IMG/VR virus record: IMGVR_UViG_3300023179_000228
Span: 1-40,574 of that record
Length of the DNA: 40,574 nt
Direction: 5' to 3' (one strand)
Source: a virus
Part shown: piece after piece, positions 1 to 40,574 of the stretch
Numbering within the stretch: position 1 is the first letter of the stretch
How the letters are laid out: each line of letters begins with the position of its first letter
Notes under the pieces: model-generated
Database searches by the model: none
Told to the model about the DNA's origin: nothing
What the model saw: the letters and a program-made list of their open reading frames with translations, nothing else
Made by a program: the position numbers and the translations under genes

Positions 1-1
1 C

Positions 2-340
2 AAGCCACAAGCAGACATCCTCAGCAAGGTGGTTGAGCAGTTTGACGCAAAGATTGTGGGAGTAGTAAGCGAAGGTCGAAAGCATTGGGGCGAGTTTGTT
101 TGCCCTATTGGAGCAAGGAAGGGACAGAAGCTTTCCGAGATCCCAGCTAAGGCAGTCGAGTGGTGGTATCAGAATTTCGAGGTTAATCCGAAATACCCAG
201 ACTCCCGAGAATTCCGCCAAGCCCTTGACGATTGGAAGGCGGAACACGAGCTGAACAAAACTAAGGCCAAGAAGGGAGATGTCCCGCCTTACGAGCCAAA
301 AAATGAAACCGATGCAGACGGCAACCCCGTTCCATTTTGA
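2..340 (+). CDS. Partial gene, DUF3820/ExoX-C-like C-terminal protein
   Basis: The reading frame is open to the left edge, so the true start lies outside the window; a GTG at 29 is the first in-frame candidate inside it. The visible 112 residues contain a segment with the pattern G-x-x-K-G-x-x-L-S-E-I-P followed by W-W-Y, which resembles the small domain found in DUF3820 proteins and at the C-terminus of some phage recombination proteins and exonuclease-X-like proteins. The tail is acidic and polar, as in ssDNA-binding or recombination-associated proteins. It leads the DNA-metabolism block, upstream of a RecB-like nuclease and a RusA resolvase, so a role in replication or recombination is plausible. 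The family assignment is tentative. Confidence 0.6.
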   Translation, partial: KPQADILSKVVEQFDAKIVGVVSEGRKHWGEFVCPIGARKGQKLSEIPAKAVEWWYQNFEVNPKYPDSREFRQALDDWKAEHELNKTKAKKGDVPPYEPKNETDADGNPVPF

Positions 341-342
341 TC

Positions 343-492
343 ATGAATCTAATAATTGAACACGTCCCAGCACACGTAGTCGGAAAGATCGTATGGATTG
401 GATTTGTCGCCGGCTTCCTGATCTTTTTCGTAGCAATTCTTATCGCATGCACAGCGTTTGCGTTGTGGTTGAAGGACAAACTCCGTGAGTGA
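343..492 (+). CDS. 49-residue single-pass membrane protein
   Basis: This short frame starts with ATG two bases after the previous stop and overlaps the next gene by 8 bases. The product has one strong hydrophobic segment at about residues 14-43 (W-I-G-F-V-A-G-F-L-I-F-F-V-A-I-L-I), followed by a short positively charged tail ending K-D-K-L-R-E. That is the shape of a small inner-membrane protein. Its place in the early gene block suggests a host-interaction or superinfection role rather than lysis, but nothing in the sequence proves this. No family recognised. Confidence 0.6.
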   Translation: MNLIIEHVPAHVVGKIVWIGFVAGFLIFFVAILIACTAFALWLKDKLRE

Positions 493-811
493 CATTGACC
501 CAATAGCGGCCGCCGAGTTCATCCAGACCAACGCCGAAAAGATGGCGAAGGCAAAAGCCGAGCGGATCTACGTCTCGGAATACAAGGATTCCCTAAAGGC
601 GATCCTCATGAAGGAGATCAATGGGGATTCGTCTGTAGCCCAGCAGAGTCGAGAGGCTCTGGCCGACCAGCGTTATCTGGATTGCCTAAAAGGGTTGAAA
701 GAGGCCGTTGTGGTCGAGGAGACACTCCGTTGGAAGTTTGTTGCAGCCCAAGCAAAGATCGAGATCTGGCGTTCCTTTGAGTCCAGTCGCCGAGCGGAGG
801 CAAGACTATGA
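485..811 (+). CDS. Conserved helical phage protein, unknown function
   Basis: A 108-residue protein starting with GTG at 485; the next gene overlaps it by ATGA at 808. It is charged and predicted almost all-helical, with no Cys cluster and no membrane segment. The segment Y-V-S-E-Y-K-D-S-L-K-A-I-L-M near residue 30 and the Arg/Trp-rich C-terminal helix (W-K-F-V-A-A-Q-A-K-I-E-I-W-R) look like small helical proteins that often sit next to recombination genes in tailed phages. Its position between a recombination-like gene and a Fe-S nuclease suggests an accessory role in DNA metabolism. I cannot name a function. Confidence 0.75.
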   Translation: MSDIDPIAAAEFIQTNAEKMAKAKAERIYVSEYKDSLKAILMKEINGDSSVAQQSREALADQRYLDCLKGLKEAVVVEETLRWKFVAAQAKIEIWRSFESSRRAEARL

Positions 812-1125
812 TCATCGCCGAGCAACTCCCATTGTTTGAGGGCGAGCTTCGTCGTGACGCTGGCATCACAGCGGTGATCGACAACAACAAGGACTGGATG
901 GATATAGCGATTTCACGCCTTCGCTATCTGGACTTTGAAGAAGCCACCGGAGAGGACTTTCGCATGCTTCTGGGGCTTCCAGAACCAAAGCATCCAAATG
1001 CGTGGGGAGCTTTTGTGAGAACCGCAATCGCCAGAGGGATAATCGTTCCGACTGGGCATTGGGTAAAGATGAAGGATCCCAGGAGCCACGCTCGGATGAC
1101 CCCTCTTTACAGGAGGCAAGGATGA
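808..1125 (+). CDS. Conserved phage protein, possible small DNA-binding protein
   Basis: A 105-residue protein with ATGA overlaps at both ends. The N-terminus is a short leader with hydrophobic residues, then an acidic helix. The C-terminal half carries a compact basic segment (H-W-V-K-M-K-D-P-R-S-H-A-R then a terminal Y-R-R-Q-G) that could contact nucleic acid. The overall look (W-G-A-F-V-R-T-A-I-A-R-G-I-I followed by a beta-hairpin-like end) resembles a small winged-helix fold, but this is inference. The gene lies in the replication/recombination block directly before the Fe-S nuclease. Confidence 0.7.
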   Translation: MIIAEQLPLFEGELRRDAGITAVIDNNKDWMDIAISRLRYLDFEEATGEDFRMLLGLPEPKHPNAWGAFVRTAIARGIIVPTGHWVKMKDPRSHARMTPLYRRQG

Positions 1126-1343
1126 CAACCCTAGAGCTTCGAGACGTTACCCAAGAAGATCGCAAAAGATTTGAAGATTCAGCCAAGGCCATGGCCGTTG
1201 CGTTTATTTCAAGCACAACCCTCATCAGCAAAGAAGAGGCCGAGAGAAGCGCAGAGCTTCATGGGGTTGGAGATTTCTGGGTTTGCATCGCAAGAACCGC
1301 TTGGGACTACAGCCAAGAGAAGGAGAAAAGCATCAATGACTGA
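1122..1343 (+). CDS. Small acidic/helical protein, unknown
   Basis: A 73-residue product. The start is the ATG at 1122 because it overlaps the upstream stop as ATGA, the spacing seen throughout this cluster; a longer upstream frame exists but would overlap the previous gene by 120 bases. The protein is helical, with an E-E-A-E-R-S-A-E-L-H segment and a W-V-C-I-A-R-T-A-W-D-Y motif near the C-terminus. No family recognised. It is probably co-translated with the nuclease that follows it. Confidence 0.6.
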   Translation: MTTLELRDVTQEDRKRFEDSAKAMAVAFISSTTLISKEEAERSAELHGVGDFWVCIARTAWDYSQEKEKSIND

Positions 1344-2403
1344 CGAAAGACTAGGATTACCATCTGCATCTGGAATTGAGCGAGTTATCGCTTGTCCAGG
1401 GTCGGTTGCCCTTACCAAAGATATCCCGAAGCCAGAGCCGGGATCGGCTGCAATCGAAGGCACGATCATTCATTCGATTCTTGAGGGTCAGAAAGTTCCC
1501 GACGCAACTCCAGACCAGCTCTGGGTGGCCGACAAGCTCAAGGAGATCTCCGACAAGGTAGTTAAAGAGTTCTCAATGATGATCGGGTCGGACGTAACCC
1601 TATGTCAGGCGGAAATGAGGATGGTTCTCGAGGACAAAAAGAAGGTTGTAATGACTGGCAAGCCGGACGTGATTTACTCGGGAACGATTGGCGATGATGT
1701 CATCGGTCTAGTCGTGGACTACAAGACCGGCCAGATCATTGTTCCAGCCAAGGACAACGCACAGCTTGCTGCGCTGGCTGTTATGGCGGCGAGTCGTTAC
1801 GGATTTACAGAGGTTTACTCTGCGATCATTCAGCTTGGCGGGAGTAACGACCTTTGGCATCTGACCGGACAAAGCATTAGGCTTTGGAAAGAGAAGATTC
1901 TGACAGCGTTGCAGAGGTCGTCACAGCCGTTGGCTCCAAGGACCGCCGGGATGCACTGCCTATACTGCACCGGCCTTTCCGTTTGCCCAGAAGGCCAAAA
2001 CATGGGGCTGGCGCTTGCCAAACAACCAAGCGACTACCAGATCATTGATGTAGCGGATCTGCCCAAACTCCTTGAGGCAGCATCTATCGCTGAAAAGGTT
2101 GCCGATGTCATAAAGAAAAAGGCCAAGGATCTGCTGTCTAGCGGGGTCGAGGTCCCCGGCTGGAAGATTGCCGAGAGCGACATTCGCTACATAGATGACC
2201 CAGCAGACGCGATGGGTCGTATTGCTGATGCGTTTGGGCATGGCGTAGCAATGGTCTGCTCTGATGTATCAATCACGAAACTGGAGAAAATCTTAAAAGA
2301 AAAGCAAGGCATCAACGCCAAAGAGGTTAAGGGCAAGACATCGGCTGTTCTGGGAGAGTGCCTCAAAACTCGAACAATCCAGAAGTTAGTGAGGGCGGGA
2401 TGA
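1336..2403 (+). CDS. PD-(D/E)XK nuclease with likely 4Fe-4S cluster (DUF2800/RecB-like)
   Basis: A 355-residue protein starting at ATG 1336, which overlaps the upstream gene by 8 bases. The nuclease signature is complete: His46 in G-T-I-I-H-S-I-L-E, Asp111 in T-G-K-P-D-V-I, the D-Y-K-T-G core with Asp128 and Lys130, and the downstream Gln143 in N-A-Q-L-A-A. Cys20 near the N-terminus plus Cys208, Cys211 and Cys217 form the one-plus-three layout of Fe-S clusters in AddB/Cas4-type nucleases. The family cuts or resects DNA ends and in phages usually works with a recombinase or ssDNA-binding partner. The neighbouring recombination-type genes and RusA fit this. It could be annotated DUF2800 or as a RecB/Cas4-like exonuclease. 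Confidence 0.85.
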   Translation: MTDERLGLPSASGIERVIACPGSVALTKDIPKPEPGSAAIEGTIIHSILEGQKVPDATPDQLWVADKLKEISDKVVKEFSMMIGSDVTLCQAEMRMVLEDKKKVVMTGKPDVIYSGTIGDDVIGLVVDYKTGQIIVPAKDNAQLAALAVMAASRYGFTEVYSAIIQLGGSNDLWHLTGQSIRLWKEKILTALQRSSQPLAPRTAGMHCLYCTGLSVCPEGQNMGLALAKQPSDYQIIDVADLPKLLEAASIAEKVADVIKKKAKDLLSSGVEVPGWKIAESDIRYIDDPADAMGRIADAFGHGVAMVCSDVSITKLEKILKEKQGINAKEVKGKTSAVLGECLKTRTIQKLVRAG

Positions 2404-2921
2404 GCCTTCTCAAGGCATTCGAGAGGAATGTTGGTGTCTCTGTCGGCAAATCCATTCGGATTGTCCAAGAAAACAGCCCCGCATCTATTGGGCTTCCACA
2501 GATCCCAGTAAGTCGTGAGGAGATTAGTAAGATGATAGCAGATTCGCAGGCCTCAATTCTTTCCGATGAAGTAACGCGACTGCGAGGCATGATCTCAGAT
2601 CTTCAATCCCAGTTCCTAAATCTGCTAACCAAGTTTGAGCAGTACAAGTCTCTGACCACAAAGCTCGCAGAGGAAACTGGGAAAATGGCAGAGGTTCGAA
2701 GCTTATGCAAACAGCATGGCAAAGGAATTTACGTTAGGGACGCAAAATCCGTGGCAAAGCGATGGGCTGCGTGGAAACAGCTTTACGACCAAGGACTGAC
2801 CGAGGGCGAGATCGCTTCTCGCTACGGCGTGGATCTTGGGACCGTGGCTTACGCGAAGAGCAAGAGCTGGGTGAATGTCAGGAATAGAAACCAAACAACC
2901 AACAACAAAGGAAACCAATGA
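2400..2921 (+). CDS. Coiled-coil protein with C-terminal helix-turn-helix
   Basis: A 173-residue protein. I chose the ATG at 2400 because it makes an ATGA overlap with the nuclease stop. Residues 55-100 form a likely coiled coil. Residues 120-155 read as a helix-turn-helix of the resolvase/IS630 type: W-A-A-W-K-Q-L-Y-D-Q-G-L-T, then E-G-E-I-A-S-R-Y-G-V-D-L-G-T-V. The C-terminal tail is Asn-rich and basic. A dimeric DNA-binding protein, either a regulator or a replication accessory, is the likely reading. No operator can be identified from this window. Confidence 0.8.
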   Translation: MSLLKAFERNVGVSVGKSIRIVQENSPASIGLPQIPVSREEISKMIADSQASILSDEVTRLRGMISDLQSQFLNLLTKFEQYKSLTTKLAEETGKMAEVRSLCKQHGKGIYVRDAKSVAKRWAAWKQLYDQGLTEGEIASRYGVDLGTVAYAKSKSWVNVRNRNQTTNNKGNQ

Positions 2922-3163
2922 ATACACCAAACCAAGTCAATCAAGACAAAGACAATAGCGGAGTCTTGTTCCGCAACGAAAAGAAGCAGACCGAGAAACA
3001 GCCAGACTACACCGGCACTGTCACCGTGATGTCCGAAAAGTGGCGTCTCGCTGGATGGATCAAAAAGTCGAAGGCTGGGCAGACCTACCTCTCCCTCGCC
3101 GTCTCCCCTCTCGTAGCCCCAGAGCGTCCAAAGACCAAAGAATCCGTGGGAGTGGACTTTTAA
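2918..3163 (+). CDS. DUF736-like small protein
   Basis: An 81-residue protein overlapping the previous gene by ATGA and sharing its last base with the next start (TAATG). The first 25 residues are polar and disordered-looking. The core Y-T-G-T-V-T-V followed by G-W-I-K-K-S-K-A-G-Q-T-Y-L-S-L resembles DUF736, a small beta-rich domain seen in plasmids and phages next to replication or ssDNA-binding genes. Assignment by pattern only. Confidence 0.7.
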   Translation: MNTPNQVNQDKDNSGVLFRNEKKQTEKQPDYTGTVTVMSEKWRLAGWIKKSKAGQTYLSLAVSPLVAPERPKTKESVGVDF

Positions 3164-3333
3164 TGAAAAAAGGTCTTTACGCAAACATCCACGCCAAGAG
3201 GCGAAGAATCGAGGCCGGCAGCGGAGAGAAGATGAGGAGGCCTGGAGCTGAAGGTGCGCCTTCGGCCGAGAACTTCCGCAAGTCAGCCAAAACAGCAAAG
3301 CGAAGCATCAAGACGAGGGATATGTATGAGTAG
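3163..3333 (+). CDS. Small basic conserved phage protein
   Basis: A 56-residue, strongly basic protein starting M-K-K-G-L-Y-A-N-I-H-A-K-R. The ATG at 3163 shares one base with the upstream TAA. The G-L-Y-A-N-I opening and the G-S-G-E-K-M-R-R-P-G-A-E-G-A-P-S segment are the kind of conserved string I associate with small phage proteins encoded next to DUF6321 proteins, and the next gene is of that type. The charge suggests nucleic-acid binding. The biochemical role is unknown. Confidence 0.75.
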   Translation: MKKGLYANIHAKRRRIEAGSGEKMRRPGAEGAPSAENFRKSAKTAKRSIKTRDMYE

Positions 3334-3595
3334 TCCCGCTTGGCAACGGAAGGAGGGCAAGAGCCCCGATGGTGGCCTAAATGAGGCTGGTCGTCGTAGC
3401 TACAATCGAGCCACAGGTGGAAACTTGAAGGCTCCAGTAAGCCAAGAGGAAGCCTCCCGATCCGAAGCTTCGGCGGGTCGGCGTAGATCCTTCTGCGCTC
3501 GTATGGAGGGAATGAAGCGGAAGAACACATCCTCCAAGACGGCCAGAGATCCAGACAGCCGAATCAACAAAAGCCTTCGAAAGTGGGACTGCTGA
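3326..3595 (+). CDS. DUF6321-like conserved phage protein
   Basis: An 89-residue basic protein starting at ATG 3326, overlapping the preceding gene by 8 bases. Recognisable conserved strings are A-W-Q-R-K-E-G-K-S-P then G-G-L-N, G-G-N-L-K-A-P-V, R-R-S-F-C-A-R-M-E-G-M and the C-terminal D-P-D-S-R-I-N-K-S-L-R-K-W-D-C. From memory this is a widespread, highly conserved small protein of aquatic phages (DUF6321) with no known function. The Arg/Lys-rich make-up and two invariant-looking Cys (one in F-C-A-R-M, one terminal) suggest nucleic-acid or metal binding. Confidence 0.8.
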   Translation: MSSPAWQRKEGKSPDGGLNEAGRRSYNRATGGNLKAPVSQEEASRSEASAGRRRSFCARMEGMKRKNTSSKTARDPDSRINKSLRKWDC

Positions 3596-3596
3596 A

Positions 3597-3851
3597 ATGC
3601 CACAACGCCAAGCAAAACAGAACCGCGAAGCCCTCCTTGGGATGGAGCGAAAGCAACAAGCCTTCTGGCGGAATGCGGTGTACGCCTACATCCACTTCTG
3701 GGGGCCGATTGCCATCGGAACGACAACCGAGGCGGGGCCACTAGACATCTTCCCAGTAGGCAACGGCAAGGCATTGGTTCGAATCAAAGGACACAAAAGA
3801 TCATGGAAACAGAAACTAAAAGCGGCAATCCAGACTCTGCGATCCGACTGA
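3597..3851 (+). CDS. Small conserved protein, unknown
   Basis: An 84-residue basic protein whose ATG follows the upstream TGA after one base. The middle (Y-A-Y-I-H-F-W-G-P-I-A-I-G-T-T-T-E-A-G-P-L-D-I) looks like a beta-sheet domain, and the C-terminal tail is Lys/Arg-rich. Its 3' end overlaps the RusA gene by 49 bases, a longer overlap than elsewhere in the cluster, which suggests the two are translationally coupled. No family recognised. Confidence 0.65.
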   Translation: MPQRQAKQNREALLGMERKQQAFWRNAVYAYIHFWGPIAIGTTTEAGPLDIFPVGNGKALVRIKGHKRSWKQKLKAAIQTLRSD

Positions 3852-4255
3852 TCCTTGAGGTAAAGCCCAAGACCATCCAATCCGGACTCCGGTTTGGTCG
3901 TGGCAGGGTTTTCAGGGACAAGCGGAGCAAGGGTTACGTCAATCTCCTTGGAGCTTTGGCTAGAACTTCACGGCCTTCGAGGCCTCTGGAGGGACCGCTA
4001 CGTGTTGATGTCTCCTTTATTCTTTCCCGCCCAAAGGCACTCAAGGGCAAGGAGCGTGTATTCGCACCAGTCCGGCCGGATCGAGACAACATGCTCAAGC
4101 CTTTGATGGATGCGCTGACGATTTCCGGCTTCTGGAAAGATGACGGCCAAATATGTGCTGGCGAAACATCAAAATTTTATTCCGCCCAAGGCGAGGATCC
4201 GAAGATCGAAATTTCAATCTCAAGACTACTAATTCCAAAGGTCACAAGATGCTGA
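3803..4255 (+). CDS. RusA-family Holliday junction resolvase
   Basis: A 150-residue endodeoxyribonuclease. The RusA signature R-P-D-R-D-N-M-L-K-P-L-M-D-A-L occupies residues 91-105, followed by W-K-D-D-G-Q-I-C at 111-118, giving the cluster of acidic residues (Asp93, Asp95, Asp103, Asp113, Asp114) that binds metal in this family. RusA resolves four-way junctions during phage recombination and before packaging. The length is close to that of known RusA proteins. The first 15 residues are polar and not family-like, but no later start keeps the first beta-strand (A-I-R-L-I-L-E-V). Confidence 0.9.
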   Translation: METETKSGNPDSAIRLILEVKPKTIQSGLRFGRGRVFRDKRSKGYVNLLGALARTSRPSRPLEGPLRVDVSFILSRPKALKGKERVFAPVRPDRDNMLKPLMDALTISGFWKDDGQICAGETSKFYSAQGEDPKIEISISRLLIPKVTRC

Positions 4256-4443
4256 ACAGTCATACACCCCCAACCTTTAATAACGCTGCAGAGGCAATTC
4301 TTTATGTCGGCTTGCGTCAAATGCGCGAGGCCAATGAGGCTCTGTTCCTAGAGAACGGACATCTAAAACATGAGGTTAGGCAACTGACTCGCGAGCTTAG
4401 CGAAAAAGCAAGGGAACTGGGGGAGAAAAAGGGTGAAGCGTAA
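4249..4443 (+). CDS. Short coiled-coil protein
   Basis: A 64-residue protein. The start at ATG 4249 overlaps the RusA stop by 7 bases. After a polar N-terminus, residues 24-60 form a continuous heptad-like helix rich in Glu, Lys, Arg and Leu (L-F-L-E-N-G-H-L-K-H-E-V-R-Q-L). Its stop directly abuts the ATG of the replication-type protein at 4444, so the two are probably co-translated. It may be an oligomerisation partner; the function is unknown. Confidence 0.6.
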   Translation: MLNSHTPPTFNNAAEAILYVGLRQMREANEALFLENGHLKHEVRQLTRELSEKARELGEKKGEA

Positions 4444-5106
4444 ATGGAAGTCGCTATCCGCTTCTCTCCAAAGGCTTGGCGTGCCGACACGGCAAACCTC
4501 TCATGGGAGACCAGGGCATTCTGGTTTGAGCTTGTGATCCTAATGCACGAAAGCCCTCGGCGTGGTTTCCTGCTAAAGCCCAACGGCAGGCCGTGGCGTA
4601 GCGAGGATCTGATGGAGCGGTATAAGCTGACTCCAGATCAGTTGACCAGGATGCGTGACGAGATCGAGGCCTCCCAGCTTTGGAGTCGGGACGGAAGCAA
4701 GGTTCCCTACTGCCGAAGGATGATTCGCGAAGAAGAACGCAAGGCCAAGGCTCGGGAACACATGGTCGAGGAACGGCTTGAGCAAGTATTTGATAGCTTT
4801 GATTTGTTCCTTCAAGGCAATCCAGCCGGCCAGACTCGGCTCAACGCCCTCCTCAACGAGCATCACGCCAGAGGGGTAAATGTTCGAGACCAGCTTGCGA
4901 AGATGAAGGCTTGGCTGGCTACACGGCCAGAACGGCGGATGACCCTTCGCTTTATCCAGAACTGGCTCATGAAGTGCGAGGGGACAATTAAGATCGCGAC
5001 CGCCAAACCAGAAAAATCATCCGAGCCAGCGTGGATGGTGCAGGGCTACTCAAGCGAAGAGGAATGGAGACAGGCGAAGCGAAGGCTTGTTGAGGCAGGG
5101 CTATAA
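4444..5106 (+). CDS. DUF1376/replisome-organiser-like replication protein
   Basis: A 220-residue protein. The N-terminal 100 residues (F-S-P-K-A-W-R-A-D-T, then L-S-W-E-T-R-A-F-W-F-E-L-V-I-L-M-H, then L-T-P-D-Q-L-T-R-M and Y-C-R-R-M-I-R-E-E-E-R-K) match the DUF1376-type winged-helix domain of phage and prophage replication-initiation proteins, in which short daily-bread lines such as Y-K-L-T-P form the recognition part. The remainder is helical, ending with a C-terminal E-E-E-W-R-Q-A-K-R tail. Such proteins bind the phage origin and recruit host helicase. The position next to RusA and a DnaA-like HTH gene supports this. No origin repeat was recognised. Confidence 0.7.
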   Translation: MEVAIRFSPKAWRADTANLSWETRAFWFELVILMHESPRRGFLLKPNGRPWRSEDLMERYKLTPDQLTRMRDEIEASQLWSRDGSKVPYCRRMIREEERKAKAREHMVEERLEQVFDSFDLFLQGNPAGQTRLNALLNEHHARGVNVRDQLAKMKAWLATRPERRMTLRFIQNWLMKCEGTIKIATAKPEKSSEPAWMVQGYSSEEEWRQAKRRLVEAGL

Positions 5107-5109
5107 TTT

Positions 5110-5577
5110 ATGAAACCAGAAACAAGAGCAGATCAAAAGCGGTCAGAATATGATCGCGTAACCAAGCAAGGCCTAATCGAGAAGCATGGTGCGTGGATCT
5201 TTGACGCATTGTCCATAATCCAAGAACTTGGCGGCATCGGAAAGGTCTGGGACAAGGACGAGCGCAAATACACGGATCGTAAGATCAAGGTTGAGAACTT
5301 CTGCGCCAAGAACGGCATCTGCTACTCGATTCGCACTGCTTGCATAATGCTTCCCCAGTCCGGATGGAACTTTCTGGCTCAATGGCTTACCCCCGACCAG
5401 TACGCGAAAGCCGAAGAGATGCAGAAGCTCGAAAAGATTGAGTTCATGGAAAAGACCGAGGACCTTATCCACGCCACTTCGCAAAGAAACCCTGGACTAA
5501 GCAAGCTTGCTGACTTGCAGAGCCTCTTAGTCGAAACCACTAAAAGTAAGATTGTGATGAAGAGGGCTACAGGATGA
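5110..5577 (+). CDS. Unknown protein in replication block
   Basis: A 155-residue protein starting three bases after the preceding stop and ending in an ATGA overlap. It is mixed helical with a Cys-containing centre (F-C-A-K-N-G-I-C-Y-S-I-R-T-A-C-I-M-L-P) and a Trp-rich stretch (Q-S-G-W-N-F-L-A-Q-W-L). The C-terminal 60 residues are helical and charged. The three clustered Cys could be structural, but no standard zinc motif is complete. No family recognised; the context suggests a DNA-replication role. Confidence 0.7.
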   Translation: MKPETRADQKRSEYDRVTKQGLIEKHGAWIFDALSIIQELGGIGKVWDKDERKYTDRKIKVENFCAKNGICYSIRTACIMLPQSGWNFLAQWLTPDQYAKAEEMQKLEKIEFMEKTEDLIHATSQRNPGLSKLADLQSLLVETTKSKIVMKRATG

Positions 5578-5927
5578 TTAGCGATCCAAGAGAGCATGTT
5601 TGGGCTGCCATTACCTACCGCGTCGCAGATGTGGAGAAGCGAGTTACCATGCTTGAAGGCATTGTCTCGCTTGGTTCTTCAGGCAGTAATCCTAGGGCGG
5701 CAACTATCTCCAAGGATCTTGGTGGGCTGTGTAATAAATACAAGGTTGCCTACGACGAGCTGGTAAGCCGGGCGAAGGGCGAGAATTTGGACACCATTCG
5801 ACACAATATCATCACCGATTTAGCGAACATGGGGTGGACTCCGGCCGCTGTTGCCGAAGCACTCAAGAGACACACCCGCAACATCCAGAAGCGGTGGCCG
5901 CTAAAATTAAGAGGAGTTAAAAAATGA
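5574..5927 (+). CDS. DnaA domain IV-like HTH protein
   Basis: A 117-residue protein with ATGA overlaps on both sides. The C-terminal 45 residues (Y-D-E-L-V-S-R-A-K-G, then R-H-N-I-I-T-D-L-A-N-M-G-W-T, then A-A-V-A-E-A-L-K-R-H-T-R-N-I-Q-K-R) resemble the DNA-binding domain of DnaA, where the helix ending G-R-D-H-T-T-V reads the DnaA box. Here the key position has K-R-H-T-R-N-I. The AAA+ ATPase part of DnaA is absent, so this would be a stand-alone binding domain. The N-terminal half is a short coiled-coil-like segment and a Gly/Ser linker. An ordinary HTH regulator is the alternative. Confidence 0.6.
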   Translation: MISDPREHVWAAITYRVADVEKRVTMLEGIVSLGSSGSNPRAATISKDLGGLCNKYKVAYDELVSRAKGENLDTIRHNIITDLANMGWTPAAVAEALKRHTRNIQKRWPLKLRGVKK

Positions 5928-6499
5928 AACTAGAAATCGTGGTTGCATCATATAGCGAGCAGTTGGAATGGGTCAAAGATGTCCCGAAGGCTTGGAAAAG
6001 GACTATCTATCGGGCTACTGACGGGATCCGCGAGGCGAAAAAGGACAAGCTGGGTAAGCTTCCTATTATAAGGATCCCGAACGGAGGACGCGAGGCCGGT
6101 CAGTATCTATGGCACATCATCCACAATCGGGACAAGTTGGCAGATATTACCCTATTTGTGCAGGGCGACTTTCTTAAGCACGGGTCGATCTCTCAAATAC
6201 AAGCCGTAGCCCAAGACGATCCAAGGTCAATGGCCTACCTAGGAGTCAATATCGCAAACGACAAGCCTTGGCCTTTTGAGCTTGGGGATATGCACGAACA
6301 GCTGCACGGATACCCTTGGGATGGGAAGCCTCCAAGAAGCGGATCCTTCATGGTTGGAGCGCAGTTGTGGGCAAAAAAGAAGCTCATCAGGTCTGTTCCT
6401 GCAAGGGTTTACAAGAAGTACTACGAAAAGCGGGATGAGAGCCACTTTGCCCACTTGCTTGAGGGGACTTGGCACTCAGTTTTTGGGGTTTATCGGTGA
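5924..6499 (+). CDS. DUF3431 protein (glycosyltransferase-like)
   Basis: A 191-residue protein. The family pattern is clear: an N-terminal V-V-A-S-Y strand, then N-G-G-R-E-A-G-Q-Y-L-W-H-I-I-H-N, D-I-T-L-F-V-Q-G-D-F-L-K-H-G, and a C-terminal H-F-A-H-L-L-E-G-T-W-H-S-V-F-G. DUF3431 proteins occur in fungi, bacteria and large viruses and are thought to be glycosyltransferase-like, though their reaction is unproven. The length is close to the family norm. The gene begins an auxiliary set with a SET protein and an RmlC-like cupin, suggesting modification of a virion or host surface component. Confidence 0.8.
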   Translation: MKLEIVVASYSEQLEWVKDVPKAWKRTIYRATDGIREAKKDKLGKLPIIRIPNGGREAGQYLWHIIHNRDKLADITLFVQGDFLKHGSISQIQAVAQDDPRSMAYLGVNIANDKPWPFELGDMHEQLHGYPWDGKPPRSGSFMVGAQLWAKKKLIRSVPARVYKKYYEKRDESHFAHLLEGTWHSVFGVYR

Positions 6500-6969
6500 A
6501 CTTGGTAGAAAAATACTCCGAGATAAAGGCTTCTGGCTATTTGCCTGCCGTGAGCCTTAAGAGCGCAGGCCATAAAGGAATGGGGGTTTTTGCCAGTAAG
6601 GACTTTGAGAAGGAAGAGGCAATAGAGTTTTGCCATTGCATGATATTCGATTGGCCGGCGAAGTATCAGCGCGACTCAACGATCTCGAGGTATGCTTATA
6701 GCGTCTCGTGTCATTGCAATCCCGGACCCACCCGACCTCCTTGCCTGCTTAACTGCCCAGCTAACGGAACTCGCTACATATTGCCACTAGGATACGGAGC
6801 GATCTACAACTGCGCCGACAAGCAGGAGGAAGCAAACGCCTCATTCGCAATCATTCCAGATCAGCTTCTTATGGTTTTCGGAGCAACTAAGCAAATCAAG
6901 AAGGGCGAAGAGATAGTTACTTGGTGGGGGCAAGGGTATTACGACGCTTGGTGCAAGCCTAAGACATGA
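6496..6969 (+). CDS. SET-domain protein (putative protein lysine methyltransferase)
   Basis: A 157-residue protein. I take the GTG at 6496 because it overlaps the upstream stop as GTGA; an in-frame start 27 bases earlier is possible. SET-domain landmarks are in order: K-G-M-G-V-F-A at 27-33, P-L-G-Y-G-A-I-Y-N at 97-105 (the usual G-x-x-x-N-H core, here N-C instead of N-H), A-N-A-S-F at 113-117, and I-K-K-G-E-E-I-V-T-W-W-G at 134-145. SET proteins transfer a methyl group from SAM to lysine. Several Cys (46, 48, 72, 74, 83, 87) sit in an insertion and could bind zinc. Substrates in phages are unknown. Confidence 0.75.
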   Translation: MNLVEKYSEIKASGYLPAVSLKSAGHKGMGVFASKDFEKEEAIEFCHCMIFDWPAKYQRDSTISRYAYSVSCHCNPGPTRPPCLLNCPANGTRYILPLGYGAIYNCADKQEEANASFAIIPDQLLMVFGATKQIKKGEEIVTWWGQGYYDAWCKPKT

Positions 6970-7046
6970 ATATAGCTCTTACATTCAACCCTTCAAGTAT
7001 ACGGCTAGGTTCCCCTACGAGATTCCCCAATGAATGCCCAGTTTAA
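6966..7046 (+). CDS. Possible 26-residue leader ORF
   Basis: An ATG at 6966 forms the ATGA overlap typical of this cluster with the SET gene stop, and the 26-codon frame runs 17 bases into the start of the cupin gene. The next gene has no visible Shine-Dalgarno sequence, so translation of this short frame could deliver ribosomes to it. The peptide (starting M-N-I-A-L-T-F-N-P) has no recognisable motif. It may be a remnant or a coincidence. Confidence 0.3.
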   Translation: MNIALTFNPSSIRLGSPTRFPNECPV

Positions 7047-7431
7047 GATTCACAAGCATATCGATGATAGGGGCTGGCTTGCAGAGCTGGTAAACTCCAG
7101 CTTCGGAAACATTGGGCACGTTTATGCTACAACTTGCCTTCCCGGGGTTGTGAAGGCTTGGCATAAGCACGAAAAGCAAACAGATCGATTCATCGTACTG
7201 TCAGGACGGCTTATGGTCGGTCTGCATGACGAATCAATAACCAAGTCCGTAGTTCTTATGCCATTTGATAGCGTCCTCGTGATTCATCCAAGAGTATGGC
7301 ATGGCTTTACCGCATTGGGATCTGATGAGGCAGTCGTACTGAACTGCACTGACGTTCCTTACGATCCAAATGACGAGCTTAGGATGCCGGCGGATTCGTT
7401 TGAGTTTGATTGGAAACCGGTATCTCGATAG
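7030..7431 (+). CDS. RmlC-like cupin (dTDP-4-dehydrorhamnose 3,5-epimerase-related)
   Basis: A 133-residue cupin. The pattern D-D-R-G-W-L-A-E-L near the start, then W-H-K-H-E-K-Q-T-D-R-F-I-V-L-S-G-R, then P-R-V-W-H-G-F and C-T-D-V-P-Y-D-P-N-D-E-L-R, matches the dTDP-sugar epimerase-like branch. The second half retains the P-x-x-W-H-G-F strand with the catalytic-type His. Such proteins epimerise or isomerise nucleotide sugars; shorter phage copies may act on other sugar nucleotides. It ends the + strand block and its 3' end overlaps the convergent zinc-ribbon gene by 53 bases. Confidence 0.8.
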   Translation: MNAQFKIHKHIDDRGWLAELVNSSFGNIGHVYATTCLPGVVKAWHKHEKQTDRFIVLSGRLMVGLHDESITKSVVLMPFDSVLVIHPRVWHGFTALGSDEAVVLNCTDVPYDPNDELRMPADSFEFDWKPVSR

Positions 7432-7735
7432 CCGGCCCCCACTTCCCTATCGGGCAAGAGCTTGTTGCCAGCGTTGTTTTGACTCGCATCTGGCATCCGC
7501 ACTGGGAGCATCTTGAGCCTACGTAGAATTCGCACTTATTGCATGTATCCATTCTTTGACTTGCAACCTCCTCCGTAGCAAGCCTCATGCCCCCCTGAAT
7601 CCATTTGGCTCCGTCTTTGACTAGGTTCATCGCCATCTGAGGGATTGATGGCATTTGAGGGTGCGGGGTTGCGTGGGGCATCGGATGGTTAAACCGACGC
7701 TTCGAAACCATTTCACGAAACTCTCTTGGGTTCAT
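7379..7735 (-). CDS. Zinc-ribbon-like cysteine cluster protein
   Basis: A 118-residue protein. I chose the ATG at 7735 because it overlaps the upstream stop as ATGA; a start 66 bases upstream would overlap the neighbour by 70 bases. The N-terminus is Pro/His/Met-rich and disordered. The C-terminal part has C-N-K-C then C-S-Q-C-G-C and finally C-P-I-G-K-W-G, a six-Cys cluster typical of small phage zinc-binding proteins (DUF6171-like in layout). Such proteins are often found near tail or lysis genes with no known role. It closes the long - strand transcription unit. Confidence 0.75.
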   Translation of the reverse strand: MNPREFREMVSKRRFNHPMPHATPHPQMPSIPQMAMNLVKDGAKWIQGGMRLATEEVASQRMDTCNKCEFYVGSRCSQCGCQMRVKTTLATSSCPIGKWGPAIEIPVSNQTQTNPPAS

Positions 7736-8037
7736 GACTTGAGTTTGAAGTAAGGCCTCAACCGGGTTGTTTGAGCGCGACCAGGGGAAGTTCCACCCCA
7801 TGCGACACGGAACTCTCTCCTATCGCACAGACCTTTTCTCGCAAGCATTCGCAACTTCTCGGCCGCGGACTCCCTGCAAAGCCCCATTTGCGCTGCAAAT
7901 TGGTCGTAGTCAATCCATCCAGGCGGAACGGTTTCACGCTTTAGCTGTTCTTCTCTTGAAAGAAGAGCCTGCCAAGCGGCCTTGTCTAGCTCACTTCTGC
8001 TATGAGATGATGTCGATTTCTTCTTGTTCTGGCGCAT
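7732..8037 (-). CDS. Winged-helix/HTH DNA-binding protein
   Basis: A 101-residue basic protein. The ATG at 8037 is preceded by AAGGAG with a 7-base spacer. Residues 40-72 (P-P-G-W-I-D-Y-D-Q-F-A-A-Q-M-G-L-C-R-E-S-A-A-E written as helix-turn-helix, then L-R-M-L-A-R-K-G-L-C) read as a winged-helix domain with a recognition helix and a short wing. It could regulate late gene expression or act in packaging next to the small-terminase-like gene. The start overlaps the metallophosphoesterase by 38 bases. Confidence 0.65.
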   Translation of the reverse strand: MRQNKKKSTSSHSRSELDKAAWQALLSREEQLKRETVPPGWIDYDQFAAQMGLCRESAAEKLRMLARKGLCDRREFRVAWGGTSPGRAQTTRLRPYFKLKS

Positions 8038-8806
8038 ATACTAACTCCTTGATTGCTGGCAGATGGCCCGACTTGGTGTTTCTCCAGTCCAAAATAAGTA
8101 CACTTGGCCTTGGCACTGAGTCGGGCACCACCTTCTTCCCGAATCTAGTGAGAAACTGCCATGCCCCAGTAACTCCAATCATTGAGCATCCGTCTGAAAA
8201 CCAGCCTCCGGTATGCCTATGACCGCGTAGGTAGATCTGAGCAGGCTGATGCCCAGCCCTTGCGCTTTGGAGCCTAGCATTCGCCATAACGCCAGACAGT
8301 TGCCCGGCCTCGGTATAGGCTCTGGTGGCTGTTCCTATGTGGTGGGTTGCATTCACGAGGCATCCCCCGATCTTAAACAACCAAGTTCCTCTTGCCGCCC
8401 CGCTTCTTGCTTCAAGCTTGTCGGCAATCATGTGTTCAATCATTCCGGTATGACACTCGGTTCCAAGGGTAACAAAGATCTGTTCAGCCTTGTCCGCAAG
8501 CGGAGTGAGAGCCTCAATCGCCATGTTGGCATGGTCTTCAATCGATTGAGATAAGGACTCAACGCTATGATGGTGGATGCCCTCCGTGAGATCCCCATTA
8601 AGCAGAAGGACAAAAGGATCTTTCTTGCGATACGCATGGAACTCCTCCTGCATTTGTAGCCACTTATCCCAAAGCCATTTCTGATGGATGTTTTTACCAA
8701 ACCCTAGCGTGTTCTTTGACTTCGTCTTTGAATCTGGAGGCATTAACCCAACCTCTGATCCGCAATGAATATCTGAGACTACTAGCAGTATTTTAGGTGC
8801 GCTCAT
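8000..8806 (-). CDS. Calcineurin-like metallophosphoesterase
   Basis: A 268-residue protein with metal ligands in order: Asp12 and His14 in S-D-I-H-C-G, Asp72 in N-G-D-L-T-E-G, a modified third motif with His119 (G-T-E-C-H-T-G replacing G-N-H-D/E), His155/156 in A-T-H-H-I and His196/His198 in G-H-R-H. This family hydrolyses phosphate mono- and diesters, including nucleotides and DNA ends. Phage copies are common and their substrates mostly unknown. The start overlaps the upstream stop as ATGA. The unusual third motif means the exact substrate cannot be inferred. Confidence 0.85.
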   Translation of the reverse strand: MSAPKILLVVSDIHCGSEVGLMPPDSKTKSKNTLGFGKNIHQKWLWDKWLQMQEEFHAYRKKDPFVLLLNGDLTEGIHHHSVESLSQSIEDHANMAIEALTPLADKAEQIFVTLGTECHTGMIEHMIADKLEARSGAARGTWLFKIGGCLVNATHHIGTATRAYTEAGQLSGVMANARLQSARAGHQPAQIYLRGHRHTGGWFSDGCSMIGVTGAWQFLTRFGKKVVPDSVPRPSVLILDWRNTKSGHLPAIKELVYAPEQEEIDIIS

Positions 8807-9135
8807 TCTGTTTTTCGGCTCCTTCCGTTCCCGCTTGGCATGCCCTCTATTAGGCGCATGGCAGTTCTTACGAAAATGTCTTTCCCGATTTCACCGGCCG
8901 CAAATGCTTTGACTGCTTCTTTGAGGCCCTGAACACGCTTCTTAGCGTGGTGTATGTAGGCGACCAGATCTAGGGCTTCGGCTCTGGCTTCATTCACATA
9001 CCATTCCGCCCCGCCAGTCCAGAAGCATGTCTTGTGGGCAGCCCTGCCAGCCTTGTATTTCCTTATCCCATCCTCTTTGGCCGAGTCCCAAATACTAACT
9101 GCATCAGTGTCTGGATTATTAGGCGCTGACTTCAT
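8803..9135 (-). CDS. Small protein with MazG-like acidic helix
   Basis: A 110-residue protein. An AGGAGG sequence six bases before the ATG at 9135 decides the start; the frame itself is open for 33 more bases upstream. Residues 47-60 (N-E-A-R-A-E-A-L-D-L-V-A-Y) place E, E and D at a spacing seen in MazG-like and dATP/dGTP pyrophosphohydrolase-like phage proteins, but the second half of such a fold is not evident. The C-terminus is basic. It follows the small-terminase-like gene, overlapping it by 17 bases. Function uncertain. Confidence 0.6.
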   Translation of the reverse strand: MKSAPNNPDTDAVSIWDSAKEDGIRKYKAGRAAHKTCFWTGGAEWYVNEARAEALDLVAYIHHAKKRVQGLKEAVKAFAAGEIGKDIFVRTAMRLIEGMPSGNGRSRKTE

Positions 9136-9484
9136 CTTGTGCCTCCTCTTGTTCTTGTGATTCGACAAGGTTCTTTAAGGCTCTCTTTAGTGCTGGAGAT
9201 TTTTCGACAAGCTCCTTTGGATCAATAGACCTCTGATGCGCAACGACGATTTGCTGACGCTCAACCGGCCTTCCAATGATATAATTAAGAGCCAGTTCGG
9301 CTGCTTTAATTCTGATTCCGTAGTCCGGAACCTCATAGGCGCATTGAGCTTTCCCTTCCCATTGATGCCTAGTCGCTGTAAGCCCTGTTTCGATAGCCTT
9401 CACGATCTTCTCTCGCATGTCTTCCCTGTTAAAGGCTTGCTCCATCCAATCGTGGATTTTCATTAGTTGTTGGCTTGGTTTCAT
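9119..9484 (-). CDS. Small-terminase-like protein
   Basis: A 121-residue protein. The ATG at 9484 gives an ATGA overlap with the upstream membrane-protein gene, preferred over a TTG at 9496. The string D-Y-G-I-R-I-K-A-A-E-L-A-L-N-Y-I-I-G-R-P-V-E-R-Q-Q-I-V at 54-80 looks like the central helical part of small terminase subunits and related packaging proteins, where such a segment precedes an acidic tail. The C-terminus is indeed Glu/Gln-rich. Small terminases recognise the packaging start site and recruit the large terminase, which is not in this window. A packaging-associated protein of another type is possible. Confidence 0.55.
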   Translation of the reverse strand: MKPSQQLMKIHDWMEQAFNREDMREKIVKAIETGLTATRHQWEGKAQCAYEVPDYGIRIKAAELALNYIIGRPVERQQIVVAHQRSIDPKELVEKSPALKRALKNLVESQEQEEAQDEVSA

Positions 9485-9603
9485 TCTGGGTCCCAATATC
9501 CTTTCGGTTCGTCTTTTCGCTTAAACCACAACCCGCAGGCAGCTAAGACCGGCACGATTACCATAAAAACCACAACACCGAGGCATAGGATCAATGGGTT
9601 CAT
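9481..9603 (-). CDS. 40-residue membrane protein in lysis region
   Basis: A short frame with ATGA overlaps at both ends (with the endolysin gene upstream and the small-terminase-like gene downstream). Residues 3-24 are strongly hydrophobic (L-I-L-C-L-G-V-V-V-F-M-V-I-V-P-V-L-A-A-C-G-L), followed by a basic and then acidic tail. The size and placement after the endolysin fit a small holin, antiholin or pinholin, but a structural role cannot be excluded. Confidence 0.6.
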   Translation of the reverse strand: MNPLILCLGVVVFMVIVPVLAACGLWFKRKDEPKGYWDPE

Positions 9604-10094
9604 AGGTATGTCTTTAAGATGACCGAGTTAACCGACCTTTTTTTCCTATAAACACCGTCCCCATCCCTTGAGCCGGCTTCATTGGTATTGCCTTCAATGG
9701 TCGTAAGCCAAGGCCCCTGCTGAATCTCGACGATACCCGTATGGGCGATACGGCCTCTCGAAGGAAAGTATATGCCGAATACGTCCGCCGGATGCCCAGA
9801 CCTTCGCCTTTCCCCACCTCTGAGCCAGTCTGGAGACCATGCGCTTTTCGGGACTCGATCCTCAAAGCCCGCTTCTCGGAAAACATAATAATTAAAAGCT
9901 GCGCACCAAGGGTTCCCAGCACCCAACCCAACAGATGACAAGACCTTCTCGACAAATTCTCCAGCATTGTCGCCATGTTCTACCTCGCCCACCAAGGGCC
10001 GTGCGACTGCAAGGACGGCTGCTTTGTTTTGATCTGAGGTTTGGGCCGATACCCAAGAAGCCAGCAGAAAATACGCCAGAACATATATCCTCAT
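9600..10094 (-). CDS. CHAP/NlpC-like endolysin with signal peptide
   Basis: A 164-residue protein. The ATG at 10094 overlaps the upstream stop as ATGA and puts a clear secretion signal at the N-terminus (R-I-Y-V-L-A-Y-F-L-L-A-S-W-V-S-A, cleavage after A17). The cysteine-peptidase-like core has Cys64 in N-P-W-C-A-A-F, His118 in I-A-H-T-G-I-V and a polar Glu134 in I-E-G-N-T, the catalytic set of CHAP and related amidases that cut peptidoglycan. A signal peptide means export by the host Sec system, so holin control would work by membrane depolarisation rather than release. The three neighbouring genes encode membrane proteins. Confidence 0.8.
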   Translation of the reverse strand: MRIYVLAYFLLASWVSAQTSDQNKAAVLAVARPLVGEVEHGDNAGEFVEKVLSSVGLGAGNPWCAAFNYYVFREAGFEDRVPKSAWSPDWLRGGERRRSGHPADVFGIYFPSRGRIAHTGIVEIQQGPWLTTIEGNTNEAGSRDGDGVYRKKRSVNSVILKTYL

Positions 10095-10435
10095 CTCCAC
10101 CCCAGAAGGCATGCAATTCCACCAGCAAAAAGGAGACCCCAAACCGCAAGAGTGAACCATATCCTTTGCTCCGGTCTGATCACTCTCCAGTCCTGCATCC
10201 ACCTATGAAGATCAATATGCTCATTAAGTGTCGGCCACTCGATTTGGAGAACCATCCATGCCAGCCAGACGGCGGTTAGATAGGCCACGGATCCGGTAAT
10301 TAGCCCATGTATGGCCCCAGTATCGTACCGGCCGGCAGTCGGATCTATGGTTTGAATCAAGTTTCCTCCAAACCAAAACGCAAGAACGCTGATAACCAGC
10401 GATACAATGCCTTGATGATTCTTTAGCCAGTTCAC
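10091..10435 (-). CDS. Three-TM membrane protein, holin candidate
   Basis: A 114-residue protein. The GTG at 10435 overlaps the upstream stop as GTGA; the frame is open further but earlier starts overlap the spanin-like gene more. Hydrophobic segments at about 9-29, 42-63 and 92-112 give three membrane passes, with a polar loop (E-W-P-T-L-N-E-H-I-D-L-H-R-W) between the second and third. The position directly before the exported endolysin and after a spanin-like gene is what is expected of a holin. Confidence 0.65.
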   Translation of the reverse strand: MNWLKNHQGIVSLVISVLAFWFGGNLIQTIDPTAGRYDTGAIHGLITGSVAYLTAVWLAWMVLQIEWPTLNEHIDLHRWMQDWRVIRPEQRIWFTLAVWGLLFAGGIACLLGWR

Positions 10436-10812
10436 CAGGGTATCCCCACAAGCTTTCTGATTCCCCATAGGATCGGACCCCGGGCTGCAAATATGATAAC
10501 TCCAATGAGCAAACCTCTCCATACCCACAACTCCTTTAATGCCTTCCGTTGCTTTTCCTTCCAGTAGTCAGCCTTCCCTTGCAATACCGCAATATCCTTT
10601 GCGTACTGATCCACTAGCTTGGTGTTCCCTATGCAGGCTTGTTCGGCGGCCGCCAGTTGCTCCTTGGCTTTCTTAATGGCGTTACTAACCCCGCCAGTAG
10701 AGTTCCTTTCTGCTTCGTCCAGATACACCCATGTTCTGTCGAAAGAAGGGTTCTTGGGTGGCGTAGACGCACAGCCAGCCAGAACAATAAAGATTATGAC
10801 TATTAGTTGCAT
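10432..10812 (-). CDS. Lipoprotein with C-terminal TM segment, u-spanin-like
   Basis: A 126-residue protein. The N-terminus is a lipoprotein signal with the box V-L-A-G-C (lipidated Cys14). Residues 28-95 are helical and charged, suitable for a periplasmic rod. Residues 97-118 form a transmembrane segment (W-R-G-L-L-I-G-V-I-I-F-A-A-R-G) with a short basic end. This outer-membrane-lipid plus inner-membrane-anchor layout is that of unimolecular spanins such as phage T1 gp11, which fuse the two membranes at the last step of lysis. The length is similar to T1 gp11. It sits directly upstream of the holin candidate and endolysin. Confidence 0.7.
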   Translation of the reverse strand: MQLIVIIFIVLAGCASTPPKNPSFDRTWVYLDEAERNSTGGVSNAIKKAKEQLAAAEQACIGNTKLVDQYAKDIAVLQGKADYWKEKQRKALKELWVWRGLLIGVIIFAARGPILWGIRKLVGIPW

Positions 10813-11507
10813 GATGGTTGGCTCGCCGTACGCATGGTTATGTTTGGCGCGCCAAGAGGGTTGCTTGTGTTACCGCTAGAAATATAATCGCCAGTCGCCT
10901 CATCCAAGATTCCGTAACCACGTCCGTTGTCGGCCTCTTGCCTGGAAAGGCTTTTAATGCTTCGGCTTGTGGATTTGCTGTTTGATCCAGATCCAGAAAC
11001 ACTATTACTACGAGACTTTGACCCGCTCTTGCGAATGCTTCTCGAATCCCTTGAAGATCCGCTCTTCGAAACGCTACGACTGTTACTTTTTGATCCGCTT
11101 GAAGATCCGCTCTTGCTGGTGCTTTTGGAGCTTGAGTTTGCTTCAGACAGGGATTTACTGTTTGAAGCGCTTCGGCTTAGAGAACCCGAAGAACTTCTCG
11201 TCTTATTATTCGACCCGCCCTGAGATTGATTCGCAGTTTCCGTGGATGTGTCGTTATTATTAGATCTGTCGTTATTGGTATCGCTGTTAGTTGTAGTACC
11301 AGAGTCAGTGTCCGAGCTGTCCCTTGATAGGGCTTGATGGCCTGTAATTACTTGTATCTCGAAATCCACGTACTCAGGAAGGTCCGCCATAAGCCCCGCG
11401 GTTGGATTTGATTGGTTCGCGCTTCGAGCTGTTGCAATACCCCTTCGAACCTCACGCAAGGTATCCCTAATAATCAAATCCAAATCCGCGACGGGGGCGA
11501 TAATCAT
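10803..11507 (-). CDS. Serine-rich low-complexity protein A
   Basis: A 234-residue protein. The N-terminal 60 residues form a folded-looking segment (D-L-I-I-R-D-T-L-R-E-V-R-R-G-I-A, then D-L-P-E-Y-V-D-F-E-I-Q-V-I) homologous to the one in the gene at 12014. Residues 63-190 are almost pure Ser with Gly, Lys, Asn and Arg, often alternating Ser-x-Ser. The last 40 residues return to normal composition. It is the third of three Ser-rich genes in a row. A virion fibre, stalk or capsid decoration with an extended Ser tract is plausible. Low-complexity reads may also reflect repeat expansion. Confidence 0.75.
   Translation of the reverse strand: MIIAPVADLDLIIRDTLREVRRGIATARSANQSNPTAGLMADLPEYVDFEIQVITGHQALSRDSSDTDSGTTTNSDTNNDRSNNNDTSTETANQSQGGSNNKTRSSSGSLSRSASNSKSLSEANSSSKSTSKSGSSSGSKSNSRSVSKSGSSRDSRSIRKSGSKSRSNSVSGSGSNSKSTSRSIKSLSRQEADNGRGYGILDEATGDYISSGNTSNPLGAPNITMRTASQPSCN
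10945..11320 (-). repeat. Ser-rich codon repeat tract of protein A
   Basis: Degenerate repeats of 6-12 bases, most built on the + strand sequence gatccgct and variants, encode Ser-Gly, Ser-Lys and Ser-Asn runs. Such tracts expand and contract by slippage. Confidence 0.7.
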
Positions 11508-11998
11508 GGATCTCCAGGGAATTGCACAACGACTGGCACCCTAAATCGTATGACGCACCCTATGTCGTCGCGCTCAGACTGTATTTTAGATGCGCTCTGA
11601 CTACTAATCCTGCTTACCGAGGAGGATCGGCTTGAAGAGTTTGACCTGTTTGTGGAGTTGGATCGTGTGGATGAATTTGAGTTAGATCCGCTTTCGGTTG
11701 TTGTGTCAGTATTGGATCCTGTCGAATTATTCGTTCCCGAGCTTGTTCCCGTATTATTCGCAGTATTTGATCCACTATTTGAAGATGAATTAGATCCACT
11801 ATTACTACCGCTAGTAGATCCAGACTCCGATCCGCTATTAGATGAAGAATTGGATCCAGAATTGGTTCCGCTCGTACTAGCCGTATTTGATGCTGAGTTT
11901 GAGCTTGATTCAGATCCGCTATTCGTGTTGCTGTCTGTTCGGCAATCGGCCTCATTCGTTGTGCTCTGATTCTTAATGTCTACTGCTTGAAATGCCAT
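11504..11998 (-). CDS. Serine-rich low-complexity protein B
   Basis: A 164-residue protein preceded by AGGAGG eight bases upstream of the ATG. It starts with about 16 ordinary residues. From there to about residue 142 it is Ser, Asn, Gly and Thr, with near-duplicates of the string S-G-S-N-S-S-S-N-S-G-S. The C-terminus (R-D-D-I-G-C-V-I-R-F-R-V-P-V-V-V) is a short beta-like end. Unlike its two neighbours it lacks the N-terminal R-R-G domain and carries its ordered part at the C-terminus, so it may be the complement or a rearranged copy. Function unknown. Confidence 0.7.
   Translation of the reverse strand: MAFQAVDIKNQSTTNEADCRTDSNTNSGSESSSNSASNTASTSGTNSGSNSSSNSGSESGSTSGSNSGSNSSSNSGSNTANNTGTSSGTNNSTGSNTDTTTESGSNSNSSTRSNSTNRSNSSSRSSSVSRISSQSASKIQSERDDIGCVIRFRVPVVVQFPGDP
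11575..11950 (-). repeat. Ser/Asn/Gly-rich repeat tract of protein B
   Basis: Near-repeat units encoding Ser-Gly-Ser-Asn and Ser-Ser-Ser-Asn recur many times, with an imperfect duplication of about 18 codons around 11770-11890. Slippage-prone low-complexity sequence. Confidence 0.7.
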
Positions 11999-12013
11999 AT
12001 AGTTGTCCTCCTA

Positions 12014-12718
12014 TTAAGAACAGGCAGTCCCTCCGCCAGGGACGTTGTATTGCGGAATAGCGAGCTGTGGTCCAGCCGAGCCGGTTTCGTCCTCAAAAGA
12101 CTTAACCTCACGGCCCACGGCAGCAGCCTGCTCTTTTTTGCCGCTCGACTTTTCGCTTCCAGATCCGCTTTGACTTGCGCTTTTACTGTTGCTCTCGCTT
12201 CCGGATTCGCTTTCCGATTCGCTGTCAGAAATGCTTCCGCTTCTGCCGTCGCTTTGACTGCTAGAGATCGACCCAGACTCCGACTCGGAACGGCTGTCGC
12301 TTTCTGAGCCACTTTCACTTCCAGATTCGCTTTTGGAGACACTGGTACTTTCAGATCCTGATTCTCTCTGTGTTTTATTTGAAGACCCAGAAACACGATC
12401 TGTCGCAGAATTACTTTCCGTTCCTCTTTCCGCGTCTGTTCCTGTTTCCGTGCCAGACTCGGTGTTCGCCTCCGACTCATTAGTGTTCCCAGAATTTGTA
12501 GTGGTAGTCAGTCTCGAATATCCAGCATTCTGGTGGGAGTAAATTGCCGTAATTTCAAAATCAATTCCTTCGGGCAAGTCCACCATCATATTGGTCGCTG
12601 GGTTGTTTTGGCTGTCTTGCCTTGCCATAGCGCACCCCCTGCGGATCTTTGATAAGATTGTATTGATGTCACTAGCCAGCCTATTTTGGCCTGAATGGGA
12701 TAGTGGCATTACAATCAT
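12014..12718 (-). CDS. Serine-rich low-complexity protein C
   Basis: A 234-residue protein whose ATG shares one base with the upstream stop (TAATG). The first 60 residues match the N-terminal domain of protein A: R-R-G-x-A-x-A-R, then N-P-x-x-x-x-M and D-L-P-E-x-x-D-F-E-I. Residues 73-196 are Ser/Glu/Gly/Asp-rich and acidic (S-E-S-G-S-E-S-D-S), unlike the basic tract of protein A. The C-terminus has A-I-P-Q-Y-N-V-P-G-G-G. A and C are therefore diverged paralogues with opposite charge in the tract. The family is unknown; a resemblance of the short domain to Trypco2-type domains is possible but weak. Confidence 0.75.
   Translation of the reverse strand: MIVMPLSHSGQNRLASDINTILSKIRRGCAMARQDSQNNPATNMMVDLPEGIDFEITAIYSHQNAGYSRLTTTTNSGNTNESEANTESGTETGTDAERGTESNSATDRVSGSSNKTQRESGSESTSVSKSESGSESGSESDSRSESESGSISSSQSDGRSGSISDSESESESGSESNSKSASQSGSGSEKSSGKKEQAAAVGREVKSFEDETGSAGPQLAIPQYNVPGGGTACS
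12133..12502 (-). repeat. Ser/Glu-rich repeat tract of protein C
   Basis: Alternating Ser-Glu, Ser-Gly and Ser-Asp codons with many short near-repeats. Acidic, in contrast to the basic tract at 10945-11320. Confidence 0.7.
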
Positions 12719-13581
12719 TAGAAGTTTGCGGGCGTCATTACTCGCGACCCGCCTCCAGTTGATTCTTGGAATGCCTTTAGCAGAGCCTCGGCTTTATCAG
12801 CAGATTTGCTTGCCAGATTCTTATCCCCTTTGTCAGGCCAGTACTTCGTGAGCGCAAGCTCCTCAATTATAAAAGGAAGTACAAAAGCGTCTAAGTCAGT
12901 CTCATTTATGTAGATCTGAACTGGGCTTTGTAGATCGTACAAAGAGAGCCTTTGTGGATTGATCTGAGCTGTAAAGCGAATGGTCCCAGCGGTTGCTGGA
13001 AGCGGATATATTCTGAGCAAAGCCCTTGCCGCTCCTCCGACTGTGTCCCCAAGGTTTTCAATAGTGAAGTACTGAGGCTCACCACTAAAATTGATTAGCT
13101 TAATCTGGTCTTCTACAATTGGAGCTTCCGCTATGTACTCGAGCCTCCTTGTTTCATTCCAGATGATTGATCCCTCTACCCTTCGGATGGGGTCCGCCAA
13201 TGCAACTGCGTCATCGTAAAGAGTCCCAGATGCCCGCCCAGATCCCATATCCCATGGCTCACGCAAGCTTTCTCCGGTCGCCAATACCTTCTTCTTGCCA
13301 CCGATGTATAGGGTGTCCCCGATTCTGGTTGATCCAGAGAGTCCACTTCCAGAGAACGTTGCCGAACCTACTGTAAATGTAGCCGAAAATGATGTTGGGG
13401 CCGATACGTAGCTAGATACAAAAGTGGTCTTTCGGCTGGATGGGGCATGAATAAAGTATCTGGAGAAACCAGTATTGATGCAGTTTACAATCGTAGCGGC
13501 CGCATCTGCCGGAATAGATGCAGGATCCTGTGGAAGTATTGAGTATGACAATACTTGCTGGGCTATTTGCATTGATGTCAT
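12718..13581 (-). CDS. Probable structural protein (tail/neck), unknown family
   Basis: A 287-residue protein with an ATGA overlap upstream. It has a beta-rich middle (S-A-T-F-T-V-G-S-A-T-F-S-G-S-G-L, then S-T-R-I-G-D-T-L-Y-I-G-G-K-K-K-V) and a C-terminal helical segment (F-I-I-E-E-L-A-L-T-K-Y-W-P, then K-A-E-A-L-L-K-A-F) like the tails of phage adaptor proteins. Because it lies between the adaptor and XhlA-like genes and the Ser-rich cluster, a neck or tail-tube role is likely. I do not recognise the family. Confidence 0.8.
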   Translation of the reverse strand: MTSMQIAQQVLSYSILPQDPASIPADAAATIVNCINTGFSRYFIHAPSSRKTTFVSSYVSAPTSFSATFTVGSATFSGSGLSGSTRIGDTLYIGGKKKVLATGESLREPWDMGSGRASGTLYDDAVALADPIRRVEGSIIWNETRRLEYIAEAPIVEDQIKLINFSGEPQYFTIENLGDTVGGAARALLRIYPLPATAGTIRFTAQINPQRLSLYDLQSPVQIYINETDLDAFVLPFIIEELALTKYWPDKGDKNLASKSADKAEALLKAFQESTGGGSRVMTPANF

Positions 13582-13799
13582 TGGCTGTGCCTCATGGTAA
13601 ATATGTTCACTACTACGCTCCCGATAAGTCCAGCGATTGCCCCCAGTATGCCGCCCAACGTGGCGATGACTCCGCGCACATGCTCAAGGTGATTCACTTT
13701 CTTCTGGAGATCCGCCAAAAGCTCCTTGTTCCCCTCAGCCAATGTCTCAAGCCGAACAACTCTGGCGTGGATATCGTTCAGTAAATCGTGCTTTGTCAT
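13578..13799 (-). CDS. XhlA-like coiled-coil membrane protein
   Basis: A 73-residue protein with ATGA overlaps at both ends. Residues 5-42 form a helix with the pattern I-H-A-R-V-V-R-L-E-T-L-A-E-G-N-K-E-L-L, similar to haemolysin XhlA-type proteins. A single hydrophobic segment follows at 44-67 (V-I-A-T-L-G-G-I-L-G-A-I-A-G-L-I-G-S-V-V). XhlA-like proteins are membrane-attached and some are lysis-related, but this one is separated from the lysis block by four genes, so a structural role is also possible. Confidence 0.65.
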   Translation of the reverse strand: MTKHDLLNDIHARVVRLETLAEGNKELLADLQKKVNHLEHVRGVIATLGGILGAIAGLIGSVVVNIFTMRHSQ

Positions 13800-14476
13800 G
13801 CGGCTTCCGTAAGGGTTTGCAGGGCGCGATCATACTCGGACTTGAGTTGCGGTTCGCGTTGCTTGGATTTATCAGCAAAGAAGAGAGACGATGAGGCTAG
13901 GTATCTGGCAATCGGCAAAAGCAAGGTTTCCGCATAGTTATGAGGGATTGGAATGCTTGTGGAAGGACTGGCCGAGTAATCGTTGGTAGTAAATGTCGGA
14001 GCCTTCAGGGCTACCGCCATATACAAGGTCGCGTTTGTGGTGGGCTTCGGGACAACGTAAATCTTTAGTGATGTGGCGTCTGCCCCGCTATCTGGGCGAA
14101 GAGCTTCAATGAAATACGCTTGAGGGGCTGAATTAGCCAGAGCCGTCAGGGATCCTGCATAGATAGAATGAAATGCCTCAAACTCACCCCTGCTTGAAAT
14201 AGGACGCAAGAGGATGTTGTCTGAAGCCCTGCGGACTGGTCCGATTACGGACTGGATATCGTCACTAAGCGCAGAGTTATCTGTGTTTGCTGAAATGGTT
14301 ACGGAAATCTCTTTCCGTGTGTAGAAATCAAGAAACCTATGGCCTTTAGACCACAGGAGTTGCATGGCCGAGTTTAGATCATTAAAGATTCGGCGACGCA
14401 TGATCTCTGGAGCTGCGGCATTATTCGGAATGCCGAACACTTCATAGATCGAATCGATGGCTTGTGCGACTGTCAT
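13796..14476 (-). CDS. Head-tail adaptor (connector)-like protein
   Basis: A 226-residue protein downstream of the capsid gene. It begins with helices (A-Q-A-I-D-S-I-Y-E-V-F-G, then R-R-R-I-F-N-D-L-N-S-A-M-Q-L-L-W) followed by a beta-rich middle and a C-terminal helix ending with the acidic/aromatic pattern of neck proteins. The length and the order capsid, adaptor match podovirus gp6/gp8-like connectors, which join the portal to the tail. The assignment is by position and fold pattern, not by signature. Confidence 0.6.
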   Translation of the reverse strand: MTVAQAIDSIYEVFGIPNNAAAPEIMRRRIFNDLNSAMQLLWSKGHRFLDFYTRKEISVTISANTDNSALSDDIQSVIGPVRRASDNILLRPISSRGEFEAFHSIYAGSLTALANSAPQAYFIEALRPDSGADATSLKIYVVPKPTTNATLYMAVALKAPTFTTNDYSASPSTSIPIPHNYAETLLLPIARYLASSSLFFADKSKQREPQLKSEYDRALQTLTEAA

Positions 14477-14487
14477 AAAAGATGAAA

Positions 14488-14517
14488 GGCTCCCACCGGT
14501 TTTACTCGATGGGAGCC
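14488..14517 (-). terminator. Hairpin terminator after the capsid gene
   Basis: An 8-bp perfect stem (GGCTCCCA and TGGGAGCC) with a 14-base loop lies between the capsid stop and the adaptor start. Read on the - strand it is followed by TTTCATCTTTTATG, a weak U-tract. It would partly end transcription after the capsid gene, giving more capsid than connector. The adaptor start is only about 12 bases further on. Confidence 0.75.
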
Positions 14518-14530
14518 AATCACTTTCAAT

Positions 14531-16120
14531 TTAGACTAACGGAGTAACCAACCCAGCGTATTTCACCGCATGGCTCAATACGACGTAGTTTGGCTGACGA
14601 CCGTCGGGCCGTTGGTAAGGAGACTGACCAAAGATGCTGGTCACGTACACCTTACGCACGAACTCCCCGTCAAAATTTTCTTCGGAGCGTTCGCCATCGA
14701 GAGAGCCGTATCCGCGAACCGCGGCATTGGCACCCATCATGATGGATTTGCCAAGTGGAACTCCCCACTTGTTGCACTGAATGATTACCGCGCCAGGAGT
14801 AATGGCGTTTGCCGCAGTGGCAGTGTCATGGATCTTGGAGTCAGCAAACTGAGCGTCAAAGTTAGTAGGAGCAGTTCCAGTAACTAAGGTCTTCCAGCCG
14901 GCCAAGCTCTTCACGAAGGATCCAGACGTAACGGCAGTCGTACCAAGAACAGCGGTCAATGTCAGGCGGTTGCCATCGTTGGTGCTGTACTGGGCGAGCG
15001 TGTACTTGCCGTTCGACAAGATCAAGACGTAGCCACGATCCGATCCGCCCACAGTCAGCGAATCGTCAGGATTGAAGCGGTACTTGAAGTTATTGAAATA
15101 CTTGAAGTACGCCGGTCCGTAGATATCGCTAGTTACTTGTGTGCGTCTTGCACCAGCGGTGACAGAGCCACCACCAGCGATTTCAAACGCGGCGCGATCT
15201 TTGGCTGCGGTATTGAGCTGCGGGAATCCTGTGACAACCGATCCGCTCGATACCCATCCGCCGTAGACGGCGCGGGAATTGAGGGATGAACCAACCGGCC
15301 CAAAGCCGTCATGGTCAATCGGGTTGTATTCACGGATCACATGTCCGTCCACATCGACGTATCCGCCGGTGAACAGAACGCTAGATTCGCCTTGAGCAGC
15401 TGCGGCCGCGCGAACTGCCGCCAAGTAGTTGGACTCGTTCTTAAGCGAGACAAGAGCCTCACCAGTCGAAGCGAGCAAGTAGCGGTTGATCTTATTTTTG
15501 CCGTTAGTGGCGACCATTGCTGGTTTCGCACCACGGGTTTTCAACTGCTGACCTACGCGGATGATGGTGTCATAGCTGATTGTGTCGCCAGACAAGAGGT
15601 CATCTTCAGTCGTAGCGGAAGTGTTTGCGAGAATATAGTTCTCGGAATTCCCCTTGTGGAGGAACAACTTCTGCAACCGCTCTGTTTTGATCCGGCCGAG
15701 CCAGTTGCCAAGCATGGTTGGCACGTTGGACTTCAGTTCGGAAGCAATAGCGATCTTCTCTTCAGTCCGCTTGTTGTAGGAGACTGCATGACGGAGGAAA
15801 TCAACCGTCAGCTGGAAAGAACCAAGTCGGAAATCTTCCGTCTTGTCTTGTACCAGTTCGTCACCTTGGACACCTTCTCCGAAGAGCTGGGCCATTGTGC
15901 GGAATGTGATTTTAGATCCAGCGCCTTTGGAAAGGTCGCGGATCGCCTGTACTGCGTATGTGTCACTCGGCCCCTCGAACTGCTGGAAGAAGTTCTCGGT
16001 TGCTTCGGACAACTGTACTCCTTTACGCCAGAGTTCTGGCAGGAGCTGGTTGTACGATGTTGAGTTGCTGATCCCGAAATCAGCGAGTCGGTTGGATTCG
16101 GGGATTAATAGTTGAGCCAT
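14531..16120 (-). CDS. N4-gp56-family major capsid protein
   Basis: A 529-residue protein. The start is preceded by AAAGGAG with a 9-base spacer, a strong ribosome site fitting a highly expressed gene. The N-terminus (L-P-E-L-W-R-K-G-V-Q-L), the segment I-T-F-R-T-M-A-Q-L-F-G-E-G-V-Q-G and the R-H-A-V-S-Y-N-K-R-T-E-E-K helix are the layout of N4-gp56/DUF4043-type HK97-fold capsids. The family forms the shell of podoviruses. A hairpin terminator follows, and the scaffold gene directly upstream is in the usual order. The length is larger than the 400-residue typical form because of an Ala/Gly/Ser-rich insert in the second half. Confidence 0.9.
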   Translation of the reverse strand: MAQLLIPESNRLADFGISNSTSYNQLLPELWRKGVQLSEATENFFQQFEGPSDTYAVQAIRDLSKGAGSKITFRTMAQLFGEGVQGDELVQDKTEDFRLGSFQLTVDFLRHAVSYNKRTEEKIAIASELKSNVPTMLGNWLGRIKTERLQKLFLHKGNSENYILANTSATTEDDLLSGDTISYDTIIRVGQQLKTRGAKPAMVATNGKNKINRYLLASTGEALVSLKNESNYLAAVRAAAAAQGESSVLFTGGYVDVDGHVIREYNPIDHDGFGPVGSSLNSRAVYGGWVSSGSVVTGFPQLNTAAKDRAAFEIAGGGSVTAGARRTQVTSDIYGPAYFKYFNNFKYRFNPDDSLTVGGSDRGYVLILSNGKYTLAQYSTNDGNRLTLTAVLGTTAVTSGSFVKSLAGWKTLVTGTAPTNFDAQFADSKIHDTATAANAITPGAVIIQCNKWGVPLGKSIMMGANAAVRGYGSLDGERSEENFDGEFVRKVYVTSIFGQSPYQRPDGRQPNYVVLSHAVKYAGLVTPLV

Positions 16121-16154
16121 GGTTAGTGACTCCTTTCATTAACTCCTGCGCACC

Positions 16155-17132
16155 TTAGAGTCTGGCCGCCAATGCTTGGAGCGTGTCCAAGTCATCTATT
16201 TTAGCGATCAGATCCTTCGGTGATATAGTTGCAGGAGCAGTTGTGCGGGCGTTACCGCTCGCGATTGGTGGTTTGTTTTGACGCGCAACGCTAGATGAGG
16301 GGGCCGGCCGGCCGGAATTGGGTGCAATTCCGATAGCATTGGCCGCCATCTGCGTAAGCTTCCATGGGAGTTCTGGGTCAGAAACGAGAGGATTTTGCGT
16401 GTCCTTGAGGGACTCGTAGATCTCGTTCATCTTGGCCACTAGGGGGCTATTTCTGTCGGAGGCATCTGGATAGAATTTAACCGCCTTCGACTTTGCCTCG
16501 CTAACCCTCTGGGTATATTCAGTTTGGGCCTTGGAAGCATCTTCGGCAGCTCGCCTTTCGGAACGCCGAAGCTCCAGATTTAGATTCTGGATCTCCAGCT
16601 CGAGATCAGCCGCCTTATCAAACTCAAGAGACCGGATGGCCTCGGCTTTCGCCTTGGCACGCTCCGACAGCTTGGATTCAAGGGTGGCTGGATCCGCGTA
16701 CTGAACGGCCTGCTCTGATTCTCCCTTTTTGACCATCTCCATCGCTTGGGCAAGAGACAGATCTGGATTCCTAGCACGGATCTGAAGGGCTTTACGCTCC
16801 TCCTCCGACCAGGATCCGACCCGCACTCGCTCCGGAAGAATGTTAGCCTGAGGGTCTGGAATTTCGTCCTTAACATCCTCTGGTTTAACTTCTTCTGTAT
16901 TAGAATCTTCCGCAACGGAAGCCTTGGGGCTTTTTACGGCCTCTGCCTCGGCTTGTTTATCCGGTAGAATCGGATCCGTTGCGGCCGCCTCTGCCTTCGG
17001 CTGCTCTACTACAGCCGTAAGGTTTTGGACAAGCTCTTGATACGCCCGCTCATCTAGCGTTGCTACGTCAGGTTTATTGTTTTGGGTTTGAGTTGTTTGC
17101 TCGGTTTGCACCGGAGTATTTGTTTCGCTCAT
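16155..17132 (-). CDS. Scaffold-like protein
   Basis: A 325-residue acidic protein with a Thr/Gln-rich N-terminus, a long helical middle (residues 140-230, A-K-A-K-A-E-A-I-R then E-I-Q-N-L-N-L-E-L-R-R-S-E-R-R-A-A-E) and a C-terminal D-L-I-A-K-I-D-D-L-D-T-L-Q-A-L-A-A-R-L helix. This composition and the place just upstream of the capsid gene fit a scaffolding protein, which guides capsid assembly and is then removed. No protease is seen in the adjacent genes; the giant protein carries a zincin. No start Shine-Dalgarno sequence is visible. Confidence 0.75.
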   Translation of the reverse strand: MSETNTPVQTEQTTQTQNNKPDVATLDERAYQELVQNLTAVVEQPKAEAAATDPILPDKQAEAEAVKSPKASVAEDSNTEEVKPEDVKDEIPDPQANILPERVRVGSWSEEERKALQIRARNPDLSLAQAMEMVKKGESEQAVQYADPATLESKLSERAKAKAEAIRSLEFDKAADLELEIQNLNLELRRSERRAAEDASKAQTEYTQRVSEAKSKAVKFYPDASDRNSPLVAKMNEIYESLKDTQNPLVSDPELPWKLTQMAANAIGIAPNSGRPAPSSSVARQNKPPIASGNARTTAPATISPKDLIAKIDDLDTLQALAARL

Positions 17133-17240
17133 ACCGGCAGGGTGGATTCTGGAAGTACCTTAGCAACACGATGATTGGCTCTGTGCCGCACCCATGACTT
17201 CTTCGTTAGAAGTAATACCTTGAAGCCATAGATTCCAGAT

Positions 17241-17747
17241 ATGAGCAACAGCAGAGATGCCGTAGGTGGATTTGTTAAGCCAACGATCAACTACGGAAGC
17301 GTTTCCGGTTCCGGAGCAAAGTTCATCGGGCAAGGAATACTAAATCTTTATCGAGACCCTAGGATTACTTGGCCGTTTACGCCTACGTTTTCTGGAAATC
17401 TGATTACGATTACAGCCGGCCATGCTAATGGGGTTCCTGTTCCAAGGTTTAATGGCGGCGTAACAGTTGGGTATTACAAGGTGGTAATCACAACCGATGG
17501 TCAAGTTGTAACAAGCGCGAGTATTCGGGCGGGGACTCCTAGGCCACAGACTCCTGAAGAGGATTCATATCCAACTACCGTTGAGGTACCAATTATCGAG
17601 GTTGAGCAGGTACCAAATACTCTATACGGCTACTATGCCAGACGAATTACTGGAGCAGGAGGAATTTCTCTAACACCATACGTCGCTGCTTACGTCGGCA
17701 GTGGTTGCAACAAGACAGCAAAATACGCTTGGGCTGTTTTTACATAA
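17241..17747 (+). CDS. Beta-rich protein on the opposite strand, virion-surface candidate
   Basis: A 168-residue protein, + strand, in the middle of - strand structural genes. It is Gly, Thr, Val and Pro-rich (S-G-N-L-I-T-I-T-A-G-H-A-N-G-V, then G-G-V-T-V-G-Y-Y-K-V-V-I-T), typical of a beta-sandwich or fibre subunit. The stop lies three bases before the start of the 920-residue gene, so both belong to one transcription unit. The 108-base gap to the scaffold start (17133-17240) must hold its promoter; I see no convincing one. Probably a host-range or tail component; function unknown. Confidence 0.65.
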   Translation: MSNSRDAVGGFVKPTINYGSVSGSGAKFIGQGILNLYRDPRITWPFTPTFSGNLITITAGHANGVPVPRFNGGVTVGYYKVVITTDGQVVTSASIRAGTPRPQTPEEDSYPTTVEVPIIEVEQVPNTLYGYYARRITGAGGISLTPYVAAYVGSGCNKTAKYAWAVFT

Positions 17748-17750
17748 GCC

Positions 17751-20513
17751 ATGTTTGTTACCTACAAAAAATTTAAGGTTGATGGCTACACTAAGGTCGA
17801 AAAAAGCGGACTAACGAAGGGCGGCGGGTGGCTTGAGGGACCAGAGGGCGGTGGTTACTATGAAAACGTTTGCGGCGTTAAGTGCCTATGGGATCCCGGA
17901 AAGAATCCTAAAGATAATCGAGCGACTTTAGCCGCGAATTACACTATCTCCAGCGGATATTGCGCCTCATCCCGCTCGGAAAGTTGCTCTAGACAAGGCC
18001 TTTGCTCGCTGGATACTGGAATAGGGACCGGCGCAGACGTGAACATGTTTGCGTATATGACCGACACCTCCTCTTCCGCACTTTTTGCTAAGCTAACATG
18101 CGTAGATGGCTTTACTTCCACGCAAAGCGAATCCGAGAATCCTTACACAGAAACCGCAAAGCTGGTTTGCACCACCTCCGAAAACAGCGGGAAGGATATT
18201 GCGAGTGCTGGTGCGTTCCCGACAGACACAACAGATTGCTTTTATGTGACTCATTCCGGCGCAATCTCTCTTTACGCAGGAGGCCGTAACTTTCCGGTTG
18301 AACTAGATAGCTCAAAAACTACGACTTGGTGCGGAGCCAGGGATGGGGACGGTGCGTGCGTGAGCACCGATACCTGTTCTGGTTGCACGCGTGCTGCCAT
18401 AACGTACTACGATGGGTGCGGCAACCCCGATGCCGGAGCAGATGGGCCCAACAACATTTCGATTTTACAAGTTTACAAGACGAAAGACCCCTGCCCTATT
18501 TATACTTATTCTGACTGCGAGAGCGTATATATTCTTTCGAAGGCGGGTAGCTACATCGCTGGAGGCAAGAATGTCGGTTCATTCTCCACCATAACTGTTC
18601 ATGCTTTGTCCGCGAACAAGGCCATTGAGTTTAATATATCCACCGGGAAAGAAAAGCCCTACATAACCCAGACTTTTTCGTACAAAAACGATGAGGTCAC
18701 GCTCAAAAAACTTGAGGCTAAAAAATCTGCGTATTCGAATTCCTACATCTGGATTGGTGAAAGTGATGTATATACAAGCACATACACGACTGATGTTGGT
18801 GGCTATGAGGCCGGCAGCGCCGCAACATTGTTTTATAGTGAAGAAGTTAAGGCAACCGCAACGGGGGTTGCTTGGGAGACGACTGGGCCGGGCTCGCATC
18901 CATGCTGTAGGCCTTTCCCCATTTGGACGGATGATTGCACCTCGAAAGAAGTCTCGAAATCGACAACAGATACCATTTCTGCTGGGAAGTCGTTTGAATT
19001 CACGCATGTAAAAATGAGCACTACCATGTTGGGTGAATACTACGCATACCAGCCAACCACAATATCCAGAGGAGACCACTTGGCGTGGGGTGAGTTTGGT
19101 TATAGCACGAGTGGTGGCGGAGTATATAAATCCAGCTACAACAACCAAGAAGAACATGAATGCGAAAGTGTCGTGGTAAGTGAGGTCCTTACTAGCGTTG
19201 GAGATGATCCATTTGAGAAATGCTATGACTGCTTCCCGGGTATGGTTACAGTGGGTTACATGAAACCAAACGAAATCCCAGGGACAGCGAAGTGCGGTGA
19301 TCTCTTTTGCGGGTGCACGAGCGCGGAAGGGGGTAGTATGGAGGGGCCACCCTACCCGCCCCTGGTTGAGGCTCAAACCGAATGCTACCACACATGCGCC
19401 TCGGCGAAGGCGTGCGGGGACCCAGAAACGGGTTGCTGCATGGATCATGGTCCCAAATATTATAGTGAGTACCGAAGAACTGACGTTTCTAAAAACATGA
19501 TTTCAAGGACAGGCGATTGTGGCTTAGCTGATCAGTATTCATACGATGTCTCCTACACTCACCTCACCTGTGTCCAGACCCTCACAACAAGAATTGGCGG
19601 CGGATTTCAAATGACCGCCCGAAAATTTGAGGGCCTCTATTTCCTTGATTCAACGGGGGGCATGCGAACAGCAACTTCATTTATTCTAAAACAATCAAAG
19701 TCAGACATCGCGCTCTCGCACGTTAACTTTGCATTTTCTGGGGCGTACTACAATCCAATGGGCAGGACAACCCAGTTTGGCTCAGATGGAGCAAAAAAGA
19801 CTTTCATTGCACTAGCTACCGCAAATGCCACGTACATTGTTGGATCACCAGACGGAAAATCTAAATCTACAGGCTCACAAACAGCTTCGCATGATGGGGA
19901 TCTGCACTCATACTATATTTCTGATCCAGACGTTAATAACAAGGCTTGGAATCAAGCGTCTTGGCCGGGGCACGGCGTTGTAAGGGGTAAAATAACTACA
20001 GGCACTTTTAGCTTTTCTTTCAGAACAGGGTTTTTTGCGAATAGCTATGGCGGAGGAGGCAGTGTTGCGCGATTCTCTCCTGGAGCGAAGCAGACCATTG
20101 TCGCTGACGGAGGGCTAAACATAATATCAAGCAAAGCCATAGCATCGGAAACATTCTTCGATACTGCTTACTCAACTAATGCTTTTTCGACTTCTTTTGA
20201 CAGCAATTTCCAAGGGGCGTGGCTTGCAAAAGCAATCCCATACACTTATGTCGCTACAAGAAGCGCGAGCTTGAATCCTTTTTTCCATGCTGGAATTGGG
20301 GCAGATCACATAATCCCAATCGACTGCTCGGGGTGCAATTTCCCACAGCCAGGAATTCCGATTCCACTCATTGGAGACACGGCGGCTTATTTCATTAGGG
20401 GCGATAAGTCATTGATCTACAATAAGAATGCTGCCTCCTACCTTTGGACACATCCAGCCTATAAGAAGCAATGGGGTACTGGTCACGGCGCTAACTGCGA
20501 AGACGAAGAATAA
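17751..20513 (+). CDS. 920-residue cysteine-rich virion/receptor-binding candidate
   Basis: A large protein with about 34 Cys, nearly all in the first 620 residues, often in short spacings (C-x-x-x-x-C, C-C, C-G-C). Example clusters are near D-G-D-G-A-C-V-S-T-D-T-C-S-G-C and G-E-T-G-C-C-M. Gly, Ser and Thr are frequent and there is no membrane segment or signal peptide. The C-terminal 300 residues are Cys-poor, aromatic and Gly-rich, in the style of a fibre or spike tip. The - strand glycosyltransferase gene overlaps its 3' end by 31 bases. It resembles no family I recognise. Disulphide-rich tail spikes are rare in phages, so its assembly site is unclear. Confidence 0.7.
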   Translation: MFVTYKKFKVDGYTKVEKSGLTKGGGWLEGPEGGGYYENVCGVKCLWDPGKNPKDNRATLAANYTISSGYCASSRSESCSRQGLCSLDTGIGTGADVNMFAYMTDTSSSALFAKLTCVDGFTSTQSESENPYTETAKLVCTTSENSGKDIASAGAFPTDTTDCFYVTHSGAISLYAGGRNFPVELDSSKTTTWCGARDGDGACVSTDTCSGCTRAAITYYDGCGNPDAGADGPNNISILQVYKTKDPCPIYTYSDCESVYILSKAGSYIAGGKNVGSFSTITVHALSANKAIEFNISTGKEKPYITQTFSYKNDEVTLKKLEAKKSAYSNSYIWIGESDVYTSTYTTDVGGYEAGSAATLFYSEEVKATATGVAWETTGPGSHPCCRPFPIWTDDCTSKEVSKSTTDTISAGKSFEFTHVKMSTTMLGEYYAYQPTTISRGDHLAWGEFGYSTSGGGVYKSSYNNQEEHECESVVVSEVLTSVGDDPFEKCYDCFPGMVTVGYMKPNEIPGTAKCGDLFCGCTSAEGGSMEGPPYPPLVEAQTECYHTCASAKACGDPETGCCMDHGPKYYSEYRRTDVSKNMISRTGDCGLADQYSYDVSYTHLTCVQTLTTRIGGGFQMTARKFEGLYFLDSTGGMRTATSFILKQSKSDIALSHVNFAFSGAYYNPMGRTTQFGSDGAKKTFIALATANATYIVGSPDGKSKSTGSQTASHDGDLHSYYISDPDVNNKAWNQASWPGHGVVRGKITTGTFSFSFRTGFFANSYGGGGSVARFSPGAKQTIVADGGLNIISSKAIASETFFDTAYSTNAFSTSFDSNFQGAWLAKAIPYTYVATRSASLNPFFHAGIGADHIIPIDCSGCNFPQPGIPIPLIGDTAAYFIRGDKSLIYNKNAASYLWTHPAYKKQWGTGHGANCEDEE

Positions 20514-21505
20514 GTTGTCAGCTCGCAGTATTTTCTCGGGTATACGCGAATATGCCCGCTTGTCTCTTCATCTTGGGGACTGAAGTATGGCTGGTGCACC
20601 ACATATCCCTCTTCCCCTCTTTTAACGTGGGATGCCGGAACGGATATATTGCAGGCTATTTTTAAGCCAGCCGGAGACCATCGGTTCCAAACGAGATAAA
20701 GGTCTTGAGTCCCCTTCCCGTCGTAACCATCGAAGTTTGAGACTGCTAATGCCTTCTTGCTTAAAAGCGTACACCCCATTCCACACCAATCTGTAGGTAG
20801 CACGGCCCCATGCACGGCCGCGCCAGGGTATGCTTGATCTAGCCACCCGCGTTTCCTCCATTTAACAGCATTGAGCGCAAACACATTCCCCTTTGGTGGG
20901 CATTGCTTCACTTTTTCATCAAGTCCCCTTAGTTCTTTCAATAAATCTTCGCTTGGCTTTTCCTTTTTCTCGACAGAAGCAGTCCAAGATGCCCGCTTCT
21001 CTTCTAATTGCTTCTTAAGTTCCTCGGGTATTTCGCGCTCTTCTTCTGTGTAGTCCTCGCAAATCTGCTTTTTCTCAGTTCCGCGACCACAGAGAAAGCT
21101 TCCGTTCCAATAGGTAGACACGGCGATATCATAAGTCGGCGTAGGGCAATCAAGCGTCCATCGTAGTCCACGAAAAGAGTCTGGGTGAACCAGCATGTCA
21201 GATTCGACAGACCAGCATAGATCCGCATCCAAAGCCACCGCTTGGTCTAGGCAAGCCTGCTGAAGCCTAGCGATTACGATTTGACTATCCTCTTTGTACT
21301 TCAGGGATTCATCGTCAACGTCCAGCTCCAAGGTTATCGCGTTTACCCCTGTGGATTTAATGATCTTTTCGGCTACTCCAGACTTATCAGTTGCAAGTAT
21401 GTGTGTGTAAGGAACGCCAGCCATAGCCCTTTTAACGGACATGATTGACCCATAAAGGGCGTAACTAAACAGCTTGGTTGCCGCTGTTATTACGGCGACG
21501 TTCAT
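20483..21505 (-). CDS. Glycosyltransferase (GT-A-like) with charged helical insert
   Basis: A 340-residue protein starting at ATG 21505 in an ATGA overlap with the portal stop. Its N-terminal strand (V-A-V-I-T-A-A-T) and the acidic E-S-D-M-L-V motif at 101-106 follow the GT-A pattern in which the D-x-D-like acidic pair binds metal and nucleotide sugar. Residues 236-275 (L-P-T-D-W-C-G-M-G-C-T-L-L, then F-D-G-Y-D-G-K-G-T-Q-D-L) resemble the acceptor-side region of GT2-like enzymes. Residues 152-201 form an unusual Glu/Lys-rich helical insert. The likely role is to glycosylate a virion protein, possibly the Ser-rich proteins, or a host component. Confidence 0.65.
   Translation of the reverse strand: MNVAVITAATKLFSYALYGSIMSVKRAMAGVPYTHILATDKSGVAEKIIKSTGVNAITLELDVDDESLKYKEDSQIVIARLQQACLDQAVALDADLCWSVESDMLVHPDSFRGLRWTLDCPTPTYDIAVSTYWNGSFLCGRGTEKKQICEDYTEEEREIPEELKKQLEEKRASWTASVEKKEKPSEDLLKELRGLDEKVKQCPPKGNVFALNAVKWRKRGWLDQAYPGAAVHGAVLPTDWCGMGCTLLSKKALAVSNFDGYDGKGTQDLYLVWNRWSPAGLKIACNISVPASHVKRGEEGYVVHQPYFSPQDEETSGHIRVYPRKYCELTTYSSSSQLAP
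20494..20538 (+). terminator. Possible terminator after the + strand pair
   Basis: A 7-bp stem (ACTGCGA and TCGCAGT) with a 22-base loop straddles the stop of the Cys-rich gene and is followed by ATTTTCTC. It could end the + unit, but the loop is long and the U-tract short. It lies inside the end of the glycosyltransferase gene on the other strand. Confidence 0.35.
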
Positions 21506-23691
21506 CCGCCAGCGGATCCGGGATCTAGTGGTACTTGCCTTGGATTCCCTACTGCACCGGCTGGCGCTCCTGGGGATCCGGATTGCCCGAAAACTCTTCC
21601 ATCTTGGGTAGTTGCCCCTGTTGCTTCAAATGGTTGAATAATCTGCTCGGCCTCTACAACACCAAGGGACTTCAGGGATTGGGTGTAAAACAAGGACACC
21701 TTCTGCTGTATTTCGGGCGGAAGGCTGTAGAATTGGGTCACAAGATTCGCGGCTTGGGCATTGCTCTGAAGCTGTTGTTCTCCGTAGAAGCGGGTAAGAA
21801 GTAATTTTATATTCAACTCCATCCCCTTTACATCATCTGGCCCGATAGAGATAAGGCTCAACGCATCTCCTTCGAGATAGTTGAAAGCCTCTTTTTTATC
21901 TAAATTTTTAAGCAATAGCAGAACAAGGCGATTCATGATTTGCATTAGCGGGGCCAGCATGTCCTGAATGTATTGGCTAAACATCTCTTGGCCCGAGGCG
22001 TCAATCGAGCGGATCCCAGTTGCCAGCTTGGAGCTTGGAAGACCCGCAAAGTCTTGGTCTCCGGGGTTCACGATCCCTGACTCTAGCTGAACGATCTGCG
22101 TGAAGTAGTTGAGCATGAAATTCAGTTGGTCGTTCTTAGTCTCTGGGAGTGCCACATATTCAACGGCATCCTTGGCTGAGAACCCCGGGCGAAGCGTGTA
22201 GGTTCCGCCATTGTTCAGCACCAGATTTGGGTTCGAGGATCCTTCGTAAGTGGCATCTGGCCTCCAGAACGTGATCCTCCCGCTTGCGCCTTGGGCAAAG
22301 TTCAATCGGTTGACTGTCAGATCAATAAAGTCCTGCGAGGACTTAAACTGCTCAACCGCTCCGATCCCATACCACCGGCCGTCGACTGGGTTAACCCGAA
22401 GGACGGTAAACGGTCTTTTGCCGTCAGCAGTTACATTGGCTGTGTACTCATAGAAGATGGCTTTTTGATTCTTAACATCCAGAAGGAGCATGATTTCTTC
22501 GGTAATCCCATCGCCGTCAGCATCGTAGCGAATGTAGCACTCAGCGACCTCAAGGGACGCCTGGGATGAATTATTGACCCCTACCTGACCCTCGCCTCGT
22601 TCTGACCTAGACTGCCCTGCCCCTGTTTTGGGGTTTCCGGTTTCGCTTGAAGCCAACCGAATCTGCTCAATCACGCTTCGAATTCTGGCAACCTCTTCAT
22701 CGGGATCCTCCGATCCGACTCCCTTTTTCCTGTAAAGGTCAGCCAGCTCCATTACTGGTGCATCGTAAAGATGAGCGCAGAAATCTGCATCATCGACAGA
22801 AGCTGCATTTAGCGGACACAGAAAGTCTTGAAAGTATACTGGCTCGGCAGCAGGCCCGATAAATATGTCGGATTTCCTTGTAACCAATTGTTCCATAAAG
22901 ATTGGGAATAAAGGTTGCGGGGTTTGCATGTCCCTCTGGAGAACCATTTGGCCGTCTTGAGATGGGGCAAACCGGTCGTTTTCTGTGATGAAATCGCCGT
23001 CGGCCGCCATAATCGGATTCCCTTGGCCGTCCACCAGTACCCGCAGGAGCTTCTTGAATATCTGATCTTTCTGGGTGTAGGTCGTTTTGACAACACATTC
23101 ACCACGGACAAACGCAATCTGGATGGCCATCTTAAGGGCATCCTTAATCTTCAAGCGGTCAAACTTGAAGCGGGCATACTTTTCAAGTCGGTCAGCCACG
23201 TTGCGATCCGAGGATCCCTCTGGCAAAACTCCGAACCAAGGGTCTGTCCCAAGGAAATATTTAACGGCTCGGGCGATCATTTGACGGGCAATCCTACGGG
23301 TTAAGGGAACGATGAGGTTACTATGCTCAAAGATTCCGCCCATCGTGAAAGGACGCCAGCTTACGTTATTCTCGTAGATCCATTCGAATATCTGTCTTCT
23401 ACCAAGGAAAGTGTCATGAGCCGGAATCCCGCCCGACATATTGTTATGCCAAGCGGCAGATCGGGTGATGTTGCGACCCATGTCGGCTTCGGTTTCCCGG
23501 AGCCTTCTTATGGCATGCTCGACAAGGTTTTTCTCCTGTTCCGCAGTAAGCAGATAGGCTGTTGAAAAGCTATTGGGAGCTGGGGATCCGCCTCCTAGTG
23601 CCTCTCCGCCTTCCAGCGGCTTGGCTTGGTCTATGGCCTTTTCAAGGGCGTCCGCGCTCTCCAAAAGCGTATCTATCTGCGTTTCAGCCAT
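21502..23691 (-). CDS. Portal protein
   Basis: A 729-residue protein at the position expected of a portal. Recognisable features are R-F-K-F-D-R-L-K-like helices after the wing, the clip-like segment N-P-V-D-G-R-W-Y-G-I-G-A-V-E-Q-F-K (near 445) and the long C-terminal helix with L-P-S-S-K-L-A-T-G-I-R-S. The portal forms a 12-fold ring at one capsid vertex through which DNA is packaged and ejected. The size agrees with large podovirus portals. The C-terminus is Gly/Pro-rich and disordered-looking. Its ATG lies 9 bases after the stop of the giant gene. Confidence 0.85.
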   Translation of the reverse strand: MAETQIDTLLESADALEKAIDQAKPLEGGEALGGGSPAPNSFSTAYLLTAEQEKNLVEHAIRRLRETEADMGRNITRSAAWHNNMSGGIPAHDTFLGRRQIFEWIYENNVSWRPFTMGGIFEHSNLIVPLTRRIARQMIARAVKYFLGTDPWFGVLPEGSSDRNVADRLEKYARFKFDRLKIKDALKMAIQIAFVRGECVVKTTYTQKDQIFKKLLRVLVDGQGNPIMAADGDFITENDRFAPSQDGQMVLQRDMQTPQPLFPIFMEQLVTRKSDIFIGPAAEPVYFQDFLCPLNAASVDDADFCAHLYDAPVMELADLYRKKGVGSEDPDEEVARIRSVIEQIRLASSETGNPKTGAGQSRSERGEGQVGVNNSSQASLEVAECYIRYDADGDGITEEIMLLLDVKNQKAIFYEYTANVTADGKRPFTVLRVNPVDGRWYGIGAVEQFKSSQDFIDLTVNRLNFAQGASGRITFWRPDATYEGSSNPNLVLNNGGTYTLRPGFSAKDAVEYVALPETKNDQLNFMLNYFTQIVQLESGIVNPGDQDFAGLPSSKLATGIRSIDASGQEMFSQYIQDMLAPLMQIMNRLVLLLLKNLDKKEAFNYLEGDALSLISIGPDDVKGMELNIKLLLTRFYGEQQLQSNAQAANLVTQFYSLPPEIQQKVSLFYTQSLKSLGVVEAEQIIQPFEATGATTQDGRVFGQSGSPGAPAGAVGNPRQVPLDPGSAGG

Positions 23692-23700
23692 ATAATTCGA

Positions 23701-25960
23701 TTACTTTGAGGGGTTAGACTGTAAAGCTTTGAGCTCTCTTCTGTGCCGCGCATCCACAACCGCTTTTTTGGCGTCTCGATAGAACCCAGAGATCGTCCTT
23801 TGGATTACGTCCTTACGATCTTCGGAAACATATCCAGATAAATCGTTTTGCGACAAAGTCCCGCCTTCAGTGCTATTTCCGTATAGGTAAGCCCTTATTT
23901 TGGGGGCTGCAATCTTAAGCACCATCTCGTAGTCGCCACTGCTCAATGCAACCCTCTGGCGCAGATACTTGTCATCAAAGAACCGATCAGGCCTAGAAAG
24001 ATCCGGGTTCCACCTTTTGTCTGGGTGTTGCCGGTTATAGTTGTCTACGAATCTTTCAAAGCCTGTTTTCCCGAATTCCTCACCGAATCTTCCTGGTAAC
24101 AACCTGACGGCTGACCTTGCGACTGGGCCAGCACCTTTATACGGAACTGGGTTAGGCACTTTCATGCCCTCGAATGTCCGCCGGTCTGGAATTCCAAGCT
24201 GATCCCCAAGTCCCGGGAGGATGGCAAATGCAAGAGCGTCGGGCGCTAATGGATCTGGATTATAAACGTCCTTTTCATATTCCGGAATTCCTCCGAATGG
24301 TTGCTTGAATAGATTTGGCGACATTATGGCCGATAGCTTGTCTCTTAATACTCGTTGCCAACCGCTTCCCTCTAAATCAAACAAGCTGATCATATCGCGC
24401 CATTGCTTGCCGTATGTCCTTGTTGCTGGAGCCAAGAAGTAGTCTTTAAAGAGATTTGCGCCAGACGATCCAGCCCTACTTGGGTTCCTTACGGATTCCT
24501 TCATTGTTCTTGCGATATTTACATTTGATGAAACTACGGTTCCAACTGGTTCAACTCGGCTATAATCGAGCGCATATTCTCCAGTAGTAACTCCAAGGCT
24601 TTTAAGCCAGTCACCCCGTAGAATGAATTTGAATGGGGGGTTTCCAAACCTAGTTACTCGTTGCCCACCTGGAGCAAGCGGATCTGGCGTTCCAGTAATA
24701 AGCAACATCTTCTTATCGTCATCGTCATCACCTTCGGCGGCCCCAGTCAACAGACCGGCTAGTATGGCAGTTCCAATGCCAAAGCTTGTTAGCCTCTCAA
24801 CAAAGTCATCGTACTCTGCGACAGGAAGATACTTTGTTTTCTTGCCATCAACGTCTGTCTCCTTAACCCTTCTAGCCCTTGAGATTAGGTTAAGTATGGC
24901 TGGTGGCGTGTATGAGTATCCCTCGCGGTAGATGTTGAATGGGCTTTTAATTAAAACCAAGAAGGACTGAATAAGCCGAAGAACCGCCCTTGCCGGCATA
25001 AATGCAGGGTTATTGTCCATAGCAGTTGCAGCGTTCTCAAGGCTTGCGTATACATCTGACAGCCTCCCCACGTTTTCGGCTGCAAAATCTCCTATTGAGC
25101 GAACATCTCCTCCCTCTGGTTTTAGCTGGAATGTGAATGTCTCCTTGGTTGCCCGACGAGCTGCAAGCATCCAGCTTGTTGATCCAGCCCCACCGACCTC
25201 TTTTTGAACGAACGAGCTTAGTTCTGCTCCGTTAAGTCCTGCCGCCTTACCGAGCCGGTATGCGTGTGCACCGACAGACATGTATGCCCTGAACGTCTTG
25301 GTGAATTCGTCGGCTGCAAGTAGGCCTCGAAGTGGAGCGCGAATAGCTTTGCCGAGTTTTCCCGGGATCCTTGTCTTTCTTGTTCTGCCGTACTTTTGGA
25401 GGAATGCTCCAAACCTTGTCTGCGGATCATGAATGTCCTCAAGAACACCGGAAACATTATAGTCAAAGAACCCTGCTTCAGTTGCCCAAGCCAATTTAGC
25501 CATTGTTGAAGCCTCGAAAAACGCCGGAACGACTGCCCTTAAGATATATCCAATTTCACTTCCAGCTCCTCCAATAGCTTCTGAAATTGTTTTGTAAGCC
25601 GTGCTTGGTCTAAAGAGCGGGACTTGGCGATCATCAATTCTGTCGATCTCTACTTCTTGATTGATGCCAGCTTGCCCGAGCAGATACGAAGTGATGGCTT
25701 GAAATCCACGATGGACAGATGTTGTGATCGGGGAAACTGGCGTGACCGCCATATTTGCAAGCTGGGTTGCGACTCCACTGAAAATACTTGAGACATACGC
25801 CTCGAATAATGTCCCGTCTATTGTCGGCTTCCCTGCCTGCATGGCTTTAGCCAACACCACGATATGCTCTGGTTTCCGCAGATCGAAAAGGTTGCTTCTA
25901 CCCTTACGCTCGGCCCACTTGTATTCGCCGGTCGGTGTAAGGGTGAGGCCAAGCATGTTA
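23701..25960 (-). other. C-terminal polyvalent-protein domain (residues ~4853-5605)
   Basis: A mixed hydrophobic and basic domain with S-S-I-F-S-G-V-A-T-Q-L-A-N-M near 4880 and F-G-I-G-T-A-I-L-A-G-L-L-T-G-A near 5243. Similar C-terminal domains close many large phage polyvalent proteins and may insert in the host membrane during ejection. The acidic run D-D-D-D-D at about 5260 follows the hydrophobic part. Confidence 0.55.
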
Positions 25961-28900
25961 TAGATCTCTTCCATCGCCTCGTCCTCACCTAATGGCTGAT
26001 TATCCGGAATACGTTGGGCCATGATCTGCCTCATCGAGGCGTCCGTTCTTGCGTTTTCTAAGAGTGCTTTACGGAGTTGCTCGCGGGTCATCCCGCTCTG
26101 GGCGATCTGGCTAAACCTTCTCTTGGCTTCGGATCGCATGACATCCATGGCGCCCTTTATGTCCACCATCTTGACCTTGGTTTGCTTGGAAACTGAAACT
26201 GGGTCATGCCCGATCATGATCAACTCCACCGCCTCGCGTTCTTTCGGAGAAAGCCTGACCTGATCGAGCATTTGAGTGGCCGGCCGTCCTGTTCTGATTT
26301 CCGAAAGCTCGGACTCTTTCATCAACTGCGCTAGATTTGTCCCGAGACCAGCCAGCGTGCGATTCACGTCGGCCAACCTATCCTGCGCCTCTTGGGCCAT
26401 GACTTGTTCTCGAGTCACGCGATTCTGTAAATCTGAGATTTGCCCTTGCAGAGCTTGGATCTCGGCGTTCCTCTGCTCAAGGACAGCCTTCATTTCTTCT
26501 GAGTTGGTCGCCTCTTGCCTAGAATCAAGCAAGCCGTTCCTCTCTTTGATCAAGTCTTCGAGGGTTGCCTGAAGGCTTCTGATGTCGTTCCGGTTTTGGG
26601 CTTCGGTTGGGTAATACTTGAGGTCAAGAATCCTATTCCGCTCGGGCTGAACCATTACGGCCATAAGGAACTCGGTGTGACGCTGTGCTGGCGTCATTAA
26701 TCTGTCATAGCCAATTCGTAGAGCGCGACCCGCTTCGGATCTGGCCTCACGATACATGTACGTCATTGCGTATGCCTTGCCTAGATCCTCTGCGTTTCCG
26801 CTCGTAATTGCCGTTTGCGCCATCTCTCCGACCATCTTCATGGCTGCTAATGTTGTTTCCGTGTTTAGAGACTGTCCGGAAAGAACGGCCTCTTGGACTC
26901 CGAGCCGGCCTTCTGGAGTTGAAAGAATTTGAATAGCGGCGTCTTCAACTGCCGTATCCTGCTTAATTCCAAGCCCACGCTGGAACCGCATGGCGTCCAT
27001 GGCGTTGATTAGGTCTCTCTGTTGGGAGGTTTGTCCAGGGTTTGCCAAGCTTCTTGCCGGACCGCCATTTTCGCCATTCTGATAAACTCCACCGAGCGTC
27101 TTGGTTCCAGATGGCTGGACTCGCAACTTGCGATACATCGCCATTACTTCTTGGGTGTCTTTCCCGAGGTCGCCCAAGAGATCGGCTCGGATAGACATCA
27201 ACTCTTCTGGGGTAAGTGGCTTTGGCGTAATTACAGGGTTTCCGTTCTCGTCGTAATCAAGCCTTTGGGCGAATAGATTGCCTTGAACCATCCCTGCCCG
27301 AGTTTCTTGCTCTAACGCAAAAGGCTGAGTCGTGGGGTTCACGCTGGTCTCTGTTGGCATCAGCTGGCCTTCTGGTTGATATCCAGACAGCTTGGTTTGG
27401 TTGGCGGTAAACTCTAATTGGCGCAACCGCTTCTCGTTATAGGGTTGGCCGGAATCACGCATCGCTCGAAGCTCGTTAATTTCAGAAAGGATTTTCTTCG
27501 CTCCACTTGGCTCAATACGCTGGGCATTAAGGGCAAGCTCCATCTGGGGAGCGATAAACTTGGCAGGAGGAGTCTCGATGACGGATGGGCTGGATGCCGT
27601 CGGCCGGTTGGGCGATCCAGCGTACTTCTCTGTATCAAATAAGGATTGCTGAACCCCAACTCCTGGCATTTTGTATTTCGTGGCAAACTTCTCGATTTCC
27701 GAGATCCGCTTGCGTTGCTCTTTGGTTGGGTTCGGGATATCGGTCAATCTCTTGTATTCCAAGGCCAATGGATTTTTCTCCCCGCCCGCATCCGAAGGGG
27801 CTACGTCATCGCGGGTGTAGGATTTGACCACTTGCACCATCCCGCGTATCCCGGGCAACCCAGCAACCGCTGCTGATATGGTCTTGGTGACTACCCTTCT
27901 TGGGTTATCGATGCCCCTTGTTACCCATCCATCCAAACCAACCCTCGGCCGTATTGAGAATGCCCCTTTAGTGGTAGTGATTAGGCCACCCCTTGGCATC
28001 GCTTGAATAGTATTAGAAATCTTATCCTCCAGCTTGTCTCCGCCGATCCTTTGGGCAAAGAGCTGGCCTTGTTGGGTGGTCGGTTCCGACCTTGCGGCTG
28101 AATCACGATTCCCAACAATTGTCTGATAATCGGTAATTTTGATGGATCCGATGTCCATCAAGGATCCGGCCGTTGATCCTACTAGGGTTCCGGCGGCCAT
28201 GTTCCTCACGGCTCCCTTCATTCCGCCCTTTAGGTTCAATAGGTCTGACTCAAGCTGGTCGAACCACTCCACTAGGTAGTCGTGGGGAGTTTTGGTTAGC
28301 CCTTTCGGGACATCCAAGTTGGCAATCATTCCCACAAAGGAAGGGTTGCTCATTGTTTCAGCGGAAAACTCGTCAATGTTCTTAAACCCATACAGAATCG
28401 ACATCGCCTTCTTGCCGGGATCTCCAACAACACCCAGAATCCTCTGCTTAAACACAGGCTTCGTTGAGCGTATTGTGTAAGTCGAATATGCCGAAGGGGC
28501 TATGTTTTGAGTCCTTAGCTTCTCTAGCCCAGAAGGGGTAAGAATCAGCTTTCCGTCCGCCTCAACTTCTAAACCAGCTAGGGATCCGGCCGGACTAGAG
28601 ATAAAGAAGTCGTTGGTCGCCCCGTTCTTGTTTACGTAGGCATCCAAAGTGTCATTCGGCACTCCAGCCTTACCTTCAAGCCCAAGTCCGGTAAAGTGTT
28701 CATAGATAGCCTTTGAGTTTGAGGCATCAATGTGGGCCGACATGTGTAATCCGCCGGCATAGCTTGCTCGGTGCATCGGTAGCGTGATTGAGAAGCTGGC
28801 TGTTAGGCCCGATCCGAAGATTGCGTTCTCAATGGGTTGACCAGCATCGTCTTTGGCATACTTCAATGCCCCAAGATATGCCTTCACAAGGCTCTGCATG

Positions 28901-31900
28901 GCTGGGATTGCTCCAGTAGGATTATCGGCATCTAGGGGTTGCTTGTTTGCGTAAGTGGTTAATGCCTCGCGATACTTCGATCCGGACATCTCTCCGCGCC
29001 GAGGCTGGAAATTCTTAACGATTTCGCTCCCAATAAGTTGAGCGGTAAAGGAGTGGACGAATTCATGCAGAATTACCCTTGGACTCAATTGACCAGGATG
29101 AAGCCGGATAATGCCCATCGTAAACGGATCCATCTTGATCGATGAGAAATGGGATGTCGGGATCGATTCATCAATTACCACGTCGGTATTTGCTGCCCTA
29201 CCAAGGAATGACGATGGGTTGGCTTCAATCCCCTTGACCAAGGCTTGGCTAAGCAACCGATAGTAGGCTTGGATCGCTTTATTGTTTTCATTTGCTGGCT
29301 CTGCGATCCCGCGGATGAGGTTGCCAGCTGGTTGCGGTCCGGAGCGAAGGGCCATAATGGCCTGCCCAAGCTGGGTGTTGCGGAACTGCCGAACAAGGTT
29401 CGCTGTTTCGCCATCTTCCTCAGAATTGGTGGTATAAATCCTCTGTGCATTGATCGACATGGGTCGAATTAGCCCTGCTTCCATCGCAAGCCGTAAGGCC
29501 TTACTTACAGGCTTTTGGGGCTTCGAGTTGGTTGCGAACAAGCTGTTGTCACCGGCAAAGTCTTGTAAGGCTCGAAGCGCATCATCGTACATACGCTGGG
29601 CCATCTGCTTGTTTGGACGCTGTTTGCCGTCCTCTCCAATAATCGATGGCAACCCAAATTCATCTGCAATTGCCTCAAATGTCATTCCTCGGTTGTGAGC
29701 TACAAACACTTGAGCCAAGCGCGGATCAATAGTCTGGAATGCGGCCTCCATGTCACTTCTAAGTGCCTTGGTAAACTCGGTCTCCTCTACGTCCTTAGGC
29801 GTAACAATGTCCGGCCCCTCATCTTCACTTACTGCCGTTGCCCTTCCGACAAGAAGCTCGGCCACCGTCTCCTCGTCCTCAAGCATCTGCATTCCTTGTT
29901 GCTCGGGTGGGTCAACTTCGTACTGCCCAAACTTCTGATAGGACGTAAGGACGCTGTTTTTGGCGGCTTCGACCATGTACGAGAACACCTTTTTGGGTAT
30001 TCCGCCTTCGGGAGCTGCGGATCCTTCCATTTCGGCGAACTTGCCCGGATCCTGCGTCCTCATTACGGCAAGCGCCTTGACGGCCTTCAGAACCCCAGAA
30101 ACGGCCGAATCCTCTACATACGAGGCATCCATATTGGGGAACATCCGCAGAACCATTCGAACTGCCGGCGACGGCCCCACGTTACCATCTGAGTCAGTGG
30201 TCTGCTGAGTAGCGATCCGGTAGTAGTTCCAGATCTCTGGGGTAATTTCATCCCCAATCCGCTGGGCGTTAATCTGAACCGAACGTGGGCCGGAATAGGC
30301 GTAACCCTCGATTGCAGATCCGGCAGGAGATTCGACTGCTTTGCTCTTTGCAACATCTGCGTATGGCATCCACTCGGAGGTTCCGTCCGTAAGTGATGGG
30401 GTTCCGGGATTCCAGTCTTTCGGCATGCTTGGATCCTCTGGGTACACAAGGGTGTCCTCGCTGATTCGGCTCATCATGTAATCTTGGTTCAATGCTGCGA
30501 GGCCGACTGGCCCAAAGACTTCGCCCCCCTTCTTTGGATCTGCGTAAAAGTATCGCTGTCCCGCATTTTGATCTGGAATGCTTCGCGACTTCATGCGCCG
30601 AGCGATATAATTTCCAGCATCAAAACCACCCATTGAAACTGCAATATATGGCCCTTCGGCTGACACCTTTGCTCCTGGAACTAGCTTCTCAATCTCTGCC
30701 CTTACCTCATCCGGTACTCCGGCCTCCTCCATAACGGACAGATCGGCCAGCTGGCTTTCCGCTAAACTGCTGATCGGAATTATCGATTTGAGCGAATGCG
30801 GGGTCTCGATGGCCGTTGCCTCTGTGGTTGCGTAAGAAATTGTCGCCCCGTCCGTAAATACGACTTCCGTTGCGTTATGGTGTCTTGTGATTGTGCTATT
30901 CAAGTAATCCAAGACCTTCTCGGCGTCAGAACGCTGGATTGTCTCCCTGACATTCAGCACATTTGAAAGCTTCTTGAGCTGACTGAATTCGGCTTGGCTA
31001 GGAACAACAATACCAGTTGTCTCGCTTCCGTCTTGGTTAGTGAACCGCATGACTCGGTGATTCAACTGCTGACCAAACAGCCTTGTGGACATATCGGCGG
31101 CCACCAATGGATTGCCAACGATGACGAAGTGATCTTGTTGCATTGCCTTCTGTCGCTCGCGGTCATACGCGTCGGCTACAACTTGGTTGCGCCGGCGGTT
31201 GTTCATCTTGTTTACAAAATCTTTTTGCCCTTCATCCGTTGCTACCGCGCCCTCATCGGTCATTGTGTCGATGTCCTGCGTTACGTCCAACGCTTCGGCA
31301 AATGCGTCGATTACGTCTTTCTCGGTTTGGGCGGTTTCAGTCCTTTCAGATACAAAGGAAAGAATCTCTCGGGTACGCACAGGCGACATCTCGATAATCG
31401 TGTTTCCGTCATAATAAAGACCATTCAGCGTCTTTCCGTCTGAGAATTTGCGGTTAACACGGAAGAATCCTGGTCGATATCCAGCCCTATCCATAGCAAA
31501 GCTCATATATTTCTCGCGAAGCCCGAACGGATGGTTCTCCCAAGCTTTTGCAGCTGCATAAGATTCCGTCTGCTTGAATGAGCGATAGAACGCCGCTTCA
31601 GCGTCTTGGCCGGTTGGGCTGACATCCAGAAGTGGCATTTCAACGCCAAGCTCCTCTTGCTCAAGCGGGTTGTTATTGAAAGCAGCCCGAGCCGATGCCA
31701 GCCGTGATAGCGGGTTGGCGGAAAGCGGAACTGGCATTAGATGGTTGAATCCTGCGCTTTGGATTAGCAACCGCTGGGAAGCGACTACATGCGGATACTT
31801 AGTGTTAAGCCTCAAGCCGGTAACGAATACTGGAACTTGGGTATCGTTAATGTGATACCAGTAGCTTCCGCCAACCTTTTCAGCCGCATCCGCCACCGCC

Positions 31901-34900
31901 GTTTGGGCTACCGCCATCTTTCTGGTGATAGCCTGAATAAGGAGATTCTTTGCATTTGGATCAAGGCGGGATCTGCTGTTAATGAAATTAACTCGGTCAC
32001 TTAGATATTTTTCTGCTGATTCATTGTATTTCTGGACGAGTTGAGCTGTTTCGGCCTTCACCTTGTCAATGTCCTTGACCAGCTGTTCGGATGTGGGCGG
32101 TGGTGTTGGGTTGGTAAATCTGTATCTGCGGAGTTGCGTGGGCTGGGCTGTCCCGATGTCTGGCTCACCCTCCTTGCGGGGGCTGTATGGAGCCATTCCA
32201 GGCATGTCATCCACTAGCACGGCCTTGTAGTCCATCTTTTCGGACGTGAGGTTGTAGCGTCCAGCCATCTTCTCTGTTTCAACGATCTCGTTGTACTCGT
32301 CGCGTACTTGCTCAGAAATTTGGGAGTAGATGTCCAGAGGCATAATGATGAGCATGTGTTCAAACCTTCTGAACACATCTCCGTTGCCAGATCCCTTCAT
32401 TAGGTTCGCTCGGATCTCCTCTTCGTTGGATCCCGGGAAGTACTCGTTATGCCTAGTCTGGAACTCTTGTCGGAACGTTTCGTCCCTTGCCAAAACATTG
32501 GCAATTGCGAGGTCTCCGTAAGCGTTGTGCATGTCCTCTCCGAAGGTTTCCGACATATCCAGCCGTTGACCTCCGGTGCTTGAAGCTCCGAGTTTTGACA
32601 TCTTCTTGGCCGTTAAGGCCATGATCCGTTTCTCGGCGGGCAACTCCTCTGCATACGCCATGTAGAGGTGAGGAGCCGTCAGCTGTCCGGTTCGATTCAC
32701 GCGGAACGCTACTTGAACTGTATCAACCACGTTCGGAGATGGCTGTAAAAGATAGAAAACTCGATCTTTTTGCGAGGAAAATTTGGGGGAATTATGGGCA
32801 TTGATTCCAGTTGAGCCAGAGCGTGAAACTGAAATTACGTTCATATCATCCATGTTGTTAAACATAGAAAGTGATGCCATCCGGTCTTGGTCTAGCTCTG
32901 TCCGTTTTTCGCGGGTTCCATCGGGCATAACCGTGGCCGACCGGCCGGAGATCTCGACGCTGGGGATCTGCACGGACTCCAGCTGTTGCCGAAGTGTATC
33001 CATTGGCGAGATACCTAACCGACCGAGAACATCCCTTGAGGACTCAATCATGCTCTTGGCATCCGAGATCTGCTGAAGCACTTGTTGCGCTCTCTCTACT
33101 GCCTCTGGGTATTCTTCCTGCGCCCTGTTCAGATCAAGCTTTTGGCGGAACAAGGTCTGCTGTCTTCCCTTGGGGCCGACCTTTGCCGTGATAGTTACAT
33201 ACCTCAGCTTGTCGGTGTATCGGGCAAGGGCATCCGCAAATGAGGCATTCCTTGGATCGGTTTCCAGCGAAACATCGTCAAGCAACTCTTGTACTGCTGC
33301 TTCTCCGGTTGCGTCCGAAGCGACAAACACCTTCTTGCCTTGGTCGACCAGGGTTTTAATCTGCTTTGAAATCTCTGGGATCTTTGATGCCAGAACCATG
33401 ATGTTTGCAATGTTGTGGAATTGCGACTTCATGGGGTAAGGCTCGACCTTGATTGTCAGGGTTTCGGCCAGCTCTGGCTTGTCCTCGATCATTGCAGCGG
33501 CCTTGGTTTTCGCCAAAGGCTGTAGCACCGCCCGCAACTGCTTCATGAACGGCCCCGCTTGGATCTGCTTTAATTCGCCAGCGATTTCGTTTGCGGTCTC
33601 GTTTACCTCTACCACTTGGGGGCCGGTACGGAGAGCCAATGGGGTAAATGGGACTGGAAGACCATCATGGGTCAAACCTCTCTGGTAACGGATGTATTCA
33701 CCCGCAGAGACAAGTCCTCGATTCATCAGCTCGAGCAAAGGATTGGCAAACTTCTTGAGAAGCTGGTTCAACCGGCGGACGGACGGAACAGCCCGATTGA
33801 CTGAAGTGAATGGGAAATAAAGGCGCATCGCCTCAAGGTTCTTGATGGCCGTTCCGCTTGAGAACGCCACTCCCTTGGCTTTCTTTAGAATTCCTCGAGC
33901 TACTTCCGATGAAAGCGAGTCACCAGTTCCCTTGTGAGCCTCGTCGATGACGAATACTGCATTTGGAGCCAGAGCGTTAAGGACAGCATTCACATCCTTG
34001 AGTCGTGCTTGCTCCCATGTGGTCATCACCATCGTCTTGCCAGCCGGCAATTTCTTGCTTGCCGTTATTGATTCGAACAATGCCTTCGGGTTCTTGCCTT
34101 TGTTTGTCAGAACATTTCCATCTCCCATCACCGACTCGAAGTCTTGGTCGGTAATAAATGGATCCATCTTGAATCCAAGATCCCTAAAGTCATCCATTAG
34201 GGTTGGGTATAGGGTTCTCGAGTTGGCCGTGAAAAAGATTGGGATTTGCCCGCGTAAATAAGCTGCGTACAGCAAGGCAGCACAGATCCGACCTTTCCCT
34301 ATGCCCATCTCATGCCCAATGATGTTGGCTTTGCCCGAATCCATCCGGTCAAGCGCGGCCGCAATTGTCTCTACTTGCTCTTTATTGAATCTGGATCCGG
34401 CCTTTGGATTTACGACTCGGTAGAGTTCTGAAACATTGTCAAAGCCTAATGCCTTCGATACATAGTTCTCAAGTCCGCCACGCTCGCGGTCAATTCTCTC
34501 AAGATTTCTTCGGATCTCGTCCGCAATACCAACTGGAGCAAATGTTTTTAGGCTGACTCCGTTACCCTGAATTACTGGAACCCAAGGGATCTGGGTTTCT
34601 AGGCCCTCGCCTAAAACTCGTTCAGCGTCATTGACGCCAGAAGCTCGCCCAGCTTCGACTCCCGATCCTCTCCTTTGGAGCGTTCGAATAGCGCCAAGAT
34701 TTGGTTGTGGCCCTCCACCGCCCCGCACGCCTGCCGAAACAGTGTTGTCAGCCAATCCTTGGTTCTCTCCGGATCCTCTGTCAGGTCGTTGATCCACGGA
34801 TCCTGGTAAAGTGCGTCCGCGTCCGTCTTCCACATTCTGAAGCTGTCCGGGTTGTCCCGCTGCCACTTCACCAGTCGTGGATATGCCTCCTCCGCTGCCA

Positions 34901-37900
34901 TCTGGCTGTATTCCTTCACTTGTTCCGGGCTGAGTTCTTTCTTCACGATTAGATTCTACGCCTCCTTCTTGGTTTTGGTCAATTCGTTGAGACTGAATAT
35001 CGATCCTTTGTGCCTTAATATCAGGCATTTGATCGATTTGGCTTACTTTTGCTGGATCCGTAGCCCACCTCTCCCAAGAGGCGAGATCAGCCTGCAAATC
35101 TGTTATTTTCTGATTTACCTTGGCCACGGAATCTTCCCCCGCAGCTATGGTCACGCCTACATCCTGCAAAGCTTGAGCTTGTCCTTCACGACTCAGCTTC
35201 TTGAAATTCAACATTGCGTTCAGCTTCTGCCGAATATCCTTCTGGATTTTTGAGGCCTTCTTGGAGCGTTGCTTCATCAGCTCCAAAGCTGAGTCATCGT
35301 TGCCGAACAAGTCTGATTGCGTCTCGGTTGGCCCCTTATCAGCGAAGGTTGCGATCATTCCAGAGATAAAGTTGCGAACATCCTGCTGGGTGACTCTTTC
35401 TGAGTTAACGTAATTTAAGGCAGCCCTCTGGATCGATTCATTGACGGCCCCACCGGACTTCGGTGCGCCAGAGGCGATGATAACCGCCATTCCGGCTTCG
35501 ATCTTTCCGGCCATTAGCCCTGCATAAACGTCTTCAGTCGCATCGTTAGCGATCAAGAATCCAGCCTTACCCTTGCCGTCATCTCGCAAAAGACCCTTTG
35601 CTTCGGCGTCTTGCTGGGTGATTCCAGACTTTCTAAAATAGTAGGCAAAGTCCTCTAGGTCGCCTTGGCCGTCTCGAATGTTGGCCTCGGCATCAAATGT
35701 TTCAGCTTTCTCTTGCGTCCAGCCCTCTGATTCTTTGACGATTTGGGCTGGAACTGTTGTCATATTGTTCCGCTTGGCGAGATCCAACCGATGTCGGCCG
35801 GTGATCACCTCAAATACGCCGTCGTTCCTTTGCCAGATAACAATCGGGTTCTTCGGAGTTGCTTGGTATTCTCCAGTTAGAGCTTTTACTACTCCAGAAT
35901 CCTTCTTGGCCTTCTTCTTGAACTGCTGGATCTTGTCATTAACAACGATCTTATTGACTGGGAAATCAACAACTTGGCCCGACGGAATGGCCCTTAGATC
36001 TGTGTCGGTTCTCTTTGGGACAATTTTTACTCTCGGTTGCTCTGGCGGTGCAATAGTTCCAACTGTTTGACCCCCTTCAGGAGTTTGGCCGATAACCGGC
36101 GGTTCACCTTCATTTTGGGGCGGGACAATTTCTGGCGTTTCTGGGGCTTGCGGGACATTTTCACCTCCTGTTTCTGGCGGAGCGCGGGGCTTGGCCTCTG
36201 GGGCTTGTGGCACATTTGGGCTACGTTGAGCCACTTCTGGCCGTGGTTGGCTGGGCGAATCGGAGAGAACATCGTCTATCTCAGACAACAAATTGCTTAA
36301 GTCTTCAGCCAACTGAGGGTCGGCTTTGACCAGGCTATCCTTAATTGAAAACAGCGCTTTGTATACTTTTCGGAGGTAATCGGATATTACTTTTATGACT
36401 GTCCTAGATCCTCCGCTTATTTTGGCTGCAGTTTGAAGAAAGTTTCTTGCCTCCGTTTGTGGCTGACCATAGGTCTTTAACATTCTGAGCATCTCGGCCA
36501 TGAATAATGGCATAGCTCGGACTCCCCTCTCTCCAGACATTCCAACGCGGATCATGTACTGCTGAATATCGGACACTGTTTTGAATTGAGGCTTAACAGC
36601 TCCACGAACCAAGGCATCATCAGTAGCGGCTCGATTCGCGCCCATTCGCATCTCAGATGCCTTCATGATTCTTTGCACCTTAGGCAAATAAAGGTTGGCG
36701 GCCGCTACAACGGATTGCTCAACGGCTTTATCCTGCTTTGCAACAGTAAAGATTCTTGAAAGCATGTTTGCACGTTGCTGTTCCCAATGTTGGCGGTAAT
36801 TATCCTTGCCCTGCCTTTTTGCGTCTAATGCCCCCTCTGCAATATCCCCAAGGTGGGCTATCTCCTCTCTGACATACCGGTTGTTTGCTTCCGGATCCGT
36901 GTTCTCCATATCCATGAACGACTCTTTGTTAAGGCTGATACGGAGGGTTTTATTGTCTGCCTCAAAAGCTGCGGAAGATGCTGCCCCATCGGACACAAAC
37001 CTCACATCCAGCCCCTTCGATCCGATGGCGGTGACTAGATTTTTAATCTTTGATTCTGCCGATGCCCATCTCTCGTCCGGAGTCGTGCCCTCTAGTCTTG
37101 CCATTAAGGCTGGGGATCCTGTCCTGGCGCTGGCTTCCGCAATCTGGCGTGGTGTCTTTAGGTTTGCCTTATCTACTTGTCTCGGCTTTCCGGTTGGCTC
37201 TTGCTCTGGCTTCGGTGGTTCTGGCGGTTCGGCACTCGCGCCTCCAGCATCCGTCTGGTTTGCCATCGCCTCATTAACTCGGGTTAAGAACCCTTTGAGC
37301 TGTTCGGACATGGTTGGTGCTTTTGAGAAAATGTCCTGCTTAACAAACTCTGACGGAACTTGGATGCCGTTAGAATCGGTCTGGATGATTGGCATCCCTC
37401 GGTACTTGGCCTTCAGCTCCTCTTGGGTTACTCCGCTAGATCCAAACAGAACCTTGGCCGCGATAAGCCCGGCCGCTTGCTGATCCAGACCGCCGTCCAC
37501 GGGGTCGGTTGGAAGCTCCCCCAGCTCTCTGGCAACCCGCAGGCGAAGTTGCGCCTCACTCTGCATAAGGGCAGCAAGGTTAGCCCTTTCGGCATATAAA
37601 TTTGCCTCGCCAATCAATTGCTCATTTTTGGCTCCGGTCAGGATCCCGGCCGCTCGACTCTGGAGCGCAGGGGGCTGAATGAGGCTTTCATCAATTGATT
37701 TGCCAAGATCTAGCAATCTTCTGAATGGCGCACCTTTAATGCTGTCAGCCAAATCAACTAGGAATTTCCCTTGCTGCTCGTCAAGATCAGCACCGATTTC
37801 GCCAAAGCTTTCGGCAAGCCCAGGATCCAGTATTTGCTCTGGAAGTTTATTTCCCCAGTCCTCCCATCCGTTAGCTGGAATATCCTCTGTGGCTGCCTTC

Positions 37901-40518
37901 ATTTCGTCGGCTTGCTTCTTGAGGCCACGCTCGTTGAGGTAATTCTGTGCGCCTGTCAGGGCAACAGATCCGCCTCCCATTGCGGTAACTCCGGCTCCAC
38001 CAGCCCACATCGCAACGTAGATGCTCTTCCAAACGTCTTTATCCAGCGGTCTATTTGGATCAAATTTGCCGATATGCTTGGCAATCATGTTTGACCAAAA
38101 TTGCTGGACGCCTTCTTCCATTCCTTCGGTTACGGCACCTCCCCCGATCTTCAGGGATGCGCTCGCAAAAAGCCCTCGAAGGCTTCTGGCTGTCATGCTC
38201 TCAAGGTTTTGGATGAACTTTTTCCCTAACGACTTTGCCAGCCCTAATTCGACCAAATTCCCTAGGCTCTCAAAGGCCGCCACCGGGATTGCTTCAGCTA
38301 AAGCCGTAACATGATCCGGGTTCTTCACACCCGCGTTTAGCTGGTTTTGAATTGCATCATCGTAAGATGTACCAAATGTTGCAATAAATCCGACAGCCGG
38401 ATTGATCATTGTTGTACCAATGTAAAACGGTAGCTCAGTTAGTGATTTGACCACTTGGCCGACATCGCTTTCGCGCCACTCTGGGCTTACTGGCTCAAGT
38501 CCAAGGAACTTCTCGTCACGGATTGCCGTCTCGTTCTCTTTGGCTGCGGTTGCAGATTCCTCAAAGAACTTAGCCGCCCTGTTGTGAAGTTTACCGCCAA
38601 ACTGCCTATCAACCATGCTTAGGGCCGCCATAACTTTGGCGGGCATAGATGGCGATGTAGTCATGGCGTCAACAAAGGCAGCCCCAGCTGTCTTGAGCTT
38701 ACCTCCCGATATCGGCACCTCTTTTCCGCGAAGTCTTAATGCGTTTGCAGCGGAAAGGTAAATACCAGAAGCAAACTTCTGATTTAGCTCGAAGTATCCT
38801 CGAGCCGTTTGTCGCATCGTGTCTTTGCTGAATAGGTTGTTGAGACCACCTTTGAACCATCTTGTCGGGCTTTCGGGCTGTGGTTGAGGCGTCGTAGGCT
38901 GAGTTGGTGGCGTCCCTTGCGTTGGTGTGGCCGGAGGCACATCACCAGGAGCCGGCGGTCCCATAAAGGTTCCATCCTCTAGTCCTCGGCGTTGCTTTAG
39001 CTTTTCTACCTTTTGCTTTGTTTCTTGCTCAAGTTTTATAAGCCTGCCTTGCAACTCCTGCTGAACTCTCTTTTCGTTCTCTTTGGCGAACTCGCCTTGG
39101 ATCTTTGCGCTTTGCTCGGCAATCGTGGCTTGCTTGCCAATCTTGCTAAGCTGGTCATCTAGAACTCCGATGGCCTCAGCGTACCCAGCCGCTTGCGCTC
39201 TAAGGTTTAATCCGGACCCCTTTTGCTTTGCGTCGGACGCATCGGCGTCATCCAAAAGTTTGTTGTAGACCGATGAAAGTCTGTTTCTGCGCCCAGCTAG
39301 AGTCGTGTAGCTGATGGACGTGTCGGTTGCTTGCTCAATGAATGGCTTTAGAAATTCTGTGGCCTTTTCCTTTGCAAGCCTTCCCTCGGCCTCAATCCTG
39401 CCCTTTTCGCGTTGGGATGCCCTTGTTTCATAGATGGCCTGCGGGGTTAATGCCGGATCCTTGAAAACCTCTGACAAGGGCAGAACAGGCTTCTGAATGT
39501 TTGTCAGCCCCTCTCGGATTGCTCCGATAAGCGGATCCTTATCAATATCCTCTTGTTTCGCCCCATTCTTAAGAAGCTGTTGAACTCGGTTGTCGTAAAT
39601 CGATTCGCCCTCATCCAGCGACATCTGGGACTGAAGCTCAACCTGAAGGGCGCGATTGCGGATTCGTTCCTTATTCTTTTCGGCCAGTTGCGAGCTGAAG
39701 TCTGCAATTTTCTGATCCCTAGACATCCCGATTCTTGCAGCTGCATCTTGTCGGGATTTGGCATCAGCCTTTCCACCAACCTCGGAGGCAATGGCTGGAT
39801 CCATCTTGTCGCCATCGGGTTGCCAATCTGGGATTGGCGTTTGGTTAAGGGTGTCGATCTGGGATTTGAGCGTCTCTGACTCGACATCCAACTGCTGACC
39901 TCTTGCGTCTAGTACCGACTTGGCCGAACCAAGCTCGTATTGCCTATTCTTCCTTACGGTCTCCTTGGCCAGCGATGAAATGCCTTGATCTGAAACTCCC
40001 TGCAAGTCGAAAGCACTCCCAATATCTTCTGCCTTGGTTGCTGCAAATGGTTGGTTGGGATCCGCGATGCCAGCGTCCTGCTCGCGTGCGTATACCCTGT
40101 ATAGCCGTGATGGATTTGGGTAGTTCGGATTATTTGCATCTCCAGCTCGATAGGATACGTTTTGTCGCTTCCTTGGCTTTACCTTTCCTGTCTCGTCTAT
40201 TTGCCGTTGCTCATCCGTAATTGGATCGCGGAACTCCGAAGTCCCAAACTCAATAGTCCTCCCAAACTCATTGCTTGGCGCATAGCGGGGGGTAACAAAT
40301 CCTTGCTCGTCCGTCTTGTATTTAATTCCAGCCTCTTCAAGGGCTTGTTCTGATCCGTAGTTATACGCCCTTGTGGCTTCCCTAATTTTCCCCTTCTGCT
40401 CCTGCTCGAGCGCACTAGCCTCGCGTCTTGTCCTTGGCACGTACTCTGGCTCTGGCCCTCCAAAGTTATCCTCTGGCTTGCCGTCAATTCCAGATCCACC
40501 AAAATTGGGTAAGGACAT
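23701..40518 (-). CDS. Giant polyvalent virion protein, 5605 residues
   Basis: A single frame of 16.8 kb with no stop. Domains in order: charged coiled coil (1-510), Pro/Gln/Thr linker (517-552), Gly/Ala-rich hydrophobic segment (to about 880), zincin-like domain (1157-1400), ParB-like (1505-1780), strawberry-notch-like SF2 helicase (1960-2700), GYF_2-like (3318-3393), sigma-70-like segment (3424-3655), HExxH zincin (3776-4095), coiled coil plus HTH (4643-4802), C-terminal polyvalent-protein domain (4853-5605). Proteins of this type are packaged and ejected with the genome, where enzymatic modules act at once in the new host. The gene precedes the portal. AQRI-like motifs mark many domain borders. 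No methyltransferase or MuF motif was found, unlike some relatives. Confidence 0.85.
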   Translation of the reverse strand: MSLPNFGGSGIDGKPEDNFGGPEPEYVPRTRREASALEQEQKGKIREATRAYNYGSEQALEEAGIKYKTDEQGFVTPRYAPSNEFGRTIEFGTSEFRDPITDEQRQIDETGKVKPRKRQNVSYRAGDANNPNYPNPSRLYRVYAREQDAGIADPNQPFAATKAEDIGSAFDLQGVSDQGISSLAKETVRKNRQYELGSAKSVLDARGQQLDVESETLKSQIDTLNQTPIPDWQPDGDKMDPAIASEVGGKADAKSRQDAAARIGMSRDQKIADFSSQLAEKNKERIRNRALQVELQSQMSLDEGESIYDNRVQQLLKNGAKQEDIDKDPLIGAIREGLTNIQKPVLPLSEVFKDPALTPQAIYETRASQREKGRIEAEGRLAKEKATEFLKPFIEQATDTSISYTTLAGRRNRLSSVYNKLLDDADASDAKQKGSGLNLRAQAAGYAEAIGVLDDQLSKIGKQATIAEQSAKIQGEFAKENEKRVQQELQGRLIKLEQETKQKVEKLKQRRGLEDGTFMGPPAPGDVPPATPTQGTPPTQPTTPQPQPESPTRWFKGGLNNLFSKDTMRQTARGYFELNQKFASGIYLSAANALRLRGKEVPISGGKLKTAGAAFVDAMTTSPSMPAKVMAALSMVDRQFGGKLHNRAAKFFEESATAAKENETAIRDEKFLGLEPVSPEWRESDVGQVVKSLTELPFYIGTTMINPAVGFIATFGTSYDDAIQNQLNAGVKNPDHVTALAEAIPVAAFESLGNLVELGLAKSLGKKFIQNLESMTARSLRGLFASASLKIGGGAVTEGMEEGVQQFWSNMIAKHIGKFDPNRPLDKDVWKSIYVAMWAGGAGVTAMGGGSVALTGAQNYLNERGLKKQADEMKAATEDIPANGWEDWGNKLPEQILDPGLAESFGEIGADLDEQQGKFLVDLADSIKGAPFRRLLDLGKSIDESLIQPPALQSRAAGILTGAKNEQLIGEANLYAERANLAALMQSEAQLRLRVARELGELPTDPVDGGLDQQAAGLIAAKVLFGSSGVTQEELKAKYRGMPIIQTDSNGIQVPSEFVKQDIFSKAPTMSEQLKGFLTRVNEAMANQTDAGGASAEPPEPPKPEQEPTGKPRQVDKANLKTPRQIAEASARTGSPALMARLEGTTPDERWASAESKIKNLVTAIGSKGLDVRFVSDGAASSAAFEADNKTLRISLNKESFMDMENTDPEANNRYVREEIAHLGDIAEGALDAKRQGKDNYRQHWEQQRANMLSRIFTVAKQDKAVEQSVVAAANLYLPKVQRIMKASEMRMGANRAATDDALVRGAVKPQFKTVSDIQQYMIRVGMSGERGVRAMPLFMAEMLRMLKTYGQPQTEARNFLQTAAKISGGSRTVIKVISDYLRKVYKALFSIKDSLVKADPQLAEDLSNLLSEIDDVLSDSPSQPRPEVAQRSPNVPQAPEAKPRAPPETGGENVPQAPETPEIVPPQNEGEPPVIGQTPEGGQTVGTIAPPEQPRVKIVPKRTDTDLRAIPSGQVVDFPVNKIVVNDKIQQFKKKAKKDSGVVKALTGEYQATPKNPIVIWQRNDGVFEVITGRHRLDLAKRNNMTTVPAQIVKESEGWTQEKAETFDAEANIRDGQGDLEDFAYYFRKSGITQQDAEAKGLLRDDGKGKAGFLIANDATEDVYAGLMAGKIEAGMAVIIASGAPKSGGAVNESIQRAALNYVNSERVTQQDVRNFISGMIATFADKGPTETQSDLFGNDDSALELMKQRSKKASKIQKDIRQKLNAMLNFKKLSREGQAQALQDVGVTIAAGEDSVAKVNQKITDLQADLASWERWATDPAKVSQIDQMPDIKAQRIDIQSQRIDQNQEGGVESNREERTQPGTSEGIQPDGSGGGISTTGEVAAGQPGQLQNVEDGRGRTLPGSVDQRPDRGSGENQGLADNTVSAGVRGGGGPQPNLGAIRTLQRRGSGVEAGRASGVNDAERVLGEGLETQIPWVPVIQGNGVSLKTFAPVGIADEIRRNLERIDRERGGLENYVSKALGFDNVSELYRVVNPKAGSRFNKEQVETIAAALDRMDSGKANIIGHEMGIGKGRICAALLYAAYLRGQIPIFFTANSRTLYPTLMDDFRDLGFKMDPFITDQDFESVMGDGNVLTNKGKNPKALFESITASKKLPAGKTMVMTTWEQARLKDVNAVLNALAPNAVFVIDEAHKGTGDSLSSEVARGILKKAKGVAFSSGTAIKNLEAMRLYFPFTSVNRAVPSVRRLNQLLKKFANPLLELMNRGLVSAGEYIRYQRGLTHDGLPVPFTPLALRTGPQVVEVNETANEIAGELKQIQAGPFMKQLRAVLQPLAKTKAAAMIEDKPELAETLTIKVEPYPMKSQFHNIANIMVLASKIPEISKQIKTLVDQGKKVFVASDATGEAAVQELLDDVSLETDPRNASFADALARYTDKLRYVTITAKVGPKGRQQTLFRQKLDLNRAQEEYPEAVERAQQVLQQISDAKSMIESSRDVLGRLGISPMDTLRQQLESVQIPSVEISGRSATVMPDGTREKRTELDQDRMASLSMFNNMDDMNVISVSRSGSTGINAHNSPKFSSQKDRVFYLLQPSPNVVDTVQVAFRVNRTGQLTAPHLYMAYAEELPAEKRIMALTAKKMSKLGASSTGGQRLDMSETFGEDMHNAYGDLAIANVLARDETFRQEFQTRHNEYFPGSNEEEIRANLMKGSGNGDVFRRFEHMLIIMPLDIYSQISEQVRDEYNEIVETEKMAGRYNLTSEKMDYKAVLVDDMPGMAPYSPRKEGEPDIGTAQPTQLRRYRFTNPTPPPTSEQLVKDIDKVKAETAQLVQKYNESAEKYLSDRVNFINSRSRLDPNAKNLLIQAITRKMAVAQTAVADAAEKVGGSYWYHINDTQVPVFVTGLRLNTKYPHVVASQRLLIQSAGFNHLMPVPLSANPLSRLASARAAFNNNPLEQEELGVEMPLLDVSPTGQDAEAAFYRSFKQTESYAAAKAWENHPFGLREKYMSFAMDRAGYRPGFFRVNRKFSDGKTLNGLYYDGNTIIEMSPVRTREILSFVSERTETAQTEKDVIDAFAEALDVTQDIDTMTDEGAVATDEGQKDFVNKMNNRRRNQVVADAYDRERQKAMQQDHFVIVGNPLVAADMSTRLFGQQLNHRVMRFTNQDGSETTGIVVPSQAEFSQLKKLSNVLNVRETIQRSDAEKVLDYLNSTITRHHNATEVVFTDGATISYATTEATAIETPHSLKSIIPISSLAESQLADLSVMEEAGVPDEVRAEIEKLVPGAKVSAEGPYIAVSMGGFDAGNYIARRMKSRSIPDQNAGQRYFYADPKKGGEVFGPVGLAALNQDYMMSRISEDTLVYPEDPSMPKDWNPGTPSLTDGTSEWMPYADVAKSKAVESPAGSAIEGYAYSGPRSVQINAQRIGDEITPEIWNYYRIATQQTTDSDGNVGPSPAVRMVLRMFPNMDASYVEDSAVSGVLKAVKALAVMRTQDPGKFAEMEGSAAPEGGIPKKVFSYMVEAAKNSVLTSYQKFGQYEVDPPEQQGMQMLEDEETVAELLVGRATAVSEDEGPDIVTPKDVEETEFTKALRSDMEAAFQTIDPRLAQVFVAHNRGMTFEAIADEFGLPSIIGEDGKQRPNKQMAQRMYDDALRALQDFAGDNSLFATNSKPQKPVSKALRLAMEAGLIRPMSINAQRIYTTNSEEDGETANLVRQFRNTQLGQAIMALRSGPQPAGNLIRGIAEPANENNKAIQAYYRLLSQALVKGIEANPSSFLGRAANTDVVIDESIPTSHFSSIKMDPFTMGIIRLHPGQLSPRVILHEFVHSFTAQLIGSEIVKNFQPRRGEMSGSKYREALTTYANKQPLDADNPTGAIPAMQSLVKAYLGALKYAKDDAGQPIENAIFGSGLTASFSITLPMHRASYAGGLHMSAHIDASNSKAIYEHFTGLGLEGKAGVPNDTLDAYVNKNGATNDFFISSPAGSLAGLEVEADGKLILTPSGLEKLRTQNIAPSAYSTYTIRSTKPVFKQRILGVVGDPGKKAMSILYGFKNIDEFSAETMSNPSFVGMIANLDVPKGLTKTPHDYLVEWFDQLESDLLNLKGGMKGAVRNMAAGTLVGSTAGSLMDIGSIKITDYQTIVGNRDSAARSEPTTQQGQLFAQRIGGDKLEDKISNTIQAMPRGGLITTTKGAFSIRPRVGLDGWVTRGIDNPRRVVTKTISAAVAGLPGIRGMVQVVKSYTRDDVAPSDAGGEKNPLALEYKRLTDIPNPTKEQRKRISEIEKFATKYKMPGVGVQQSLFDTEKYAGSPNRPTASSPSVIETPPAKFIAPQMELALNAQRIEPSGAKKILSEINELRAMRDSGQPYNEKRLRQLEFTANQTKLSGYQPEGQLMPTETSVNPTTQPFALEQETRAGMVQGNLFAQRLDYDENGNPVITPKPLTPEELMSIRADLLGDLGKDTQEVMAMYRKLRVQPSGTKTLGGVYQNGENGGPARSLANPGQTSQQRDLINAMDAMRFQRGLGIKQDTAVEDAAIQILSTPEGRLGVQEAVLSGQSLNTETTLAAMKMVGEMAQTAITSGNAEDLGKAYAMTYMYREARSEAGRALRIGYDRLMTPAQRHTEFLMAVMVQPERNRILDLKYYPTEAQNRNDIRSLQATLEDLIKERNGLLDSRQEATNSEEMKAVLEQRNAEIQALQGQISDLQNRVTREQVMAQEAQDRLADVNRTLAGLGTNLAQLMKESELSEIRTGRPATQMLDQVRLSPKEREAVELIMIGHDPVSVSKQTKVKMVDIKGAMDVMRSEAKRRFSQIAQSGMTREQLRKALLENARTDASMRQIMAQRIPDNQPLGEDEAMEEIYNMLGLTLTPTGEYKWAERKGRSNLFDLRKPEHIVVLAKAMQAGKPTIDGTLFEAYVSSIFSGVATQLANMAVTPVSPITTSVHRGFQAITSYLLGQAGINQEVEIDRIDDRQVPLFRPSTAYKTISEAIGGAGSEIGYILRAVVPAFFEASTMAKLAWATEAGFFDYNVSGVLEDIHDPQTRFGAFLQKYGRTRKTRIPGKLGKAIRAPLRGLLAADEFTKTFRAYMSVGAHAYRLGKAAGLNGAELSSFVQKEVGGAGSTSWMLAARRATKETFTFQLKPEGGDVRSIGDFAAENVGRLSDVYASLENAATAMDNNPAFMPARAVLRLIQSFLVLIKSPFNIYREGYSYTPPAILNLISRARRVKETDVDGKKTKYLPVAEYDDFVERLTSFGIGTAILAGLLTGAAEGDDDDDKKMLLITGTPDPLAPGGQRVTRFGNPPFKFILRGDWLKSLGVTTGEYALDYSRVEPVGTVVSSNVNIARTMKESVRNPSRAGSSGANLFKDYFLAPATRTYGKQWRDMISLFDLEGSGWQRVLRDKLSAIMSPNLFKQPFGGIPEYEKDVYNPDPLAPDALAFAILPGLGDQLGIPDRRTFEGMKVPNPVPYKGAGPVARSAVRLLPGRFGEEFGKTGFERFVDNYNRQHPDKRWNPDLSRPDRFFDDKYLRQRVALSSGDYEMVLKIAAPKIRAYLYGNSTEGGTLSQNDLSGYVSEDRKDVIQRTISGFYRDAKKAVVDARHRRELKALQSNPSK
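26008..26019 (-). repeat. AQRI motif, residues 4834-4837
   Basis: Preceded by Q-I-M and followed by P-D-N-Q. Lies just before the C-terminal polyvalent-protein domain. Confidence 0.65.
26114..26256 (-). other. Second sigma/LuxR-like HTH (residues ~4755-4802)
   Basis: The string L-S-P-K-E-R-E-A-V-E-L-I-M-I-G-H-D-P, then S-K-Q-T-K-V, then I-K-G-A-M-D-V-M-R-S-E-A resembles the region 4 / LuxR-type HTH. It directly follows the coiled coil and could bind DNA or RNA polymerase. Confidence 0.5.
26350..26592 (-). other. Coiled coil (residues ~4643-4723)
   Basis: A continuous heptad-like helix with L-E-D-L-I-K-E-R, then Q-A-L-Q-G-Q-I-S-D-L-Q-N and R-L-A-D-V-N-R-T-L. It could drive oligomerisation of the giant protein or its fragments. 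Confidence 0.7.
27259..27270 (-). repeat. AQRL motif, residues 4417-4420
   Basis: Preceded by N-L-F. Lies before the region holding the coiled coil and the second HTH. Confidence 0.6.
27514..27525 (-). repeat. AQRI motif, residues 4332-4335
   Basis: Preceded by A-L-N. Lies before a short helical segment of about 80 residues. Confidence 0.65.
28045..28056 (-). repeat. AQRI motif, residues 4155-4158
   Basis: Preceded by Q-L-F. Lies after the zincin. Confidence 0.65.
28235..29195 (-). other. HExxH zincin with large insert (residues 3776-4095)
   Basis: His3818, Glu3819 and His3822 form H-E-F-V-H; the likely third ligand lies in I-D-E-F-S-A-E near 4049. Normal phage zincins place this 50-100 residues later; here an insert of roughly 130 residues, rich in Ser, Ala and Gly, separates them. 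The metal site looks complete, so it is a candidate protease for processing the giant protein or other virion proteins. Confidence 0.6.
29437..29448 (-). repeat. AQRI motif, residues 3691-3694
   Basis: Preceded by S-I-N, very close to the copy at 3418. Lies between the sigma-like segment and the zincin. Confidence 0.65.
29555..30249 (-). other. Sigma-70-like segment (residues ~3424-3655)
   Basis: Between two AQRI motifs lies a segment with the layout of an alternative sigma factor: a region 2-like helical pair (N-M-D-A-S-Y-V-E-D-S-A-V-S-G-V-L-K-A-V near 3463, then V-F-S-Y-M-V-E-A-A-K-N-S), an acidic linker, and a region 4-like HTH (I-D-P-R-L-A-Q-V-F-V, then G-M-T-F-E-A-I-A-D-E-F-G-L, then Y-D-D-A-L-R-A-L at about 3595-3645). 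Such a module could redirect host RNA polymerase. The match is by pattern; spacing between the parts is long. Confidence 0.5.
30256..30267 (-). repeat. AQRI motif, residues 3418-3421
   Basis: Preceded by Q-I-N. Sits between the GYF_2-like and sigma-like domains. Confidence 0.65.
30340..30566 (-). other. GYF_2-like domain (residues ~3318-3393)
   Basis: The string R-Y-F-Y-A-D-P, G-P-V-G-L-A-A-L, then E-W-M-P-Y-A-D matches the short GYF_2 pattern (aromatic start, G-P motif, terminal W). These domains bind short peptides or help dock proteins. It lies just before the first AQRI motif that opens the sigma-like segment. Confidence 0.5.
32400..34640 (-). other. Strawberry-notch-like SF2 helicase (residues ~1960-2706)
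   Basis: Walker A at about 2067 reads G-H-E-M-G-I-G-K-G-R, Walker B at about 2191 reads V-I-D-E-A-H-K-G, motif III S-G-T-A-I-K-N follows at about 2219, and the C-terminal part has S-G-S-T-G-I-N-A-H near 2565 and F-R-V-N-R-T-G-Q near 2603. The G-I-G-K-G-R loop and D-F-R-D-L-G spacing are characteristic of the strawberry-notch branch. The ATP-binding and arginine-finger residues are intact, so it should hydrolyse ATP. It probably acts on nucleic acid after ejection. Confidence 0.8.
34981..35013 (-). repeat. Double AQRI/SQRI motif, residues 1836-1846
   Basis: AQRI and SQRI occur 7 residues apart, between the ParB-like domain and the helicase, followed by a Gly/Arg/Gln-rich linker. Confidence 0.6.
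35179..36006 (-). other. ParB/ddrB-like domain (residues 1505-1780)
   Basis: The string V-D-F-P-V-N-K-I-V-V near 1515 and V-I-T-G-R-H-R-L-D-L-A-K-R near 1573 (G-x-x-R-x-x-A core) match the ParB N-terminal nuclease/CTPase superfamily as seen in ddrB-like modules of phage polyvalent proteins. The rest is a helical extension. Such modules bind or nick DNA in some families. Function here is unknown. Confidence 0.65.
36220..36231 (-). repeat. AQRS motif, residues 1430-1433
   Basis: First and most variant member of the AQR[I/L] motif set of the giant protein, in a Pro-rich linker before the ParB-like domain. Confidence 0.4.
36315..37050 (-). other. Zincin-like domain with degenerate HExxH (residues 1157-1402)
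   Basis: The segment around residues 1215-1225 reads Y-V-R-E-E-I-A-H-L-G-D. In the zincin pattern H-E-x-x-H, the first His is replaced by Glu (E-E-I-A-H), while Glu and the second His remain. Similar E-E-x-x-H forms occur in phage polyvalent proteins. This copy may be inactive or bind metal differently; it precedes the ParB-like domain. Confidence 0.45.
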
Positions 40519-40524
40519 TCTGAA

Positions 40525-40574
40525 TTACCGCAGGCTTACGCCAGGGCCGCTTGGGATGCGGATCCTATTCCCCA
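40525..40574 (-). CDS. Possible 3' end of an upstream - strand gene
   Basis: On the - strand, a frame open to the right edge ends with TAA at 40525-40527, just before the giant gene, and encodes a 14-residue tail reading R-I-R-I-P-S-G-P-G-V-S-L-R. A second frame with a TAA at 40536 is also open. The remaining bases are too few to identify the product. Confidence 0.35.
   Translation of the reverse strand, partial: GNRIRIPSGPGVSLR

Follow-up and report, generated by a model that had tools for sequence, protein, structure and literature searches.

The lysis locus

Does the group of small genes on the minus strand at 9481-10812 of this phage contig form a lysis cassette, and is the lipoprotein encoded at its head a unimolecular spanin (u-spanin)? 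The window, by which we mean the whole stretch of 40,574 bases that was analysed, is IMG/VR record IMGVR_UViG_3300023179_000228, positions 1-40,574, and is probably a fragment of a larger genome. The locus consists of four overlapping genes which, in transcription order, encode a lipobox protein, a protein with three transmembrane (TM) segments, an endolysin with a CHAP fold and a 40-residue protein with one TM segment. The junctions are GTGA, ATGA and ATGA, and both frames and junctions are as an earlier first-pass annotation of this DNA had described them. The features are listed in Table 1.

Compared with the closest relative, L001, whose lipoprotein is 91% identical to that of the window, dN/dS values of 0.067 (lipoprotein), 0.109 (3-TM protein), 0.184 (endolysin) and 0.21 (40-residue protein, computed on 39 codons only) were obtained. 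Since synonymous changes prevail, all four frames behave as genes rather than as chance ORFs. By our rule a lipobox-type signal is present in four of the 325 window ORFs of at least 40 amino acids, one of which also possesses a C-terminal TM segment; among 1,928 ORFs of at least 90 amino acids in a set of other loci, none outside the family combines these two features.

Table 1. Features of the lysis locus and the evidence for each (positions in the window).
Feature	Position	Strand	Basis
Predicted unimolecular spanin, 126 aa	10432..10812	-	Lipoprotein signal, helical periplasmic domain, C-terminal TM
Lipobox LAGC (Cys14), then Ala, Ser	10771..10782	-	Sequence
Periplasmic part of the long predicted helix (residues 41-94), heptad pattern	10531..10692	-	AlphaFold2, amphipathic periodicity, heptad phases
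Cys60, invariant periplasmic Cys of the GxPW-type subfamily, heptad a position	10633..10635	-	67/67 members; heptad analysis
Juxtamembrane motif KQxKALKELWxxRG	10513..10554	-	13/14 invariant columns of alignment A4 from residue 84 on; partly ascertained by the search pattern
Predicted C-terminal TM, about residues 95-111	10480..10530	-	Kyte-Doolittle 1.89 (residues 100-118); model helix ends at 111
3-TM protein, 114 aa, GTG start, holin/pinholin candidate	10091..10435	-	Homologue adjoins lipoprotein gene in 68/84 loci; alignment A6
Exported endolysin, CHAP/NlpC-P60 fold, 164 aa	9600..10094	-	PHROG, Pfam, AlphaFold2, invariant residues
Sec-type signal MRIYVLAYFLLASWVSA, possible cleavage after Ala17	10044..10094	-	Sequence; hydrophobic uncharged core in homologues
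40-aa 1-TM protein, role unassigned, lineage-specific	9481..9603	-	Present in 2/84 loci

Family and gene neighbourhood

A first scan of IMG/VR yielded five relatives of the lipoprotein, and from the 129 matches of a rescan with their alignment the best 80 were taken. With two duplicate contigs removed, the family set comprises 84 distinct contigs including the window (34 clusters at 90% identity); the family thus spans at least 84 uncultivated phage contigs. No relatives were found among 50,697 phage records (tblastn, three family members as queries, limit E 0.1), none was confirmed in 84,980 bacterial and archaeal genomes, and a DNA search of plasmids was without match. The sole match in the genome collection (L089, a Bacteroidota MAG) was rejected, being, from its ORFs, a histidine kinase with a short KQRKALKEL stretch in common. 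Neither Pfam nor PHROG assigned the lipoprotein usefully to a family, the matches to "Rz-like spanin" being weak (phrog_456 in 6/33 family members, best E 6.5e-5). Spanins have been reported from IMG/VR in very large numbers by a 2025 survey (PMC12596118), the tables of which may thus include members of the family without naming them.

Iterated profiles of 1,867 neighbouring ORFs from the 84 loci revealed a two-way split. A homologue of the 3-TM protein is encoded next after the lipoprotein gene in 68 loci, 65 of which also carry a CHAP endolysin gene; the other three (L021, L029, L074) lie on contigs that end 465-832 bases past the lipoprotein gene. The remaining 16 loci have a 2-TM protein in this place (past an inserted ORF in L079-L081), accompanied in 15 cases by a muramidase, 11 of the GH108 type and 4 of the phage-lysozyme type; the L083 contig ends after 815 bases. 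Pfam, applied to four of the muramidases, returned GH108 for L003, L075 and L086 and Phage_lysozyme for L085; for the endolysins of L027 and L076 it returned no family, and these two are assigned solely by our own profile. Neither the 3-TM nor the 2-TM proteins had a match among the phage records. An export signal (Sec-type core, our rule) is present in 64 of the 65 CHAP endolysins, in accord with the exported endolysin that had been claimed for the window, versus none of the 15 muramidases; the L076 enzyme fails the rule only with the start that was chosen automatically.

The lipoprotein is linked to a multi-TM protein in every locus, and its layout of lipobox, periplasmic stretch and C-terminal TM segment, already recognised in the first-pass annotation as that of a u-spanin, is kept across the family. 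The claim of a four-gene cassette has to be reduced: the gene for the 40-residue protein occurs in two of the 84 loci, and the conserved module therefore comprises three genes. The lysis module is real and conserved; its predicted spanin has the layout of a u-spanin and deviates from traits published for such proteins.

Within the 67 members of the GxPW-type subfamily the lipoprotein gene overlaps its neighbour by GTGA (66) or GTAG (1), and 63 of them have a run of purines before this junction. As the stop of one gene overlaps the start of the next, the need to translate the following gene may in part explain why the C-terminal GIPW is conserved.

The predicted spanin

All 84 relatives possess a lipobox-type match, and in 79 there is a usable start 11-30 codons upstream; the exceptions are L027, L029, L030 and L031, which form one cluster, and L084, which is cut by the contig end. 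The window protein has the expected LAGC, with Cys14 as the putative lipidated residue, followed further on by the C-terminal hydrophobic segment, both as first claimed. The position after this Cys is occupied by Ser (47), Ala (19) or Thr (18) and never by Asp, which in E. coli serves as the inner-membrane retention signal. The C-terminal segment was found in all 75 relatives evaluated, out of 80, and in L001-L005. The motif KALKELWxxR is present in 84/84 members, a universality that is partly ascertained because KALKELW served as search pattern. Basic residues are as prominent in the juxtamembrane stretch as in the C-terminal tail, so that the positive-inside rule leaves the orientation of the C-terminal TM segment unfixed.

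As predicted from its sequence, the lipoprotein has the topology that defines a unimolecular spanin (PMC6139136). It carries an N-terminal signal for outer-membrane lipoylation (LAGC14 then Ala) and a C-terminal TM segment in the same chain, and its lysis cassette is without a separate i-spanin/o-spanin pair: neither the window nor G001, a relative of 64.9 kb, yielded another ORF with lipobox and C-terminal TM or a plausible o-spanin.

The AlphaFold2 model of the lipoprotein is all helix (residues 2-14, 25-37, 41-111 and 113-122) with no strand, at middling confidence (pLDDT 74.9, pTM 0.32), a lone helix being an easy prediction. The helical hydrophobic moment of the periplasmic helix was equalled or exceeded in 82 of 5,000 shuffles, and the corresponding fraction lies below 5% for 23 of 33 rows. 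Heptads were counted in 23 non-redundant members with the periplasmic Cys as origin, which puts the Cys in phase a. The mean hydrophobicity is +0.36 for phase a and +0.41 for phase d, while the other five range from -0.30 to -0.84; the pattern is interrupted at +3 (Asn) and +14 (Lys/Arg). In the window protein I46, L53, C60, V67, I74 and A81 follow one another at seven-residue spacing. Crude helix/strand propensities differ only modestly between the lipoprotein (1.06/0.94) and its counterpart in phage T1 (1.01/0.98).

A single periplasmic Cys is found in 67 of the 84 members and none in 17, namely the 16 with a 2-TM partner and L076, which lacks it despite a 3-TM protein and an endolysin; L004 is without it once the ATG start is used, a wrong start giving it one. 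In the 67 GxPW-type members the distance from Cys to motif is fixed at two spacings (54 and 13 members), 7 residues apart. The family tree shows a single split between the two groups; its root fell within the 2-TM group, so that the formal monophyly test was False, and L002 is unlabelled, being a duplicate of L012. Given this one split, the association of Cys with partner type may have arisen once in the past rather than by repeated evolution.

The endolysin and the other membrane proteins

The endolysin matches phrog_9589 ("endolysin", E 3.3e-18), and Pfam CHAP at 24.6 bits (E 3.7e-5), just under the cut-off of 26. A sequence search of PDB gave a single weak row, for this protein (E 0.59). 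The AlphaFold2 model (pLDDT 88.8, pTM 0.83) has as its top structure matches in PDB the NlpC/P60 and CHAP hydrolases, with Z from 13.6 to 9, the best being 7cfl (C. difficile autolysin domain, Z 13.6) and phage CHAP endolysins lying near Z 10-11.5. Cys64, His118, Glu134 and Asn136, which we take to be the catalytic residues of the CHAP/NlpC-P60 family, are invariant in 24/24 rows. By its model the enzyme is of the CHAP/NlpC-P60 class, with a papain-like fold and a predicted catalytic Cys and His.

No PHROG match was obtained for the 3-TM protein in any of 22 rows. K+R counts favour an N-in/C-out topology in all 22. Class I holins have three TM segments and are N-out/C-in; the orientation suggested by the charges is the reverse of that of lambda S105 and would not fit this class. 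In the 40-residue protein there is a chance lipobox (LAAC23), and a role as second lipoprotein was rejected because L001 lacks the Cys in question.

Comparison with known spanins and phages

U-spanins are rare in surveyed phages, 58 having been found among 677 genomes, in 13 families (PMC6139136). According to that survey, none of the 58 has a periplasmic Cys, the T1 family is mainly beta, and the endolysin that accompanies a known u-spanin may be of the SAR or of the canonical kind. Two reviews describe u-spanins as beta-rich, and one of these as without periplasmic Cys. The lack of a periplasmic Cys is a reported trait and no definition, and it does not extend to 67 of our 84 family members; nor does the mainly beta periplasmic domain reported for the T1 family agree with the all-helix model. 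Membership of a u-spanin family already published would call for 40% identity or more across 40% of the periplasmic domain; against those published u-spanins that were compared directly, our family stayed outside this limit, and in the searches made no annotated u-spanin was matched. In the open PMC literature we found no description of a u-spanin with a coiled coil or with a cysteine or disulfide.

Gp11 of phage T1 (NC_005833 ST11) resembles the window protein in being encoded by one gene of a lysis cassette, in its lipobox and single C-terminal TM segment, and in having about 80 periplasmic residues (15-94 in the window protein, 23-104 in T1, whose protein is 133 aa as annotated). Unlike it, the periplasmic domain of T1 gp11 is described as mainly beta and without Cys (PMC6139136); identity is 16% in a forced alignment, and the T1 gene is the last of its cassette whereas the window lipoprotein gene is the first. 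The u-spanin of Pseudomonas phage PB1 (NC_011810) shares the lipobox and C-terminal hydrophobic segment, and its periplasmic stretch is rich in helix formers by eye, but its lipobox is AWAC and it has neither a periplasmic Cys nor the KALKELW motif. We had considered helical u-spanins as such to be new; the helix-rich look of the PB1 sequence narrows the novelty to the fixed core Cys, not the helix alone. The Rz/Rz1 proteins of phage lambda resemble the window protein in their helical coiled coil and in using periplasmic Cys for homodimers (PMC6139136, PMC7830690), but are two proteins rather than one; with the TM segment of Rz at its N end, its coiled coil would run in the opposite direction to that of the window lipoprotein. 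The unusual part of the latter is its predicted helical coiled-coil character together with the invariant periplasmic Cys60, both of which the first-pass annotation had passed over.

CHAP endolysins of Streptomyces phages (e.g. TG1) and of Caudoviricetes sp. MW202627 are 36-39% identical to the window enzyme over most of its length; they differ in N-terminus and neighbours, the window's being paired with a spanin-type lipoprotein. The capsid protein bears a weak resemblance to its counterparts in phages of Agrobacterium, Erwinia and Paracoccus. Agrobacterium phage Atu_ph08 (MF403009), which has such a weakly similar capsid protein, also possesses a 14.6-kb gene annotated as Snf2 helicase, near in size to the 5,605-aa gene of the window; its endolysin, unlike ours, is of the GH108 type (annotated DUF847), and no ORF with lipobox and C-terminal TM was present in the 39.5-kb stretch read. 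The capsid resemblance and the giant gene of Atu_ph08 suggest a Gram-negative host. In the literature nothing specific to this phage group was found.

Proposed lysis pathway and alternatives

We consider it quite probable that the locus serves a tailed phage with a Gram-negative host as its lysis cassette and that the 126-aa protein is a u-spanin with a coiled coil that might be lockable through Cys60. On the basis of what the sequences show, namely the gene content and how well it is conserved, the signals and the class of fold to which the endolysin belongs, we propose that this protein would be exported by the Sec route, receive its lipid at Cys14 and be delivered to the outer membrane, its C-terminal segment staying in the inner membrane so that one chain would bridge the periplasm. 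The periplasmic part would form a long parallel coiled coil, and in the GxPW subfamily the homodimer could be locked through Cys60. The endolysin would reach the periplasm by its own signal sequence, and the 3-TM protein would set the time, triggering or depolarising the inner membrane, whereupon the endolysin would degrade the peptidoglycan; were its signal cleaved, something else would have to restrain its activity until triggering. With the peptidoglycan mesh gone, the spanins would cluster, fold and fuse the inner with the outer membrane.

The lipoprotein might instead be confined to the inner membrane as an envelope lipoprotein for lysis control or superinfection exclusion, the outer membrane being disrupted by other means or not needing disruption. 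This we regard as distinctly unlikely, given that its gene heads a module with endolysin and multi-TM protein in all loci long enough, that the residue after the Cys is in no case Asp and that the window and G001 hold no other spanin candidate, even though the similarity to known spanins is weak and approximately 13% of surveyed phage genomes have no detectable spanin (PMC6139136). If the protein is a u-spanin, as we prefer, there is still a substantial chance, somewhat short of even, that Cys60 forms no disulfide, its place being inside the helix core or its conservation having some other cause, and that the spanin works without covalent dimers, as other u-spanins do. The fold evidently needs no Cys, since it is absent from 16/16 members with a 2-TM partner and from L076; against this stand its invariance in 67/67 subfamily members at fixed distances from the motif, its core position in the heptads and the use of such disulfides by two-component spanins (PMC6139136).

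The timing of lysis allows more than one route as well, and the pinholin-like timing of the first-pass annotation becomes one option among others, the N-terminal segment of the endolysin reading equally as a cleavable signal or as a SAR domain. Were it an uncleaved anchor freed on depolarisation, the 3-TM protein would be the pinholin; most T1-type u-spanins do adjoin a pinholin and a SAR endolysin (PMC6139136), and the segment is short and Ala/Ser-rich in several homologues. We nevertheless think this SAR arrangement rather unlikely, for a cleavage-type small-x-small motif (permissive pattern) lies past the hydrophobic core in 21 of 22 cluster representatives, the charges place the 3-TM protein N-in/C-out throughout, and T4 RI, at first taken as a SAR protein, is reported to have a cleavable signal (PMC8385771). 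Another assignment would make the 40-residue protein the true holin and the 3-TM protein an antiholin or regulator. One-TM holins exist, T1 ST13 being an annotated holin with a single TM domain, and the 40-residue frame is under some purifying selection, but the absence of the gene from 82 of 84 loci, as against 68 with a 3-TM homologue, renders this very improbable.

Significance

Our preferred reading, a u-spanin at the head of a conserved module, leads to a wider one that is attractive but, in our estimate, somewhat less than an even prospect. The family would be a large, so far undescribed group of u-spanins that follow the scheme of the two-component spanins within one chain, with a parallel coiled coil and a core interchain disulfide between the lipid anchor in the outer membrane and the TM segment in the inner one, and around the kept spanin trigger and enzyme would be exchanged as a block, either a 3-TM protein with an exported CHAP enzyme or a 2-TM protein with a cytoplasmic muramidase. 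If true, this joins spanin classes which the literature keeps apart, the helical, disulfide-linked and the beta, Cys-free. The two kinds of locus offer a clean swap within one spanin lineage, exported versus cytoplasmic endolysin plus the adjoining membrane protein, which is useful for studying how phages set the time of lysis. Since spanins are membrane-fusion machines found in nature, a one-chain coiled-coil spanin with a fixed Cys would provide a single gene of 126 residues for asking whether collapse of the coiled coil with disulfide dimers suffices for fusion of the inner and outer membranes.

Genes flanking the lipoprotein

The lipoprotein gene, which encodes the predicted unimolecular spanin, is preceded in 11 of the 84 loci by a gene for a 59-aa protein with two transmembrane segments (2-TM), as revealed by profiles of the neighboring ORFs. 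These loci, all on uncultivated phage contigs (L003, L004, L005, L078, L079-L081, L083, L085, L087, and L088), therefore each contain two holin candidates. One cluster, made up of L079, L080, and L081, carries a basic ORF (about 214 aa) directly downstream of the lipoprotein gene, separating it from the 2-TM gene that follows; this could be a homing-endonuclease-like insertion.

In L027, L029, L030, and L031 the lipoprotein frame is open far upstream of the lipobox (206 aa) and possesses no ATG, GTG, or TTG close to it. The start of these genes may be unusual, or their leader may be long. The most divergent lipoprotein among the members with a three-transmembrane (3-TM) partner is that of L076, which lacks the periplasmic Cys; the stop usual after GVPW is absent, and the frame extends to 209 aa.

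Other open reading frames and extent of the window

Three consecutive ORFs with long Ser/Asn/Gly-rich repeats lie immediately upstream of the lysis cassette, two of them alike in their N-terminal regions. Two plus-strand ORFs are found inside the block of minus-strand structural genes; the second (920 aa) is Cys-rich, and a PHROG search with it returned no match.

Positions of ORFs discussed in the text
Feature	Location	Position	Strand
Repeat-rich ORFs (three)	window	10803-12718	-
Repeat-rich ORF, shared N-terminal region	window	10803-11507	-
Repeat-rich ORF, shared N-terminal region	window	12014-12718	-
Plus-strand ORFs (two)	window	17241-20513	+
Uninterrupted ORF, 5,605 aa	window	23701-40518	-
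Divergent lipoprotein	L076	about 4767-5396	

The giant uninterrupted frame may be set beside a 14.6-kb gene of the distant relative Agrobacterium phage Atu_ph08, annotated as a Snf2 family helicase. Many of the lipoprotein's relatives are carried on contigs of about 62-75 kb, and the window is therefore probably a fragment.
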